From Virgifigura deserti (GTDB lineage: Bacteria > Pseudomonadota > Alphaproteobacteria > Dongiales > Dongiaceae): a DNA stretch of 64,000 bases. The stretch lies in contig QOZR01000012.1 of the NCBI GenBank assembly GCA_003576685.1, positions 62,001 through 126,000 on the forward strand, given 5' to 3'. The notes under the pieces were generated by a model that saw only the letters and a program-made list of their open reading frames with translations, searched no databases and was not told the DNA's origin. Below, piece after piece: positions 1 through 64,000 of this stretch (position 1 is the first letter of the stretch; every line of letters begins with the position of its first letter). The translations under genes were made by a program, and so were the position numbers.

Positions 1-2452
<2,452 letters not shown>

Positions 2453-2455
2453 GCA

Positions 2456-4876
2456 ATGACCCAAAGCTTGCTGGCCGCGGCCGTTCTTGCCTTCGTCCTG
2501 CTGCTCTATTTCGGGTTCGGATATTGGGCCTGGACCTCGGCCGCCGCCCTCGGACTGGCAGCCTGGGCGCTGGCCGGGGTGGACTCGCCGATCGCATTCG
2601 CGGCGACACTGGCCGCGGCCCTTGTCGCCGCCGTCCTCTTCGGCATTCCGGTGATCCGCCGGCCGCTGATCTCGGCACCGGCGATGCGCCGCGCACGCTC
2701 CTTCCTGCCCCGCCTGGGGGATACCGAGCGCATCGCCCTCGAGGCAGGCACGGTCTGGTGGGACGGCGACTTGTTTTCGGGAGACCCCGACTGGCGGAAG
2801 CTTCTCAATTTTCAGCCTCAGCCCCTCTCGGAACGCGAACGGGCCTTCCTCGATGGGCCGACGGACGCGCTCTGCCGGATGATCGACGACTGGCAGATCA
2901 CGCAGGAGCGCGACCTGCCGCAGCAGGTCTGGGAGCATCTCAAGCGCGAGCGCTTCTTCGGCATGATCATCCCGGAGGAGTATGGCGGCCTCGGCTTCTC
3001 CGCCATCGGCCACTCCGCCGTCGTCACCAAGGTGGCGAGCCGCAGCATACCCGCCGCCTGCACGCTCATGGTCCCCAACTCGCTGGGGCCGGCGGAACTG
3101 CTGCTCCACTACGGAACCGACGAGCAGCGCGACCATTACCTGCCGCGCCTTGCGGCGGGCGAGGAGATCCCCTGCTTCGCGCTCACCGAACCCCATGCCG
3201 GCAGCGACGCCGCCTCAAGCCGAAGCACCGGCATCGTTTGCCGCGGCGCCTTCGACGGCAAAGAGGTGATCGGCATCCGCCTCAATTGGAGCAAGCGCTA
3301 TATCACGTTGGCGCCGGTAGCGACCGTGATCGGCTTAGCCTTCCGGATGTACGACCCGGACGGCCTGCTGGGCGGCGCCAAGGATCTCGGCATCACCTGC
3401 GCGCTGATCCCGCGCGAGACGCCGGGAGTCACGATCGGCGCGCGCCATGACCCGATGGGCGTCGCCTTCCCCAACGGGCCGATCACCGGGGTCGACGTGT
3501 TCGTGCCGCTCGATTTCATTATCGGCGGACAAAGCGGCGTGGGCCAGGGCTGGCGCATGCTGATGGAGTGCCTGGCGGCTGGCCGCTCCATCTCGCTGCC
3601 GGCGCTGTCCGTCGCCGCTGTGGAGCTGGCGGCGCGCTTCACCGGCGCCTATGCCTCGATCCGCGAGCAGTTCAACATGCCGATCGGGCGCTTCGAGGGC
3701 ATCGAGGAGGCATTGGCCCGCATCGCCGGCCACGCCTATCTGATGAACGCAACACGCGTGCTTACCTGCGGCGCGGTCGATGCCGGCGAGAAGCCGGCCG
3801 TGCTCTCGGGCGTGGCCAAGGCCTATCTCACGGACGGCATGCGCGCCTGCATCGTCGATGCGATGGACATCGTAGCCGGCGCCGGCATCTCCCGTGGTCC
3901 GCGCAACTTCCTGTCGCGGATCTATGTCGCCGCGCCCATCGCCATCACGGTCGAGGGAGCCAACATCCTCACGCGGTCGCTGATCATCTTCGGCCAAGGC
4001 TCGATCCGCTGCCATCCGTTCGTTCGGGACGAGATCCGGGCCATCCAGGAGAACGATTCGGCGCTGTTCGACCGGGTGCTGTTCAAGCATCTGGGCTTTG
4101 CCGGTCGCAACGCCCTCCGCTCCTTCCTGCTGGCATTGACCGGAGGACGGCTGGCGGAAGCGCCGGGCGGAACGCCATCGGCGCGCTATTTCCGTCGCCT
4201 GACGCGATTCAGTGCCGCCTTCACCCTGGTCACGGACGTGACCTTGGCCACGCTTGGCGGAGCCCTCAAGCGCCGCGAGAAGATTAGCGGTCGCCTGGCC
4301 GACGCGCTCGCCTGGATGTATCTGGCATCGGCGGCGCTCAAACGGTTCCACGACGACGGCCGGCCGGCGGCGGACCTGCCGCTGCTGCGTTGGTCGTGCG
4401 ACCTGGCGCTGTGGAAGGTTCAGCAGGCGCTCATCGGCGTCCTCGACAACCTGCCGAACCGGCCGGCGGCCGCGACGCTGCGCGTGCTGATCTTCCCCCT
4501 TGGCGCGCGCCTGCGGCCGCCGCGCGACGCGCTGGGGTCCAAGGTGGCGCGCGGCCTGCTTGACGGCGACGACATGCGGCGACGGCTGTCGCGGGATATT
4601 TTCGTTCCGGACGCGGCCGACGACGGCCTCGGCCGCCTTGAAGCAGCTCTCGATCTCGTGGTCGCAACGCGGGAGATTCAGAAGAAAATCCGCGAGGCCG
4701 TGCGCCAGCGCCGCCTCGACGCGGAGCCCGTCGCCACCCTGACGGAGCGGGCCTTCGCCCTGGGCCTTATCGACGCCGACGAAAGGCAGCGCATGGACAA
4801 GGCGGCACAGGCGCAAGACGCCGCCATCCAGGTCGACGCCTTCCCGGCTGCGGACTACGCGCTTCTTAAGGGTTAG
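2456..4876 (+). CDS. fadE: Acyl-CoA dehydrogenase, FadE type
   Basis: An 806-residue flavoprotein that introduces the 2,3-double bond into acyl-CoA, the first step of beta-oxidation. Its length is close to the roughly 815 residues of E. coli FadE and far above the roughly 380 of ordinary acyl-CoA dehydrogenases. Residues 5-70 form hydrophobic membrane-associating segments, as in FadE. The acyl-CoA dehydrogenase signature ALTEPHAGSD is at 242-251, and a long C-terminal extension of the FadE type follows the dehydrogenase core. The gene starts 3 nt after the preceding stop, so this is one operon with the thiolase and the fusion enzyme. It ends facing mmsA across a hairpin. Confidence 0.93.
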   Translation: MTQSLLAAAVLAFVLLLYFGFGYWAWTSAAALGLAAWALAGVDSPIAFAATLAAALVAAVLFGIPVIRRPLISAPAMRRARSFLPRLGDTERIALEAGTVWWDGDLFSGDPDWRKLLNFQPQPLSERERAFLDGPTDALCRMIDDWQITQERDLPQQVWEHLKRERFFGMIIPEEYGGLGFSAIGHSAVVTKVASRSIPAACTLMVPNSLGPAELLLHYGTDEQRDHYLPRLAAGEEIPCFALTEPHAGSDAASSRSTGIVCRGAFDGKEVIGIRLNWSKRYITLAPVATVIGLAFRMYDPDGLLGGAKDLGITCALIPRETPGVTIGARHDPMGVAFPNGPITGVDVFVPLDFIIGGQSGVGQGWRMLMECLAAGRSISLPALSVAAVELAARFTGAYASIREQFNMPIGRFEGIEEALARIAGHAYLMNATRVLTCGAVDAGEKPAVLSGVAKAYLTDGMRACIVDAMDIVAGAGISRGPRNFLSRIYVAAPIAITVEGANILTRSLIIFGQGSIRCHPFVRDEIRAIQENDSALFDRVLFKHLGFAGRNALRSFLLALTGGRLAEAPGGTPSARYFRRLTRFSAAFTLVTDVTLATLGGALKRREKISGRLADALAWMYLASAALKRFHDDGRPAADLPLLRWSCDLALWKVQQALIGVLDNLPNRPAAATLRVLIFPLGARLRPPRDALGSKVARGLLDGDDMRRRLSRDIFVPDAADDGLGRLEAALDLVVATREIQKKIREAVRQRRLDAEPVATLTERAFALGLIDADERQRMDKAAQAQDAAIQVDAFPAADYALLKG

Positions 4877-4945
4877 CGGGGGCGCGAGACCGACGCGGAG
4901 AATTTTTCAGGCGTCGGTCGCCGCACCCCTGCCTGGCGGCCCCCG
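4877..4945. terminator. Nested hairpin between convergent fadE and mmsA
   Basis: The gap between the two convergent stop codons holds a perfect 9-bp inverted repeat, GACCGACGC (4888-4896) and GCGTCGGTC (4911-4919), with a 14-nt loop. An outer perfect 7-bp pair, CGGGGGC (4877-4883) and GCCCCCG (4939-4945), encloses it. The position suits a bidirectional terminator. There is no classical U-run after either arm, so it may instead protect mRNA 3' ends. Confidence 0.5.
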
Positions 4946-6433
<1,488 letters not shown>

Positions 6434-6518
6434 GAAACTCCTCTTTCACAAGACTGGTCCGGCCTGAAGCCGGAGAATGCGGCAATGACCATTGGACCGG
6501 TTTCAGGAGGGCCGACGG

Positions 6519-6992
6519 CTAGCCGCCGCGACCCGAAACCGTGCAGGCTGGTTGATGATCGGTACGACAGGTCGCCAGAAACCGATCGGCGCGGTCGGTG
6601 CGAACGGTCGTCAAAGGCAGGTCGGTCACAGTCTCCTGCCAGTGGTCGGCGCGTCCGCACAGGATGTTCTCCACCATCATCGGTTCGCCCTTGTGGCGAC
6701 CGAAGCCGAGCGATCCGTTCCCATTGTCGCGCCACAATTCTAGGCTCGCCATTCCACCGGGGGAAATGGGGCCGATGTCACGCGTTATGAAGTGTGCGAG
6801 GACGACCAAGCAGCGCAGTGGTCGATCCGTTCGGTTGTCGATATCGAGTGTAACAGTGTTGGTTCCCAATGCGGAGACGGATGCCCGTCCCGTGTCGGCG
6901 CAAGCATGCAGCAGGAGGCCCGTCGCGACAAGACAGGACAGAACCCCATACCTGATCAGTGGCGGAATGGAAGGCAAGCCGACCTCACACAC
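6519..6992 (-). CDS. Small predicted lipoprotein of unknown function
   Basis: A 157-residue protein that I do not recognise. The N-terminus has a short hydrophobic stretch (about residues 15-30) ending in a lipobox-like LLHAC with cysteine 31, so export and lipidation are likely. The remainder is soluble, with cysteines at several places that could form disulfides. The frame opens with a GTG that overlaps the stop of the upstream GMC oxidoreductase by 8 bp, suggesting translational coupling; a TTG at codon 6 is an alternative start. Position at the end of the B6 gene set hints at a cell-envelope accessory role, but nothing in the sequence states a function. Confidence 0.6.
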   Translation of the reverse strand: MCEVGLPSIPPLIRYGVLSCLVATGLLLHACADTGRASVSALGTNTVTLDIDNRTDRPLRCLVVLAHFITRDIGPISPGGMASLELWRDNGNGSLGFGRHKGEPMMVENILCGRADHWQETVTDLPLTTVRTDRADRFLATCRTDHQPACTVSGRGG

Positions 6993-8562
6993 CGGCTTGG
7001 CGCGCCGCGGCCGGAGCCATCGGCGCGAGCGGCCGGCGGCTGGAGATCAGATCGCCGGCGCGCTCCGCCATGGCGATGATGGCCGCATTGACCGGACCCG
7101 TGGTGATGGACGGCATGACGGAGGCATCCATCACGTAAAGTCCCGCGATATTCCGCACGGCAAGATCGGGGCCGACCACCGCCTCGGCATCGGTGCCCAT
7201 CCGACAGGTTCCGACGGGATGGTGATGGGTATAGGCCGCGCGTTCCAGGAAGGACTCGACCGCCTGCGGCGAAGCCAGATCCTCGGCGCCGGGCAGCACT
7301 TCCTCCGCCCGCCAGTCGTCCAGCGCCGCCGAGGCTCCCACAGTCCGGGCCCAGTCCAGGGCCTCCTTGTAGATCCGCCGATCATAGTCTTCGCGCAGAT
7401 AGCCGGGATCGATCAACGGCGCGGCGCGGACGTCCGCGGATGCGAGCCTGACGGTCCCCCGACTTCGCGGATGGGTGAAGCCGTACATGATGGTATAGCC
7501 TTCGCCCGGCGGCGGAGCGGAAAAGCATTCCGTCGTGATCGGCGCGACCACGCAGGCCAGAACGATCTCGGGCGCCGCCGTCGGTCCCGCACCGTCGATA
7601 TAGCAGAGGGATTCTGAATGCTGATAGCGCGACGGCGCGACCGGACGCTTCGACCGGTAGACATTGCCCCCGGCAAGCAGATGGTCATGCAGATTGCGCC
7701 CGACGCCGGGCATGTCCTGTCGGCAGGCGATGTCCAGGGCGGTCAGCTCGTCGGCCGGGCCGAGCCCTGACCGCATCAGAATGCTCGGCGACCCGATCGC
7801 GCCGGCGCAAAGAATGACGCCGGCATTGGCCCAGATCTCTTCGATGCCGGCCGCAGTGAGGATTCGCACGCCCCTGCAGCCTCCGCCTCCGGACGCAAGA
7901 ACGACGCTGTCCACCATCACGCCGGACAGGACCGACAGATTGGGGCGGGCCTTGACCTCGGCGGTCAGATAGGCGTCGGCGACGGTCTGTCGTTTCCCGT
8001 CCTTGATGGTCAGCGTGTTCACCGTCGGACCCGTCATTCGGGCGCCGTTATGCTCGGCCGTGGGCTCGAGGCCACAGAGCGTCCCGGCCCGCATATAGGC
8101 CTGGGTGATCGGGTGCGGCGTTTCCGGCTGGATCAGATGGATGGGACCGTCGGTCCCGTGGTAGGGCGACGGACCATGCGAGGAGCTTTCGGACTTGATG
8201 AAGTAGGGCAGAAGATCCGCATAGCCCCAACCGGCACAGCCGGCCCGCGCCCATCGGTCGAAGTCCTCCGGATGGCCGCGAACATGCGCCATGGCGTTGA
8301 TCAGCGTCGACCCGCCGAGCCCCCGGCCGCGCGGCCAGGCGTGGGAGCGACCGGCGCAATGGTCCTGGGCGGTAGTGGCATAGCCCCAGTCATAGGCTCG
8401 CCCCTGCAGCGCCGGCCACTTCAGCGGATCACGGACATCCGGGTCCGTGATCTCGCCGCCAGCATCCAGCAGGACGACCTCGGCATCCGGGTTTTCCGAC
8501 AGGCGCGCGGCGAGCACGCACCCGGCCGTTCCGGCACCGACAACGATGTAATCTGCCTCCAA
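6985..8562 (-). CDS. GMC-family FAD oxidoreductase, probable pyridoxine 4-oxidase
   Basis: A 525-residue glucose-methanol-choline family flavoprotein. The FAD motif GAGTAG is at residues 9-14, the GMC signature region GRGLGGSTLINAMAHVRG is near residue 80, and the C-terminal active-site histidines are in THHHPVGTCRMG. Automatic annotation would call it choline dehydrogenase-like. The neighbours on the same strand (pyridoxamine-pyruvate transaminase, pyridoxolactonase and B6-specific dehydrogenases) make pyridoxine 4-oxidase, which converts pyridoxine to pyridoxal using O2, the best call. The start is a TTG preceded by GGAGAAGGG at suitable spacing; the Rossmann strand begins four residues later, so little could precede it. 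No signal peptide is visible, so it is probably cytoplasmic. Confidence 0.8.
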   Translation of the reverse strand: MEADYIVVGAGTAGCVLAARLSENPDAEVVLLDAGGEITDPDVRDPLKWPALQGRAYDWGYATTAQDHCAGRSHAWPRGRGLGGSTLINAMAHVRGHPEDFDRWARAGCAGWGYADLLPYFIKSESSSHGPSPYHGTDGPIHLIQPETPHPITQAYMRAGTLCGLEPTAEHNGARMTGPTVNTLTIKDGKRQTVADAYLTAEVKARPNLSVLSGVMVDSVVLASGGGGCRGVRILTAAGIEEIWANAGVILCAGAIGSPSILMRSGLGPADELTALDIACRQDMPGVGRNLHDHLLAGGNVYRSKRPVAPSRYQHSESLCYIDGAGPTAAPEIVLACVVAPITTECFSAPPPGEGYTIMYGFTHPRSRGTVRLASADVRAAPLIDPGYLREDYDRRIYKEALDWARTVGASAALDDWRAEEVLPGAEDLASPQAVESFLERAAYTHHHPVGTCRMGTDAEAVVGPDLAVRNIAGLYVMDASVMPSITTGPVNAAIIAMAERAGDLISSRRPLAPMAPAAARQAGV

Positions 8563-8582
8563 CGCCCTTCTCCGCCCCGCCG

Positions 8583-9764
8583 TCAGGCGACCGCGTCGTT
8601 GATCACCGCCATGGCCGCGGCGACACCCGCGGCGGGATCGGCCGAAAAGCCGAGCTTGCTCAGCGCACCTCCGAGGGCCGCGACAGCGACGACAGCATAG
8701 ATCGGCTCCGCCGTCGGCCCCATATGGCCGATCCGCAGCAGCTTGCCCAGGGTCTCCCCCCGTCCGATCGACAGCATCACGCCGTAGTCGTTGCGCACCG
8801 TTTCGATGATACGGCTATCGGTGAGCCCGTCCGGCACACGGATCGATGTCGTGCTCGGCGAGGCGATGGCCTCGCTCGCGGCCCACAGTTCCACGCCCAT
8901 GGCCCGCACCCCGGCGCGGCAGGCCTTCGCGGTCAGGGCATGACGCCTCCAGACGGCCTCCGGCCCCTCCGCGAGATACAGGTCGATCGCGGCGGACAAA
9001 CCGCTGATTTCGGCGACCGACGGCGTAAAGGGAAACGGCTCCGTGCGGCGCCAGGCATTTTTCCAATCGAGCAGACTGAGGATCGAGGCCCTCGGCGAGT
9101 CCGGATTCGCCTCCATATGCGCCCAGGCCGCCTCGCTGATGGCCATGAAGGTGACTCCGGGGGTCCCACCGAGGCATTTCCCGGGGCCGGTGATGAAGAC
9201 GTCGGCGTGGCAATCGCCCGGGTGAACGTCCATCCCGCCGAAGGACGACACCGCATCCACGAGAAGCAGGGCGCCGTGCTTCTCCACGATCTTGCCGATC
9301 TCGACGAGCGGATTGATGGTTCCAGACGGCGTGTCGTGATGGACCATCGAGACGATAGAAATGTCGGGCCGCTCCTTGAAGGCCTGCTCGACGGCGTCGG
9401 GCAAGATGGCCTCGTTGTAGGGTACCTCGATCTCGATCATCTCCTTATGGTGCCGCGCGGACCAGTATCCGAAGCCCTTGCCATAGACGCCGGATGCAAG
9501 GTTGAGCACCACATCCTGCCTGGAAATCAGGGAGGCGGCCGCCGCCTCGATCGCGACTGCGGGCTCGGCCTGGATGATCAGCGCCGGATCCTTCACCCGC
9601 ATCGCCGTCGCGCACTTCTTCGCCACCTCCTCGTAGAAAGCCAGAAAGGAGGGGTCGTAGTCGTAGCCGAGCGGCTGCGCCATCGCCTGGAGCACCTCCG
9701 GATATCCCTGGACGGGACCGGCGGCGAGGGTAATCACGGGCTTCTTGATCATGTCAGACACCAT
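8583..9764 (-). CDS. ppaT: Pyridoxamine-pyruvate transaminase
   Basis: A 393-residue class V (fold type I) aminotransferase closely resembling the Mesorhizobium loti pyridoxamine-pyruvate transaminase as I remember that sequence. Shared stretches include VVLNLASGVYGKGFGYW, HHDTPSGTINP, AVSSFGGM and RGETLGKL.RIGHMGPTA.PIYA. It moves the amino group of free pyridoxamine to pyruvate, giving pyridoxal and alanine. The lysine in TGPGKCLGG (K196) is the residue that would form the aldimine. Two ATGs (9764 and 9752) are possible; neither has a strong ribosome site and I keep the longer form. The gap to the downstream oxidase gene is 20 nt, so they are probably cotranscribed. This is the most diagnostic gene for B6 catabolism in the window. 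Confidence 0.92.
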   Translation of the reverse strand: MVSDMIKKPVITLAAGPVQGYPEVLQAMAQPLGYDYDPSFLAFYEEVAKKCATAMRVKDPALIIQAEPAVAIEAAAASLISRQDVVLNLASGVYGKGFGYWSARHHKEMIEIEVPYNEAILPDAVEQAFKERPDISIVSMVHHDTPSGTINPLVEIGKIVEKHGALLLVDAVSSFGGMDVHPGDCHADVFITGPGKCLGGTPGVTFMAISEAAWAHMEANPDSPRASILSLLDWKNAWRRTEPFPFTPSVAEISGLSAAIDLYLAEGPEAVWRRHALTAKACRAGVRAMGVELWAASEAIASPSTTSIRVPDGLTDSRIIETVRNDYGVMLSIGRGETLGKLLRIGHMGPTAEPIYAVVAVAALGGALSKLGFSADPAAGVAAAMAVINDAVA

Positions 9765-9823
9765 CTGTCGTTTCTCTGGCCATCACATTTTTCCGGCCGT
9801 CTTTCGTCTAGCCGCCTCCCGCG

Positions 9824-10648
9824 TTACGAGTAGTAACCGGGCGCCTTGATGTAGTCGCCGAACGTCTCCGGATCGTGGGAATAGAACAGCTCCGCGTCAT
9901 ACTTCTCGGCGAGATCCTTCAGCCGCTGCATGGACTTCAGGTTCTCGGTAGGATCCAGGTGGAAGCTGGAGATGCACATCATCTCCATGTTCTTCCGGCT
10001 GTAGCAGGCGTCGGCGGTGAACAGCATCGGCCGGCGGTTGGCGAGCTCCACCATCATGCTGTAATGGCCAGCGGTGTGCCCCGGAGTCTCGAACAGCCAG
10101 ATCCCCTTCGCGATCTCCTGATCGCCAGTCACGGTCTCGAATTTGGGCGTATAGATGTCGAGCGGCGGATCGCCGGCGTCGCCGGAGGCGCCCTCGCCCT
10201 GCGACGCCGGTTTCTTCGCGAGCTCGGGGGCGAAGCTCATGTCCGAATAGCCGAGACGCTCGAAGGGTTGGAAACAGCTGCAGGCCTCGAGCTCCTTGGC
10301 GTGGCAGACCGTGCAGGCGTTCGTGAGGTACTTGTTCCCGCCGCAATGATCGAAGTGGTAGTGCGAGTTGATGACGTAGTTGATGTCTTCCGGACGTTTC
10401 CCGATCTTGGCCAGCGCCCCGGGAATGGTCTGGTCCTTCGACTGGATCGGCTTCTCGAACGGCAGCACGCGGCTGACATGATCGAAGTCATAGCCGGTAT
10501 CGAAGATGTAGAGGCCGTCCTTGTGCTCCACGAGAACGGAATAGCAGGGAAAGCGTATGTCGCCGCCCGGCCCCTTGTTCCAGAACACATGGTACCCGTC
10601 GATCACCAAGGTACCACCATCAAGCAGGTAGACTTTCGTATCCGACAT
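9824..10648 (-). CDS. 4-Pyridoxolactonase (metallo-beta-lactamase fold)
   Basis: A 274-residue metallo-beta-lactamase-fold hydrolase that opens 4-pyridoxolactone to 4-pyridoxate. The zinc motif is H96-x-H98-x-D100-H101 in NSHYHFDHCGG, with further ligands H191 (PGHTAGHYS), D213 (FTADACY) and H258 (YSHD). The N-terminus and the segments LPFEKPIQ and QTIPGAL closely match the M. loti 4-pyridoxolactonase as I remember it. That similarity and the linked transaminase separate it from generic AHL-lactonase-like annotation. An insertion rich in Gly, Ala and Pro near residues 148-163 is not something I recall from the M. loti enzyme. It lies 43 nt downstream of an ABC permease gene and 59 nt upstream of ppaT. 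Confidence 0.92.
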   Translation of the reverse strand: MSDTKVYLLDGGTLVIDGYHVFWNKGPGGDIRFPCYSVLVEHKDGLYIFDTGYDFDHVSRVLPFEKPIQSKDQTIPGALAKIGKRPEDINYVINSHYHFDHCGGNKYLTNACTVCHAKELEACSCFQPFERLGYSDMSFAPELAKKPASQGEGASGDAGDPPLDIYTPKFETVTGDQEIAKGIWLFETPGHTAGHYSMMVELANRRPMLFTADACYSRKNMEMMCISSFHLDPTENLKSMQRLKDLAEKYDAELFYSHDPETFGDYIKAPGYYS

Positions 10649-10691
10649 GAAAAATTCTCCTTATCGGGGAATCGGGATTCGGCCTTCGGTC

Positions 10692-11627
10692 CTAGCGGGC
10701 GCCCCGATGGTAGGGGTTGCCCAGGGCCGGTGGCAGGTAGCTGTTTCTCGCGAAAATGATCAGCACCAGGATCACCATCGCGAAGGGCAGCATCTGGATG
10801 ACGTCCGTGGGAATATTGACCCCGGCCACCTGCATGGCCGTGGTCATCGACAGGCTTCCGCCGAACATGAAGGCGCCGAACAGCACCCACATCGGCTTGC
10901 CCCGCGCCAGCATCGCCAAGACAATCGCGATGAAGCCGGCGCCGCCGGTCATGAAGGGCAAGAACAATCCGCCGCCGATGGTCGACAGGTAAGCGCCGCC
11001 CAGGCCGCTCAGAAGGCCCGTGCTCAGCACCGCCAGCGATCGTGTCAGCGTAACGCTGACCCCCGCGGCGTCCAGGGCCGCCGGCTTGTCGCCGGCTGCC
11101 TGCAGGTTCAGACCGACATGCGTCCGCTTGAAGACCCAGACCAGCGCCACGGTCAGCAGGACGGCCGCATAGACCAGCGGGTTCCGATCGAAGAAAGCCG
11201 ACCCGACGATCGGCAGGTCGCTCAGCCAGGGAACCGGCAGCGTTTCCGGCCGACCGAGGCGCGGGTAGCTGCGGCTGAACTGAAAATGGTGCAGCAACGC
11301 CGTCAGCCCTTCGCCGCCAAGCGTGATGGCGATTCCGACGACGATCTGGTTCATGCTGAGCAGAACGCACAGCACGACCATTACGGCCGCCGCCATAACC
11401 CCAGCGAGACCGCCGATCAAGAACCCCAGCGTGAAGGAATCAGTGTAGTAGGCCCCCGCGAATCCCGCATAGGCACCCATCAACATCATCCCTTCGATGC
11501 CGATGTTCAGCACGCCAGCCTTCTCGGAGATCTGCTCCCCCAGACCACTCAGCAGCAGGGGAACGCCGGCGGTCACCGCGCCGAACAGCAACGAGCCCAG
11601 GAATACCTCGGTGAGAAGCCCTTCCAT
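10692..11627 (-). CDS. BMP-type ABC transporter permease (second subunit)
   Basis: A 311-residue integral membrane protein with many hydrophobic helices, of the branched-chain/simple-sugar permease superfamily used by BMP-type (PnrA/YufQ-like) importers. Typical family features are the early stretch GEQISEKAGVLNIGIEGMMLMGAYAGF and a central GE(G)LTALLHH region. It follows the first permease gene after 3 nt and would form a heterodimeric channel with it. Relatives import nucleosides. Its placement between the ATPase/permease genes and the pyridoxolactonase gene suggests that this system imports B6 vitamers, which is an inference from context. Confidence 0.88.
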   Translation of the reverse strand: MEGLLTEVFLGSLLFGAVTAGVPLLLSGLGEQISEKAGVLNIGIEGMMLMGAYAGFAGAYYTDSFTLGFLIGGLAGVMAAAVMVVLCVLLSMNQIVVGIAITLGGEGLTALLHHFQFSRSYPRLGRPETLPVPWLSDLPIVGSAFFDRNPLVYAAVLLTVALVWVFKRTHVGLNLQAAGDKPAALDAAGVSVTLTRSLAVLSTGLLSGLGGAYLSTIGGGLFLPFMTGGAGFIAIVLAMLARGKPMWVLFGAFMFGGSLSMTTAMQVAGVNIPTDVIQMLPFAMVILVLIIFARNSYLPPALGNPYHRGAR

Positions 11628-11630
11628 GTC

Positions 11631-12707
11631 TCAGCCTGCCTTCCGCTGCCGCAAATTCTGTTCCAGGAATTCCGTCACCGCGAGGAACAGCATCAACAGT
11701 GCCACCAAAACCAGCACGAAATAATGGGGAACGGCCAGCCGACGGGCCGCGCTTTCGCCCCCAATCATCAGAACCGCGAAGAAAAAGACGAAGCCGATTA
11801 CCGCATAGCCGTTGTACCGGGCCAGAAAGACCAGCGGGATCACCATGATCCCATAGGCCGGATTCCAGTCCGCCCGGATCGTGCCCTGGACGCCCAGCAC
11901 GTCGACAGCGCCGCCCAGCCCAGCCAGACCCGCGCTCGCGGCGAAGGCGATGATGGTAAGAAGCCGTAGATCGAGCCCGGCATGCTTGGCGGTTCGCGGA
12001 TTGCTTCCGACGAGTTGGAGGCGCAGGCCCAACGCCGTATGCTCCATGACGTAATGAACAGCGATCACCGCGACCACAGCCAGGATGATCCCCCAGTGGA
12101 CGGTCGTGTCGCCAAGTCGCGCAAGCCGATCCGCGACATCCAGGGTCTCCGTCTGCGGGACGGTCGTCGCGGGATCGTTGAAGGGGATCTTGATCAGGAC
12201 ATTGGCTAGGCTGACGCCGAGGAAGCTCATCATCAGGCTCGAGATGATCTCGTTGATCCCGTGCCTGGCCTTTAGATAGGCCGGGATGAACGACCACGAT
12301 GCCGACACGACAATGGCGATGAGAAAGCAGATGAGAAAGACCAGCGTCGACGGCAGGTGTCGCGCGAGTATTGGCGCCAGCGCCGCCACGAAGACGGCGG
12401 CCAGCAGAAACTGCCCGTCCACGCCGAGATTCCACAGGCCGGAGCGAAAGGCGACAATCAGCCCCGCAGCAATCAGCAGAAGCGGCGCCATCCGTGTGAT
12501 CGAAGCCTGGAGCCCGGTATCGCTCAGCAGGCCCCTCCTCAGCACATACCCGTAATAGGTCAGCGGATCCTTGCCGAAGGCCAGAAGGATCAGCCCGCCG
12601 ACCACCAGCGCAAGCACCACCGGCAAAAGGATGCGCAGAACACGCGACAAGGTTTCCATCGCCTTCTGGGCCTCCATCGCCTTTCCGTCCTTCACGACGT
12701 CACGCAT
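11631..12707 (-). CDS. BMP-type ABC transporter permease (first subunit)
   Basis: A 358-residue polytopic membrane protein (YufP-like). A short cytoplasmic N-terminus is followed by a hydrophobic helix (LPVVLALVVGGLILLAFG) and further helices, including the family stretch NLGVDGQFLLAAVFVA. The ATG at 12707 lies inside the end of the ATPase gene (8-bp overlap), which fits coupled translation of the transporter. It pairs with the permease encoded immediately downstream. The substrate is unknown from sequence; the neighbouring B6 catabolic genes point to pyridoxine, pyridoxal or pyridoxamine. Confidence 0.88.
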   Translation of the reverse strand: MRDVVKDGKAMEAQKAMETLSRVLRILLPVVLALVVGGLILLAFGKDPLTYYGYVLRRGLLSDTGLQASITRMAPLLLIAAGLIVAFRSGLWNLGVDGQFLLAAVFVAALAPILARHLPSTLVFLICFLIAIVVSASWSFIPAYLKARHGINEIISSLMMSFLGVSLANVLIKIPFNDPATTVPQTETLDVADRLARLGDTTVHWGIILAVVAVIAVHYVMEHTALGLRLQLVGSNPRTAKHAGLDLRLLTIIAFAASAGLAGLGGAVDVLGVQGTIRADWNPAYGIMVIPLVFLARYNGYAVIGFVFFFAVLMIGGESAARRLAVPHYFVLVLVALLMLFLAVTEFLEQNLRQRKAG

Positions 12708-14304
12708 GCGCCGGGACTCGCGCGCCGGTCATGAGCAGGCCGATCTCGGTTTCGGCTCCCTTTCGGTTATCGACGATCCCGCGCAACTCTCCGCGGTCCA
12801 TCACGGCGATCCGGTGACAGGTTTCCATCAACTCGTCCAACTCCGTCGAGATGACAATGACGACCGCATTGTCGGCACCGGCCCCGCGTCGAATACGATC
12901 TCGCGCCAGCTTCGTGCTCTGGATGTCGAGCCCATATGTCGGCTTGTTGAAGATGACGAGCTTCGCATCCGGCGACAGCTCCCGCGCAAGCAGGACCTTT
13001 TGGATGTTGCCGCCGGAAAGCTTGGCGATCGGCGTGTGCTCGGACGGCGTGCGCACGTCATAAGCCTCGATCTGCGTGCGTGCATGTCCGTGGATCACGC
13101 CCCACCGGGTGATGCCGTTTCGCCAGAATGGCGGCTTTCCCGTCTCCTTGAGAACCAGATTGACCGAGACTGAATGGGTTCCTGCCGTGCCCTCGTCGAG
13201 ACGTTCGTCCGTGATGTAGCGAACGCCGTGCGCCCGCCGGGCTGGCACCCCCATCCTGGTCACGTCTTTCTGGTTCAGCATGACCGTGCCGCCGGACACC
13301 GGCCGCTGTCCCGACAGCACCTCGGCCAGATGCTTCTGGCCGTTGCCGTCGACGCCCGCAACGCCGAAGATTTCACCGGGCCAGACATCGAAGCTGACAT
13401 GATTCAGGGCGCATTCGCCGAACTGGCCGGTAGTCGAAACATCATGCAGGGCAAGGGCGGGCGAACCGGACCGGTCGACCGGCTTCAAGCCGTCATGATC
13501 AAGAGCCGTACCGACCAGGGCCGCTTCGGCGCCTTTCGACAGATCGTTGCGGCCGAACATCATGGTGATGACCTCGTCGATCACCTGCTTCTCCGTCATC
13601 TTCCCCAGGCGCTCCTTCGGCAGCTCGCCGACGACATGTCCCAGCCGGAGCACCGAGATGTGATCGGCCAGTTCATAGGCCTCGCGCAGCTTATGCGTGA
13701 TGAAGATGACCGCGACCCCGTGATCCCGCAGCCGGCGCACCACCGCCGACAGTTCCTTGACCCCATCGGGCGTCAGCATCGAGGTCGGCTCATCCAGGAT
13801 CAGGGCCCGCTCGCCATGCCACAGGGCACGCATGATCTCGACCTGCTGCTGCTCACCAAGCGAGAGGCGACCGACCAGGGCATCGGGGTCCAGTTGCACG
13901 GACAGAAGCTTGCTCAACTCCCTGAAGCGGGGAAGAACGCTTTCCGGGTCGCAGCGGCGCCACCAGGGGGAGCCGAGCATGAGATTTTCCAGAATGGTCA
14001 GGCTGGGGATCAAAAGCACATGCTGATAGACCGTGCCGATTCCCAGCTTGAGCGCATCGCGAGGCGACGACAGCCGAACGGTCGCCCCGCCGACGGCAAT
14101 CGTTCCCTCGTCGGGTTGCTGCATGCCGGCAATGATGCTTATGAGGGTGGATTTTCCGGCGCCGTTCTCCCCCAGCAAGGCATGGATTTCGCCGTGACGG
14201 AAGGTCAATGAAACGCGATCGTTAGCAAGGACGCCGGGAAACCGCTTGGTAACGTCCGACAAGGAAATCGCAATGCCGTTCGGACCTGCGGTAGACGCAT
14301 CCAT
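12700..14304 (-). CDS. BMP-type ABC importer ATPase with two nucleotide-binding domains
   Basis: A 534-residue tandem ABC ATPase of the simple-sugar/nucleoside type. The first domain is canonical: Walker A GENGAGKST at 45-53, a signature-like LSLGEQQQ, and Walker B with catalytic glutamate LILDEPT. The second domain has the family's degenerate Walker A (GVDGNGQKHL) and an intact LSGGN signature, but Walker B reads VIFNKPTYGLD, lacking both the usual aspartate and glutamate. Only the first site is therefore likely to hydrolyse ATP efficiently. Some degeneracy is normal in this family; the N-K pair looks further decayed than usual. It sits 150 nt downstream of the binding-protein gene, with hairpins between them. 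Confidence 0.9.
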   Translation of the reverse strand: MDASTAGPNGIAISLSDVTKRFPGVLANDRVSLTFRHGEIHALLGENGAGKSTLISIIAGMQQPDEGTIAVGGATVRLSSPRDALKLGIGTVYQHVLLIPSLTILENLMLGSPWWRRCDPESVLPRFRELSKLLSVQLDPDALVGRLSLGEQQQVEIMRALWHGERALILDEPTSMLTPDGVKELSAVVRRLRDHGVAVIFITHKLREAYELADHISVLRLGHVVGELPKERLGKMTEKQVIDEVITMMFGRNDLSKGAEAALVGTALDHDGLKPVDRSGSPALALHDVSTTGQFGECALNHVSFDVWPGEIFGVAGVDGNGQKHLAEVLSGQRPVSGGTVMLNQKDVTRMGVPARRAHGVRYITDERLDEGTAGTHSVSVNLVLKETGKPPFWRNGITRWGVIHGHARTQIEAYDVRTPSEHTPIAKLSGGNIQKVLLARELSPDAKLVIFNKPTYGLDIQSTKLARDRIRRGAGADNAVVIVISTELDELMETCHRIAVMDRGELRGIVDNRKGAETEIGLLMTGARVPAHA

Positions 14305-14348
14305 CCGCGCACTCCGTTGTCTGGGGTAATCGATAATCTAGGGCAGCA

Positions 14349-14443
14349 ACGGGCCTACAGGCCCGACGTGGCGGCGACTCCATCATGGAGAGATGGCCGC
14401 CACGCCGGGGGCGCCGGGCGGCCGCGAAAACAGACGCGGCCGC
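14349..14443 (-). repeat. Tandem hairpins between binding-protein and ATPase genes
   Basis: Three inverted repeats fill this 150-nt intercistronic gap. The first is GGGCC-TACA-GGCCC starting near 14351. The second is CGTGGCGGC (14367-14375) with GCCGCCACG (14396-14404), enclosing a smaller TCCAT-C-ATGGA. The third is GCGGCCGCG (14418-14426) with CGCGGCCGC (14435-14443) around an 8-nt loop. All arms are perfect. In ABC import operons such structures after the binding-protein gene often stabilise its mRNA or reduce read-through to the membrane subunits, and that is the likely role here. Confidence 0.65.
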
Positions 14444-14454
14444 GTTGACTTCTT

Positions 14455-15498
14455 CTACTCCTGCGACTCCACCGATGTCATCAGGCTGCGAACCTCCTGG
14501 GCATCGCTAATGCGGTCGACCTTCGTCTTCCCGGAGACAATGTCATCGCGGATCGCCATCACGCTGTCCCAGACTTCCGCCGGAATATGATCGGTCTTGA
14601 GAATACGGACCGAATCGTCGGCCAGCTGGATCTTGTAGCCGACGGTCCCGAACTTGTCCGCCTTCAGATCCTCGACCATCGCACTGTAGACCGGGACAAG
14701 GTCCCAGACCACGGACGACAGAAGATGCCCCTGATCGAGTTCCGACTTGTCACCGATGACATCGATGAACCACGCCTTGCCGCCATCGACGGCCTTCGTC
14801 GTTTCCACGGCCTGGATCATGCCGAAGCTCGAACCGTTGCCCTGGCCGAAGATGATATCCGCGCCGGCCGCGATCACCGACTCGGTGACGCGGCGACCGC
14901 CGGCGGCATCGCCGTAGGCAGCCGGGCCGATGACCGCGTAAATGATCTTCACGTCAGGATCCTGGGCCCGAACGCCGAGCGCGAAGCCGGCCGACTGGCT
15001 GTTCCAGGACGGCGGCTCACCCGAAACGACGATGCCGACCGTGCCGGTGCGCGTCATCCGCGCCGCCATGATGCCCGCAAGGTACGAGCCTTCATGGCCG
15101 GACAGCGTGTAATCGGCGACGAGGCCGGGCTTCATATCGTCCGGAAGGTCCACGATCGCGACGGGAACGCCCGTCTCGGCCGCAATCTCCGGTGCCGCTG
15201 TATTGTAGCCGCTGGCATGGGCAATCATCAGGTCCGCCCCGTCCTCGGCAATCTCGCGCAGTGCCGGCCGCACATCGCCATAGCCGAGGCCTTCGGCCGG
15301 GATCAGCTCCAGCCCATACTTCTCGGCGACCTCCCGCGCGGCATCGACGCCCTGCTGGTTCCAACCATAGTCCGTCCCCTGCTCGGGCGTAAGGATGGCA
15401 ATGGTTTCGACCTCGGCCGCACCTGCCGACCATGCCACGCATGTCCCAAGCACCAGGCCAGAGACCAATGTTCCAAACTTAGTCCTCGAACGAGTCAC
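14455..15498 (-). CDS. BMP-family substrate-binding protein of the ABC importer
   Basis: A 347-residue periplasmic binding protein (Bmp/PnrA-like). A basic N-terminus and hydrophobic core end in SAGAAE, a good signal peptidase I site, followed by the BMP-family opening TIAILTPEQGTDYGWNQQG. Further family stretches are LGYGDVRPALREIAEDGADLMIAHASGY and ADIIFGQGNGSSFGM. I chose the GTG start at 15498: it has GAGGAGG five bases upstream and gives a normal signal peptide, whereas the open frame extending to 15717 would add an implausible leader. It captures the ligand for the two permeases and ATPase downstream. The ligand is probably a B6 vitamer, judged only by context. Confidence 0.9.
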   Translation of the reverse strand: MTRSRTKFGTLVSGLVLGTCVAWSAGAAEVETIAILTPEQGTDYGWNQQGVDAAREVAEKYGLELIPAEGLGYGDVRPALREIAEDGADLMIAHASGYNTAAPEIAAETGVPVAIVDLPDDMKPGLVADYTLSGHEGSYLAGIMAARMTRTGTVGIVVSGEPPSWNSQSAGFALGVRAQDPDVKIIYAVIGPAAYGDAAGGRRVTESVIAAGADIIFGQGNGSSFGMIQAVETTKAVDGGKAWFIDVIGDKSELDQGHLLSSVVWDLVPVYSAMVEDLKADKFGTVGYKIQLADDSVRILKTDHIPAEVWDSVMAIRDDIVSGKTKVDRISDAQEVRSLMTSVESQE

Positions 15499-16196
15499 CC
15501 TTGCCTCCTCAATTTCTTCGCTGCCGAAGGACGGAACCTGCAGCACCGCTAGAACCATGTCCCATCGGCGCAATATTGGTTCCCAAAACTTAACGACCCC
15601 TTTTACTGGGCTACGCGGCGATCCTTCGCACAAGAGCAGAGAACACGCCTCCCCACTGCACCGTGCATATTGTCCCCTAGACGTAACGCTCACAACATTA
15701 AGATGACACCAATTCAAGATGTTTTGTCAACGCTCCGCAGGAGTGAGAACCACTTCCTCCGAAGAGCGAACCATTAAGGCGAACGATGAACCACCACATG
15801 GCAAATCATCCACCAGGCCATCTCCCGATGGCCCGCGCCTCTCACGCTCCCTCCGGCAACAGCCCCCGCAATCGACTGATTCCCATAGGAGGCTTTGTAC
15901 TTACGACGCCTCATGTCGCGTAACGACTCATCTCTCTTCTGTTGAGAAAAGGGAACAAATCATCTATTTTTCGGATCTGTATAGGAACCATAACCTCTTG
16001 ATCGGGTTTCATGAGATACCTTTCCGGCAAGAGCTGCGCCAAGCGTGTCAACCAGACCAAGGTAGCAGATGGGTGCACGGCCGTCACGGCTCCGACCAAT
16101 GACGGCCAACGGGCCGCAGCGCCGGGACGACAGTATGGCTGGAGTGGATTGGCTTGCTAAGTATGTGACGGATTTTCTAGGTACGGTGTAGGAAAA
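15499..16196. promoter_or_regulatory. Divergent regulatory region between importer operon and GntR gene
   Basis: No gene is supported in these 698 bases; the short frames present lack ribosome sites and family features. It is visibly less GC-rich than its surroundings and lies between the divergent binding-protein (minus) and GntR-type regulator (plus) genes. Candidate elements are a perfect TTGACA on the minus strand (15725-15730) without a clear matching -10, a TGCAC-C-GTGCA inverted repeat (15657-15667), and TTGT-N4-ACGA (15895-15906), which loosely resembles GntR/FadR-type half-sites. Which of these the regulator binds cannot be decided from one copy. Confidence 0.45.
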
Positions 16197-16964
16197 ATGG
16201 ACCGCTATCAGAGTACTTTGGAGAAGCTTCGGCATATGCTTGAGGGCTGGTCCCGCGACAATGGGGGACGATTGCCGGCCGAGCGCGAGCTTGCGGATCA
16301 ACTCGGCGTCGGTCGCCGCGTCCTGAGGCGTGCGCTCGGCGCCCTTGAAGCGGACGGGCTGATCTCTCGCCGCCAGGGAAGCGGCACCTTTGTCGCGAAT
16401 CGCCGGGAACCTCCGATCGCGAGTCGGTCCGAAACGGCCGACGAGGTGGCGCCGCGCAGCACGGTCATCGCGCATCCGAACGTCAATTGGCTGACGCAGC
16501 GCGGGACGCCGATGGAGTTGGTCGAGCTGCGCCTCAACATCGAGCCGATCATGGCGCGTCTCGCGGCCTTGCGCTCTTCCCAGATAGATGTGGAAAGCTT
16601 GCGGGCGCTCGCGCGAGAAAGCCGCGATGCCAGGAACCATGAAGACTACCAGGCCGCCGATTTGGCGTTTCACAGAAAAATCGCCGAACTGTCGCGAAAT
16701 TCGCTGCTTCTGATTCTATTCGACTCGCTGTGCGGCGCATTGCGGGACGAGGCGATGAGGCGCTTCGGCGAGAACGGTCACTGCTTCAAGCGCCAGGCGG
16801 ACCATGTCCGGTTTCACGAGTCGATCGCCGAGGCGGTAGCCCAGCGGGATCCCGAACTGGCGGAACGACTGATGCAGGACCACCTTGCCGACGTGCATCA
16901 AAGCCTGTTCGTGACGGCAATGCCCGCCGGATATCGCCAGTGGCGCGAAGCGCAGGCCGGGTAA
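16197..16964 (+). CDS. GntR-family (FadR/FCD subfamily) transcriptional regulator
   Basis: A 255-residue DNA-binding regulator. Residues 10-70 form a winged helix-turn-helix with the GntR features GGRLPAERELADQLGVGRRVLRRAL and ISRRQGSGTFV. The C-terminal half is an alpha-helical FCD domain with histidine-bearing segments (DLAFHRKIA, RFHESIAEA and a DHLADVH near the end), which in this subfamily bind a metal and a carboxylated ligand. It is the only plus-strand gene inside the B6 island, divergent from the importer operon and convergent with the 4-pyridoxate dehydrogenase gene. It is the obvious candidate regulator of the island, with a pyridine carboxylate intermediate as plausible inducer. 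A GTAGGA motif precedes the ATG closely. Confidence 0.9.
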   Translation: MDRYQSTLEKLRHMLEGWSRDNGGRLPAERELADQLGVGRRVLRRALGALEADGLISRRQGSGTFVANRREPPIASRSETADEVAPRSTVIAHPNVNWLTQRGTPMELVELRLNIEPIMARLAALRSSQIDVESLRALARESRDARNHEDYQAADLAFHRKIAELSRNSLLLILFDSLCGALRDEAMRRFGENGHCFKRQADHVRFHESIAEAVAQRDPELAERLMQDHLADVHQSLFVTAMPAGYRQWREAQAG

Positions 16965-17031
16965 GGACCCAGCTAACGCCCAGCTAGCGCCCCCGGGCAT
17001 ACGTCACCGCCGCCCCGGGTCAGCTCCTGCG

Positions 17032-18693
17032 TCAGGCGGCGGCGACGGCTCCGCGAAACCGTGCGTCGGGCGCCAGGGTCGGCCGCCCAAGGATAAGGTC
17101 GGATGCCCGCTCGGCGATCATCACGATCGGCGCGTTGATGTTGCCGCTGGTCAGGTCCGGCATCACCGCGGCGTCAACCACACGAAGCCCCGAGGTTCCC
17201 CGGACCCGAAGCTGCGGATCGACCACCGCCAGCGGATCCGCTTCCAGGCCCATCCGACATGTTCCGAGAGGGTGGTGAACGGTAATCGACGTCGACCGGA
17301 TGTAAGCGTCGACCTCCGCCGCGGAACTTGCGTTCGATCCGGGAGCGATTTCCTTGGCGATATAGGGCCGCATCGAGGGCCGGGCAGCGACATCGCGGGC
17401 GATCTCCACGCCCCGCCTCACGACCTGCCAGTCGGAGTCCGTGGACAGGAAGTTCTGACGGATGATCGCGGGCGACAGCGGATTGCCATTGGCCAGCTCC
17501 ACCACACCCCGGCTTTCGGGCCGCAGCATGACGATGCGGCAGGCGAAGCCATCCTTGAACGGCTCCTTGAACGGCTTGAAATAGGGCCAGGCATTGAGCG
17601 GCGCAGCCGTCAGAAGCAGTTGGAGATCGGGCCGCTCCAGCCCATCGCGGCTCTTCAGGAATGCCGTGATTCCGCCGGGAACATCCGCGGCGCCGCCCTT
17701 GCCGAACAGATGCGCCTTGATCATCTCCTGCCCGATCCGGTCGAACCGCATCATGCGATGGAACGGGCCGGGCTCCTTCCGTTCGTACATCAGGATCACC
17801 GAGACATGGTCCTGCAGGTTCTTGCCGACCCCCGGGACCTCGGCCCGCACCGGGATGCCGTGCCGTGCCAGTTCCGCCGGGTCGCCCACGCCGGATAGCA
17901 TGAGAAGCTGCGGCGAATTGATCACGCCGCCGGACAGAATGACCTCACGATCCGCACGGACGCGGAACTTCTTTCCGTCTTGCAGATACTCGATTCCGAC
18001 CGCCCGCTCACCCTCGAACAGGATGCGCGTCACATGGGCCTTGACGCGAATCTCCAGATTATCGCGCGCCAGCGCGGGCCGAAGATAGGCGGTGGCCCCG
18101 CTGCTGCGGCGGCCGTTGCGAATGGTCATCTGCAGGCGGCCGAAGCCCTCCTGCCGCTCTCCGTTATAGTCGTCCGTCCAGCCATGGCCCGCATCCATAC
18201 CAGCCTGGGCGAAAGCGTCTACCAGCGAGTCCTGGTACCGGCAGAACTGTGTGCCGAGCGGGCCGGCGCCGCCCCGAAAGGCATCCGCCCCTTCCGCCCA
18301 GGTTTCCTGCTTGCGGAAGTAAGGAAGCGCGTGGGCATAGGACCATTCATCGAGGCCCTTGGCCGCCCACCCGTCGAAGTCGCCGCGGTTGCCCCGTACA
18401 TAGGCCATCGCATTGACCGATGACGAGCCGCCGACGATCTTGCCGCGCGCGCATTCGACACGGCGTCCGCCGACATTGTCTTCCGGTTCGCAGAAATACA
18501 TCCAGTCGTGCAACCGCTTCTGGAGGATCTTGCCCCAGCCCAGTGGAATATGGATCAACGGATCGCGGTCCCAGCCGCCGGCCTCTAGCACGAGAACCTT
18601 GGCGTTCGGATCTTCCGAGAGCCTGTTGGCCAACGTACAGCCGGCAGACCCCGCGCCGACCACGATGTAGTCGTAACTGCTGTGCCTCGTCAT
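17032..18693 (-). CDS. GMC-family flavoprotein, probable 4-pyridoxate dehydrogenase
   Basis: A 553-residue GMC oxidoreductase with the FAD motif GAGSAG at 13-18, the signature [19 protein letters not shown] near residue 85, and the C-terminal active-site segment [13 protein letters not shown]. It differs clearly from the other GMC enzyme in the window (probable pyridoxine oxidase), so two different alcohol substrates are expected. In M. loti the oxidation of 4-pyridoxate to 5-formyl-3-hydroxy-2-methylpyridine-4-carboxylate is done by a GMC-family dehydrogenase. With PLDH upstream on the same strand and the FHMPC dehydrogenase further up, this is the best assignment. Family membership is certain; the substrate is inferred from context. 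It could otherwise be a choline-dehydrogenase-like enzyme. Confidence 0.82.
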
Positions 18694-18719
18694 CGGGCGT
18701 TCCTACAGATTTCACTAGA

Positions 18720-18793
18720 GGGCGATTCTCGGATCAGGCACTCGCCTGAACCATTTATCGCCCGAACGAGAGGCGCCTGCCACGGCGCCTCTC
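18720..18793 (-). repeat. Two strong hairpins between PLDH and 4-pyridoxate dehydrogenase genes
   Basis: The 111-nt gap holds two structures. One is GAGAGGCGCC (18768-18777) with GGCGCCTCTC (18784-18793), a perfect 10-bp stem with a 6-nt loop. The other is a nested pair: outer GGGCGAT (18720-18726) with ATCGCCC (18757-18763) and inner TCAGGC (18734-18739) with GCCTGA (18744-18749). No U-run follows on the transcribed strand. They could separate expression of the upstream TRAP/PLDH genes from the dehydrogenase, as a partial terminator or a processing and stability element. Confidence 0.6.
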
Positions 18794-18804
18794 TCCGTCC
18801 GGTA

Positions 18805-19545
18805 TCAAACGCGGACCATTCCGGCGTTCGCGTTCAGCGCCTGGCCGGTGATCCAATGTGCTTCCTCGGATGCCAGGAAGGCGATGGCCGGCACGATATC
18901 CGAGGGCGTGCCGCGACCCTTGATCGCCTGCAGCATGTTGACGATCTCGAAGCTGTCCTTGTGCCCAGTCTCCTGAACGCCTTCGGTGTCGGTCAGGCCG
19001 GGGCAGACGCAATTGACGGTGATCCGGTCGGCACCGAGTTCCGTCGCCAGCGCGCGGGAGAAGGTCAGCACGCCGCCCTTCGAGGCGACGTAATGCGCCA
19101 TGTTCGGCGTGCCGGCGAAGATGGAGTCGGAAGCAATGTTCACGATCCTGCCGTACCCACCCTTGCGCATCGCGTCCGACGAGGCGCGGCACATTAGGTA
19201 GAGACCGTCCAGATTGACCCGCATGACCCGACGCCACTCCTCGAAGGTCAGTTCCGACCAGGGAACGAACGGTACGATGCCGGCCCCGTTGATCAGGACG
19301 TCGATCTTGCCGCAGCGCTTCAGGACCGTTTCGTGAAGCGCCGCAACGGACTCCGGATCGCCGATGTCGCATTGAACGGCGAAGGCCGAGCCACCTGCGG
19401 CTGTGGCCTTCGCCTTCGCACCTTCCCCGTTGACGTCGACGAAAGCCACGGTCCCGCCTTCGTCCGACAGCCGCTTCGCAGCTGCGGCGCCAATCCCCTG
19501 GGCGGCTCCCGTGACGATGGCCACACGGCCGGTAAATCTATTCAT
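18805..19545 (-). CDS. Pyridoxal 4-dehydrogenase (short-chain dehydrogenase family)
   Basis: A 246-residue SDR enzyme that oxidises pyridoxal, as its hemiacetal, with NAD to 4-pyridoxolactone. The cofactor motif TGAAQGIG is at 12-19, NGAG near 86-89, and the catalytic Y152-x3-K156 in HYVASKGG follows a serine near 139-141. Resemblance to the M. loti pyridoxal 4-dehydrogenase, as I remember it, includes GAGIVPFVPW, FAGTPNMA.YVA.KGGV, RALATELG and the ending WITGQ.LN..AGMVR. The ATG at 19545 has AAGGAGA in place; an upstream in-frame ATG at 19584 does not. The product feeds the lactonase encoded elsewhere in the island. It follows dctP by 22 nt, so it is probably cotranscribed with the TRAP genes. 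Confidence 0.9.
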   Translation of the reverse strand: MNRFTGRVAIVTGAAQGIGAAAAKRLSDEGGTVAFVDVNGEGAKAKATAAGGSAFAVQCDIGDPESVAALHETVLKRCGKIDVLINGAGIVPFVPWSELTFEEWRRVMRVNLDGLYLMCRASSDAMRKGGYGRIVNIASDSIFAGTPNMAHYVASKGGVLTFSRALATELGADRITVNCVCPGLTDTEGVQETGHKDSFEIVNMLQAIKGRGTPSDIVPAIAFLASEEAHWITGQALNANAGMVRV

Positions 19546-19567
19546 GTCCGTCTCCTTGCTATGCAGA

Positions 19568-20596
19568 TTATCGCTTCCCCTCAACGACCGTGGTGAGCAA
19601 CTCGTACTCTTCGGCGATTTCAGCGTCCTCAGTGAGGATCTGCTCCCCGATCTCCCGGAAGACCGACATCATCCGCTCCCGGTCCTCATCGCTCAGCTTC
19701 AGGATCTCCCCGCCATTCTCGACCCACTTCGCATTCGACCGCTCCACATTGTCGATGCCCCATTGAAGGACGGCCTCCTCCGCCGCGCGGCCGGATTCGA
19801 TGATCGCCTTGCGGACATCCTCCGGCTGGGACTGGAACCAGGTTTCATTCACGACATTCACCGAGACGATCTGCGAGAACGACAGGTCCGTCACATATTT
19901 CGCGACGTCGTAGTAGCGGAAAGCCGTCAGGATCGGCATCCCGGCGAGCATGCCGTCGATGTTGCCGGATTGCAGCGCCGGCACCACCTCGGTCAGCGGC
20001 AGGGGAAGCGGGTTCGCGCCGATCGCCTTCAGGGGCTCCATCTGCAGGGGCGACGCGAAGGTGCGGATTTTCATGCCGGCCAGATCATCCAGCTTTGGCG
20101 CCGGTTCCTTGGTCAGCACGAGAAACGGGCTGTTGAAGATGACGCCGATAACGCGAAGGTCGCTATCCAGCGCCAAGGTCTCCAGGTGGTCGCGATAGTC
20201 GGGGTCGTGAATCACCCGGCCCACATGTTCCGGCGAGTCGAAGAGTCCCGGCGCGTCCAGAACCTGGAACGCCGGATCAGTCCCGACCAGGAACGAGGTC
20301 GGCGAGATGAAGGATTCGATCGTGCCGAACAGAACCCCCTCCACCATGCGCGGAATGGCACCCAGCTGACTGGCCGGATAAATCTCCACCGTCACCTTGT
20401 CGCCGGCGCGACTTTCCAGCTCTCGGGCGAAGGTCTTCTGCCATTCGTGCTGAACGTCATTGATTGTCGCGCTGGCCAGCTTCATGACGGTCTGAGCCTC
20501 GGCCCGGTCCGCCGGATAGCCCAGCAGCATCGTCAGCGACAGCGCGGTACAAATCGCGGCGCCTTTCCAACAGCGGAAGCGAGAAGACATGGACAT
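19568..20596 (-). CDS. dctP: TRAP transporter substrate-binding protein, DctP family
   Basis: A 342-residue periplasmic solute-binding protein. Residues 1-34 are a signal peptide with hydrophobic core ALSLTMLLGY ending ADRAEA. The mature part shows DctP-family features: the opening KLASATIND.QHEW, a central AGMKIRTF whose arginine normally pairs with the ligand carboxylate, and the stretch EVVPALQSGNIDGM. It delivers an organic acid to the DctQM membrane complex encoded directly upstream. Because it sits between PLDH and FHMPC dehydrogenase genes, I infer that the ligand is a pyridine carboxylate such as 4-pyridoxate. AAGGAAAGG precedes the ATG. Confidence 0.9.
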   Translation of the reverse strand: MSMSSRFRCWKGAAICTALSLTMLLGYPADRAEAQTVMKLASATINDVQHEWQKTFARELESRAGDKVTVEIYPASQLGAIPRMVEGVLFGTIESFISPTSFLVGTDPAFQVLDAPGLFDSPEHVGRVIHDPDYRDHLETLALDSDLRVIGVIFNSPFLVLTKEPAPKLDDLAGMKIRTFASPLQMEPLKAIGANPLPLPLTEVVPALQSGNIDGMLAGMPILTAFRYYDVAKYVTDLSFSQIVSVNVVNETWFQSQPEDVRKAIIESGRAAEEAVLQWGIDNVERSNAKWVENGGEILKLSDEDRERMMSVFREIGEQILTEDAEIAEEYELLTTVVEGKR

Positions 20597-20608
20597 CGTC
20601 CTTTCCTT

Positions 20609-21919
20609 CTAAAGGGTCTCGACAAGGTAGAGGGAGAGCTCCGGGACATAGGTAATGACCAACAGGGCAATCACCTGGGCGACGAAGAATCCGAACAGGC
20701 CCCGATAGATGTCGGAGATTTTCGCATTCAGGACCGACTGCGCGACGAATATGTTCAGGCCGAACGGAGGCGTGAACATGCCGATGCTCAGATTGACCGT
20801 CATGATGACCCCGAAATGAACGAGGTCGATCCCCAGTGCTTGCACGATGGGTGCGAGAATCGGCGTCAGCACCAGAATCGCCGAGGTCGGGTCGATGAGG
20901 CATCCGAGAATGAGAAGGAGCAGGTTGATCGCGAGCAGGAACATCACGGGCGTCAATTGCGCCGCCTCTACCCAGGCTATCAGTGACTGCGGGATGCCCT
21001 GGACGGTCAGGATCCAGGCGAAGACGGCGGCGCTCGCCACGATGATGAGGATCTGTCCCGTCAGGAAGGCGGATTCCGACGCCGCCTCCAGAATTTGGCG
21101 CCAAGTCACGCTGCGATAGACATAGCGGCCGAGCAGCATGGCATAGAGGCAGGCCACGCCGCCGGCCTCGGTGGGCGAAAAGAAGCCCAGATAGATGCCC
21201 AGCAGAACGATCGCCGGCATGGCCAGGGCGCCCGATGCGCGGGCGGTCGCGGTGGCGAAGCCGACATCCGCGCGGCGATCACCTGCGCCTGGCTCCGTCG
21301 CAATGACGCCATTCTGGGCGCTTCCCTGCGTGCTTCCCTGGCGCCTGACCCAGAGTAGAACATAGAGGCCCATCAGGAGCGCGATCAGAAGACCCGGCAG
21401 GATGCCCGCGATGAACAGCTTTGGAATCGATTGTTCGGCGCTCGCGCCGTAAAGGATCATCGCGATGCTGGGCGGAACGACGATGGCTATCGATCCGCTG
21501 GAGGTGATGATGCCGAGCGAAAACGGCCGTCCATACCCGTTTCGCAGAAGCGGCTCGTAAAGCGTCTTGCCGATAGCCGCGACGGTAGCCGGGCTGGAGC
21601 CGGACACCGCACCCAGCATCGTCGAACTGGCGATGGTGGTGAGGCCGAGACTGCCCCGGACATGCCCGATGAGGCTCATCACCCACTGGACGAGGCGTTC
21701 GGATACGCCGCATCGATTCATCAGCTCGCCAGCGAAAATGAAAAACGGAACCGCCAGGAGCGCGTAGTTCGCGACTCCGCCATACACGATCTGATGAATG
21801 ACCAGGGGCGGCACGTTCATGATCGTCAGGAGGGTCGTCGCGCTGGCTGCCAGCAGGACCACATAGACCGGGAACCCCAGCAGGAACAGACCGACGGGCA
21901 GGACCATCAAGGACCACAT
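20609..21919 (-). CDS. dctM: TRAP transporter large permease, DctM family
   Basis: A 436-residue membrane protein with about twelve hydrophobic segments, the transport subunit of a TRAP system driven by an ion gradient. The family stretches GVPFFIFAGELMNRCG-like (here AVPFFIFAGELMNRCG), the SGSSPATVAAIG loop and the C-terminal TPPFGLNIFVAQSV are all visible. A longer hydrophilic loop rich in Gly, Thr and Ala around residues 185-220 is unusual in size. The gene starts 1 nt after dctQ and dctP follows after 12 nt, so the three genes form a classical dctQ-dctM-dctP unit. The sequence alone does not tell the substrate. Confidence 0.92.
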   Translation of the reverse strand: MWSLMVLPVGLFLLGFPVYVVLLAASATTLLTIMNVPPLVIHQIVYGGVANYALLAVPFFIFAGELMNRCGVSERLVQWVMSLIGHVRGSLGLTTIASSTMLGAVSGSSPATVAAIGKTLYEPLLRNGYGRPFSLGIITSSGSIAIVVPPSIAMILYGASAEQSIPKLFIAGILPGLLIALLMGLYVLLWVRRQGSTQGSAQNGVIATEPGAGDRRADVGFATATARASGALAMPAIVLLGIYLGFFSPTEAGGVACLYAMLLGRYVYRSVTWRQILEAASESAFLTGQILIIVASAAVFAWILTVQGIPQSLIAWVEAAQLTPVMFLLAINLLLLILGCLIDPTSAILVLTPILAPIVQALGIDLVHFGVIMTVNLSIGMFTPPFGLNIFVAQSVLNAKISDIYRGLFGFFVAQVIALLVITYVPELSLYLVETL

Positions 21920-21920
21920 G

Positions 21921-22433
21921 TCAGTTCGCCCCTTCGCCCGGTTCCGACCGCGGGGTGATTCCTGCGGCGGCCAGCAGCGCCGCGACCGCGAGAACGGCTG
22001 ATATCAGGGCGATCAGCGCGAAACCCATGAAAACCGCGGCATGGGGCACCGTCATCGGCACTCCCATGTCCATGCTCTTCTGCCCGATCCGCCCCAGCTT
22101 CGAAAGCGCTTCCCAAGATTGCAGGCAGACGAACCCGGCCAGGACCGCAGCGAATGTGCACCTGATGGCGTCGAGCAGAAACTCCAGGCGCCGGGGCAGC
22201 ACTATCGCAAGCAGGTCGAAGCGCAGGTGCCGGCCGCCGGCCGTCGCCAGGGCGGCACCGAGGAACACCAGCCACACCATGGAGAAGACGAGCAGCTCGT
22301 CGGAACCCGGAATGGTTTGCCCGAAGACGTAGCGGCCGAACGCATTGGCGACGTTCAGCACCACCATCATGATCAGCAGAAGACCGATGATAGATCCCAG
22401 GGCCGTCCGGGTCATTCCCCAAGCTCGCTGCAT
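21921..22433 (-). CDS. dctQ: TRAP transporter small permease, DctQ family
   Basis: A 170-residue membrane protein with four hydrophobic segments (about residues 12-32, 48-66, 88-108 and 128-155), matching the size and topology of DctQ subunits. The motif FSMVWLVFLGAALATAGGRHLRFD fits the family's conserved second segment. It would pair with the DctM subunit encoded 1 nt downstream. The upstream FHMPC dehydrogenase gene ends 50 nt before it, so the TRAP genes appear embedded in the catabolic transcription unit. Confidence 0.88.
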   Translation of the reverse strand: MQRAWGMTRTALGSIIGLLLIMMVVLNVANAFGRYVFGQTIPGSDELLVFSMVWLVFLGAALATAGGRHLRFDLLAIVLPRRLEFLLDAIRCTFAAVLAGFVCLQSWEALSKLGRIGQKSMDMGVPMTVPHAAVFMGFALIALISAVLAVAALLAAAGITPRSEPGEGAN

Positions 22434-22483
22434 TCACCAGCTCCCTACCGCGTCGGTATCGATCGCGCCGGCCATTCCGCCGA

Positions 22484-23407
22484 TCAGGGCTCCCGCTCGA
22501 GCGCGCGGCGCACGGCCACGAAGCGTCGCGCTCTCTCGGCGCGGAGTCGCTCGATTTCCTCCGGTGTGTATTGGAAGATCCCTGCACCGCTCTTGACGCC
22601 CAGCTTGCCCTCGGCCGTTCGGTCCGTGACATAACCGGCGACATCGTCGCGCGTGCACAAATCGGCGTTCAGGTAGCTGCCGACGGACTGGTAGATGTCC
22701 AGCCCGGCCATGTCCAGAAGCGCCATGGGGCCGATGATGGCCAGTTTGTAGCCGATGCCCCACGATACGCAGGTGTCCAACCCCTCCGGCTCGATGACGC
22801 CGCGCTCGACGAGATCCACCGCCTCCCGCATGATCGCGTAAAGGATGCGGTTCTCGACGAAGCCGGGGACATCCTGCTTCACCACCACCGGGCGCAGGCT
22901 AAGGCCCTCGATGAACTTGACCAGCCAATCCCTGGTTTCCGCACTGGTATGCGCGCCGGCGATCACCTCGATCATCGGGATCAGATGCGGTGGGTTGGAC
23001 CAGTGCATGCCGATCACCCGCTCGGGCGCCGAAACGGCCTGCTGAAGCTTGGTAATCGGGATCCCCGAGGTATCGGATGCGAGAACGCAATCGGACGATA
23101 CCAGCCGGTCGAGCTGCCGGAACAGCTCCAGCTTGAGATCAAGCCTTTCCGGGACGTTCTCGATGACCATGTCGGCGCCCGCGACTGTCTCCTCGACAGT
23201 GTCGGCAAAGGCGACGGCCGTTCCGTCGCCCTTGTTCGGCATGTCGAGCTCGTCGAGGATGCGGGTGATGATCGGGAGGCTGTCGCGTGCCTTCTCAATC
23301 GCTTCCGGCTTGATGTCGTGGGCCCGCACGGTCATGCCGGCCCGTGCGATCGTGGCGGCCATGCCGGCCCCCATTGTTCCCAGTCCGATGATCGCCACGG
23401 TTGTCAT
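22484..23407 (-). CDS. 5-Formyl-3-hydroxy-2-methylpyridine-4-carboxylate 5-dehydrogenase
   Basis: A 307-residue member of the 3-hydroxyacyl-CoA dehydrogenase family: Rossmann motif GLGTMGAG at 8-15, catalytic histidine H135 in GMHWSNPPHLIPMIEVI, and the C-terminal stretch VERGVIEPEGLDTCVSWGIGYKLAIIGPMALLDMAGLDIY. These match the M. loti FHMPC dehydrogenase as I remember it far better than a true hydroxyacyl-CoA dehydrogenase. It oxidises the 5-formyl group to give 3-hydroxy-2-methylpyridine-4,5-dicarboxylate. I chose the ATG at 23407, which begins the Rossmann strand; the open frame extending to 23518 adds unrelated residues. Automatic annotation would probably miscall it as 3-hydroxybutyryl-CoA dehydrogenase. 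Confidence 0.9.
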   Translation of the reverse strand: MTTVAIIGLGTMGAGMAATIARAGMTVRAHDIKPEAIEKARDSLPIITRILDELDMPNKGDGTAVAFADTVEETVAGADMVIENVPERLDLKLELFRQLDRLVSSDCVLASDTSGIPITKLQQAVSAPERVIGMHWSNPPHLIPMIEVIAGAHTSAETRDWLVKFIEGLSLRPVVVKQDVPGFVENRILYAIMREAVDLVERGVIEPEGLDTCVSWGIGYKLAIIGPMALLDMAGLDIYQSVGSYLNADLCTRDDVAGYVTDRTAEGKLGVKSGAGIFQYTPEEIERLRAERARRFVAVRRALEREP

Positions 23408-23524
23408 TAATCCGTCCCCGAACCTGTTCGTTTCTTTTTCACTCGGCCCCGCCAAGGCCCTGCACTGCCGATAGGCACCGAGGCCGGTCCCGTGCTGCCG
23501 GGCCCGGCCTCGTTCCATTGTGTC

Positions 23525-24112
23525 CTAGGCTGCCACCACTTTCCCGAAGGCCGGCCGCTCGGAAAGGCGCTTGTGCCAGCCCTTGAGAGCGGGCAGCTCG
23601 GGAAGTGCGACCGGGAAGTTGATGCAACGGTGGACGATGGGCGCCAGGCAGATGTCAGCGATCGTGAAAGCATCGCCGGCGAGGTAGGCATTCTTGGCAA
23701 GATGCCCGTCCATGATCTTCAAGCAGTCGACCATGGTCTTCGCAGCCCCCTCCGGCACGGTGTCGCCGCCCTTGGCCGCCTTGAAGATCGTGACATAGCT
23801 GTCATTAAGGCTGGCGAGGAGCCAGTCCATCCAGCGCTCGACCTGGGTTCGGGCGGCCAAATCCGTGGGATAAAGCGCGGAGCCGGTCTTCGCCGCCACG
23901 TAGCGCAGGATCGTATTGGATTCCCAGATCACAAGATCACCGTCGATGAACGTCGGGACCTTGCCGTTTGGGTTCAGCGACAGGTACGCCGCATCGCCGG
24001 TGTTACCGAACTGACGGCCGTAATCTTCCCGAATGTAATCCACCCCCAATTCCTCCAGGAGGAACAAAACCTTCTGCACGTTTCCCGAGGTCTTTCGGCC
24101 GAGGACTTTCAT
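23525..24112 (-). CDS. Glutathione S-transferase family protein
   Basis: A 195-residue cytosolic GST-fold protein. The N-terminal thioredoxin-like domain begins KVLGRKTSGNVQKVLFLLEELG, contains the cis-proline segment NGKVPTF and the glutathione-contacting WESNTILRY, and is followed by an all-helical C-terminal domain with FTIADICLAPIV. The start at 24112 has GGAGAA five bases upstream; an in-frame extension to 24373 crosses the RidA gene and is rejected. Isomerases of maleylpyruvate or maleylacetoacetate type have this fold and accompany gentisate-type ring cleavage, so a cis-trans isomerase acting on a ring-cleavage product is plausible. A detoxifying transferase cannot be excluded. Confidence 0.85.
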   Translation of the reverse strand: MKVLGRKTSGNVQKVLFLLEELGVDYIREDYGRQFGNTGDAAYLSLNPNGKVPTFIDGDLVIWESNTILRYVAAKTGSALYPTDLAARTQVERWMDWLLASLNDSYVTIFKAAKGGDTVPEGAAKTMVDCLKIMDGHLAKNAYLAGDAFTIADICLAPIVHRCINFPVALPELPALKGWHKRLSERPAFGKVVAA

Positions 24113-24173
24113 GTAGCTTCTCCATTTCGCTGCCCGGAGCCGGAGGCTTCCAGGGCCTTGCTTCGTTAGATTC

Positions 24174-24578
24174 TTAGGAATTGACCGGCTTGTAGGCGAT
24201 GGCGTCCATCTCGATCTTGGTGTCGATCGCGGCGCGCGCTTCCACGGTCGTACGTGAAATGTTTCCGTTGGGGAAGTATTCCGCGAAAACCCGGTTGTAC
24301 CGCCCGAAATTGCGGGCATCCTCGAGATAGACGGTGATCTTGACGACGTCGGACAAGTCCGCGCCGGCGGCATTCAGGACGCGCCGGATGGACTCGATCG
24401 TCCAGCGGGTCTGCTCCTCGATCGTGCCGCCGCACATGTTTCCGTTCTCGTCCTTGGCCACCTGCCCCGAGACGAAGATGAAATCGCCCGCCCTTACGCC
24501 CGGATGGAACGGGAGGTTCGGATTCTTCTTGCCGATGGGGGTGATGTTCGGGTTTGCGCCCGTCGCCGACTCGGCCAT
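24174..24578 (-). CDS. RidA/YjgF-family protein
   Basis: A 134-residue Rid-superfamily protein with family stretches FHPGVRAGDFIFVSGQVA, a central helix EEQTRWTIESIRRVL, VVKITVYLEDARNFGRYN and the ending RTTVEARAAIDTKIEMDAIAY. RidA proteins form trimers that hydrolyse enamines and imines to ketones plus ammonia. The arginine in VEAR may be the catalytic one, but its spacing to the last strand seems one residue shorter than the classical ARLP arrangement, so it may belong to another Rid subgroup. AGAGAGG precedes the ATG. In this context imine or enamine hydrolysis after pyridine ring cleavage is a sensible role. Confidence 0.88.
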   Translation of the reverse strand: MAESATGANPNITPIGKKNPNLPFHPGVRAGDFIFVSGQVAKDENGNMCGGTIEEQTRWTIESIRRVLNAAGADLSDVVKITVYLEDARNFGRYNRVFAEYFPNGNISRTTVEARAAIDTKIEMDAIAYKPVNS

Positions 24579-24596
24579 TGCTGCCTCTCTTCTTGC

Positions 24597-25724
24597 TTAC
24601 AGAACCGTTGTCTCGATGATATCGACGCCGCGCTGGCGATCGATCAGATAGACGAGCCCACGCCCGTCAAGCGTCACGTCGTTCGAGGAGGAGCGCTCGA
24701 AGCCCTGCGGCGCATCCGGCTCGAAATAGCCGACCTCCTTCGGGGCGAACGGATCGGCCACATCGATGAGACGAAGCCCCTGCGCGAACCAGGCGAAAGG
24801 AACGACCGTACCGCCGGCAAACCGCTCGGACGGCTGATGACAGCCGGTCATCGGCTGCTGCGGGCTGCCGTCCCGATCGACTCCCTCCACTTGGAAGGTC
24901 GAAATGGGCGTCGGGTTGAACTCGTCGGTAATGTCATAGATCCAAGTGAAAGCCGGCGCGGACGGGTAGAGCTTCGCCACGTCCTCGTCGGCGACGAGCA
25001 TGACGTCGCGGCCCTTCAGCGTCATCGGCATCTTGAGGCAGGTGTGGGTCGGATGCGGGAAGGAGGTGCTCGTATTCCGTGCGGATATCAGCGTCGGTTT
25101 GCTCATGTCGCTGATGTCCAGGATGAAGAAGCCATGATGCCAGTAGCTCACATACAGGCGATTGCCGACCCGCAAGGGATGGTGACAGCGCGGCGGCACC
25201 CAGTTGGCCCACGGATAATCCTCACCGCCGGCTTCCCACTGGCCCGGAATCCACCAGCGCCCCACCTCCTCGGGCTTGGTCGGATCCTTCAGGTCGAGGA
25301 TCATGGCGATATTGCCGACATATCCTTTGGCGGTCGGCGAGATATAGGCGTAGCGGCCGTCGAAGTCGTACCGATGAACGCCCTTGCCTTCCGTCATCCA
25401 CTTGCCGATCTGCCTGGGCTCGGCCGGATTCTGAACATCGTAGATGGCAATCCCGCCACCGAACTCCGGATTGTCCTGACCGAACCGTTCATGGTTCACG
25501 ACCATCAGCCCGTCGGCGACCCGGACCTTGTGCGAGTGCCATCCTTCAGGCACGTCGATACGGTGAAGGAGCTTCGGGTTCCTGGGATCGGCGATATCGT
25601 AGATCGACGTGCCGCTGGGATTGCGCATATGGCCGACATACAGCGTGTCGCCGTCGACCCACACCTGACCGCCCCCCGGGCAGTCGATATGGCCGATCAG
25701 TTTCGCGTTCTTTGCTTTGCTCAT
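24597..25724 (-). CDS. LVIVD-repeat beta-propeller protein, histidine-rich, function unknown
   Basis: A 375-residue protein built from repeated blades of the LVIVD type, seen as recurring units such as GTSIYDIADPRNPKLL, GIAIYDVQNPAEPRQIG, FFILDISDMSKPTLIS, TWIYDITDEFNPTPIS and GLRLIDVADPFAPKEVG. Between blades lie conserved-looking histidines (GWHSHKV, RCHHPL, HPTHTC, GCHQPS) that could point into the central channel and bind a metal, as in selenium-binding-protein-like propellers. No signal peptide is visible, so it is probably cytoplasmic and perhaps enzymatic rather than a surface protein. It lies between the bicupin dioxygenase and RidA genes, 18 nt from the latter, implying a role in the same pathway. 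Confidence 0.75.
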   Translation of the reverse strand: MSKAKNAKLIGHIDCPGGGQVWVDGDTLYVGHMRNPSGTSIYDIADPRNPKLLHRIDVPEGWHSHKVRVADGLMVVNHERFGQDNPEFGGGIAIYDVQNPAEPRQIGKWMTEGKGVHRYDFDGRYAYISPTAKGYVGNIAMILDLKDPTKPEEVGRWWIPGQWEAGGEDYPWANWVPPRCHHPLRVGNRLYVSYWHHGFFILDISDMSKPTLISARNTSTSFPHPTHTCLKMPMTLKGRDVMLVADEDVAKLYPSAPAFTWIYDITDEFNPTPISTFQVEGVDRDGSPQQPMTGCHQPSERFAGGTVVPFAWFAQGLRLIDVADPFAPKEVGYFEPDAPQGFERSSSNDVTLDGRGLVYLIDRQRGVDIIETTVL

Positions 25725-25826
25725 GGATTTCCCGTTGCCTGGTGCGGCGATTGGCGGCCGCCCCGAAAATTACGCTATTCCGGAAGACGGCATGGCCGGA
25801 ACCGGCGTCCGACAGCCGCCTGCCCC

Positions 25827-26960
25827 TTAGTCGAGGCGGATCGTGTCGCCGTCCCGGGTCTGTCCCCACCGCTTGAACAGGCCGAGCTTCGTCAGAGCCG
25901 GCTCGTCGCTGGCGACGAACAGGATCACCGACTCGCTCGTGTCGTTGACATGCTGGCACCAGCTTCCGCCGGGCACGGCGAGAGTGTCGAACAGCCCCCA
26001 CTCGTGGCGCTGCCCATCGACGAGGGAATAGCCCTTCGGCCCCTCGAAGGGCGTGACCAGAAGGCTCGCGGTCTGCTTCAGCGGCAACGTCTTCTCGCCG
26101 GCACGCAGCATCTGCGCGAAGAACGTCATCGTCTTGAAGATCGGCTGGCCGTTGGTCGGATCGATGTATTCGATCTTGAGACCATCGTACGGATCGCCGT
26201 CCCAATCCTTGTGCTCCTCAAGGAACTCGCGCATCGGCTCCCACCGATAGACATACATGGGAGAGGCGGCGCCGGTGCCCCGGTCATGCGAGACGAATCT
26301 CGGCATATAGCCGCCGCGGCCATAGACGCGCTGCGAGTAGTCGGACGTGAAGCGCGCCGACTGCTCCTTCTTCTTTACCAGAGCGTCGCCTTCCTTCTCC
26401 TTATAGTCATGCTCGAAGTAGATAGCGTTCAACACCTCGACGAGCGGAAGGTCGAGGACCGAAAGGTTAACGGCGGGCTCACCGCCCTTATTTCCGTGGT
26501 TGTGCCAGGTGTCGTGCGGCGTCAGGACCATATCCCCCGGACCGAAGACGATGTCCTCGCCCTCCACGCCCGTGAAGTTCTGGTGTCCGGTCAGGCCGAA
26601 CCGGATCGCGTTCGGCGAGTGGCGGTGCGGCGGCATCACCTCGTTCGGATCGTTGAGGCGGTACGAGCTGTACATCGTGGATACGGTCGCGCGCGTCGGC
26701 GCCAAACCGGGATTGATGAGGATCAGCGACCGTCGCTCGGAATCCGCAGTGCTGATAAGGTCGGCCGACCGTTTCAGCAGAGGGCCGATGAGCGCGTCAT
26801 AGCTCCAGACGAAGGGGATGGCCCGTCGCGACTGCATGAGCTGCCGGATTTCGTCGTTGGGCACGTCCGTCGTCGTTGCCCAGAACGGGAACATGTTGCC
26901 GCTGTGTACATCGGCGTAAAGCTGTTCCAAGGCCGCTTTGAGATTGCTTCTGTCTGCCAT
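25827..26960 (-). CDS. Gentisate 1,2-dioxygenase-like bicupin, candidate pyridine ring-cleavage enzyme
   Basis: A 377-residue bicupin of the gentisate/salicylate/1-hydroxy-2-naphthoate dioxygenase family. The N-terminal cupin carries the iron ligands H112 and H114 in PPHRHSPNAIRF and H153 (with H155) in TPHDTWHNHGN, followed by NLSVLDLPLVEVLNAIYFEHD. The C-terminal cupin (about residues 260-365) looks non-catalytic, as is usual. I start at the ATG at 26960, which has AGAGGA ahead of it; an ATG at 26975 has no ribosome site. It is the first gene of the same-strand series leading to FHMPC dehydrogenase. Family relatives cleave between a hydroxyl-bearing and an adjacent carboxyl-bearing carbon, the arrangement present at C3 and C4 of the FHMPC dehydrogenase product. 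The substrate is inferred. Confidence 0.85.
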   Translation of the reverse strand: MADRSNLKAALEQLYADVHSGNMFPFWATTTDVPNDEIRQLMQSRRAIPFVWSYDALIGPLLKRSADLISTADSERRSLILINPGLAPTRATVSTMYSSYRLNDPNEVMPPHRHSPNAIRFGLTGHQNFTGVEGEDIVFGPGDMVLTPHDTWHNHGNKGGEPAVNLSVLDLPLVEVLNAIYFEHDYKEKEGDALVKKKEQSARFTSDYSQRVYGRGGYMPRFVSHDRGTGAASPMYVYRWEPMREFLEEHKDWDGDPYDGLKIEYIDPTNGQPIFKTMTFFAQMLRAGEKTLPLKQTASLLVTPFEGPKGYSLVDGQRHEWGLFDTLAVPGGSWCQHVNDTSESVILFVASDEPALTKLGLFKRWGQTRDGDTIRLD

Positions 26961-27640
26961 GCGATCCTCTGCCATAGTCTGCGCCGCCGCAACCTTACGG
27001 GGTGACGGTCCACGCCAAATCGGGACCACTCGGATTCTATTGGTGCGCACCCCTCTGCGCGGCGCGGCGCATAGTAAACGTCGGCCGCGACCAAAGTCAA
27101 AAGGATTGAAGGCGACCGAACCATGCGCGCTAAAATTGGTGCGTCATACTACGAAACCAGCTTGAAATCTCGATCTCTTGGACGATGAAAGGTGACGTGC
27201 GCGCCGGCGGCATCGCGCGAGATCGCACCTTTCCCGGTACCACTCAGCCGCAACCGCAACCACTGACGCGCCATCACGGGCTTGGCGGACAAGACCTGCG
27301 GCGGGCGATCCGCTCCGTGAAAGAGCATCGGGCCGACTGGTCGGCGGCCGATCCCTTGTCGCAGGTGCGGCACCGGCGAAGCGACATTCTGCGGCTGATG
27401 CTCGAAATATCGTAGTGTGCGCGGCTCTGGCTTGATTTGGTTGCGGAGCCCCGCAAGCACCGTTACCAGGCAACCTCGGACGGCCGTGAGGGCACATGAT
27501 CAACGACGCTCGAATGCGCCTGATTCCGGTCAGACGTTATGCCTTCTTTAGTTCGCGCGCGTTATACGCTGGACGCGTTGCATGCACGACCCTCTCGGAA
27601 CTCCCATCCGGAAGAACTGCCTTTAGCCGCGACGAAAAAT
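26961..27640. other. 680-bp stretch without a supported gene
   Basis: Apart from the candidate promoter and repeats at 27039-27143, I see no convincing gene here. Several frames of 60-120 codons overlap on both strands between 27144 and 27640, but none has a good ribosome site, recognisable motif or plausible composition. It separates the B6 island from the polysaccharide region and may hold decayed sequence or an unrecognised small RNA. Confidence 0.5.
27071..27100 (-). promoter_or_regulatory. Candidate sigma-70 promoter of the bicupin gene set
   Basis: On the minus strand TTGACT (27095-27100) and TACTAT (27071-27076) are separated by 18 bp and lie about 110 bases upstream of the bicupin ATG. 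Match to consensus is 5/6 and 4/6. Nearby are a perfect palindrome GGTGCGCACC (27042-27051), downstream of the predicted start, and two copies of ATTGGTGCG (27039-27047 and 27135-27143) on either side of the promoter, possible regulator sites. Confidence 0.45.
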
Positions 27641-28090
27641 TCACGTCTCGGATTTTGCAACGCGATACCCGGCATGGTCGTCAGGACTGCCGCTTACCGG
27701 GAAGCCGATATCGGGAATCCGTAGTGCATTCCTGGCATGCGCCAGATAGCCCCGCACCCCGTCCGCGCCTTCCGTAAGGCTGTTCGAAAGGCCGATCAAG
27801 GCCTCGACCGCAGCAGGCAGGTCATAGCCCTTCCGAGTTATCAGTGCGCGCGTCAAACGTGTCGCCGACCGGTCGAAGCTCTGCAATTCTGCCGCTAACA
27901 CCCGCAGTTTCGCCACATTATGGTTCAAGTCGAGGCGATCATAGGCTTCTGGTCTGATCGGAGCGCACAGGAGCAGCTCGACATAGATCCGGTTGCGCAG
28001 ACCAGAAAGATCCCACAGCGGAGAAAGGACAATATTCAAGGCCGCGGCGCCGACAACGCCGGCCACGAAGCCAATGAGCGCCGCTTCCAT
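27641..28090 (-). CDS. Small membrane-anchored protein of unknown function
   Basis: A 149-residue protein that I do not recognise. The first 25 residues form a glycine- and alanine-rich hydrophobic helix (ALIGFVAGVVGAAALNIVL), and the rest is soluble and mostly helical (segments such as DRSATRLTRALITRKG and AVEALIGLSNSLTEGADGVRGYLAHARNAL), suggesting an inner-membrane anchor with a cytoplasmic helical domain. AAGGGGG lies just upstream of the ATG at 28090, and the composition is protein-like, so I consider it real. It stands alone, divergent from the polysaccharide operon, with no operon partner. Confidence 0.6.
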   Translation of the reverse strand: MEAALIGFVAGVVGAAALNIVLSPLWDLSGLRNRIYVELLLCAPIRPEAYDRLDLNHNVAKLRVLAAELQSFDRSATRLTRALITRKGYDLPAAVEALIGLSNSLTEGADGVRGYLAHARNALRIPDIGFPVSGSPDDHAGYRVAKSET

Positions 28091-28339
28091 GATGCCCCCT
28101 TCCGGTCATCCTGCACAGACATGTCCGCTGCCGCAGATGCACGTCTTGAACCATCCCGCGTCCTTCGGATTACCTCTTTCTTGTGAATCAATCAACCAAG
28201 CGCCGGAAGTGATCGCTCCCTCGCTTCGGTCATTGGATGACATTTGGGATTTCAAAAGCCGCAGAAATCCTAGTTTAAGCTGACTTTTGATCTTGATTAA
28301 CCTCGCCCGCCGAAATAACGTCCAGCCGTTCCCGCCGGC
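28091..28339. promoter_or_regulatory. Divergent intergenic region upstream of the polysaccharide locus
   Basis: This 249-bp gap lies between the small membrane-protein gene (minus) and the first polysaccharide gene (plus). Bases about 28230-28320 are clearly more AT-rich than the neighbours and include TTTTGATC, TTGATT and AAATAA elements, but no pair with standard promoter spacing stands out. It probably contains the promoter of the polysaccharide genes; its exact place is not decidable by eye. Confidence 0.35.
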
Positions 28340-29653
28340 ATGATCATGGAGTCTGCGGGAGCGCATGTCGCAGGGGAATTCAATGTGTCGTGGCAAGAAG
28401 CCGCTGATCGATCCTTGGCGCTGACAAATCGCCCCGGAGCGGCGCTCGCGACACTGGCGCTGGCGTTGGCGCCGGTGGCGATTTTTGCCAGCAAGGGAAC
28501 CGTGGTGATTCTCGCGGTCACTGGCCTCGTTCTCGCTCTGTCGCAGGCGCAGCGCCGCAATGCGCTCCAAGCACTGGCGACTCCGCTTTCCTTGGCACTC
28601 GTTGCCTTCCTTCTCTGGGCCGCCTTGTCCTCGGCCTGGGCACCGGACCCGATGCGCAGCATCACGCTTGTTGCGCGTTGCACTCTGCTGTTCGCCGCAG
28701 GATTGGTCTGCGTGACGGCTGCGGCCCGGATGACCTTGTCCGAGCGGCAGGTGGCGGTGTGCGGCGTCGCGCTCGGTGGCGCCATCATGCTGCTGCTCCT
28801 CGCCATCGAGACGGTAAGCGACGCCGCCCTGACCCGGCTGGTCCGGGGAATGGACATGGAGACGCTCATTGCACGCAAGAACGGCGCGCCGCTGTCTTAT
28901 GGCGCAACGCTGCTCACGGTATTCTGTTGGCCCGCGCTCCTAGCTGTCGCGCGGCTGAAGGGCCATCGCCTTGCCCTCTTGCTCTTCCTGCCGATCCCCT
29001 TGGTTCTGGGATTTCAATGGATCACCGCCTCGACGGTGGCCATCGGCTTCGGCATGGCGGTATTCCTGCTCGTCTATGCTTGGCCCCGAACGACGCTCGG
29101 GCTACTTTTCGGCGCCTTCGCGGTCAGCATCATCGCGGCGCCGCTGCTGCCGCCCATTCTGGCCAGCACGGCAAATATCGAGGCGAACGCGGAATATCTG
29201 CCGCTGTCCTGGCAGCACCGCATCGAGATCTGGCAGTTCGCGGCCGAGAAGGCAGCAGAGCGGCCGCTGGCCGGCTGGGGGTTCGACGCGACGCGCGTCC
29301 TCGGCCGCATTGCCGAGAGCGAGATCTTTTCAGGCGGCACGCTTGCACTGCATCCGCACAATCTCTCGCTCCAGCTCTGGATCGAACTGGGAGGCATCGG
29401 GGCGCTGCTGGTCGTGGGCTTCGGCTTCCTCCTGTTTCGCTGGCTGTGGCGGAATTCCGACGACCGTGCCACCGCCGCAACGGCGGCGGCGACATTGACC
29501 TGCTATCTCGTATACGCACAAATCAGCCGGGGCGCTTGGCAGAACTGGTGGTTGGCGACGGCATGGCTGCTGGCCGTGGTCCTTCTTGTCGTCGCGCCGT
29601 TTCGGCCGGCCGGCCGCGTGAATGAACCGTCCTTATGGCGGAGCACCGCTTGA
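28340..29653 (+). CDS. O-antigen ligase/polymerase-type (Wzy_C) membrane protein
   Basis: A 437-residue polytopic membrane protein of the O-antigen ligase/polymerase superfamily with about ten to twelve hydrophobic segments. The diagnostic periplasmic loop contains RPLAGWGFDATR followed by a HPHNLSLQLWIELGGIGAL motif near residue 340; the histidine-asparagine pair and upstream arginines are conserved in WaaL and Wzy. Because the locus exports its glycan through a Wzm/Wzt ABC system, which makes complete chains in the cytoplasm, a WaaL-type ligase joining O-antigen to lipid A-core fits better than a Wzy polymerase. Sequence alone does not separate them. The next gene begins 21 nt downstream. 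Confidence 0.82.
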   Translation: MIMESAGAHVAGEFNVSWQEAADRSLALTNRPGAALATLALALAPVAIFASKGTVVILAVTGLVLALSQAQRRNALQALATPLSLALVAFLLWAALSSAWAPDPMRSITLVARCTLLFAAGLVCVTAAARMTLSERQVAVCGVALGGAIMLLLLAIETVSDAALTRLVRGMDMETLIARKNGAPLSYGATLLTVFCWPALLAVARLKGHRLALLLFLPIPLVLGFQWITASTVAIGFGMAVFLLVYAWPRTTLGLLFGAFAVSIIAAPLLPPILASTANIEANAEYLPLSWQHRIEIWQFAAEKAAERPLAGWGFDATRVLGRIAESEIFSGGTLALHPHNLSLQLWIELGGIGALLVVGFGFLLFRWLWRNSDDRATAATAAATLTCYLVYAQISRGAWQNWWLATAWLLAVVLLVVAPFRPAGRVNEPSLWRSTA

Positions 29654-29674
29654 GCATCACGAGAGGATGATCGA

Positions 29675-31648
29675 TTGCGACGACCGACGCTCCTGACCAA
29701 ACGCGCCGCCTGTGCGTATATCCACGACCTGATGATGGTCGGGATCGGCTTCGTGGCAGCGATGTACCTGCGCGTCGGTTCCCTACTGTTCGGCCCCTAT
29801 CTCGATGCGACGCTGGCGTCGCTGCCGCTGATCTTGGCCATCGGCGCCGTAACGCTTCCCACCCTCCGCCTCTATCGCGGCATCTGGCGCTACGCTTCCA
29901 TCAACGACCTGATCCAACTCACCAAGGCCGTGACGGCGGTGATCGTCGTCTTCCTGCTTGTTCTCTTCCTCGTCAACCGCCTCGATCCAATTCCACGCTC
30001 GGTGCCGGTCATTCAGTGGTTCATTACCCTGGTCCTGATGGGCGGTACCCGCTTTGCCTATCGATTGAGAAAGGACCGCCGGCTTGCCCTGTCTCTCGCG
30101 GCGACAGGCGAGAAACGCACCCCGATCGTCCTGGTCGGAACCAGCGATGCAATGGATTTGTTCCTGCGTTCGCTGGCGAAGACCCCATCATGCCCATATC
30201 GCGCCGTGGGGATCATCGCCGTCAAGCCCGCCCATGTTGGCCGGACACTGCAAGGTGTGCCGGTCATCGCTTCGCTTGACGGCCTCGAAGAGGCGATAGA
30301 GAAACTGCAGCGAAGCGGAGACCGGCCGCACCGCATCGTCGTGGCACAGGACGACGCCAAGATCCACGGTCCGACCATGCGACGGCTGGTTGAAACCTGC
30401 GGGCGGCTCGGCCTCCCCATCAGCCGGATGTCGCGCCCCACCGAATTCAGAGAAATGGCCCGATCGGGCCATATAGAGCTGCAGCCGATCGCGATCGAGG
30501 ATCTGCTCGGCCGGCCGCAGATGGCGCTCGACCTCACCGCAATCCGCGAGCTGGTGGCGGGCCGGCGCGTGCTGGTGACCGGAGCCGGGGGAACGATCGG
30601 CAGCGAGCTGAGCCGTCAGATCGCGGCCTTGGCGCCCGACCGGCTGGTGCTCCTCGATAATAGCGAATTCAACCTCTATGCCATCGATCTCGAGGTCCAG
30701 CAGACCCATCCGGCCACGCCTTTGTCCACGGTGTTTTGCGACGTGCGCGATCGGCAGCGGATCTCGACGGTGTTCGCCAAGCACCGTCCGGAGTTCGTTT
30801 TCCACGCGGCCGCGCTCAAGCATGTTCCGGTGGTCGAAGCCAACCCGTGCGAGGGCGTGCTGACCAATGTAGTGGGAACGCGCAACGTCGCCGACGCAGC
30901 GGCGGCCACCGGCACGATCGCCATGGTGCTGATTTCCACCGACAAAGCCGTGCGGCCGACCAGTGTAATGGGGGCGACGAAGCGAATCGCCGAAGCCTAC
31001 TGTCAGGCCCTGGATGTGCGCGGCGAGCGGTCCGGGACGCGCCTGATGACGGTGCGTTTCGGCAATGTATTGGGGTCGAGCGGCTCGGTCGTGCCGCTGT
31101 TTCGCCAGCAATTGGCGCGTGGCGGGCCGATCACGATCACGCATCCCGAGATGAAGCGGTACTTCATGACCGTTCGCGAGGCCGTCGAGCTGGTGTTGCA
31201 AGCCTCCGCCTACGGATTGACGCGTCCCGATGATCGCGGCCGGGTCCTTATCCTCGACATGGGCGAACCGGTGCGCATTGTCGATCTAGCGCGCCAGATG
31301 ATCCGGCTCGCGGGGCTGAATCCGGAAAGGGACGTCACGATTCGCTATACGGGCCTTCGTCCGGGCGAAAAGCTGATCGAAGAGCTCTTCGATCCGGCCG
31401 AGATGCCCTCGCCGACCGAAGCCGCCGGCGTGTTCTGCGGCTCTCCGGCGGTTTTTGACGGGACGACGATCACCCGAATGATCGACGACCTCGAGGCGGC
31501 CGCGCGCGCCGGGGATGCCGAGCAGGTTACCATGATTCACCGACGCGCCGTGCCGGACTATGCGGCAGCGGCAACCGAAACCTGGCTTCCCCCGGCCAAG
31601 CTTGCCCATGAGATGGACCACGAGATGGACCGCCGGGCCGCGCGATGA
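29675..31648 (+). CDS. Membrane-bound UDP-HexNAc 4,6-dehydratase (WbpM/PglF/CapD family)
   Basis: A 657-residue nucleoside-diphosphate-sugar dehydratase. Four N-terminal membrane helices (residues about 15-130) are followed by a CoA-binding-like domain (150-270) and an SDR domain with TGAGGTIGS at 302-310. The catalytic region STDKAVRPTSVMGATK (421-436) has methionine where ordinary SDRs have tyrosine, as is normal for this family. Relatives convert UDP-GlcNAc to the 4-keto-6-deoxy sugar, the precursor of QuiNAc, FucNAc or bacillosamine. The start is a TTG with GAGAGG upstream. With the adjacent WbpV-like reductase it should supply a UDP-6-deoxy-HexNAc donor, probably for the first residue of the glycan. 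Confidence 0.9.
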   Translation: MRRPTLLTKRAACAYIHDLMMVGIGFVAAMYLRVGSLLFGPYLDATLASLPLILAIGAVTLPTLRLYRGIWRYASINDLIQLTKAVTAVIVVFLLVLFLVNRLDPIPRSVPVIQWFITLVLMGGTRFAYRLRKDRRLALSLAATGEKRTPIVLVGTSDAMDLFLRSLAKTPSCPYRAVGIIAVKPAHVGRTLQGVPVIASLDGLEEAIEKLQRSGDRPHRIVVAQDDAKIHGPTMRRLVETCGRLGLPISRMSRPTEFREMARSGHIELQPIAIEDLLGRPQMALDLTAIRELVAGRRVLVTGAGGTIGSELSRQIAALAPDRLVLLDNSEFNLYAIDLEVQQTHPATPLSTVFCDVRDRQRISTVFAKHRPEFVFHAAALKHVPVVEANPCEGVLTNVVGTRNVADAAAATGTIAMVLISTDKAVRPTSVMGATKRIAEAYCQALDVRGERSGTRLMTVRFGNVLGSSGSVVPLFRQQLARGGPITITHPEMKRYFMTVREAVELVLQASAYGLTRPDDRGRVLILDMGEPVRIVDLARQMIRLAGLNPERDVTIRYTGLRPGEKLIEELFDPAEMPSPTEAAGVFCGSPAVFDGTTITRMIDDLEAAARAGDAEQVTMIHRRAVPDYAAAATETWLPPAKLAHEMDHEMDRRAAR

Positions 31649-31658
31649 ACGCGAATCG

Positions 31659-32618
31659 ATGACGCGCGTCCTTGTTACCGGCGCGACCGGCTTCATCGGC
31701 CGGACTCTCGTCCCTGCCCTCGCCCATCGCGGTTATCGTGTTCGCCTCGCCCTGCGCCGTGAAACGGCCCGGTGGCCGGACTTCGAGAACTGCGTCGTCG
31801 GCGACATCAACGGCGCAACCCACTGGTCGGCCGCGATGGACGGCGTCGATCATGTGGTCCACCTCGCCGCGCGCGTGCATGTCATGCAGGAAACCGCAAG
31901 CGACCCGCTGGCGGCCTTCCGCGCGACGAACGTTACCGGAACGCACCGGCTTGCGGTTGCAGCAGCAGCAGCTGGCGTGAAGCGGTTCGTTCATCTCAGC
32001 AGCGTCAAGGCGCTGCGTGACGTCAGCGACGGCGGACCGCTCGATGACGAAACGCCTCCGGCCCCCGGCACGCCCTATGGCCTATCGAAACGCGAGGCCG
32101 AGCTGGCGCTCGCCGATGCCGCCCGCGGCAGCAGCCTGGAGGCGGTCAGCCTCCGCCTTCCGCTCGTCTACGGCCCTGGGGTGGAAGGCAATTTCCGCAC
32201 CCTCCTCGACCTCTGCTGGCAGCGCCGGACTCTACCACTCGCCAGCGTCCGTAATCGGCGCAGCCTGCTTTTCGTCGGTAATCTGACGGACGCGATCATG
32301 AAGACCCTGGAGGCACCCGGTCCGCTCGGCGGTACCTATCTGATTTGCGACAGACCCGCCATATCGACCCCGGCGCTGATCCGGGACATCGGCGAGACGC
32401 TCGGCCGGCGCGCCCGGCTGGTGCCGTTCCCGACATCCGGACTCAAGCTCGCCGGAACCCTCCTTCGGCAACCCGGGCTGGTCGACCGCTTGCTGGCTGA
32501 TCTGGCGATCGACGATGCCGCGTTGCGCCATCGCCTGAACTGGCGCTCTCCGTATGATCTTTCGGCGGGCCTCTACGAAACCGTGATGTGGTATGTAAAG
32601 ACGCAGCGGGGTCTCTAA
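31659..32618 (+). CDS. NAD-dependent epimerase/4-ketoreductase, WbpV/WreQ-like
   Basis: A 319-residue extended SDR enzyme. The NAD motif TGATGFIG is at residues 7-14, the family stretch VVHLAARVHVMQE near 65-78, serines in VHLSSVKAL, and the catalytic YGLSK. The VHLAARVHVM region and lack of GalE-specific features resemble WbpV/WreQ proteins, which reduce the 4-keto group made by WbpM-type dehydratases to give UDP-D-QuiNAc or FucNAc. Automatic annotation would say UDP-glucose 4-epimerase. I use the ATG at 31659 because it opens directly into the Rossmann strand and lies 10 nt after the dehydratase stop. Which C4 epimer is made cannot be read from the sequence. Confidence 0.85.
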   Translation: MTRVLVTGATGFIGRTLVPALAHRGYRVRLALRRETARWPDFENCVVGDINGATHWSAAMDGVDHVVHLAARVHVMQETASDPLAAFRATNVTGTHRLAVAAAAAGVKRFVHLSSVKALRDVSDGGPLDDETPPAPGTPYGLSKREAELALADAARGSSLEAVSLRLPLVYGPGVEGNFRTLLDLCWQRRTLPLASVRNRRSLLFVGNLTDAIMKTLEAPGPLGGTYLICDRPAISTPALIRDIGETLGRRARLVPFPTSGLKLAGTLLRQPGLVDRLLADLAIDDAALRHRLNWRSPYDLSAGLYETVMWYVKTQRGL

Positions 32619-32729
32619 AGGGGAGCGCTCACCAGAAGTGCGGCTACGGGCCTGCAGCGTGCTCGCGTCGAGCGCGGCCCAGCCGTCTGTTCCTCTGTAC
32701 CTGCAGCGAACTGGCCGGAGAGTGTTACG

Positions 32730-34025
32730 ATGCACGCGCGCGCGCATGAGAGAGGCGATCATTCCACCAAGCAGCAGATCGCCCCTCACCTGTTGTATGT
32801 GGTGACCGAAGACTGGTTCTTCGCCTCGCATTTTCTTCCTGCCGCACGCAAAGCGCTGGAAGCCGGATACCGCGTCACGGTCGTCACGCGCACGCAATCT
32901 CGTGGTAAACATCTGCAAGACAACGGCCTGCGCGTGCTTCCCTTCGACTTGCGCCGCGATTCGTTCAATCCCCTGATATCCCTCGCTCAGGTTCTGCGGC
33001 TCGCGCGGCTCTTGCGTCGGGAGCGGGCGGACATCGTTCATCTCATCGCGCTAAAGCCCGTTCTCCTGGGCGGGCTGGCCGCGTTGCTCGCGCGGACCCC
33101 GGGCATGGTGCTCGCAGTAACCGGCCTGGGATACCTGTCGGTGGCCCCGACATTGCCAGCTCGCCTGACGCGGCCTCTCGTCACCTGGATTCTCGGCGGT
33201 CTCGCCCGTCTCTCTCGCAGCCGCGTCCTCCTTGAGAACCCGGACGATGCCGCGACGATGCGGTGGCTTGCACCGAACCTCGGCACACGGCTGAAAGTCG
33301 TTGGCGGCGCTGGTGTCGACATCAACCATTTCCGCGCATTTCCGCCGCCCAAGAACGCCATCCCGACGGCCGCGGTCGTCGCCCGCATGCTGTGGTCGAA
33401 GGGCATCGATGTCGCGGTGCAGGCACAGGAGGATCTGGCGCGGCGCGGCATTCAACTGCGCCTCCTCCTTGTGGGCGCCCCGGACTCGAAGAATCCCAGA
33501 GCGATCTCCGAATCGGTCCTGAATCAGTGGAGCGGCGTTGAGAACATTCGTTGGCTGGGGCATTGCGATGACGTTCGCGAGATCTGGCAGCAGGCCGATA
33601 TCGCGTTGCTCCCTTCACGCGGCGGCGAGGGTCTGCCGAAATGCCTGTTGGAGGCGGCAGCCTGCGGCCGGCCGATCGTGACGACGGACGTGCCGGGCTG
33701 TCGCACGCTGGTGCGTCACGAGAAAGAAGGCCTGATCGTACCGCCGGGCGACGCAATGGCGCTCGCCGATGCACTCGCTACGCTCGTCACCGACGCATCA
33801 ACCCGTCACGCGATGGGCACGGCCGCTCGGCAACGCATTCTCGAAGGCTTCACCGAAGCCCAAGTCACGGATGCCATGCTGGCGCTATATACGGAACTTT
33901 GCCCGACACAATCGCCTCCGCCTAACGTTGACGAGACCGGCAGCGCATCGGTGGTCACCCGGCCTGACGCCGCTCCCGAACTCTCGCCAGCATCAACGCA
34001 CACGCTCGGTAGACCTCGGGCGTGA
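32730..34025 (+). CDS. Glycosyltransferase family 4 (GT-B fold)
   Basis: A 431-residue retaining glycosyltransferase of the PglA/WbpH-like GT4 type. The N-terminal half has a Rossmann-like domain with VVTRTQSRG and HLIALKPVLLGGLAA. The C-terminal half has the donor-binding stretch LPSRGGEGLPKCLLEAAACGRPIVTTDVPGCRTLV, which includes the family's EX7E-type arrangement. It likely adds a sugar to the lipid-linked 6-deoxy-HexNAc. The last 35 residues are proline- and threonine-rich and overlap by 71 bp the 3' end of the convergent glycosyltransferase gene. It is separated by 111 nt from the epimerase gene. Confidence 0.88.
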   Translation: MHARAHERGDHSTKQQIAPHLLYVVTEDWFFASHFLPAARKALEAGYRVTVVTRTQSRGKHLQDNGLRVLPFDLRRDSFNPLISLAQVLRLARLLRRERADIVHLIALKPVLLGGLAALLARTPGMVLAVTGLGYLSVAPTLPARLTRPLVTWILGGLARLSRSRVLLENPDDAATMRWLAPNLGTRLKVVGGAGVDINHFRAFPPPKNAIPTAAVVARMLWSKGIDVAVQAQEDLARRGIQLRLLLVGAPDSKNPRAISESVLNQWSGVENIRWLGHCDDVREIWQQADIALLPSRGGEGLPKCLLEAAACGRPIVTTDVPGCRTLVRHEKEGLIVPPGDAMALADALATLVTDASTRHAMGTAARQRILEGFTEAQVTDAMLALYTELCPTQSPPPNVDETGSASVVTRPDAAPELSPASTHTLGRPRA

Positions 34026-34797
34026 GCAATCGACTGACCGCCCAGAGGAAGAGATAGGCGAAGAGCGGGCGACGGGAGGGAACGCGGCGCCACCGCAGCC
34101 AGAGGTCGATCAGCGCGCGTAGCTTGAAGACGTCGCGGTGCTTGCGCTCGATATAGCGCCGCGCCGCCGCAAGGTTATCCACGCCGACCGATTGATGCAG
34201 ACCGCTCTCCGCGATCTGATAGATGAGCAGCGGCTCATCGACACGAACGCCGTGATACCCTGCGAGGCCGAGCCGGATATTGAACTCCCAATCCTCGTTG
34301 CCCAACCGCATCGCCTCGTCATACCCGCCGGCGGCCTCGAATACCGATCGGCCGATGAGCATGGCGTAGGGGCGCCGGTTTGCGAACAGGCATTCAAAGA
34401 AGTTCGGTTCGCTGCCGATGATACCGCTGGCGCTGCCGGCGAGGCGAACGAGCGAATAGGCGAAGCCCTCGGCGGGCCGCCGCTGCAAAGCCTCGAATAA
34501 GGCGGCGAGGCACTCCGGCGCGAGCTCGTCATCGCTGTCGAGAAAAAAGATGAATTGGCCCGCTGCATGGCGGACGCCCGTGTTGCGCGCGGCCGCCGGC
34601 CCAGCCTGGGCTTGTCGAATAAGGACAACATCGGCGGAGAGCGTGTCAAGGAAGGACAGCGCACCGGGATTCGTTGAACCGTCGTCGACGACGACGATCT
34701 CGACATCGGGAAATGTCTGCTGCCGCACGCTGCCAATGGCACGGCCTAGCTCATCGGCACGATTGTGCGTTGGGATGACGACGCTGATCTGCGGCAT
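33955..34797 (-). CDS. Glycosyltransferase family 2
   Basis: A 280-residue GT-A fold glycosyltransferase. It opens with SVVIPTHNRADELGRAIGSV, carries VVVDDGS and the FFLDSDDEL motif whose aspartates bind the metal and nucleotide sugar, and then RNTGVRHAAG. The ATG at 34797 is immediately before the catalytic fold. Together with the next upstream glycosyltransferase gene (10 nt away) it forms a two-gene minus-strand unit inside an otherwise plus-strand locus. Its 3' end overlaps the end of the convergent GT4 gene. Donor and acceptor are unknown. Confidence 0.9.
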   Translation of the reverse strand: MPQISVVIPTHNRADELGRAIGSVRQQTFPDVEIVVVDDGSTNPGALSFLDTLSADVVLIRQAQAGPAAARNTGVRHAAGQFIFFLDSDDELAPECLAALFEALQRRPAEGFAYSLVRLAGSASGIIGSEPNFFECLFANRRPYAMLIGRSVFEAAGGYDEAMRLGNEDWEFNIRLGLAGYHGVRVDEPLLIYQIAESGLHQSVGVDNLAAARRYIERKHRDVFKLRALIDLWLRWRRVPSRRPLFAYLFLWAVSRLLTPEVYRACALMLARVRERRQAG

Positions 34798-34806
34798 CGG
34801 TTGCGT

Positions 34807-35754
34807 TCAGAAGGCGCGGAAACGAATGCGCCGAGCGAGAATTCTCGGCAGTTCGACGGGCGCGATCGACAGGGCGAGGACCGGCCAGAGAATGTCGTCA
34901 CGCCACAGGGCGCGGCTGTCCCGCCGGATTGCACCGAGGTCGGCCTGGCGAAGATCGCGCCAGAGCCGCACCGTCGCCTCGCGGGCGCGCCACAGCCGCA
35001 GCGGCAGCCGCGCCGCCATAGGATGCTGAAGATAGGCGGTCGCCATGCGTACATGCTCGTCGGCAGTCAGCCGGCGCCTTTTGCCGCCGCGATCCATCGT
35101 CAAAGAGCCGGCATGGCGCCGATAGCGGTAGACGGTCTGGTTCACACGGCATCCGACAGCACCTGCGAGCACCAGACGCAGCATGAACTCGCGATCGGCC
35201 GAGATCGGATAATGCTGATCAAATGCACCGACGCGGTCGAGCAAATGACGGCGGAAGATATGCGCGTTGACAAGAGGGGGGGCCGTCACCGCCTCTCGCA
35301 GGCGCTCCGGCGCATAGGGGGCGCGTTGGTTCGGGCGTCCCATCGGCGACAGGCTCGTGATGATTCGATCTTCCCCGCTCGCCAAACGATCGAAAAGAAC
35401 GGCGTTCCCGACGGCGTATTCGGCCTTGCTGTCGGCCTGGATTGCGGCAAGGGCGGATGCAAGACCTTCTGCGTCGTAGAGATCGTCGGAATTGAGAATG
35501 CCGATGAGCGACCCCCGGGCCGCGGCAATGCCCCTGTTCAAGGCGTCATAGACACCGCTGCCAGGATCCTCGATCACACGCAGGTGGGGATAGCGCATGA
35601 GCACGTCACGCGTGCCGTCGGTCGAACCGCCATCGACGATAATGTGCTCGGTCGGCAGATCACGCCCGACCGAGAGCAGGCTTTCGATCGCCTCGGCGAT
35701 CATGTCGCGCCGGTTCAGGCAGGGCGTGATGACACTGAGAACCGGTGTAGTCAT
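34807..35754 (-). CDS. Glycosyltransferase family 2 (WcaA-like)
   Basis: A 315-residue GT-A glycosyltransferase: SVITPCLNRRDMIAEAIESL at the N-terminus, HIIVDGGSTDGT, GVYDALNRGIAAARG and the metal-binding LNSDDLY. These features fit the WcaA/colanic-acid-like branch of GT2. The start is set at the ATG at 35754, which begins the fold; an ATG at 35829 would add about 25 basic residues with no family counterpart. It is divergent from fcl and heads the two-gene minus-strand unit. The sugar transferred is unknown; GDP-fucose made by the neighbouring genes is one possibility. Confidence 0.88.
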   Translation of the reverse strand: MTTPVLSVITPCLNRRDMIAEAIESLLSVGRDLPTEHIIVDGGSTDGTRDVLMRYPHLRVIEDPGSGVYDALNRGIAAARGSLIGILNSDDLYDAEGLASALAAIQADSKAEYAVGNAVLFDRLASGEDRIITSLSPMGRPNQRAPYAPERLREAVTAPPLVNAHIFRRHLLDRVGAFDQHYPISADREFMLRLVLAGAVGCRVNQTVYRYRRHAGSLTMDRGGKRRRLTADEHVRMATAYLQHPMAARLPLRLWRAREATVRLWRDLRQADLGAIRRDSRALWRDDILWPVLALSIAPVELPRILARRIRFRAF

Positions 35755-35966
35755 CCCGCCCAATTCCGAACTCCGTTCCTGTTGTCGCGCCCCCGTCCGG
35801 CGGGCACGGTAGCATCGCAGCGGAATCATCGTCCATTACAAAGAGGCGCATCTCCGTGCCGCGATTATAAGCGCGCGCGTTCATGCGTGTTTTCGCATTC
35901 CGGTTTATGATATCAAGGCCTCGGCCGCGCCGGGGCACTCTCGTCGCCATGCCTGAGGGGAGCAAT

Positions 35967-36914
35967 ATGACTTTCGAATTGGCGGGAAAGCGAGTCTGGG
36001 TGGCGGGCCATAACGGTATGGTCGGCGGCGCCCTGGTCCGTCGATTGCAGCGCGAAAACTGCGATGTGCTGACCGTCGGGCGACAGGAGGTCGATTTGCG
36101 GCGGCAAGGCGACGTGGAAATCTGGATGGCCGCCAACCGGCCCGATGCGGTTGTCGTCGCGGCGGCACGGGTAGGCGGGATCCACGCGAACAACAGCTTC
36201 CCGGCCGACTTCCTCTATGACAATCTCGCCATCGAAACGAACATTATTCACACGGCCCAGGAGGTCGAGGTCCGGAAACTGCTGTTTCTGGGCTCGTCCT
36301 GCATCTATCCGCGCGAGGCGCCGCAACCCATTCCCGAGGATGCGCTGCTGACGGGCCCCCTCGAGCCGACGAACGAATGGTACGCGGTCGCCAAGATCGC
36401 GGGCATGAAGCTCTGCGAGGCCTATCGCCGGCAGCATGGCTGCGATTTCATCGCCGCGATGCCGACCAACCTCTTCGGACCAGGCGACAATTTCCACCCG
36501 GAGAACAGCCATGTCCCGGCCGCCCTGCTACGGCGCTTTCACGACGCCAAGGTGGCGAGCCAGCCTGAAGTCGTCGTCTGGGGGACCGGAAGGCCGCGGC
36601 GCGAGTTTCTTTATGTCGACGACTTGGCCGACGCCTGCGTCTTTCTGCTCAAGCGATACTCCGGCGAGCAGCCGGTTAATGTCGGCACCGGCCGCGACCT
36701 GCCGATATCCGAGTTTGCCGAGGCGATCCAGCGCACGGTCGGCTATGAGGGACGGCTGGTCTATGACACGTCGCGTCCGGACGGAACGCCTCGGAAGCTG
36801 CTGGATACGAGCCGTCTCACGGAGTTGGGCTGGACCGCGCCCACCCCGCTGGAAAAGGGGCTGAAACTCTATTACGACTGGTTTCTGCAAAATATCGAAG
36901 GTCTGCGGCAGTAG
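35967..36914 (+). CDS. fcl: GDP-L-fucose synthase
   Basis: A 315-residue SDR enzyme that epimerises and reduces GDP-4-keto-6-deoxy-D-mannose to GDP-L-fucose with NADPH. It shows the family's RVWVAGHNGMVGGALVRRL NADP motif, VVVAAARVGGIHANN, the catalytic serine in LGSSCIYPR, Y-x3-K in EWYAVAKIAG, and TNLFGPGDNF. The ATG at 35967 has GAGGGGAG five bases upstream; two upstream in-frame ATGs lack this. gmd follows 42 nt downstream, so the pair supplies GDP-L-fucose for the polysaccharide. The nearby minus-strand glycosyltransferases are divergent, with a shared 212-bp intergenic region. Confidence 0.93.
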   Translation: MTFELAGKRVWVAGHNGMVGGALVRRLQRENCDVLTVGRQEVDLRRQGDVEIWMAANRPDAVVVAAARVGGIHANNSFPADFLYDNLAIETNIIHTAQEVEVRKLLFLGSSCIYPREAPQPIPEDALLTGPLEPTNEWYAVAKIAGMKLCEAYRRQHGCDFIAAMPTNLFGPGDNFHPENSHVPAALLRRFHDAKVASQPEVVVWGTGRPRREFLYVDDLADACVFLLKRYSGEQPVNVGTGRDLPISEFAEAIQRTVGYEGRLVYDTSRPDGTPRKLLDTSRLTELGWTAPTPLEKGLKLYYDWFLQNIEGLRQ

Positions 36915-36956
36915 CTGCGGCCTGTATGGCGCATCGGAAAGAAGGGGAACGCGGGA

Positions 36957-38030
36957 TTGACGGAGAAGACTGCGCTGGTGACCGGAATCACGGGCCAGGA
37001 CGGTGCCTATTTGGCCGAATTTCTGCTGGAGAAGGGATACCGTGTGCACGGCGTGAAGCGGCGCTCGTCTTCCTTCAACACGGAGCGGGTGGACCATCTC
37101 TATGTCGACCCGCATGTCGACGATTCGCGTTTCCGGATGCATTACGGCGACATGACCGACGCCACGAACCTGATCCGGATCATCCAGGAGACGCAGCCCG
37201 ACGAGATCTACAACCTGGCGGCGCAGAGCCACGTGCAGGTCAGCTTCGAGACGCCGGAATACACGGCCAACGCCGACGCGCTCGGCACGCTGCGCCTGCT
37301 CGAGGCGATCCGGATCCTGCGGCTGGAGCGGCAGACCCGGTTCTATCAGGCCTCCACCTCCGAGCTCTACGGCAAGGCGCAGGCGGTCCCGCAGGACGAG
37401 ACGACGCCGTTCCACCCGCGCTCGCCCTATGCGGCGGCCAAGCTCTATGCCTACTGGATCACCGTGAACTATCGCGAGGCCTACGACATGCACGCCTCGA
37501 ACGGGATCCTGTTCAACCATGAGAGCCCGATCCGCGGCGAGACCTTCGTCACGCGCAAGATCACCCGCGCGGTCGCGGCGATCCATCACGGGTTTCAAGA
37601 CCGCCTCTATCTCGGCAACTTGGACGCCCAGCGCGACTGGGGCCATGCCCGCGACTATGTCGAGGGCATGTGGCGCATTTTGCAGCAGGACAGGCCCGAC
37701 GATTATGTGCTCGCCACCGGCGAGACCCGCAGCGTGCGCGAGTTCGTCGAGCTCGCCTTCGCGGAGATCGGACGCAGCATCGCGTGGCGCGGGAAAGGCG
37801 TGGAGGAGACGGGTGTCGACAGCGCCACCGGTCAGGTCCTGGTCGAGGTCGACCCGCGCTATTTCCGTCCGACGGAGGTGGACCTGCTGCTCGGCGACGC
37901 GACCAAGGCGCGTGAGACGCTCGGCTGGACCCCCCGCACCTCCTTCCGCCAGCTCGTGCGCGAGATGGTCGCGGCGGATTTGGAGGCGGTGGTCAACGAG
38001 AATGGGCGGCGCAACCGTGACGGCGCCTGA
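36957..38030 (+). CDS. gmd: GDP-mannose 4,6-dehydratase
   Basis: A 357-residue extended SDR enzyme converting GDP-D-mannose to GDP-4-keto-6-deoxy-D-mannose, the first committed step to GDP-L-fucose or GDP-D-rhamnose. Visible features are [32 protein letters not shown], the [13 protein letters not shown] stretch, the active-site STSELYGK, Y-x3-K in [12 protein letters not shown], and [15 protein letters not shown]. In that last motif an isoleucine stands where an arginine is usual (HESPRRG), a small deviation. The TTG start is preceded by GAAGGGG. It pairs with fcl upstream and leads directly into the exporter genes. Confidence 0.94.
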
Positions 38031-38036
38031 TTGCGC

Positions 38037-38926
38037 ATGTTGAAAACCGCTGCATCGTTTCAGCGAGCCCATCAGCAGCTACAGCCCATGGAAGAAAGAA
38101 TCAACTCTGCGGAAAGCGTCCTGCGCCACCCCGGCCCCGCCCTGCGAAGCTGGTGGCGCGAGGCGCGTATGGCGGTTCCCCTCGGGTATCAGTTGGCGAA
38201 GCGGGACATACAAGCCAAGTACCGCCAGACCCTTCTCGGCTATATCTGGGCTCTGCTGCCGGCCGTTGCTACGACGTTGGCGTTCACGTTCATGCGCAGC
38301 ACGAAGCTCCTCAATACCGGCGACACGCAGATCCCCTATCCGTTGTACGCGTTTCTTGGCGCAATGTTTTGGCAGCTCTTCAGCAACTCGCTGTTGCAAC
38401 CGATGACCGTCGTTCAGGCTTCGAAGTCGATCCTCTCCAAGGTGCAGTTCCCGCGCGAGGCGCTCCTGGTCTCCGCGGTTCTTCTGGTCGCGATCGATTT
38501 TCTGATCAACATGAGCGTGTTGCCAGTGGTGTTCCTGGCGTTCGGCGCCTGGCCCGGCTGGGACATTCTTCTGCTGCCCGCCATAGTGGCGGGCACTGTC
38601 GTGGCCGGCATGGCGATCGGTATCCTGTTGGTACCGCTGAACCTGATTTTTCAGGACACCAGAATGGCTGTGCAGATGGTCCTGTCTTTCATGATTCTGA
38701 TCACGCCGATTGGTTACGTCACGCCGGCTGAGGGGTGGCTGCGGCTCTTGGTGACCCTCAATCCGATGTCGGCGCTGATCGAGGCGGGACGGGCGAGCCT
38801 GACGTCGCTGCCGATGCCGGCGTTCGCCAGCTGGGGCCCGACGGTTGGTGGCTCCTGCGTTCTTCTGCTGGTCGCATTGGCCTTTTATCTCATTGCGCTT
38901 CCGATCGTCGTCGAGAGGCAGAGTGC

Positions 38927-38930
<4 letters not shown>
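38037..38930 (+). CDS. wzm: Polysaccharide ABC exporter permease (Wzm)
   Basis: A 297-residue ABC-2 type membrane protein with an amphipathic N-terminal region and six hydrophobic segments. Typical Wzm/TagG features are the start of the membrane domain LAKRDIQAKYRQTLLGYIWALLPA and a C-terminal PLSALIEA-type segment, here NPMSALIEAGRASL. It forms the channel that carries an undecaprenyl-linked glycan across the inner membrane. The ATG at 38037 follows a TTG at 38031 that could also serve; the gmd stop ends at 38030. Its own stop overlaps the wzt ATG as ATGA, so the two subunits are coupled. Confidence 0.9.
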
Positions 38931-40447
<1,517 letters not shown>

Positions 40448-40497
40448 CAGGCGAGCACCTTCTCACAAGGCGCCGTGACGAATGAGAGATATGGTCG

Positions 40498-41244
40498 ATG
40501 CGTGAGCGCCTTTACGATGGAGCCTTAGCGCTTCACAAGCGGCTCGGTTACTGGCTTGGGCAGGGATTTGGAGGTCGTCACACGCTCCGCGCGGAAGCGG
40601 GCGCCGCGCGACGCTTCCTGCCCTCTTCCGGCGCTATCATACTTGATGTCGGCGCACATCGCGGTGAATGGAGCCGGGCACTTCTCGACATAGCCGGCCC
40701 GCAACTGGCAAGCATTTACGCTTTCGAGCCGGCACCCGAGAATCACGACTTCATCAGGAAAATTGCCGACCCACGCCTCGAACTCGTTCCGCTCGCCGCC
40801 AGCGACAACCCAGGCCAACTCGTTCTTTACAGCCACGTCTCGGGCGCCAGCATATCCTCGGTCTATCGCCGGAAGCTGGATCATTACGGCATGGAGTTCG
40901 ATAAGGAACGCCCCGTTGAGTGCACCACCGTCGACGCGTTTCTTTCGGAGAGGAATATCGAAAGAGTCGATTTTCTCAAGTTGGACGTCGAAGGGCACGA
41001 GATGAAGGTTCTGGAGGGAGCTCAGAAGAGCCTAACTTCAGGGAAAATTAGAGCCCTATCGTTTGAATTTGGCGGATGCAACATCGATTCCAGAACCTAC
41101 CTGCGCGATTTCTGGTTTTTCTTGGATGATCTCGGATTCGCAATTTACATCATCAATCCGTTGTCTGGCATACACGCAATTGAGAAATATCATGAACGGC
41201 AGGAGTCTTTCCTTACGACAAATTATATCGCCGTCCAAAGCTAG
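40498..41244 (+). CDS. FkbM-family methyltransferase
   Basis: A 248-residue SAM-dependent methyltransferase of the FkbM family. Motif I is ILDVGAHRGEWSRALL, followed by IYAFEPAPENHDFI, and the family's acidic stretch VDFLKLDVEGHEMKVLEGA. Members O-methylate sugars or other small substrates. It is the first of three consecutive FkbM-like genes directly after wzm-wzt, the place where chain-capping methyltransferases are often encoded, so methylation of the glycan end recognised by Wzt is a reasonable inference. It starts 50 nt after wzt. Confidence 0.88.
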   Translation: MRERLYDGALALHKRLGYWLGQGFGGRHTLRAEAGAARRFLPSSGAIILDVGAHRGEWSRALLDIAGPQLASIYAFEPAPENHDFIRKIADPRLELVPLAASDNPGQLVLYSHVSGASISSVYRRKLDHYGMEFDKERPVECTTVDAFLSERNIERVDFLKLDVEGHEMKVLEGAQKSLTSGKIRALSFEFGGCNIDSRTYLRDFWFFLDDLGFAIYIINPLSGIHAIEKYHERQESFLTTNYIAVQS

Positions 41245-41258
41245 ATAGGTTTCAGATC

Positions 41259-42407
41259 GTGACCGAGCGAGCGGAGAAAGCATTCGCGGTGCAGAGTTCA
41301 ATAATGACGACCGGACAAGGCCCGGCACCCGATGGCATCGACGGAGAGCGGGCACCGGAGGCCATGAAGGCGGAAGAGCCTGATTTTCGGAATGTCGTCC
41401 TGAGCCATGCCCGAAAGAGCCTGAATCCGAAAGATCTTGGAGCGCTTCAGGATCTGCTGGCGTCGGAACAAGGAGCGATGCTTGCAGAAGTTCTGATGCA
41501 GCGCCGGTGCCTGACAGACTTGCTCGAATTGAACAGGCGGAAGAATCAATGGCTCCTGAATTACCGTCGGGATGTCACCTCCCAATCAGGCGAAGATGGC
41601 GTTATCGAGAAGATTCTTGAGCTCATCCCCAATCAGACGGAATGGTGCGTCGAGTTTGGCGCACTGAATGGAGAGCTCTACAGCAACACATATAATCTGA
41701 TCATGAACCGTGGCTGGTCATCCATCCAGATCGAGGGTGAGCCGGCCTATCATAAAAGGCTTCAGCAGACCCATGCGGGTAGGGAGAACGTTCATTGCCT
41801 TAACCAGTATGTCGGGTTGGAAGCGGGAAGTACCCTCGACGAAATTCTTGCAAAATTCCCGATTCCGAAAGATTTCGACCTCCTATCGATCGACATTGAT
41901 GGATGTGACTATCACGTCTGGCGGTCGTTGAAGAACTACAGGCCGAAGATTATCGTCATCGAGTTCAACCCGGCCATCCCCCCCCACATCACCTTCGTTC
42001 AGGCGCCAGACTTCCGGCTACGCGAAGGCAGCTCCCTCCGCGCGATGTGGGAACTCGGCAAGGAACTGGGCTATACGCTGGTCTGCAACACCTTCGCGAA
42101 TGCGATATTTGTGCGAACCGATTACGCGGCCCCCTTCGGCGTGGAAACAGATGATCCCGAGCCGTTCTTTCGATCGCGGGAACTTCTCCTCGATCTTTTC
42201 CAGCTCTTCGACGGCACGCTCGTTGTCGAGGGAAACCGGACCCTTAACTGGAGTAAGGTGCCCTTCGGCAGCCGGGATCTGCAGGTAATGCCGTCGCTAT
42301 GTAGAGGGCCGTACTGGACGCGATTCCCCTTCATCAGAAAGAAATGGTTGCAACTGTTCCACCCGAATAGGGTGCGGAATCGCAAGCGTGCTTCCAAGGA
42401 TTATTGA
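41259..42407 (+). CDS. FkbM-like methyltransferase-fold protein, unusual architecture
   Basis: A 382-residue protein. After about 100 residues of non-conserved, helical sequence it contains SQSGEDGVIEKILE, an EFGALNGELYSNTYNL segment that replaces the usual GxGxG loop, IQIEGEPAYHKRL, and DLLSIDIDGCDYHVWRSL, where FkbM proteins have the DVEG acidic motif. This pattern is known from an FkbM-related group with uncertain activity. The GTG start at 41259 is 14 nt after the preceding stop; an ATG at 41304 is an alternative. It probably modifies the polysaccharide, but the loop change makes methyltransferase activity less certain than for its neighbours. Confidence 0.78.
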   Translation: MTERAEKAFAVQSSIMTTGQGPAPDGIDGERAPEAMKAEEPDFRNVVLSHARKSLNPKDLGALQDLLASEQGAMLAEVLMQRRCLTDLLELNRRKNQWLLNYRRDVTSQSGEDGVIEKILELIPNQTEWCVEFGALNGELYSNTYNLIMNRGWSSIQIEGEPAYHKRLQQTHAGRENVHCLNQYVGLEAGSTLDEILAKFPIPKDFDLLSIDIDGCDYHVWRSLKNYRPKIIVIEFNPAIPPHITFVQAPDFRLREGSSLRAMWELGKELGYTLVCNTFANAIFVRTDYAAPFGVETDDPEPFFRSRELLLDLFQLFDGTLVVEGNRTLNWSKVPFGSRDLQVMPSLCRGPYWTRFPFIRKKWLQLFHPNRVRNRKRASKDY

Positions 42408-42418
42408 CAGTAACTGTA

Positions 42419-42450
42419 TCGGCCGCCCCACCATGGGGCGGGACGGCCGA
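42419..42450. repeat. Strong hairpin between two FkbM-like genes
   Basis: CCGCCCC (42423-42429) and GGGGCGG (42435-42441) form a perfect 7-bp stem around the 5-nt loop ACCAT, extended by TCGGCC and GGCCGA after a short bulge. It starts 12 nt after a stop codon and ends 40 nt before the next start. There is no U-run, so attenuation or mRNA processing is more likely than full termination. Confidence 0.5.
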
Positions 42451-42489
42451 GAGCACTCTTCAAACAACGAATAATGCAGAGACGGATCC

Positions 42490-43215
42490 GTGCTCTTCCT
42501 CAACAGGATTTCGACAAGACAAAAGAAAATAAATGCCTGGATGCGAGGCATCAAGAGGGCAAGAGCATCCCGACGGATCAATTTTTTTCTGAAGCGCTCG
42601 CGCGGCGTGATCCATATCGGTGCGAGCAGCGGCCAAGAACGCGACCTCTATGCCGAGCACAATCTAAAGGTCTTGTGGCTTGAGCCTATCCCGGGCGTTT
42701 TCGACCAACTGGTCGAGAACATACGGGGCTATGCGAATCAACGAGCGCTTCAAGCCCTGCTCCTCGATCAGGATGACGTCGAGGTCGCGCTACATATCGC
42801 GAGCAATTCGGGAAAGTCGTCGTCCGTCCTGCCGATGAAAGATCACAAGCGGATGTGGCCGCATGTGCATTACGACGGGCAGCTTTCCATGCGCAGCACC
42901 ACCCTCGATACCCTGATCCGAAGAGAGAGCGTCGACGAACGGAGCTATGACACGATCGTCATGGATACGCAGGGATCGGAGCTCCGCGTCCTCATGGGGG
43001 CCCGTTCCACCCTGCAAGGGATCACTTACGTCAAGGTAGAGGCGGCGGACTTCGAATCCTACGAAGGCGGATGTACGGTCGAGGATCTGAGCGCCTTCTT
43101 CGGTGAGGCGGGCTTCGTCGAAGAGCGACGCCAGTGCTTCTCGAGCATGCCGGGCGTCGGCAGCTATTTCGACCTGGTCTTTCGTCGGCTGGACAAAGCG
43201 CAGCAGCCGACATGA
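42490..43215 (+). CDS. FkbM-family methyltransferase
   Basis: A 241-residue SAM-dependent methyltransferase-like protein. Motif I reads GVIHIGASSGQERDLYAEH, then VLWLEPIPGVFDQLVENI, a NSGKSSSVL segment, and the acidic YDTIVMDTQGSELRVLMGA. These are hallmarks of the FkbM group. The predicted start is GTG at 42490. Its stop overlaps the ATG of the next methyltransferase gene as ATGA, so the two are translated together. Target unknown, presumably a sugar hydroxyl in the polysaccharide. Confidence 0.85.
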   Translation: MLFLNRISTRQKKINAWMRGIKRARASRRINFFLKRSRGVIHIGASSGQERDLYAEHNLKVLWLEPIPGVFDQLVENIRGYANQRALQALLLDQDDVEVALHIASNSGKSSSVLPMKDHKRMWPHVHYDGQLSMRSTTLDTLIRRESVDERSYDTIVMDTQGSELRVLMGARSTLQGITYVKVEAADFESYEGGCTVEDLSAFFGEAGFVEERRQCFSSMPGVGSYFDLVFRRLDKAQQPT

Positions 43216-43841
43216 GTGGGCGAATGGGAGCGGTAGAGACGCTGGCGAGAGTGGTTCGGAACCGGCACCTGATCAAGCGGGCGGCAGCGGCCCCTACCCT
43301 CAAGCTCAATCTCGGCTGTGGCGGCAATCGGCAGGATGGATATGTCAATGTCGACGTCCGGCCACTGCCCAGCGTCGACCTCGTCGCGGGGCCGAAGGAT
43401 TGTCTGCGCTACTTTTCCGGGCGCTGTGACGAGATCTACATCTCCCATGTCCTCGAGCATTTCGCCAGCCCGGGAAAGGCGAAGCGCGATCACGACGAAA
43501 CGGTCCTCGGTTTCTTGAAAGCCATCCACATGCTTCTCAAGCCGGGCGGCGTCATACGGGTTGCGGTTCCTGACTTCGGGGCGATCACAAGGCTCTATGT
43601 GGAGGGCCGGCTCCCGCTCTACCCGCGCCTCCTCGGGCGGCTGTGCGGCGAGCAGGACTACCGGGAAAACCTCCACAAATGCCTGTTCGACCGCGCCTTT
43701 CTGGAGCAGTGCCTGACCGAAACGGGGTTCGTGAACGTGCAGGAATGGGATCCGGAGACCACCGGTCTACGCCGAGATTCCAGTTTCGACGAGCTCGACG
43801 GCATACGAACCAGCCTCAACCTGATGGCCGAGAAAGGTTGA
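43212..43841 (+). CDS. Class I SAM-dependent methyltransferase
   Basis: A 209-residue methyltransferase-like protein: LKLNLGCGGNRQDGYVNVDVRP as motif I, DEIYISHVLEHFASP, LLKPGGVIRVAVPDF and a C-terminal tyrosine-rich segment. This subtype (often found in polysaccharide loci) is predicted to act on sugars or lipids. I use the ATG at 43212 that overlaps the previous stop; its own TGA overlaps the ATG of the following glycosyltransferase (TGATG). Together these overlaps show a tightly coupled operon. Confidence 0.88.
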   Translation: MSGRMGAVETLARVVRNRHLIKRAAAAPTLKLNLGCGGNRQDGYVNVDVRPLPSVDLVAGPKDCLRYFSGRCDEIYISHVLEHFASPGKAKRDHDETVLGFLKAIHMLLKPGGVIRVAVPDFGAITRLYVEGRLPLYPRLLGRLCGEQDYRENLHKCLFDRAFLEQCLTETGFVNVQEWDPETTGLRRDSSFDELDGIRTSLNLMAEKG

Positions 43842-45052
43842 TGGGGAACCGGCCGCGCCTCCTGTTCGTCCACGCCGGCGGACGTCGGGAACGGCTTGCG
43901 CAGCTCGAACAGGGGGTGCCGATGGCGCAGGAGTTCTTCTATGGCCTGCCCCAACTGCGACAGCGGGGACTGGAGGTCGAGCTGCTCGAAACGACGGAGC
44001 TCGCACCTGATCCGGAAACATGGCGCTATCGGTGGGCCGCCCACAAAGACCGTCGGCGCAGCCGCGAATTGGGGATGGAGCATTGCGAGCGCCTGTTCGT
44101 CGAGGAGAGGCACCATCTGCGGACCTACGATCTCCTGCTCGCCGGTACCGAATATGTCGCCCTCGGACTTGCCGATCATTTGCGAGGCTGGCGCGGGCGG
44201 GCGCGCGTGCCGATGCTGTTCTTCGTCATGGGCATGCTCAGCAAGCCGCTGCGCCGCTTCCCCGACGGCAGCCGGCAGCGGCGGCAGGCACTGGACAGGT
44301 ATCGCGATCTGTTGCGGGCGTCGCGAGGTGCCCTGTTCCTCGGCGAGGGCGAATATCGCGCGGCACTGACTCTCTTCCCCGACTTGCATTCGCGGCTGCA
44401 CTTCGTTCCCTTCGGGGTCGACATGGATTTCTGGACGCCCGGTCAGGAGGCGTCGGACGCAGGCGGGCAATATGTCCTCTTCGTCGGCAATGACGCGAAC
44501 CGGGACATCGACATGCTGCATCAGATCGCGCGGGCGATGCCGGAGCAGCGGTTTGTAGCACTGTCGTCGCTGCTCGGGGACAGGACTGTTCCGCCCAACC
44601 TGAAGGTTATAGCCAGTCATTGGAAGAAGGCCGTTCTGACAGACGAGGAGGTTCGCGCCTACTACCGGAACGCCGCGGCCGTTCTCCTCCCCATCAGAGA
44701 AACCCTTCAGCCATCGGGACAGAGCGTCGCGCTTCAGGCGATGGCGTGTGGCTGCCCGGTCGTGATCTCGGAGTTCGGCGGCTTTTGGGAACGCGGCGTT
44801 TTCAGCAATGGCGAAGATATTCTCTTCGCCCAACCAAACACGCCAGAGGCGTTCGTCAGAATTCTGTCGAGCTTGGCTCGCAATCCGGACTCGGCTCGCC
44901 GGATTGGGCGGAACGGCCGGGCACGGGTGCTCGAGCGGTATCGGCTTGACCTCTTCGCCGACCGCCTCGCATACATAGCAGCAGGCAACGGAGCCGAGGC
45001 TTTCCCTTGGAAAGGTTGCCTCGGTACAGTAAGCGTGAGTCCGTTGGTCTAA
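43841..45052 (+). CDS. Glycosyltransferase, GT4/GT1-like (GT-B fold)
   Basis: A 403-residue predicted glycosyltransferase. The N-terminal domain begins RPRLLFVHAGGRRERLAQLEQG. The C-terminal domain carries YVLFVGNDANRDIDML, LKVIASHWKKAVLTDEEVRAYYRNA and the donor-binding segment LQPSGQSVALQAMACGCPVVISEFGGFWE. Its N-terminal half is less typical than other GT4 members here. The ATG overlaps the upstream methyltransferase stop; the sulfotransferase gene begins 13 nt downstream. Sugar specificity is unknown. Confidence 0.82.
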   Translation: MGNRPRLLFVHAGGRRERLAQLEQGVPMAQEFFYGLPQLRQRGLEVELLETTELAPDPETWRYRWAAHKDRRRSRELGMEHCERLFVEERHHLRTYDLLLAGTEYVALGLADHLRGWRGRARVPMLFFVMGMLSKPLRRFPDGSRQRRQALDRYRDLLRASRGALFLGEGEYRAALTLFPDLHSRLHFVPFGVDMDFWTPGQEASDAGGQYVLFVGNDANRDIDMLHQIARAMPEQRFVALSSLLGDRTVPPNLKVIASHWKKAVLTDEEVRAYYRNAAAVLLPIRETLQPSGQSVALQAMACGCPVVISEFGGFWERGVFSNGEDILFAQPNTPEAFVRILSSLARNPDSARRIGRNGRARVLERYRLDLFADRLAYIAAGNGAEAFPWKGCLGTVSVSPLV

Positions 45053-45065
45053 TTGATACACGGCA

Positions 45066-45914
45066 ATGTCGAGGACACTCATCCTTCTCAGCCACAAACG
45101 GTCTGGCACGACCGCTCTGTTCCGCGCATTTCAGGAGCACCCCCAGGTGAAGGTCTGTCATTGGAACCAGGAGATTCGCATTTGGGAGCCTAATTTCTGG
45201 AATCTGGCGGCCCGGGCGATTGAGGGCGATGTGGAGCCTTTCCGCAGTCGTCTCGCCGAAAGTCACCCATTCCTTGATGTTCCGAGGTCTCCGACGAAGG
45301 ACGATATTTTCGACCTGTGGGACCAGAGTCTCGCGCGGCTCGGCCCGGTTCTCTTTGATAAATCGCCGCAGTATCTCGGGAATCGATCTGCCCTAAACCT
45401 CATAAGGCAATATCGTGATGGCGGTCGCGACGTCCGTTTCTTTGCTGTTATTCGCAATCCCGAAGACGTAATTGCTAGCCAGTACGAAGTTCTAGGGCGT
45501 GGATCGCGCCGTCATGCAATAGAGCGGTGGCGCCGGTTGGTGCAGGAGTTCCGGCACTTGGAGGACGACAGCCTTGAAAGGCGCGAGACTCACTGGCTGG
45601 CGAAGAATGATCATCTTTTCGAGCTTATCACCAAGGGCGAGAACATTCCGATCTTCCGCTATGAGGATCTGGCCGCCGCGCCGCATGTTTACATGCCCCA
45701 TATTTTCCACCATTGCGGCGTCGAGCATGTTCCTGAAAGCTATGCGGACTTTCATCCCACGAACGTCGGCCGACGCAGGCGCTCTACGGATCGAGAGGTA
45801 CGCAACTGGCGCCCGGGAGCGCGGCTTGCGAAGGCCATGGCCTTCTATGGCTACAGTACGGCGATATCGGGCCCCCACGGTCTCGGCCGCTTCGCCCAGT
45901 GCTTTAGGCGATAA
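45066..45914 (+). CDS. PAPS-dependent sulfotransferase family protein
   Basis: A 282-residue P-loop sulfotransferase. The 5'-phosphosulfate-binding loop is LSHKRSGTTALFRAF (residues 8-22). The 3'-phosphate-binding stretch VRFFAVIRNPEDVIASQYE lies near 125, and a catalytic-region YEDLAAAP follows. Such enzymes transfer sulfate from PAPS to carbohydrate hydroxyls, as NodH and Stf0-like proteins do. In this locus it presumably sulfates the surface polysaccharide or a lipid-linked intermediate in the cytoplasm. No PAPS synthesis genes are in the window. Confidence 0.85.
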   Translation: MSRTLILLSHKRSGTTALFRAFQEHPQVKVCHWNQEIRIWEPNFWNLAARAIEGDVEPFRSRLAESHPFLDVPRSPTKDDIFDLWDQSLARLGPVLFDKSPQYLGNRSALNLIRQYRDGGRDVRFFAVIRNPEDVIASQYEVLGRGSRRHAIERWRRLVQEFRHLEDDSLERRETHWLAKNDHLFELITKGENIPIFRYEDLAAAPHVYMPHIFHHCGVEHVPESYADFHPTNVGRRRRSTDREVRNWRPGARLAKAMAFYGYSTAISGPHGLGRFAQCFRR

Positions 45915-46019
45915 CGGGAGGCGCCTCTTGGTTTCGGGGACAGAGCTACGCAGAATAGGATCGACTCACGCGATCACTCCGATACATAGCAACGCATTAA
46001 TAGAATATAGAAAACGGCG

Positions 46020-47681
46020 ATGAAGAAAATTCTTGGCGTCCGATTTGGCCACGACGCAGCGGCATGTCTGGTCATCGGGGGGCGCATCATTGCAGATGTC
46101 GCGGAAGAGCGCTTTACCCGCAAGAAGAACGACGGCTCCTTTCCGGTCCATGCCATTCGCTTCTGCCTGGAATCCGCCGAAATCGAACCGTCCGATCTCG
46201 ATGCCGTTGCCGTTGCCTCGGAGTATGTGGCGCCGGAATTCGCCTATTTCTTCCCGGGCCTGATTCCACCGGAAGCCGCTGCGCCCGTGTCGCAGGATCC
46301 GCTCCCAATCTACATGGACCGTTTTCCGGTCACCCGCGAATGCCGGCTTGTGCGCGTCGAGCACCACCGCGCCCACGCCGCAAGCGCCTATTACACGGCC
46401 GGTCTCGGTCGGACTGAGCGCACACTGGTCGCCGTGTTGGACGGCATGGGCGACCGCTCATCCGTGAGCATCTGGCGAGGACAAGGCAATCGGCTCGAAC
46501 CGCTGGCCTCCTGGGATGGCAGTGGGTCTATCGGTCGATTCTACTCGGCCGCCACCGAAGCTCTCGGATGGCGCCACGGAAGCGACGAGTGGAAACTGAT
46601 GGGCCTTGCGCCTTACGGCACGCCCCGACCAGGGTTGTTCGATCGCTTCTATCCTGTCTACCGGGACGGCGAGCTGATCGAGGCGCGGAGCTACGCCAGG
46701 GTTCATCGCTTTCCCGATCACGGCACCTTCCACTATCATATGGAAGAGGCGCTGGCACTTCGGGACCTGCTGCGCGAAGTATCCCGGGAAGACTTCGCCG
46801 CGGAGGCACAGCGCGTCGCGGAAGAGCAGGCTCAGGCTCTTATCCTGCCCTGGCTGGACCGTGAAGGCACGCGCACGCTCTGCTGCGCCGGCGGCTTCTT
46901 CCTTAACGTGAAGCTCAATGGAAAACTTTGGCAGTCGGGACGGATCGATCAGCACTGGGTCTATCCCAACCCGGGCGACTCAGGCCTGCCGGCAGGGGCC
47001 GCCCTGGCCGCATATTACGAGGCGCACCCCGAAGCCGAAATGGAGCGCTTGGAACATCTCTATCATGGCCCCGAATTCTCCAATGCGGAGATCCAGGCGG
47101 CGCTGGAGGCCCGCCATATTCCATACACACGCCCGGCGGACCTTCCCGAGACGGTGGCCCGACTCCTGGCGGACAACAGGATCCTCGGCTGGTTTCAGGG
47201 CCGCATGGAGTCCGGTCCTCGCGCCCTTGGGGGCCGCTCGATCCTGATGAGTCCGCTGCGCGCCGAGAACAAGGACATCATCAACGCGTCGGTGAAGTAC
47301 CGCGAGGCCTTTCGGCCGTTCTGCCCGGCCCTGTTGGACGAGAAGAAGGAAGACTACCTCGTGCAGCCGCGCTCCGAGCCCTTCATGATCACCGGTTTCG
47401 ACGCGGCTCCGGGCCGGCGCGACAACATTCCGGCGGTGGTCCATGTCGACGGATCGTTGCGGCCGCAGACCGTACAGGCCGATGTGAACCCGCGCTTCCA
47501 CGCCCTGATCGAGGCGTTCGGCAACCTCACGAACGAGTATGTGGTTCTCAACACATCCTTCAATGTGAAGGGTGAACCGATTGTCTGCACGCCGAGCGAC
47601 GCGATCAAGTGCTTCTTCGATACCGGGCTGGAATATCTGGCGATCGGCGATTTCCTCGTGGCGAAACCCGGCATCGCATGA
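46020..47681 (+). CDS. Carbamoyltransferase, NodU/CmcH family
   Basis: A 553-residue O-carbamoyltransferase. The N-terminal Kae1-like domain begins LGVRFGHDAAACLVIGG and includes VEHHRAHAASAYY, whose histidines bind iron, and VLDGMGDRSSVSIW. The C-terminal domain shows GRMESGPRALGGRSILMSP and FRPFCPALL, then NTSFNVKGEPIVC. NodU-type enzymes form carbamoyl-adenylate and pass the carbamoyl group to a sugar hydroxyl. It follows the sulfotransferase gene after a 105-nt AT-rich gap and overlaps the start of the next glycosyltransferase gene. The target is presumably a glycan residue. Confidence 0.93.
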   Translation: MKKILGVRFGHDAAACLVIGGRIIADVAEERFTRKKNDGSFPVHAIRFCLESAEIEPSDLDAVAVASEYVAPEFAYFFPGLIPPEAAAPVSQDPLPIYMDRFPVTRECRLVRVEHHRAHAASAYYTAGLGRTERTLVAVLDGMGDRSSVSIWRGQGNRLEPLASWDGSGSIGRFYSAATEALGWRHGSDEWKLMGLAPYGTPRPGLFDRFYPVYRDGELIEARSYARVHRFPDHGTFHYHMEEALALRDLLREVSREDFAAEAQRVAEEQAQALILPWLDREGTRTLCCAGGFFLNVKLNGKLWQSGRIDQHWVYPNPGDSGLPAGAALAAYYEAHPEAEMERLEHLYHGPEFSNAEIQAALEARHIPYTRPADLPETVARLLADNRILGWFQGRMESGPRALGGRSILMSPLRAENKDIINASVKYREAFRPFCPALLDEKKEDYLVQPRSEPFMITGFDAAPGRRDNIPAVVHVDGSLRPQTVQADVNPRFHALIEAFGNLTNEYVVLNTSFNVKGEPIVCTPSDAIKCFFDTGLEYLAIGDFLVAKPGIA

Positions 47682-49084
47682 TGCGCGCCGGTCCATCGAT
47701 GGCCGAGACCCAAGCCGTCGCGACGACGGAGCCCCTTAGACCGGAGGAAACCGGACCGCTGCCGGCAGTGGTGGCCTATATCCATCACGGGCAGGTTCCG
47801 GGCGGCGCGCCGACAAGCTTGCGCATTCTGGTCGAGGAGATCGGACGCCAGGCCCCGCGGACCGAGCGGCGGATCTGGTGCGTCTTCAGCCCTATGATGC
47901 CTTATTTCGCACAGATCGAAGGGGCGCAAGTCGACAAGTACATCGAAACCCCGGTCCTGACCGGCAAGAAGCTCATCGGCTGGAGCCCGCTTTTCCAGGC
48001 CAGCGCACTCGGCCTGTTGCTACGCCAGCTGATGGCCGCCCGGGCAACGATCGCCCGCGAGGTGGCCTGGTTGCGTCGCCATCGGCCGGATATCGTGCAT
48101 TTGAACTCCGCCACTCTGTGGACGTCCGCCATCGCGGCACGGCGCGCCGGCATCCCACTCGTCTGGCATGTTCGCGAGACCTTGCATGGGAGGGCTTGGA
48201 ATCCTCGCAAGCACCTTTATGGCTCCTTCCTGCGTCGCACCGCCGACGCCGTCATCGCCATCAGCCCACAAGATGCGGCGAGCCTCGGCAGTGACCGCGA
48301 GGGCAAGGTCAACGTCGTCTACAACGCGGTCAATTTGGATCGCTTCGCGCCGGAACGTCACGATGGGCAGGCAGCGCGCAAGTCCCACGGAATTCCCGAC
48401 GACGCTTTCGTGATCCTGAGCCTCGGCGGCTTTTCCTATCGCAAGGGCGCGTGGCAGCTCATTAGAGCGTTGAAGGCATTGCCCGACCGATTCCATCTCG
48501 TGGTTGCCGGCGACCACCTGCCGAGACAGCCGATACGCCCGACGATGCCCATGCGGCTCCGATGGCGGCTTGAGAACCTGGCGGTTCGAATCGGCTGGCG
48601 GGCGACGCAGACCTGGCGCTATCCCGAGCGCGTGAAAGCCGAATGCGCCGGTGTCGAAAGCCGGCTCCATCAAGTCGGTCATGTCGACGACGTTGCGCCT
48701 CTGATCGCGGCCTGCGACGCTCTCGTCTTCGCCGGAACCATTCCCCACTTCGCCCGCCCCGTCTATGAGGCGTGGGCGATGGAGAAGCCGGTCGTGGCAT
48801 TCGACACGCCGGTCATGCGATCCGAGATCGCGAACGGCGAGGATGGCCTTCTCGTCCCGCGTGACGCGCCGGAGGCGCTGGCTGCGGCCTTCACATTCAT
48901 CGCGCAGAACCCTTCCCGCGCCCGCGAGTTCGGGAAGCATGGCCGCGTCAAGGCCCTCGGTCGTTTCGACAGCGGCGCGAACGTTAGGGCCGTGCTGAAC
49001 ATTTATCGCAAGCTCATGACCGACCTTTCCGCCAAGGCCGAGGTCGCCACTGCGGCTTCACGCGATTTGCCGAAGAGGCCGTGA
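47678..49084 (+). CDS. Glycosyltransferase family 4
   Basis: A 468-residue GT-B glycosyltransferase. The N-terminal domain includes YIHHGQVPGGAPTSLRILVEEI, IVHLNSATLWTSAIAARRAGIPLVWHVRE, and the linker YNAVNLDRFAPER. The C-terminal domain has ILSLGGFSYRKGAWQLIRAL and the donor-site segment HFARPVYEAWAMEKPVVAFD. The start at the ATG at 47678 overlaps the carbamoyltransferase stop (ATGATG), and the end overlaps the next gene. The donor sugar cannot be deduced. Confidence 0.9.
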   Translation: MMRAGPSMAETQAVATTEPLRPEETGPLPAVVAYIHHGQVPGGAPTSLRILVEEIGRQAPRTERRIWCVFSPMMPYFAQIEGAQVDKYIETPVLTGKKLIGWSPLFQASALGLLLRQLMAARATIAREVAWLRRHRPDIVHLNSATLWTSAIAARRAGIPLVWHVRETLHGRAWNPRKHLYGSFLRRTADAVIAISPQDAASLGSDREGKVNVVYNAVNLDRFAPERHDGQAARKSHGIPDDAFVILSLGGFSYRKGAWQLIRALKALPDRFHLVVAGDHLPRQPIRPTMPMRLRWRLENLAVRIGWRATQTWRYPERVKAECAGVESRLHQVGHVDDVAPLIAACDALVFAGTIPHFARPVYEAWAMEKPVVAFDTPVMRSEIANGEDGLLVPRDAPEALAAAFTFIAQNPSRAREFGKHGRVKALGRFDSGANVRAVLNIYRKLMTDLSAKAEVATAASRDLPKRP

Positions 49085-50211
49085 TGCGCATTCTGCTCAC
49101 GACCGAGCGAACACAGGCGGTCTCGACGCTTATCAACCTGGAGAACCTCCGCCGCCTGGACGAGATCGACGGCGTCACCTTCACCGCCTTCCGCCAGGAC
49201 TACGAGAACTTCGACGTGGTCTTGTTCATGGGCTACGACCCGAGGATACGCGAGGCCCAGGCCGCCAACCCGGCGGCAAAGATCGGCGTGATTGATATTC
49301 GGCCTGGAACGCTCGAAGCAGCTCGCGGCGCGGACTTTCTCGTTTCCAATGGCCCCGAGATGAGCGCCATGGCCGCGCGCTACTTCTCGAACATCTTCGA
49401 GTACCCGATCTTTCCCGAGGCCAGGCAGCAGACGTGGGCGCCCGCGGCCGAGAAGCCGGTGATCGTCACCTATCATGGCAACCGCGCGCACGCGACCTCC
49501 ATGTTCCCTCATGTGACCCGAGCGCTCGAAGAGCTAGCGCAAGACGTGCCGCTGGAGCTTCACGTCATCTACAATGTCCGGGCCCTATCTCCGATACCTA
49601 AGAAATTCCTCCCCGGGCGATCCGTTCGGGTGCGCACCATCGATTGGCATGATCGCGTATACGAACGGGAACTTGCACAAGCCGATATCGGTATCGTGCC
49701 GAACCTCACGCCGATGCACCGGCGACGCGAGGCGCTGCGGAGCACGGCACCGTATGATGACGCCTTCGGCGCGCATCCGAGCGAGTATCTGGTCCGCTAC
49801 AAGGCGACCAGCAATGCGGGCCGCATCCTGACTTTCGCACAGCATGGCATACCCGTGATCGCCGATATGTTTCCGTCCGCCGCACAGATCATCCGAAACG
49901 GCGAAAACGGCTATCTCGTCCATGATGCATTCAGTTGGTATCAGGCCCTTCGGACCCTCTGCGAAGATCCACAGAGGCGCCGGGAGATGGGCCAGGCGTT
50001 GCGCGCCACCTACCTGGAGCACTACTCGATCGCAGCGTTGAACCATCGGTTCGTCGCCTTCTGCCGCACTTTGCCGCCAGCACGCGAGGCACCCGCGGCG
50101 CTCAGTGATGCCGAAGCGCTCTTCGACAGCACCGACCCGCCGGCTGATCCGCGAGCAGGCCGGACGGCGGCTTTGTGGCGTCTATTCCTTCCGGGTGTCA
50201 GCACTTCATGA
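49084..50211 (+). CDS. Putative glycosyltransferase (GT1/GT4-like)
   Basis: A 375-residue protein with a weakly conserved N-terminal domain (ILLTTERTQAVSTLINLENL, VVLFMGYDPRIREAQ) and a C-terminal half with PVIVTYHGNRAHATSMFPHVTRALEEL, ADIGIVPNLTP and YKATSNAGRILTFAQHGIPVIADMFPSAAQII, a pattern of GT-B enzymes. It is preceded and followed by overlapping start/stop codons (TGATG and ATGA). A GTG three bases upstream (49081) is an alternative start. The glycosyltransferase role is inferred from fold-like features and context. Confidence 0.72.
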   Translation: MRILLTTERTQAVSTLINLENLRRLDEIDGVTFTAFRQDYENFDVVLFMGYDPRIREAQAANPAAKIGVIDIRPGTLEAARGADFLVSNGPEMSAMAARYFSNIFEYPIFPEARQQTWAPAAEKPVIVTYHGNRAHATSMFPHVTRALEELAQDVPLELHVIYNVRALSPIPKKFLPGRSVRVRTIDWHDRVYERELAQADIGIVPNLTPMHRRREALRSTAPYDDAFGAHPSEYLVRYKATSNAGRILTFAQHGIPVIADMFPSAAQIIRNGENGYLVHDAFSWYQALRTLCEDPQRRREMGQALRATYLEHYSIAALNHRFVAFCRTLPPAREAPAALSDAEALFDSTDPPADPRAGRTAALWRLFLPGVSTS

Positions 50212-50996
50212 CAAGGTTTTACGACAAGACCGAGAATCGCCTGGTCTTCGTCGAGCAGGCCGCCTCTTCCGCGTTCTGGGACGACCACTGGCAGAGCGAG
50301 AAACTGCGCCAGCGCATCGAGCGGGGCAACGGCTTCGTCGTGCGCGAGACGATGCGATATCTTGCCCAAGGGGCGCGGGTGCTGGAGGGCGGCTGCGGGC
50401 AGGCCAATACGGTCTGGGGACTGTACAAGGCCGGTTTTCAAGCCGTTGGCGTCGATTTCGCCGAGCGGACGGTGGCAGCGGTAAACGATGCTGCGCCGGA
50501 ACTCAACGTCCAGGTGGAGGATGTGCGGCGCCTCTCTTTCTCGGACGCATCCTTCGACGGATACTGGTCGCTCGGCGTCATCGAGCATTTCTATGACGGC
50601 TTCGATCCCATTCTCGAGGAAATGTGGCGCGTGCTGCGGCCGGGCGGCTATCTGTTCATGACGGTCCCGGCCATGTCGCCGCTGCGGCGCCTGAAGGCGC
50701 GGCTCGGCCTGTATGCACGTTACGAGGAGACGCCGGGGCGGATCGACAGCTTCTATCAGTTCGCGCTCGACCCAGCGCGCGTCACTGCCCGCTTCGAGAA
50801 GCGGGGCTTCAAGCTCGTCCACAGGAGCGGGATGGACGGCATCAAGGGTCTCAAGGACGAGGTCCCCTTCATCAAGGGGCCGCTGCAGCGGCTCTATGAT
50901 ACGCCAGGACCGACTGCGGCACGAATGAAGCGCCTCCTGAATCGCGTTCTGGCGCCGAGCTATCACATGGCGTACTACGTCATGCGGCGCTCCTGA
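50208..50996 (+). CDS. Class I SAM-dependent methyltransferase
   Basis: A 262-residue methyltransferase: GARVLEGGCGQANTVWGLYKAGFQAVGVDFAE as motif I/II, VEDVRRLSFSDASFDGYWSLGVIEHFYDG, and VLRPGGYLFMTVPAMSP. This is the Methyltransf_11/UbiE-like type, and in a polysaccharide locus it probably methylates a sugar. I use the ATG at 50208, which overlaps the upstream stop. The last 45 residues (about 215-262) are helical and basic. A 32-nt gap precedes the next gene. Confidence 0.88.
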   Translation: MTRFYDKTENRLVFVEQAASSAFWDDHWQSEKLRQRIERGNGFVVRETMRYLAQGARVLEGGCGQANTVWGLYKAGFQAVGVDFAERTVAAVNDAAPELNVQVEDVRRLSFSDASFDGYWSLGVIEHFYDGFDPILEEMWRVLRPGGYLFMTVPAMSPLRRLKARLGLYARYEETPGRIDSFYQFALDPARVTARFEKRGFKLVHRSGMDGIKGLKDEVPFIKGPLQRLYDTPGPTAARMKRLLNRVLAPSYHMAYYVMRRS

Positions 50997-51028
50997 TCTG
51001 GCGCCACCCATCCAACCTGCACCGCTCC

Positions 51029-52171
51029 ATGACTTCGCTCCGCTCCACCCATCTCGTCCTGTTCATGACCCGCGGAATGTCCCTGGCCGCGTGGGACGCC
51101 AGTGGCTCCTTCGATCGGGAGGTGCAACTCTACCGCGAGCTGCGGCCGCAGGTCGGACGATTGACTCTGGTCACCTACGGCGACCGTCGCGACCTCGACT
51201 ACCGCAAGCGCCTGGACGGCATCAAGGTCGTCTGCAATCGCCTCGGTTTGACGAACGCTTGGTACGAGCGCTTTCTGGTGCATGGCTGGGCCCGTACCTT
51301 GCGCCGGCCGACCATCGTTAAGACGAACCAGATGCCGGGTGCCCGCTTGGCGCTGGACGTGGCCCGTGCCGCCGGCGCCCGCTTCGTGGCGAGGTGCGGC
51401 TACCTGCACTCCTTTGTCGTCGAGCAGAGGAACGACCCGGAATCGGCCACCGCCAAACGCGCACGCGAGGAAGAGCAGGCCGCCTTTGCCGGCGCAGACC
51501 GGGCCGTGGTAACGACACAGCAGATCCGTGCGATGGTGATCGAGCGCTACCGGCTCGATCCGGCCAAAGTCGACGTCATTCCCAACTATGTCGATACCAC
51601 ACAGTTTGCCCCTCGCCCCGTTAGCGGAACCGGCGAACGGCGGATCATCTATGTGGGGCGGCTTGGCGTGGAGAAGAACCTCCTCACGCTCGTTACCGCC
51701 TTGGCCGGACTACCTGGCCTCGAACTGGCGATTGCCGGAGCTGGTGATCAGAAGGAGGAGGTTATCCGGGCAGCGGCCGAGTTGAACCTGCCCCTGACCC
51801 TTCTAGGATCGGTTCCTCACAAGAAACTCCCGGAGATGATCAACGGCGGTGCGATTTTCGTCCTGCCATCGCATTACGAAGGCCATCCCAAAGCGCTGAT
51901 CGAGGCCATGGCGTGTGGGCGGGCGGTTGTCGGAACCAACGTGCCCGGCATTCGCGACGTAATCCGCCATGAGGAGAACGGCTTGCTGTGTCCAACCGAT
52001 GCTGCGGGCTTGCGGGCTGCCGTGACGCGTCTGCTGAATGATGCTCCGCTACGAGAACGGCTCGGTCATCAGGCACGGCAGGATGTGCTGGCCCATTACG
52101 CGCTCGACCGCATCGTGAGTCGCGAAAGTGAGCTCTACGAGGAACTGCTCCAGGCAGGAAAGGGCAAATAA
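51029..52171 (+). CDS. Glycosyltransferase family 4
   Basis: A 380-residue GT-B glycosyltransferase. The acceptor domain includes LVLFMTRGMSLAAWDASGSFDREVQLY, and the linker has VIPNYVDTTQFAP. The donor domain has IIYVGRLGVEKNLLTLVTAL and LPSHYEGHPKALIEAMACGRAVVGTNVPGIRDVI, the usual EX7E-type segment. Its stop overlaps the ATG of the next methyltransferase gene (TAATG). Donor unknown. Confidence 0.92.
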   Translation: MTSLRSTHLVLFMTRGMSLAAWDASGSFDREVQLYRELRPQVGRLTLVTYGDRRDLDYRKRLDGIKVVCNRLGLTNAWYERFLVHGWARTLRRPTIVKTNQMPGARLALDVARAAGARFVARCGYLHSFVVEQRNDPESATAKRAREEEQAAFAGADRAVVTTQQIRAMVIERYRLDPAKVDVIPNYVDTTQFAPRPVSGTGERRIIYVGRLGVEKNLLTLVTALAGLPGLELAIAGAGDQKEEVIRAAAELNLPLTLLGSVPHKKLPEMINGGAIFVLPSHYEGHPKALIEAMACGRAVVGTNVPGIRDVIRHEENGLLCPTDAAGLRAAVTRLLNDAPLRERLGHQARQDVLAHYALDRIVSRESELYEELLQAGKGK

Positions 52172-52929
52172 TGTTCGGCCGGTTAACGCGATGGGTTTGG
52201 ACCGCGCTGCCGCGCCGGATCGAGCGGATGGCAGGCAATCGCCTGCAAGAAGTCCTGCTTGGCATCGTGCAGGCCCGCGCGGCACGCCTGCCGCCCGACG
52301 AGGCGCTTCGTTTCGTCTTGGGGCTGGAGGCCGCGCTTTACCCGATTGAAGGGCGATTATCCGTGGCTTATGGCGGCGGACTGCACACGAAGCACCGCCA
52401 CATGCGCTATCACGATTTCTTCGTCGACCGTATCGCCTCCGGCGAGCGTGTACTCGATATCGGCTGTGGCCTCGGCAAGCTCGCTTACGAAATCGCCGAG
52501 CGGTCGGACGCCATCGTCACGGCCGTTGATCTCGTTCCCCGCAACATCGAGATTGCGACGCAACGCTTCGCCCATCCTCGCGTGACCTACAAGATCGCCG
52601 ATGCGACCCGGCAGATGGAGGATGGCCCCTTCAACGTGGTGGTGCTCTCCAACGTGCTTGAGCACCTGCATGAACGACCCGACTTCCTGCGCCGCGTCCG
52701 GGCGGCGGCCCTCCCCGACCGCTTCCTGATCAGGGTGCCGCTATTCGAACGGGACTGGCGAGTTCCGCTGAAGAAGGAGCTGGGCCTGGAGTGGCGCCTC
52801 GACCAGGACCACAAGGTCGAGTACACATATGAGGCGTTCGTGGGAGAATTGCGGGAGGCCGGCTTGCGGCTGACCTATCACGAGATTCGATGGGGCGAAA
52901 TCTGGGCCGAGGCTGTACCGAATGGCTGA
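52171..52929 (+). CDS. Class I SAM-dependent methyltransferase
   Basis: A 252-residue methyltransferase with GERVLDIGCGLGKLAYEIAE as motif I, VTAVDLVPRNIEIA, and a NVVVLSNVLEHLHERPDFLRRV segment typical of Methyltransf_11/23 proteins. A helical N-terminal 85 residues precede the fold. The next gene starts 8 bp before its end. As with its neighbours the acceptor is probably a sugar of the surface glycan, an inference from context. Confidence 0.88.
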   Translation: MFGRLTRWVWTALPRRIERMAGNRLQEVLLGIVQARAARLPPDEALRFVLGLEAALYPIEGRLSVAYGGGLHTKHRHMRYHDFFVDRIASGERVLDIGCGLGKLAYEIAERSDAIVTAVDLVPRNIEIATQRFAHPRVTYKIADATRQMEDGPFNVVVLSNVLEHLHERPDFLRRVRAAALPDRFLIRVPLFERDWRVPLKKELGLEWRLDQDHKVEYTYEAFVGELREAGLRLTYHEIRWGEIWAEAVPNG

Positions 52930-53956
52930 GCCCCAGGTTTCAGTGCTGATGAGTGCCTACAATGCGGAAGCGCATCTGCATGAGGCCGTGGAGAGCATTC
53001 TCAGGCAGACCTTCACCGATTTCGAATTCATTATCATCGATGACGGCTCGACGGATGCGACGCCGGCCATTCTTGCGTCCCACGCAGACTCACGCATCCG
53101 CATCCTGACGAATCGCCGCAACATTGGACTCACCGCCTCGCTCAACCGGGGACTCGCCGCTTGCCGGGGCGCGTACATCGCCCGCCAGGACGCTGATGAC
53201 CGTTCCCTGCCGCAGCGCCTGGAAAAACAGGTTCGATGGCTCGGTGAGCATCCCGAAGTGGCGCTCATCGGAACCGCCTACCGCGCCTTCGATGAGGCCC
53301 GTGGTATCGACGCAATCCACCGCCCGCCTGCGACCGATGGCGCCATCCGGTGGCACATGCTGTTCCACAACGCCTTCTGCCACAGCTCGGTAATGTTCCG
53401 GGCCGAGGCAACTGGGCGACACGGATCGGGTTACGACGAAACCCTGCCATTCGCGCAGGACTACGAGCTCTGGCAGAGGCTTCTCCAGTCGGGCCGCGGC
53501 GCCAACCTTCCCGACCCGCTGCTGGAGCATCGCGTTCACGGTGACGCGATCACCTCGACCCGCTTTGCCGAACAACAAGCCGTGGCGGACGAGATCGCCC
53601 GGCGGCAGATCGCGCGCCTGCTCGGGGAGGACCGCATGGGGGCGTTGGATGTCCGCCGGCTGCGATCGTGGTTCCAGCGGCTGCCGGACGATCTCTCGCG
53701 GCGAGACCTGCGCGATGTCGCGATATTCTTCGATCTGCTGGACCGTCTGGCCGCCGCTGAACGGATCGGCGACGATGAGCTCGCGACTTTGCGTCGGGCG
53801 CTACAGGTGCGCTTCGCCCGCGCTCTCGGACTTCCAATGGTGATCCTGGCGCGAAGGGCCAGGTTTCTGCGCGGCGATGGCGCCTTGTGGGACTGGCTCC
53901 GCTCCCACCTTCCATTCAGGCTCCGCAACGCCGTTCGCGCAGACATGCCGCGCTAA
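52922..53956 (+). CDS. Glycosyltransferase family 2
   Basis: A 344-residue GT-A glycosyltransferase: VSVLMSAYNAEAHLHEAVESIL, FIIIDDGSTDATPAIL, LTASLNRGLAACRG and the metal-binding ARQDADDRS. A helical C-terminal third (about residues 220-340) follows the catalytic domain. The ATG overlaps the preceding methyltransferase gene by 8 bp, and the two-domain glycosyltransferase gene begins 23 nt downstream. Donor unknown. Confidence 0.92.
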   Translation: MAEPQVSVLMSAYNAEAHLHEAVESILRQTFTDFEFIIIDDGSTDATPAILASHADSRIRILTNRRNIGLTASLNRGLAACRGAYIARQDADDRSLPQRLEKQVRWLGEHPEVALIGTAYRAFDEARGIDAIHRPPATDGAIRWHMLFHNAFCHSSVMFRAEATGRHGSGYDETLPFAQDYELWQRLLQSGRGANLPDPLLEHRVHGDAITSTRFAEQQAVADEIARRQIARLLGEDRMGALDVRRLRSWFQRLPDDLSRRDLRDVAIFFDLLDRLAAAERIGDDELATLRRALQVRFARALGLPMVILARRARFLRGDGALWDWLRSHLPFRLRNAVRADMPR

Positions 53957-53979
53957 CGCCCTCCGCTCGACCTCAGCAG

Positions 53980-56157
53980 ATGCTTACAATCTTCACCTCT
54001 CCGAAACCGTTCACCGGCCATGCCGGCGTCATCCAGCGCAACGCGATGCTCAGCTGGACGAGGCTGTACCCCCGCGCCGAAGTCATCCTCTTCGGCAATG
54101 ACCCGGGCACGGCCGAGGTGGCCGGGCGATTGGGCTTCATCCATGTGCCGGACGTGACGTGCACCGAGTTCGGCACCCCGTTGCTCAGCGATATGTTCCG
54201 GCGGGCGCAAGAGATCGGGCGCAACGACCTCTTCTGCTACATAAATGCCGACATCATCCTGTTTTCCGACCTGACCGAGCAGATCGCACGGCATCGCGAT
54301 GCCTTTGGCGAACGGTTCCTGCTGATCGGACGGCGCTGGAATCTCGACGTGACGAGGCCGCTCGCCTTCCGGAACATTTGGGAAATGGAATTGCGGCAAG
54401 TCGTCGCCGCCAGGGGCGTCCGGCACCCGCCGACCGGCATCGACTACTTCATCTACCCGCGCGGTCAACTCGCGGCGATCCCGGATTTCGCGATCGGCCG
54501 GCCGGGTTGGGACAACTGGCTGATTCACCATGCCGAGCAGGAAGGCTATCGGATCATCGACGGAACGCCGTCGATCACGATAGTCCATCAGAACCACGAT
54601 TATGCCCATGTTCCGCAGGGTGTTGGTCGTGAGGGACCTGAGGCGAACCGTAACAGGCGCATCGCGCGCGCGCTGGCGCCGGGCTTTCAGGAACGCCACT
54701 ATACGATCGACAATGCGGCTTGGCGGCTTACCCGCGGGGGTTTGCGCCGAAGCGGCCTACTGCACGCCTGGTGGCGGCTCCTCACCACAACGCGGATTGC
54801 CTATACGGAAACGGCTGGCGCCTTTCGACCCCGGGGCAAATTCGTCGGCACGGACGGCTGGCAGATCCTGCCCGAGGACCGGCGCCGGAGCCGCCTTTGG
54901 CGTGCTTGGTGTCAGTTCATCTTCGCCATAAAGCCGATCCTCTTCGTGGCACACTGGTTGGTTGTCAAATGGCTAAAGGCACGGGAGCGACTGGCGGCGC
55001 CCAGCAAGGGCGAAGTGCCGGCAAGTCCGAAGGCCGCAGGAGGATCGGAAGATCGGCATCAGGTCGACACGCTTTTTGCGGATGTGGCATCGATGCCGGC
55101 TGAGGTGGCGAGAGCGGACACCGAGCATGACGGTTTGCTGTTCAGCGTCGTCATCTGCACCTACAACCGGGCGGATATGCTGCCTCCCTGCCTCAATAGT
55201 CTCTGCAAACAGAAATTCGACCGAGGCAGTTACGAAATCATCGTCGTCGACAACAATTCGACAGACCGCACGAGGCAGGTTGTCGATGGATTCGCCGCCC
55301 ATACGTCGAACCTGTCCTATCTCTTTGAACCGGCGCAAGGTTTGTCGCATGCCCGCAATGCCGGATGGCGAAACGCACGCGGGCGCTTCGTTGCTTACGT
55401 CGACGACGAGTGCCGCATGCCGGCAAACTGGCTGAAGGCCGCCGCCGATATCGTGAATGCATACGATCCCCATATGTTCGGCGGCCCCTATGTCTCCGCG
55501 TTCGACGGCCCGAAGCCGGACTGGTTCCGGCCGACCTATCTGTCAACATACGCTTTTGGAGCCGTCCGCCGCACACTCGGTCAGAGCGAATATCTCAGCG
55601 GCGGCAACATGTTCATTCGCCGTGACCTGATTCGGCGTCATGGCGGCTTCCGGCCGGATCTCGGCATGCAGGGAGAGCGGATGGGGTTCGGCGAAGAGGT
55701 CGCGCTGCAGCAGCTCATCCGATCCAGGGAGACCGATCCGCGCATCATCATCGACCCGGCCCTGACAGTCACGCACCTGGTCCGCCCCGAAAAGACGCGG
55801 ATCCGGAAATTCTTGACGCATAGAGTCCAGGCAACTCGTTTCTCGTGGTATGGCAAGCGGATCACAGCAAAAGACCTACCGGTTCGCCACAGATCTTCCG
55901 GCGAAGCGGCAAGCCTTGCGCTCGAGGTTGCCCAATTCGCCGGTCGAGCTTTCCGTCTGGCTCTGTACCGGGTCTTCGTGCGAAATCGTGCTCTGTATCC
56001 GTACTGGCGAAACAGCTACATCGAGGAAATCCTGCCCCTCGTTGCTCATGCCGTTCGCGTTGGGCTCGATCTGACGCTGGGTTCATCAAAGATGACGACC
56101 GGCAGACCGGTGCCAAGCAAAGCGCAGGACAAAGTATCCGAGGAGGCTCAGCAATGA
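53980..56157 (+). CDS. Two-domain glycosyltransferase (N-terminal GT-A-like domain fused to GT2)
   Basis: A 725-residue protein joining two units. Residues 1-300 resemble a small glycosyltransferase-like family (opening LTIFTSPKPFTGHAGVIQRNA, INADIILFSD, and GWDNWLIHHAEQEGYRIID). A basic linker with a hydrophobic stretch (about 310-345) and a charged segment leads to a GT2 domain from about residue 395 (FSVVICTYNRADMLPPCLNSL, IIVVDNNSTD, GLSHARNAGWRNARG, YVDDECRMP, and GFGEEVALQQ). The ATG at 53980 starts the first domain directly. The two domains could add successive sugars. Such fusions are occasional in polysaccharide loci; this one may reflect fusion of adjacent genes. Confidence 0.85.
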   Translation: MLTIFTSPKPFTGHAGVIQRNAMLSWTRLYPRAEVILFGNDPGTAEVAGRLGFIHVPDVTCTEFGTPLLSDMFRRAQEIGRNDLFCYINADIILFSDLTEQIARHRDAFGERFLLIGRRWNLDVTRPLAFRNIWEMELRQVVAARGVRHPPTGIDYFIYPRGQLAAIPDFAIGRPGWDNWLIHHAEQEGYRIIDGTPSITIVHQNHDYAHVPQGVGREGPEANRNRRIARALAPGFQERHYTIDNAAWRLTRGGLRRSGLLHAWWRLLTTTRIAYTETAGAFRPRGKFVGTDGWQILPEDRRRSRLWRAWCQFIFAIKPILFVAHWLVVKWLKARERLAAPSKGEVPASPKAAGGSEDRHQVDTLFADVASMPAEVARADTEHDGLLFSVVICTYNRADMLPPCLNSLCKQKFDRGSYEIIVVDNNSTDRTRQVVDGFAAHTSNLSYLFEPAQGLSHARNAGWRNARGRFVAYVDDECRMPANWLKAAADIVNAYDPHMFGGPYVSAFDGPKPDWFRPTYLSTYAFGAVRRTLGQSEYLSGGNMFIRRDLIRRHGGFRPDLGMQGERMGFGEEVALQQLIRSRETDPRIIIDPALTVTHLVRPEKTRIRKFLTHRVQATRFSWYGKRITAKDLPVRHRSSGEAASLALEVAQFAGRAFRLALYRVFVRNRALYPYWRNSYIEEILPLVAHAVRVGLDLTLGSSKMTTGRPVPSKAQDKVSEEAQQ

Positions 56158-56251
56158 ACTTTCGCCCTTCCGGCTCCGGTTCGGCCTCAAGCCGGGGGCC
56201 TGTCATGCTGTGGAGATCGGAGACGGAAACACGACCGGAGTGCAATCGGGG

Positions 56252-57208
56252 ATGACATACCAAGACATCCATCTTAGCCACACAAACCACTGGGTGAAGG
56301 ACAGTCGTAATCGCGAGCGACAACCGGTGCATGACAGTTGGTTTCGAACCGACACCGCCGACTATTGGCGGCATGAACGAATGTACGAGCCGGTGCAGTG
56401 CTTCACACACCGGCCCGACCTCTCTTGGCTGACGATCGGAGACGGCCGCTTCGGGCTTGATGCAATCCGCATCCGGAAGCTTGGCTTCGAAAATGTTCTA
56501 CCGACGGATATCGGCGACGCCCTGCTCAAGAAGGCCAAGGAGCGCGATCTAATCGATGATTATCGCGTGGAGAACGCCGAAAACCTGTCCTTCCCAGACG
56601 ACAGCTTCGACATCGTCTTCTGCAAGGAAAGCTATCACCATTTCCCACGGGCACCTGTCGCTCTGTTCGAGATGATCCGAGCATGCCGCGAGGCGGTGAT
56701 CCTGGTCGAGCCGCGCGATCAGGCCGTCGACGGACCGACGTCGCTGCTCGCTGGCCCGAGGCAGATGCTTAAAGCGCTCGTTCGCTGGCTGGCCGCCCGC
56801 CTAGGCTACGGAAGCGGTGTGCAAGTTGTCCCATCCGCACTTTACAAGCTTGGGAACCAGCCGGCTTATGAGGATTCCGGCAATTACGTATACACAGTGT
56901 CATCGCGGGAGATCGAAAAGGCGGCCTTGGGAGCGAATCTTCCGGCGATTGCCCTGAAGGGCCTGAACGACCATTACGTGAAGGGCTGCGAATTCGAGCC
57001 CGCGGATGAAACCTCGCTGATCTTTCGCGAGATCAAGAGGCAAGTGACAGCCGCTGATGCCCGTGCGCGAACCGGGCGCTCCAGCACCGCGCTTCTCATG
57101 GCGATTCTGTTCAAGCGAGAGCCTGATCCACAGACTAGGAAATGCCTCTCGGAACAGGGATGGCTCATCAGGGACTTGCCGAGAAATCCTTATATTCTGT
57201 CGGCGTAG
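56252..57208 (+). CDS. Class I SAM-dependent methyltransferase
   Basis: A 318-residue methyltransferase-like protein: LTIGDGRFGLDAIRIRKLG in the place of motif I, VLPTDIGDALLKKAKER, and the Methyltransf_11-type AENLSFPDDSFDIVFCKESYHHF. The SAM-binding loop reads GDGRFG rather than GxGxG, a mild deviation. The start is uncertain: the ATG at 56252 begins a good N-terminus, but a GTG at 56210 is possible, and neither has a strong ribosome site. A 94-nt gap separates it from the fused glycosyltransferase gene. Confidence 0.8.
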   Translation: MTYQDIHLSHTNHWVKDSRNRERQPVHDSWFRTDTADYWRHERMYEPVQCFTHRPDLSWLTIGDGRFGLDAIRIRKLGFENVLPTDIGDALLKKAKERDLIDDYRVENAENLSFPDDSFDIVFCKESYHHFPRAPVALFEMIRACREAVILVEPRDQAVDGPTSLLAGPRQMLKALVRWLAARLGYGSGVQVVPSALYKLGNQPAYEDSGNYVYTVSSREIEKAALGANLPAIALKGLNDHYVKGCEFEPADETSLIFREIKRQVTAADARARTGRSSTALLMAILFKREPDPQTRKCLSEQGWLIRDLPRNPYILSA

Positions 57209-57274
57209 GAGAACTCGCTCGAGGAGAGCGGCCTCGACATCGAAGATGTCTCGATCGGGGGACCGCCAACGATA

Positions 57275-58021
57275 ATGGCGACGAAAGATAGGGGAATGAC
57301 GCTGAACACATTCAGGAAGAGCCTGGAAGGCAAGCTCCGAAGCCTTGTCCGGCGCAGATTTTCCCGGAAGATCGTCACGGATCACGGGTTGGCGCTCGAG
57401 AAGATCGGCAGCGGCTATGGCGGATGGACGGTCCCCACCAATTTGATACGGCCGGACTGGATCTGCTATTGCGGCGGAGTCGGCGAGGACATCACCTTCG
57501 ATCTGGGGCTCATCGCACGCTTCGGCTGCCGCGTGTTCGCCTTCGACCCGACGCCGCGCGCCGTCGCGCATGTCGAGCAGCAGGCCGCCGACATCTCGCT
57601 CTTCCACTTCCTGCCGGTCGGCCTATGGTCCGAGGATAAGGCGCTCAGGTTCTTCGCACCGCGCGATCCGGCGCATGTGTCGCATTCCATTCTGAACCTT
57701 CAGGAGACCAGCGACTATTTTGAGGCAAAATGCCGTAGCCTGCCGTCTCTGATGGCAGAGCTCGAGCATCGACGGATCGATCTGCTGAAAGTCGACATAG
57801 AGGGCGCCGAACACGAAGTCGTCCGGTCGATGCTGAAGCAGCGGATCCACCCGACGGTTCTGTGTATGGAGATCGATCAGCCTGTACCGCCCTTCCGCTT
57901 CCGGAAGACCATCGGCCGCGTCCTCGATTCCGGATACAAGCTGGTGGCCCTCGACGGCTGGAACTTCACTTTCGTCACGGACGAGGCGCTTGCGGCGGCC
58001 GGCGCCGCATCCCGGCACTGA
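57275..58021 (+). CDS. FkbM-family methyltransferase
   Basis: A 248-residue FkbM-like protein with WICYCGGVGEDITFDLGLIARFG as motif I (an unusual CGGVGED loop), VFAFDPTPRAVAHVE, and the acidic IDLLKVDIEGAEHEVVRSML. The C-terminal half fits the family. The ATG at 57275 is used; an in-frame ATG at 57299 has AGGGGA immediately upstream and would shorten the protein by eight residues. It ends 13 nt before the next glycosyltransferase gene. It is probably a sugar O-methyltransferase. Confidence 0.82.
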   Translation: MATKDRGMTLNTFRKSLEGKLRSLVRRRFSRKIVTDHGLALEKIGSGYGGWTVPTNLIRPDWICYCGGVGEDITFDLGLIARFGCRVFAFDPTPRAVAHVEQQAADISLFHFLPVGLWSEDKALRFFAPRDPAHVSHSILNLQETSDYFEAKCRSLPSLMAELEHRRIDLLKVDIEGAEHEVVRSMLKQRIHPTVLCMEIDQPVPPFRFRKTIGRVLDSGYKLVALDGWNFTFVTDEALAAAGAASRH

Positions 58022-58034
58022 GTCCGGCGCCGAT

Positions 58035-59105
58035 ATGTCTCTGCCCCGCGTTACCTTCGGCATCATCGTCCTCAACGGCGAGCCCTTCACCCGCTACACC
58101 CTGCGCGCGCTCTACCCATTCGCGCATGAGATTATCGTCGCCGAAGGCGCGGCACCGGGCGCGCAGAACGTCGCCTCCAGTGATGGGCATTCGCGCGATG
58201 GCACGCTGGATATCCTGCGCCGCTTCAAGGCCGAGGAGGACCCCGAGAACAAGGTGACGATCGTCACCGCCGAGGATGAGGGCCACCCGAACGGCTTCTG
58301 GCCGGGCGAAAAGGACGAACAGAGTCAAGCTTACGCCAAGCGCGCCACCGGCGACTATCTATGGCAGGTCGACATGGATGAGTTCTACCGCGCCGAGGAG
58401 ATGGCGCGGGTTCTCGCCATGCTCCGCGATGACCCGACCATCACCGCCGTCACATTCAAGCAGATCACGTTCTGGGGCGGGCTCGACTACAGGGTGGACG
58501 GTTGGTATCTTCGCCGCGGCGCGACCTACTATCACCGGCTGTTCAAGTGGGGGCACGGCTACAGCTATGCGACTCATCGTCCGCCCACCGTCCTCGACGA
58601 TCAGGGCCGCAACCTGCGCGACCTGCACTGGATAAAGGGCGAAACCTTGGCGGCCCGCGGCATTCATCTCTATCACTACTCGTTGCTGCTGCCCAAGCAG
58701 GTCATCGAGAAATGCGATTACTACGCCAATGCCGAATGGGCGATGCGCGCGGGCGCCGTCCAGTGGGCGCAGGATGCCTTCCTGTCGTTACGCCGCCCCT
58801 TCCGCGTTCACAATGTCTATAACTTCCTGAGCTGGTTGGAACGGTACAGCGGGCCTCACCCCGACCAAGTCCAGGCCATGATTCATGACGTGAGGACCGG
58901 TGGCGTCTCTGGTGTTTCGCTCCGCGAGACCGCCGACATCGAGCGTCTGCTGGCCTCTCCCTGGTACGCTCTCGGACGGTGGATCGTGCAGCGGCTCGAC
59001 CCCGTGGATCTGTGGCTGCGCCGCATCCGGCGCCGGCTCATAAATGCAGGAGCCGTTCGGCTGCCAGCGGCGATACTGCGCGCCGCACCGAAGCCGTTCG
59101 ACTGA
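58035..59105 (+). CDS. Glycosyltransferase family 2-like
   Basis: A 356-residue predicted glycosyltransferase: VTFGIIVLNGEPFTRYTLRAL, HEIIVAEGA, HSRDGTLDILRRF, and WQVDMDEFYRAEEM, where the DMDEF motif corresponds to the metal-binding DxD. The WGLGYRVDG-like segment (here WGGLDYRVDG) and a conserved HLYHYSLLLP suggest a subgroup found in surface polysaccharide loci. The ATG at 58035 starts the first strand. The following gene begins 8 nt after its stop if the TTG start is right. Confidence 0.82.
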   Translation: MSLPRVTFGIIVLNGEPFTRYTLRALYPFAHEIIVAEGAAPGAQNVASSDGHSRDGTLDILRRFKAEEDPENKVTIVTAEDEGHPNGFWPGEKDEQSQAYAKRATGDYLWQVDMDEFYRAEEMARVLAMLRDDPTITAVTFKQITFWGGLDYRVDGWYLRRGATYYHRLFKWGHGYSYATHRPPTVLDDQGRNLRDLHWIKGETLAARGIHLYHYSLLLPKQVIEKCDYYANAEWAMRAGAVQWAQDAFLSLRRPFRVHNVYNFLSWLERYSGPHPDQVQAMIHDVRTGGVSGVSLRETADIERLLASPWYALGRWIVQRLDPVDLWLRRIRRRLINAGAVRLPAAILRAAPKPFD

Positions 59106-59113
59106 CCCGACCG

Positions 59114-60550
59114 TTGCAGCATCCCGTCGCTCCGCTCAAAGTCCTTGTCGTCAGCGGCGCCGCCCAAGGCGGTGGCGCCGAGCGTATGGCCCTCACCCTG
59201 CACGAAGGCCTGAAATACCGTGGTCATCGCTCATGGATGGCCGTAGGCCGGCGCAATATAGAAAGCCCCGACATCTTCGCGATTCCGGGCAATCCGGCTG
59301 AAAGCCGGTGGGCGCGATTGGTGCAGGAAGGGAGCGCCGCCCTCGAACCGCTGGTGAGCCGGGTGCGCGGCATCCGCCGGATTCAGCAGGGACTAAACTT
59401 GCTGAGCAATCCGCTTTACTCCGTAGACCGGCTTCGGGGCCGTGAACATTTCCGCTATCCCGGCACGGCCGGGATCCTCGACCTGCCCCCTCATCGCCCC
59501 GACGTCGTTCATTGCCACAATCTGCATGGCCGGTATTTCGACCTGCGCCAACTCGTCCGGCTCAGCCGCTCGGTCCCGGTCGTCCTCACCTTGCATGACG
59601 AGTGGGCCTTTACCGGCCATTGCGCCTACACCATGGGCTGCGAGCGTTGGCGTTCCGGCTGTGGCGCCTGTCCGGGGCTGCACATCTATCCGCCGGTCCG
59701 GCGCGACGCCACGGCCGCGAACTGGCGTGCCAAGCGCGCCGTCTATGCCGCCTCCCGCCTTTATGTCAGCACGCCCTCCCAGTGGCTCATGGACCGGGCC
59801 CGCGAATCCATCCTGTTCGAGGGCGTGTCGGAGTCGCGGGTCATCTACAACGGCGTCGACCGGTCGGTCTTCCGGCCGGCCGATCGAGCGGCGGCGCGAC
59901 AACGTCTCGGCCTCCCCGTCGAACCGCGCATGCTCCTGTTCACCGCCAACGCCGCAAGGCGCAACATGTTCAAGGACTACGAGACGGTGCGCGAAGCGGT
60001 CCGGATCTGCGGCCAGGCGAGCGGCGACAGGCCCCTGCTCCTGATCGCCCTCGGCGACACCGGCCCCAGCGAGCGCTTCGGCTCGGCCGAGCTCCGCTTC
60101 GTGCCCTATGAGGAGAGCCCGGCACTGGTCGCTGCCTATTATCAGGCGGCCGACCTCTATCTGCATGGCGCGAAGGCCGACAATCTGCCGACCACCATCG
60201 TCGAGGCGCTGGCATCAGCGGTTCCGGTGATCGCCACGGCGGTCGGCGGCATTTCCGAACAGGTCAGGAGTCTGGCGGACGCGCCGGGCGGCTGGGCCGG
60301 TCCCGCCGTACCGCGCGATCAAGCCACCGGCGTTCTCGTGCAAGCGGGAGACGCGGCGGGAATGGCGGCCGCGGCGCTCGCACTGCTGGCAGACGACGAT
60401 TTGCGTGCATGCCTGTCCGCCAATGCGGCGCGGGACGCCGCCGAGCGCTTCGATCTCCGCGATCAGGTCGAGAACACCGTCGCGTGGTATCAGGAGGTTC
60501 TTCGTGGACATGCCCGGGACTCCGTTACGCTCCGTCCCATGGGGCCGTAG
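59114..60550 (+). CDS. Glycosyltransferase family 4
   Basis: A 478-residue GT-B glycosyltransferase. It begins KVLVVSGAAQGGGAERMALTL, has VVHCHNLHGRYFDLRQL, a WcaC-like TLHDEWAFTGHCAYTMGCERW-type cysteine-containing region with the CGACP motif, the linker IYNGVDRSVFRPAD, and the donor segment LHGAKADNLPTTIVEALASAVPVIAT. No ATG fits the start; the TTG at 59114, 8 nt after the preceding stop, is the most likely. It is the last gene of the polysaccharide locus, and its 3' end overlaps the convergent amidohydrolase gene by 26 bp. Confidence 0.88.
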   Translation: MQHPVAPLKVLVVSGAAQGGGAERMALTLHEGLKYRGHRSWMAVGRRNIESPDIFAIPGNPAESRWARLVQEGSAALEPLVSRVRGIRRIQQGLNLLSNPLYSVDRLRGREHFRYPGTAGILDLPPHRPDVVHCHNLHGRYFDLRQLVRLSRSVPVVLTLHDEWAFTGHCAYTMGCERWRSGCGACPGLHIYPPVRRDATAANWRAKRAVYAASRLYVSTPSQWLMDRARESILFEGVSESRVIYNGVDRSVFRPADRAAARQRLGLPVEPRMLLFTANAARRNMFKDYETVREAVRICGQASGDRPLLLIALGDTGPSERFGSAELRFVPYEESPALVAAYYQAADLYLHGAKADNLPTTIVEALASAVPVIATAVGGISEQVRSLADAPGGWAGPAVPRDQATGVLVQAGDAAGMAAAALALLADDDLRACLSANAARDAAERFDLRDQVENTVAWYQEVLRGHARDSVTLRPMGP

Positions 60551-62111
60551 GGACGACCCATTCGCGTCCCCGGACCGTGGTGACATATTCCGGCCAGCGG
60601 AAGTGAATCGGCGGGTCGTAATCCGCGAGCGGAGGAATCCAGTGCCTGCCGCCGACCCCGCCGCCGGTGCGTTCGATGAACTCCGCCTTGGCCGCGGCGA
60701 GGAGAGCGTCGTCGGTCACCAGATCGAGGATCGTCGCGGCAATGGTCTTGCCAGCGACCTCGATCATCGGATCGATGCAGGGCGAAAGTCCACCCAGCGC
60801 ATTCATCACCCAGGCGGGATAGGCATGGCCCGGACGCGCCGGCCTGAGCGCGGGCCGGCCGACATACAGCCGCACCGTCGGCGCATGCCAGCAATAGTCG
60901 GTGTAATCGTCCGAGGTGAAGTGGGTCTGGCTGGGCGGGAGGATGCGGCGAAGCCGATGCTCGGCCTCCTCGGGGGCGATCAGTTCGGAGATCGCCGGCA
61001 GATAGGGAGCCTCCATCTGCTCCAGGCCCAGACTGCGCTGCATCTCCTGGGCGAGGCGCACCGCCTCGCCCTCGAAGCGGGGGGCGCCGACGGCTTCGAG
61101 GTTTCCATAGGTTGCCCGCGCCATCACATGGTTCGCCAGGCCGGGCCGCGACTTCGACACCCAGTCGCGTCGCCAGGAGCAATGGGCGAGCCGCGCCGCG
61201 CAGTCCGCGTAATGGTCGAGCCCCTTCGTGATGTGCTCCGCCATCTCAAGCGTGGGCACGCGCATGATGTACTGAATCTGCGCCATCGCGGCGGGAATGT
61301 TGTCGGCCGTCGCCTGCCCCATGGCGAGAATCGCCTCGCTCATCGACCAGGAGACGCCGGTGCCAGCGAGATGCTCCTTGAGCGCCTTGCCCGAAAGATA
61401 CATCTGAACGACCGCATCGTTGGCACCCGGCGCGCGCGGTTCGGCATGGGCGGCCGGAATCGGCGAAGCGGAGGCCGCCGCGAGCCAGCTCTCCGGCGCG
61501 TCGCAGGTGAAGCTGTAGACCATGGCGTAGGCGGCACCGCAATGGGTGTCCCAGCGCACCGTGTTGCATAGGGGCAGCATGTAGAAGGGGTGGAAGCTGA
61601 TCGCGGCGTCGAGGTCGTCGTAATAGCCCCGCGCCGCATGGATCGGCTTCGAGCCGCGCAGCTTCTCGGCCGGCTCACCCAGGAACTTGAGCCTCCCCTT
61701 CAGCCCATGCTTCTCCATGGCGTGCTTGGCGGCGAGAAAGCCCGCGAGCGCGCCGGTGCCGAGGGCAGAATGGGGATCGGTGTGGCCGCCGGCATGGGGA
61801 CTGAGACCCTCGCGCGGACGCTTCACCGTGTCGGCCGCCTGGCAGTTGCCCGGAACGCCGTCATATTCGGCATAGCCGCCGATCGTCGGGCCCGGGCCGT
61901 TCTCCCACACCGCGCAGAACGCCGTCGGCATGCCCCCCGAGCCCTTCTCGACCGAGAAGCCCTCCGAGGTCAGGAGGTCGACATAGAAATCGACCGAGCG
62001 ATATTCCCGCCAAGCGGTCTCGCCGAAATCCCAGATGGTTCGCGTCCAGGCCGACCAATCCGGCCGGTTCGCTTCGACCCAGTCGAGGGCCGCAGCCTTC
62101 GCGTTCGACAT
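60525..62111 (-). CDS. M20-family amidohydrolase (AbgB-like)
   Basis: A 528-residue metal-dependent amidohydrolase of the M20 peptidase family. Visible features are IGGYAEYDGVPGNCQ near residue 78, HAGGHTDPHSALGTGALAGF with probable metal-binding His and Asp, LKFLGEPAEKL with the catalytic glutamate region, and the C-terminal SDDYTDYCWHAPT, where the last metal-binding histidine resides. Relatives split p-aminobenzoyl-glutamate or other N-acyl amino acids. GGAGAGG precedes the ATG. The gene is divergent from a LysR regulator, which probably controls it. The substrate is unknown. Confidence 0.87.
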   Translation of the reverse strand: MSNAKAAALDWVEANRPDWSAWTRTIWDFGETAWREYRSVDFYVDLLTSEGFSVEKGSGGMPTAFCAVWENGPGPTIGGYAEYDGVPGNCQAADTVKRPREGLSPHAGGHTDPHSALGTGALAGFLAAKHAMEKHGLKGRLKFLGEPAEKLRGSKPIHAARGYYDDLDAAISFHPFYMLPLCNTVRWDTHCGAAYAMVYSFTCDAPESWLAAASASPIPAAHAEPRAPGANDAVVQMYLSGKALKEHLAGTGVSWSMSEAILAMGQATADNIPAAMAQIQYIMRVPTLEMAEHITKGLDHYADCAARLAHCSWRRDWVSKSRPGLANHVMARATYGNLEAVGAPRFEGEAVRLAQEMQRSLGLEQMEAPYLPAISELIAPEEAEHRLRRILPPSQTHFTSDDYTDYCWHAPTVRLYVGRPALRPARPGHAYPAWVMNALGGLSPCIDPMIEVAGKTIAATILDLVTDDALLAAAKAEFIERTGGGVGGRHWIPPLADYDPPIHFRWPEYVTTVRGREWVVPTAPWDGA

Positions 62112-62245
62112 CGCGTCCTCTCCGTTGGCGATCCTTGCTGCGGTCTATTGATCCTTGAACCGATCTTGACGAAAAGTGAAAAGATTGCCTCGGTTCGGCG
62201 AATATCATTCTACAATTCGGCCCAGGGCTATAATTGGAGCGACCC
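62112..62245. promoter_or_regulatory. Divergent intergenic region between amidohydrolase and LysR genes
   Basis: This 134-bp gap should hold the promoters of both genes and a LysR binding site. A short inverted repeat GAAT-ATC-ATTC (about 62200-62210) lies near its LysR-proximal end. A perfect TATAAT at 62229-62234 lies only 12 bases before the LysR ATG, too close for a normal leader, so it is probably not that gene's -10 box. Confidence 0.35.
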
Positions 62246-63193
62246 ATGTACCTGCCGTCGATGAATGCGCTTAGGGCGTTCGAGGCGGCCGCCCGGCTCG
62301 GCGGCGTCTCGAAGGCGGCGGCCGAGCTCAACCTCACCCGCAGCGCGATCAGCCATCAGCTTCGCTTTCTCGAAGGCGAGCTCGGCACCAAGCTCGTCAA
62401 GCGGGAAGGCCGGGGCATCGCCCTCACCCCGGCGGGGCGACGCTATGCACGCCAGATTCAAAGAGCCTTCTCCCTCCTGCGCGAGCCGCCGAGCGCGGCG
62501 GGCACGACATCCCTGACGGGCACGCTGCGCGTCGCGTGCGTGTCGGGCTTCTGCACCTATTGGCTCTCCCGCCATATCGACGATTTCCACCGACTCCATC
62601 CCGATCTCCAGCTCGAGGTCATCCGGCCCGCCCATCTCGCCGATGTGACCTCCGGCGCCGCCCATATCTACATCGTGTTCGGCCATGGCGACTGGCCGGG
62701 GCGATGGGTCGAGCTCGTGGCCGCGCTCGATTTCTTTCCCGTCTGCAGCCCGAGCCTCCTCAATAAGGCCGGCGGTCTGAGCAGCCCGGACGACCTTGCC
62801 CGGTGCACGCTTCTCCATCTCATCGATCCGACCGACTGGCGGCGCTGGCTCGGCGCGGCGCGCACGCGCAGCGTCGATCCCGATTCCGGCATCTATTTCT
62901 CGGATATTCATTTCGTGATCTCGGCCACGCTGGCGGGGCAAGGCGTGGCGATGGGCGACGACCTGATCTGCGCCCAAGCGCTGCGCCAGGGGCAGCTCAT
63001 CAGGCCGTTCGCCTTCAACATCTCCGGCACCGGCTCCTACTACTTCGTGGCCGAGCACGACGTCGTGGAGCAGCCTGCGGTCGCTGCGTTCCGGACCTGG
63101 CTCAAGGACAAGCTGTCGGAAGATCTCGGAATATCGATTCCCAGGAACACGGAGATTGCCTCAGAGCATGGCGGAGACGGGCAGATACGATAA
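62246..63193 (+). CDS. LysR-family transcriptional regulator (GcvA-like)
   Basis: A 315-residue LysR-type regulator. The N-terminal helix-turn-helix is MNALRAFEAAARLGGVSKAAAELNLTRSAISHQLRFLE (residues about 5-42), and the effector domain begins near residue 92 with LTGTLRVACVSGF. The SAISHQ helix and the domain layout fit the GcvA/AmpR branch. The ATG at 62246 has GGAGCG five bases upstream, so I prefer it to the TTG at 62234. It is divergent from the amidohydrolase gene across 134 bp, and an ABC transporter gene follows on the same strand. It probably regulates one or both. Confidence 0.92.
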   Translation: MYLPSMNALRAFEAAARLGGVSKAAAELNLTRSAISHQLRFLEGELGTKLVKREGRGIALTPAGRRYARQIQRAFSLLREPPSAAGTTSLTGTLRVACVSGFCTYWLSRHIDDFHRLHPDLQLEVIRPAHLADVTSGAAHIYIVFGHGDWPGRWVELVAALDFFPVCSPSLLNKAGGLSSPDDLARCTLLHLIDPTDWRRWLGAARTRSVDPDSGIYFSDIHFVISATLAGQGVAMGDDLICAQALRQGQLIRPFAFNISGTGSYYFVAEHDVVEQPAVAAFRTWLKDKLSEDLGISIPRNTEIASEHGGDGQIR

Positions 63194-63338
63194 TTTCATT
63201 TCACATTTCGGCAAAAATTATTCGATTGTTGGCCAATTCGTTTCAATTTACCGTGCTATTAACAACAATGAAGGCGCCGGCACGGAATCGGCGCGTTGGG
63301 AGGTAGTGCTGAAACGTCCGGAAATGGGCTGAACCGCA
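63194..63338. promoter_or_regulatory. AT-rich leader region upstream of ABC ATPase gene
   Basis: This 145-bp gap is strikingly AT-rich for the window between about 63190 and 63270, with A/T runs such as AAAAATTATT and a TTGTTG-N17-TACCGT pair (about 63226-63254) as a weak promoter candidate. It probably drives the ABC transporter genes that continue beyond the window. Confidence 0.35.
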
Positions 63339-64000
63339 GTGACGGATGTTCAGCTTCGTGCCACGGGGATCCGCAAGCTGTTCGGACGCTTCGTGGCGCT
63401 AGACGGCATCGATCTAAGCATCGACCGCGGCGAGTTCCTGACGCTGCTCGGCCCGTCGGGCTCGGGCAAGACGACCTTCCTGATGACCCTCGCGGGATTT
63501 CTTGAGCCGACATCCGGCCACCTCGAGGAGGCCGGTATCGACATAACCCGACAACCGGCCGAAGTACGAAAATACGGCATGGTCTTTCAGGGCTATGCGC
63601 TCTTTCCGCACATGACGGTCGAAGAGAACGTCGCCTTTCCCTTGAAGATCCAAAAGATCGGGGCGGCCGAGCGAAGGCAACGGGTCGGCGCGATGCTCAC
63701 GACCGTCGGCCTGGAGGCGCATCGAAACAAGCGGCCGAGTCAGCTCTCCGGCGGGCAGCAGCAACGGGTCGCACTGGCGCGTGCGCTGGTGTTTCAGCCC
63801 AAGGTGCTGCTGCTCGACGAGCCCCTTTCGGCACTCGACAAGAATCTGCGCGAGCAGATGCAAGGCGAGATCAAGCAACTCCATCAAAAAACCGGCGCCA
63901 CTTTCGTCTTCGTCACCCACGACCAGACCGAGGCGCTCGCCCTCTCGACGCGCATCGCTATATTCGACCGCGGCCGCCTTCAGCAGGTCGGCCGGCCGGA
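63339..64000 (+). CDS. ABC transporter ATPase, PotA-like (3' end outside window)
   Basis: The first 220 residues of an ABC import ATPase of the spermidine/putrescine/iron (PotA/FbpC) type, cut by the window end. It has Walker A GPSGSGKTT near residues 39-47, the Q-loop VFQGYALFPHMTVEENVAFPL, the signature LSGGQQQRVALARAL, Walker B VLLLDEPLSALD and the switch histidine in VTHDQTEAL. The predicted start is GTG at 63339. Permease and binding-protein genes are expected downstream. The neighbouring amidohydrolase and LysR genes suggest a shared scavenging function, but the substrate is unknown. Confidence 0.92.
   Translation, partial: MTDVQLRATGIRKLFGRFVALDGIDLSIDRGEFLTLLGPSGSGKTTFLMTLAGFLEPTSGHLEEAGIDITRQPAEVRKYGMVFQGYALFPHMTVEENVAFPLKIQKIGAAERRQRVGAMLTTVGLEAHRNKRPSQLSGGQQQRVALARALVFQPKVLLLDEPLSALDKNLREQMQGEIKQLHQKTGATFVFVTHDQTEALALSTRIAIFDRGRLQQVGRP

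Follow-up and report, generated by a model that had tools for sequence, protein, structure and literature searches.

A probable bicupin-based lower branch of vitamin B6 catabolism in Virgifigura deserti, inferred from comparative genomics

The breakdown of cofactors has been little explored, and vitamin B6 is presented as its best-understood case, with two routes named, in the part of PMC3538738 available to us. In degradation pathway I of Mesorhizobium loti and Pseudomonas MA-1, a transaminase, pyridoxal dehydrogenase, lactonase, 4-pyridoxate dehydrogenase and FHMPC dehydrogenase act in the upper part, all of them shared with the locus described here, and the classical clusters likewise carry a B6 ABC transporter. 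The lower part is formed by the classical trio, namely 3-hydroxy-2-methylpyridine-4,5-dicarboxylate (HMPDC) decarboxylase, the flavin enzyme MHPC oxygenase and acetamidomethylene-succinate (AAMS) hydrolase. A further B6 route with a different ring-opening chemistry, if true, would change the annotation of B6 catabolism.

The window analyzed here comprises 64,000 nt of Virgifigura deserti (contig QOZR01000012.1, positions 62,001 to 126,000; all coordinates are window positions) and, judging from its sequence, is predicted to encode B6 catabolism as far as HMPDC. Four upper-pathway enzymes exceeded curated cut-offs, all on the minus strand: pyridoxamine-pyruvate transaminase (8583..9764; NF046070, 641.8 bits, cut-off 600), an SDR-type pyridoxal 4-dehydrogenase (18805..19545; NF047923, 393.8 bits, cut-off 325; best solved chain 3ndr), 4-pyridoxolactonase (9824..10648; NF047925, 464.1 bits, cut-off 325) and FHMPC dehydrogenase (22484..23407), which passed the curated equivalog cut-off of NF042925 narrowly (510.3 bits, cut-off 500; best solved chain 4om8, 410 bits). 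Additionally, a B6 ABC transporter (10692..15549, minus strand) was identified, consisting of a substrate-binding protein (14455-15549), an ATPase (12700-14304) and two permeases (11631-12707 and 10692-11627), with NF047927, NF047930, NF047929 and NF047928 all matched over their cut-offs; NCBI's own names designate a putative B6 transporter. The 4-pyridoxate dehydrogenase step is supported only by a GMC oxidoreductase (17032..18693, minus strand), a probable 4-pyridoxic acid dehydrogenase that shares 66% identity with the GMC protein of the classical cluster L194. The L194 protein is encoded between the HMPDC decarboxylase and the FHMPC dehydrogenase, and we assume, in line with the Mesorhizobium work, that it is the 4-pyridoxic acid dehydrogenase. 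A second GMC oxidoreductase (6985..8562, minus strand), possibly a pyridoxine 4-oxidase, shares 47% identity with a GMC protein found on Rhizobium B6 plasmids; in CP021372, the homologue of that plasmid protein carries the annotation pyridoxine 4-oxidase. The minus strand also carries a TRAP transporter (19568..22433; DctQ 21921-22433, DctM 20609-21919, DctP 19568-20596), with Pfam matches over cut-off and gaps of 1-50 bp to the neighbouring genes. A GntR-family regulator (16197..16964, plus strand) scored below the cut-offs of all models; its homologues in relatives adjoin the bicupin gene and are divergent from it.

The original prediction placed four genes ahead of FHMPC dehydrogenase on one strand, and all of them were confirmed at contiguous minus-strand coordinates: a bicupin, predicted to be an Fe(II) ring-cleaving dioxygenase (25827..26975; 382 aa from the ATG at 26975, within a longer ORF reaching 27050), an LVIVD-repeat protein (24597..25724), a predicted seven-bladed propeller for which we propose a role as metal-dependent hydrolase immediately after the ring is opened, a RidA-family protein (24174..24578; PF01042), proposed to be an imine/enamine hydrolase, and a glutathione S-transferase-like protein (23525..24112; PF02798/PF00043), possibly an isomerase, whose start was set at the ATG lying one codon in from the edge of the segment read. 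The gaps from the bicupin through LVIVD, RidA and GST to FHMPC dehydrogenase are 102, 18, 61 and 117 bp. The iron ligands of the bicupin (His117, His119 and His158) proved intact, as had been stated, and no described B6 pathway with this enzyme set was found in the open-licence PMC literature.

The classical lower-pathway genes had been reported missing from the window, and this absence was verified; at the level of orthologue-grade matches it extends to the whole genome. Searches with reference proteins gave no orthologue-grade match to any of the three: MHPC oxygenase had no match in the genome at E 1e-3, the best genomic match to HMPDC decarboxylase reached only 32% identity and 54.5 bits (against 460 for the real protein when compared with its solved relative), and that to the hydrolase only 30% and 59 bits (real protein, 509). 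That the classical genes might lie in another part of the genome, the main finding named beforehand as able to refute the reading, was thus checked and rejected, the sole full-length FAD_binding_3 match being UbiH-like; as a control, the model does detect a true MHPC oxygenase. Six genomic Aldolase_II proteins were likewise rejected as HMPDC decarboxylases, none exceeding 32% identity. No orthologue-grade match to the trio was obtained in any of the 17 genomes of the window's order, and no other ring-cleavage gene for the B6 cluster was found.

Co-occurrence of the bicupin with FHMPC dehydrogenase in the absence of MHPC oxygenase, which had been proposed as a check, came out as predicted. Both proteins were matched in the same 14 of the 17 genomes of the order and were absent from the same three; ten of the 14 FHMPC dehydrogenases exceeded the 500-bit cut-off and four scored 491-498. 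The five genes keep their arrangement, next to B6 genes, in each of the 13 further genomes of the order that have a FHMPC dehydrogenase match, which argues that the arrangement is not due to chance. In one of these, L030, the contig is 5 kb long, truncates the bicupin and includes a single transporter gene. Two of the three genomes without the bicupin have the transaminase and the B6 transporter and no degradation genes within the 20 kb around the transaminase. In a class sample of 385 genomes, the bicupin adjoins FHMPC dehydrogenase in all six genomes with a match of at least 480 bits, the next match scoring 245 bits; three of the six belong to the window's own family. A plasmid search for FHMPC dehydrogenase yielded no orthologue (at most 41% identity).

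In another order, the Hyphomicrobiales, ten clusters exceeded the FHMPC dehydrogenase cut-off: five carry the classical trio, in four the bicupin set replaces it, and one is cut off. Trio and bicupin were found together in none of the ten within the 12-20 kb read, and the absence of the trio from the bicupin clusters refers to this local stretch only, not to whole genomes. G400, with an eleventh match at 467 bits, likewise belongs to the bicupin type. In the large searches, this one and the class sample among them, at most five candidates per genome were scored. In a tree of a chosen subset (42 rows), the classical FHMPC dehydrogenases nest among the bicupin-associated ones; L201 was assigned there to the bicupin type, although its bicupin lies beyond the contig end. 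A further tree also used a chosen subset (43 rows). A broader reading, to which we give slightly less than even chances, is that in Proteobacteria the bicupin route of B6 ring opening predates the textbook route and is more widespread, that the latter is a derived replacement in a few Hyphomicrobiales, and that the whole bicupin family, paralogues included, represents a new class of hydroxypyridine-carboxylate dioxygenases.

The analysis was widened to 65 bicupin loci, 55 of them belonging to the clade. They were retrieved with two peptides and form a set that is neither exhaustive nor free of bias; 13 of the 65 lie in genomes already present in the order and class sets, so that the three sets overlap, and L093 and L112, as well as L090 and L107, come from one assembly each. 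FHMPC dehydrogenase is held by 42 of the 55 clade loci, often in the same gene run. Neither it nor B6 genes are shown by 12 of the 55, or by 11 without L112, a contig-end fragment whose genome carries both at another locus (L093). 4-Pyridoxolactonase is in view at 20/55 clade loci. It was sought elsewhere in the genomes of 39 of the 65 loci (30 clade loci, none with the lactonase in view, and nine paralogues; L107, which shares its assembly with L090, and the clade loci L058, L065, L081 and L089 were left out) and was detected in 16 of the 30 further clade genomes, once as two split pieces, versus none of the nine paralogue genomes. L078 and L082, with no FHMPC dehydrogenase or B6 gene in view, have the lactonase elsewhere in the genome. 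It was not found in 14 of the 30 clade genomes searched, many of which are MAGs of unstated completeness.

Among NCBIfam models, the bicupin matches only those of gentisate and 5-aminosalicylate dioxygenases, both below cut-off (TIGR02272, gentisate 1,2-dioxygenase, 206.6 bits, cut-off 442.1; NF049978, 5-aminosalicylate 1,2-dioxygenase, 199 bits, cut-off 650), and it also matches solved gentisate/salicylate dioxygenases. Among 40 of 183 records listed, a plasmid search with the bicupin gave gentisate-dioxygenase-type proteins at 31-38% identity and one homologue at 39.5%. The three iron ligands, together with Arg81, Arg125 and His160 (equivalents of Arg83, Arg127 and His162 in gentisate dioxygenases), are present in every clade sequence with the column, i.e. 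53 or 54 of 54 (the window and 53 of the 55 clade loci). The conservation of the ligands across the 65 loci is partly built in, since these residues lie within the two search peptides; 12 relatives from alignment A1, whose retrieval did not involve the peptides, also keep them. Moreover, Arg106, Asn170 and Ser172 replace Gln108, Trp172 and Asp174 (salicylate dioxygenase numbering) in 54/54 clade sequences. The pattern was read against the available parts of PMC11264262, PMC4019311 and PMC10306065; the first describes Gln108, Trp172 and Asp174 as strictly conserved in known gentisate dioxygenases, and, as far as these excerpts of PMC11264262 and PMC10306065 go, the predicted active site argues against plain gentisate activity. 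It is important to mention that paralogues at 45-55% identity have the same three residues without any B6 linkage; the pattern alone therefore does not specify HMPDC and was rejected as a B6-specific marker.

The most constant partner is the LVIVD protein, whose gene lies close to that of the bicupin and in the same orientation in 53 of the 55 clade loci (within 2.5 kb downstream in 52, upstream in L090), the remaining two being cut by contig ends. Eleven histidines are conserved in at least 97% of the 53 sequences (LVIVD alignments comprised 53 or 38 sequences). Its predicted model (pLDDT 88) gave the Sphingobium TCM1 phosphotriesterase as top Foldseek match; 5hrm is the best structural match, at 22% identity over 339 residues, with a Z-score tied with those of unrelated WD40 propellers. 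With respect to a binuclear metal centre of the TCM1 type, the observations amount to this fold match and the conserved histidines. RidA met the cut-off of PF01042 (96.6 bits, cut-off 27.3) and not that of the TIGR00004 subfamily (83.9 bits, cut-off 106.25). Its Arg109 is invariant in the 18 aligned sequences, and by motif we take it to be the catalytic Arg105 of active Rid proteins. A catalytic role of Arg105 in such proteins is given in the accessible part of PMC7311433. The best NCBIfam models for the GST, including maleylacetoacetate isomerase, scored 56-58 bits, all far below cut-off. RidA is not in view in 22/55 clade loci and GST in 20/55, some of them cut by contig ends; both are missing in view from two whole sub-lineages, which counts against a fixed role for them. 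The roles of all three proteins in the pathway are inferred.

Taken together, the observed arrangement is confirmed, and we consider it likely that it represents a third type of lower branch in vitamin B6 catabolism, not described so far, in which the bicupin cleaves HMPDC at C3-C4; this interpretation is supported by genomics, not by enzymology, and there is no biochemistry for it. The upper part would proceed as known, from pyridoxamine/pyridoxal via 4-pyridoxolactone, 4-pyridoxate and FHMPC to HMPDC, which would not be decarboxylated at the next step. Fe(II) held by His117, His119 and His158 would chelate HMPDC through the C4 carboxylate and C3 hydroxyl, as gentisate is bound by gentisate dioxygenases, Arg106 would take the extra C5 carboxylate next to the chelating one, and the C3-C4 bond would be split with O2. 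Cleavage would yield the imine HOOC-C(CH3)=N-CH=C(COOH)-CO-COOH, whose hydrolysis would give pyruvate and aminomethylene-oxaloacetate. Ammonia may be removed by RidA, or perhaps by a PF06684 protein in one sub-lineage, and the LVIVD metallo-propeller and a GST isomerase might complete the breakdown, with oxaloacetate and formate as the simplest end products. The substrate, the bond cleaved, the order of the hydrolytic steps and the end products are all inferred.

The substrate could instead be 4-pyridoxate or FHMPC, with FHMPC dehydrogenase acting on a side branch or after cleavage. 4-Pyridoxate already offers the 3-OH/4-COOH chelation, and a sub-lineage that includes L077, L079, L083, L084, L094 and L105 combines the bicupin with LVIVD, RidA and GST, in some cases also with a GMC protein, and has neither FHMPC dehydrogenase in view nor a genomic lactonase, so that the substrate there might be an earlier intermediate; L075 combines lactonase, pyridoxal dehydrogenase and bicupin, with no FHMPC dehydrogenase in view. 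We nevertheless regard this as unlikely, given the presence of FHMPC dehydrogenase in 42 of the 55 clade loci, the suitability of Arg106, at the Gln108 position, for a second carboxylate, and the replacement by the bicupin set of genes that act after HMPDC. That the four genes form a separate salicylate- or gentisate-like aromatic operon, merely neighbouring the B6 genes, would agree with the fold and the nearest characterized relatives of the bicupin and with the 11 loci lacking FHMPC dehydrogenase and B6 genes in view (L112 excluded). This appears very improbable in view of the exact co-presence with FHMPC dehydrogenase across the order, the shared slot with the classical trio, the loss of residues that gentisate dioxygenases conserve strictly (according to the portion of PMC11264262 available) and the fact that no alternative ring-cleavage gene turned up for the B6 cluster; chance adjacency of a gentisate operon was rejected on co-occurrence and residues. 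Finally, prior decarboxylation of HMPDC by an unrelated enzyme, with ring opening by the LVIVD protein or another unknown enzyme, could draw on the constancy and 11 conserved histidines of the former and on the six Aldolase_II genes, but is the least credible, as none of these proteins exceeds 32% identity with HMPDC decarboxylase and loss of the C4 carboxylate would leave no ortho hydroxy-carboxylate for a gentisate-type cupin, and hence the conserved bicupin without a role.

Cleavage of HMPDC by the bicupin would, to our knowledge, make it the first bicupin of the gentisate dioxygenase type to open a pyridine ring. With the gentisate/salicylate 1,2-dioxygenases 2d40, 3bu7 and 2phd it shares the bicupin fold, the three-His iron site in the N-terminal cupin and the equivalents of Arg83, Arg127 and His162, whereas it is only 25-29% identical in structural alignment and has Gln108/Trp172/Asp174 replaced. 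The 5-aminosalicylate 1,2-dioxygenase (NF049978) and the 5-nitrosalicylate dioxygenase 8ch4 also cleave an ortho-hydroxy carboxylate by means of a cupin; the latter, however, is a monocupin, according to the available part of PMC10306065, with weak similarity to the window's bicupin. NicX-type 2,5-dihydroxypyridine dioxygenase clusters on Rhizobium and Ochrobactrum plasmids similarly place a dioxygenase beside B6-type transporter and transaminase genes, but their dioxygenase, monooxygenase, reductase and amidase genes are unmatched in the window. The LVIVD protein and the Sphingobium sp. TCM1 phosphotriesterase (5hrm) are both seven-bladed propellers with different substrates, and the LVIVD-repeat protein would gain an enzymatic role if our reading is true. 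The proposed bicupin route is present in most of the FHMPC dehydrogenase loci examined and in dozens of related genomes. Compared with pathway I, the window's genome lacks orthologue-grade matches to the trio and carries bicupin, LVIVD, RidA and GST in its slot, so that, if the proposed branch is real, three textbook enzymes are replaced by an enzyme resembling gentisate dioxygenases together with helper proteins.

On the minus strand of the window, the genes for the bicupin (the predicted Fe(II) ring-cleaving dioxygenase, similar to gentisate dioxygenases), the LVIVD-repeat propeller protein (LVIVD), RidA, GST, FHMPC dehydrogenase, a TRAP transporter, pyridoxal 4-dehydrogenase and a GMC oxidoreductase follow one another in the order of transcription, with intergenic gaps of 1 to 117 bp. 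The first four precede FHMPC dehydrogenase on one strand, as the original prediction stated. Genes for a four-subunit B6 ABC transporter, 4-pyridoxolactonase, pyridoxamine-pyruvate transaminase and a second GMC protein are located farther along the window. In profile searches of the window, FHMPC dehydrogenase, pyridoxal dehydrogenase, the lactonase, the transaminase and all four transporter subunits exceeded the curated NCBI cut-offs; judging from these matches, 3-hydroxy-2-methylpyridine-4,5-dicarboxylate (HMPDC), on which the missing lower pathway would act, should be made in this host. The GMC oxidoreductase next to pyridoxal 4-dehydrogenase is probably 4-pyridoxate dehydrogenase, because it shares 66% identity with the GMC protein of L194, a classical B6 degradation cluster. 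A methylmalonate-semialdehyde dehydrogenase gene near the transaminase (4946-6433, minus strand; TIGR01722, 709.5 bits against 448.5), with homologues also in loci L110 and L112, may serve a later breakdown step.

In order to locate classical clusters, 397 genomes from the order of the genome holding locus L103 were scanned with the FHMPC dehydrogenase model, and ten clusters scored over the cut-off. Five of them (L194, L195, L196, L198 and L200) are classical, with the acetamidomethylene-succinate (AAMS) hydrolase, MHPC oxygenase and HMPDC decarboxylase genes upstream of the GMC and FHMPC dehydrogenases. Four (L197, L199, L202 and L203) carry the bicupin, LVIVD, RidA and GST genes between GMC and FHMPC dehydrogenase, and the remaining one (L201) runs off its contig, so that GST alone is visible. 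The classical trio and the bicupin set were not found together in any of the ten clusters, within the 12-20 kb read. An eleventh match to the FHMPC dehydrogenase model, from Acuticoccus (G400; 467 bits), belongs with the bicupin clusters. In all five classical clusters, a phosphatidylethanolamine-binding-protein-like protein (PF01161; 152 aa in L194, 6979-7437) is encoded between the oxygenase and the decarboxylase.

The trio proteins of L194, namely the MHPC oxygenase (best solved match 3alj, 844 bits), AAMS hydrolase (3kxp, 509 bits) and HMPDC decarboxylase (Mlr6791, 2z7b, 460 bits), were used as queries against the window's own genome and the other 16 genomes of its order. In the window's genome the oxygenase had no match at E 1e-3, and the best matches of the decarboxylase and hydrolase reached only 32% identity (54.5 bits) and 30% (59 bits), respectively. 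Across the other 16 genomes the highest values were 30% and 102 bits for the oxygenase (G014), 32% and 79 bits for the decarboxylase (G010) and 32% and 70 bits for the hydrolase (G015), and therefore no orthologue-grade trio member was found in any of the 17 genomes. Classical genes elsewhere in the genome would have refuted the original prediction; this genome-wide search did not reveal them. The only full-length match to the FAD_binding_3 Pfam model in the genome, a model that does detect the true MHPC oxygenase of L194, was rejected as a UbiH-type hydroxylase. Likewise, at E 1e-10 and with half of the query covered, the MHPC oxygenase had no match in the window or in 81 compared loci (13 from its order, 3 from its class and 65 from the peptide scan described below; the sets overlap), where the only other trio hits were one for the hydrolase (27%) and two for the decarboxylase (26-28%). 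The absence of the known lower-pathway genes from the window, as stated in the original prediction, is thus upheld.

A tree of 42 FHMPC dehydrogenases, including two distant outgroup rows, placed the five classical sequences inside the bicupin-associated ones (sets of 17 and 13 rows, both well supported at 97/92 and 100/99). The sequence from the bicupin cluster L197 falls among the classical rows, at weak forks (89/98 and 83/58), and the classical kind could still have arisen just once. Among the bicupins, those from all four Hyphomicrobiales clusters, L197 as well, group together (100/99). We therefore conclude that the lower modules have been exchanged beneath a shared upper pathway and that the bicupin module possibly came first, with the direction not settled.

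The proposed co-occurrence of the bicupin with FHMPC dehydrogenase was borne out. Of the 17 genomes in the window's order, 14 have an FHMPC dehydrogenase match (10 over the cut-off, four at 491-498 bits), and precisely these 14 contain the bicupin; in all 13 positive genomes other than the window's own the five genes are contiguous, in unchanged order, beside B6 genes. In a class sample of 385 genomes, the bicupin adjoins FHMPC dehydrogenase in all six with a match of at least 480 bits, three of which belong to the window's own family. Two of the three bicupin-negative order genomes (G004 and G006) contain the transaminase and B6 transporter, and the 20 kb around the transaminase are free of degradation genes; in these close relatives both genes lie beside an amidase (L154 and L155), a set that possibly represents B6 salvage rather than catabolism.

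Scanning 84,980 species genomes with two bicupin peptides yielded 65 relatives, 55 of which share 58% identity or more with the window bicupin (the clade). LVIVD is encoded on the same strand in 53 clade loci; in the other two the sequence ends 210 and 121 bp past the bicupin match. Of the 55, 42 carry FHMPC dehydrogenase, 33 RidA and 35 GST, and 30 have one or more genes for the B6 upper pathway or B6 transport. The 4-pyridoxolactonase gene can be seen in 20 clade loci; for 16 of 30 further ones it was found elsewhere in the genome (in 15 over the cut-off, in the other split into two pieces). Many of the 14 misses are MAGs; the misses also take in a group (L074, L077, L079, L083, L084, L094 and L105) where FHMPC dehydrogenase was likewise not seen. 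The loci of the other ten relatives (45-55% identity) have no LVIVD, FHMPC dehydrogenase, RidA, GST or B6 genes in view, and no lactonase was found in any of nine paralogue genomes. These sister bicupins (L095-L097, L099-L104 and L107), one of which (L095) lies near a molybdopterin-hydroxylase gene (MoCoBD, Ald_Xan_dh_C), are maybe dioxygenases for other hydroxypyridine carboxylates.

Within the clade, neither RidA nor GST is in view in a seven-locus sub-lineage (L049, L051, L053, L055, L056, L106 and L108), where the bicupin set is followed downstream by hydantoinase A/B genes. In a four-locus sub-lineage (L054, L057, L093 and L110), FHMPC dehydrogenase is followed, in place of RidA and GST, by a PF06684 protein, confirmed in every locus, and a HalD-like protein, for which L054 alone was scanned; it is possible that RidA has been replaced there by the PF06684 protein, whose fold is similar to that of Rid proteins. 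A third group keeps the bicupin, LVIVD, RidA and GST with no FHMPC dehydrogenase in view, and a GMC protein in some loci. Given these differences, bicupin and LVIVD form the core, and the later steps vary. Separately, three plasmid clusters (L134, NZ_CP048425; L135, CP021372; L137, NZ_CP022605) combine pyridoxamine-pyruvate transaminase and a B6-type ABC transporter with an annotated 2,5-dihydroxypyridine 5,6-dioxygenase, a 4-hydroxyphenylacetate 3-hydroxylase-type gene, a flavin reductase, two amidases and MmgE/PrpD, which looks like another B6 ring-cleavage route.

We propose that the bicupin would cleave HMPDC between C3 and C4, giving a pyruvate imine joined to the enamine of a keto-dicarboxylate. 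Hydrolysis would then release pyruvate, ammonia and formyl-oxaloacetate, and the latter would yield oxaloacetate and formate; no measurements support these steps, but the proposed products account for all eight HMPDC carbons. RidA retains the arginine linked to imine hydrolysis (PMC7311433). The LVIVD protein is modelled as a propeller (pLDDT 88). Foldseek ranks the Sphingobium TCM1 phosphotriesterase first for this model, nearly nine orders of magnitude in E-value ahead of any other match; a title cited in PMC11656708 ascribes a seven-bladed propeller fold and a binuclear metal centre to that enzyme. A structural aligner gave Z 31.0 at 22% identity for this pair, a Z tied with WD40 propellers at about 10% identity. 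Across 53 LVIVD sequences, eleven histidines show conservation of at least 97%. The proposal is weakest on the role of LVIVD and on the substrate used by the group lacking FHMPC dehydrogenase. No description of a bicupin B6 route was found in the literature, although most subscription papers were outside the search.

The predicted bicupin fold (pLDDT 83) best matches 3bu7, 2phd and 2d40. In salicylate dioxygenase numbering, clade bicupins keep His119, His121, His160, Arg83, Arg127 and His162, whereas Gln108, Trp172 and Asp174 are changed to Arg, Asn and Ser in 54 of 54 sequences (the window and 53 loci) and in all ten paralogues. The three changed positions lie outside the two search peptides and the three iron histidines inside them; these histidines are also kept in relatives found without the peptides. 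Gln108, Trp172 and Asp174 are described as strictly conserved in known GDOs (PMC11264262), Gln108 hydrogen-bonds the substrate carboxylate, Asp174 and Trp104 hydrogen-bond the gentisate 5-OH (PMC10306065), and carboxylate/hydroxyl chelation has been described (PMC4019311). HMPDC differs from gentisate in having a bare C6-H in place of the 5-OH and an extra carboxylate adjoining the chelating one, and we infer that the changed residues fit HMPDC as the substrate.
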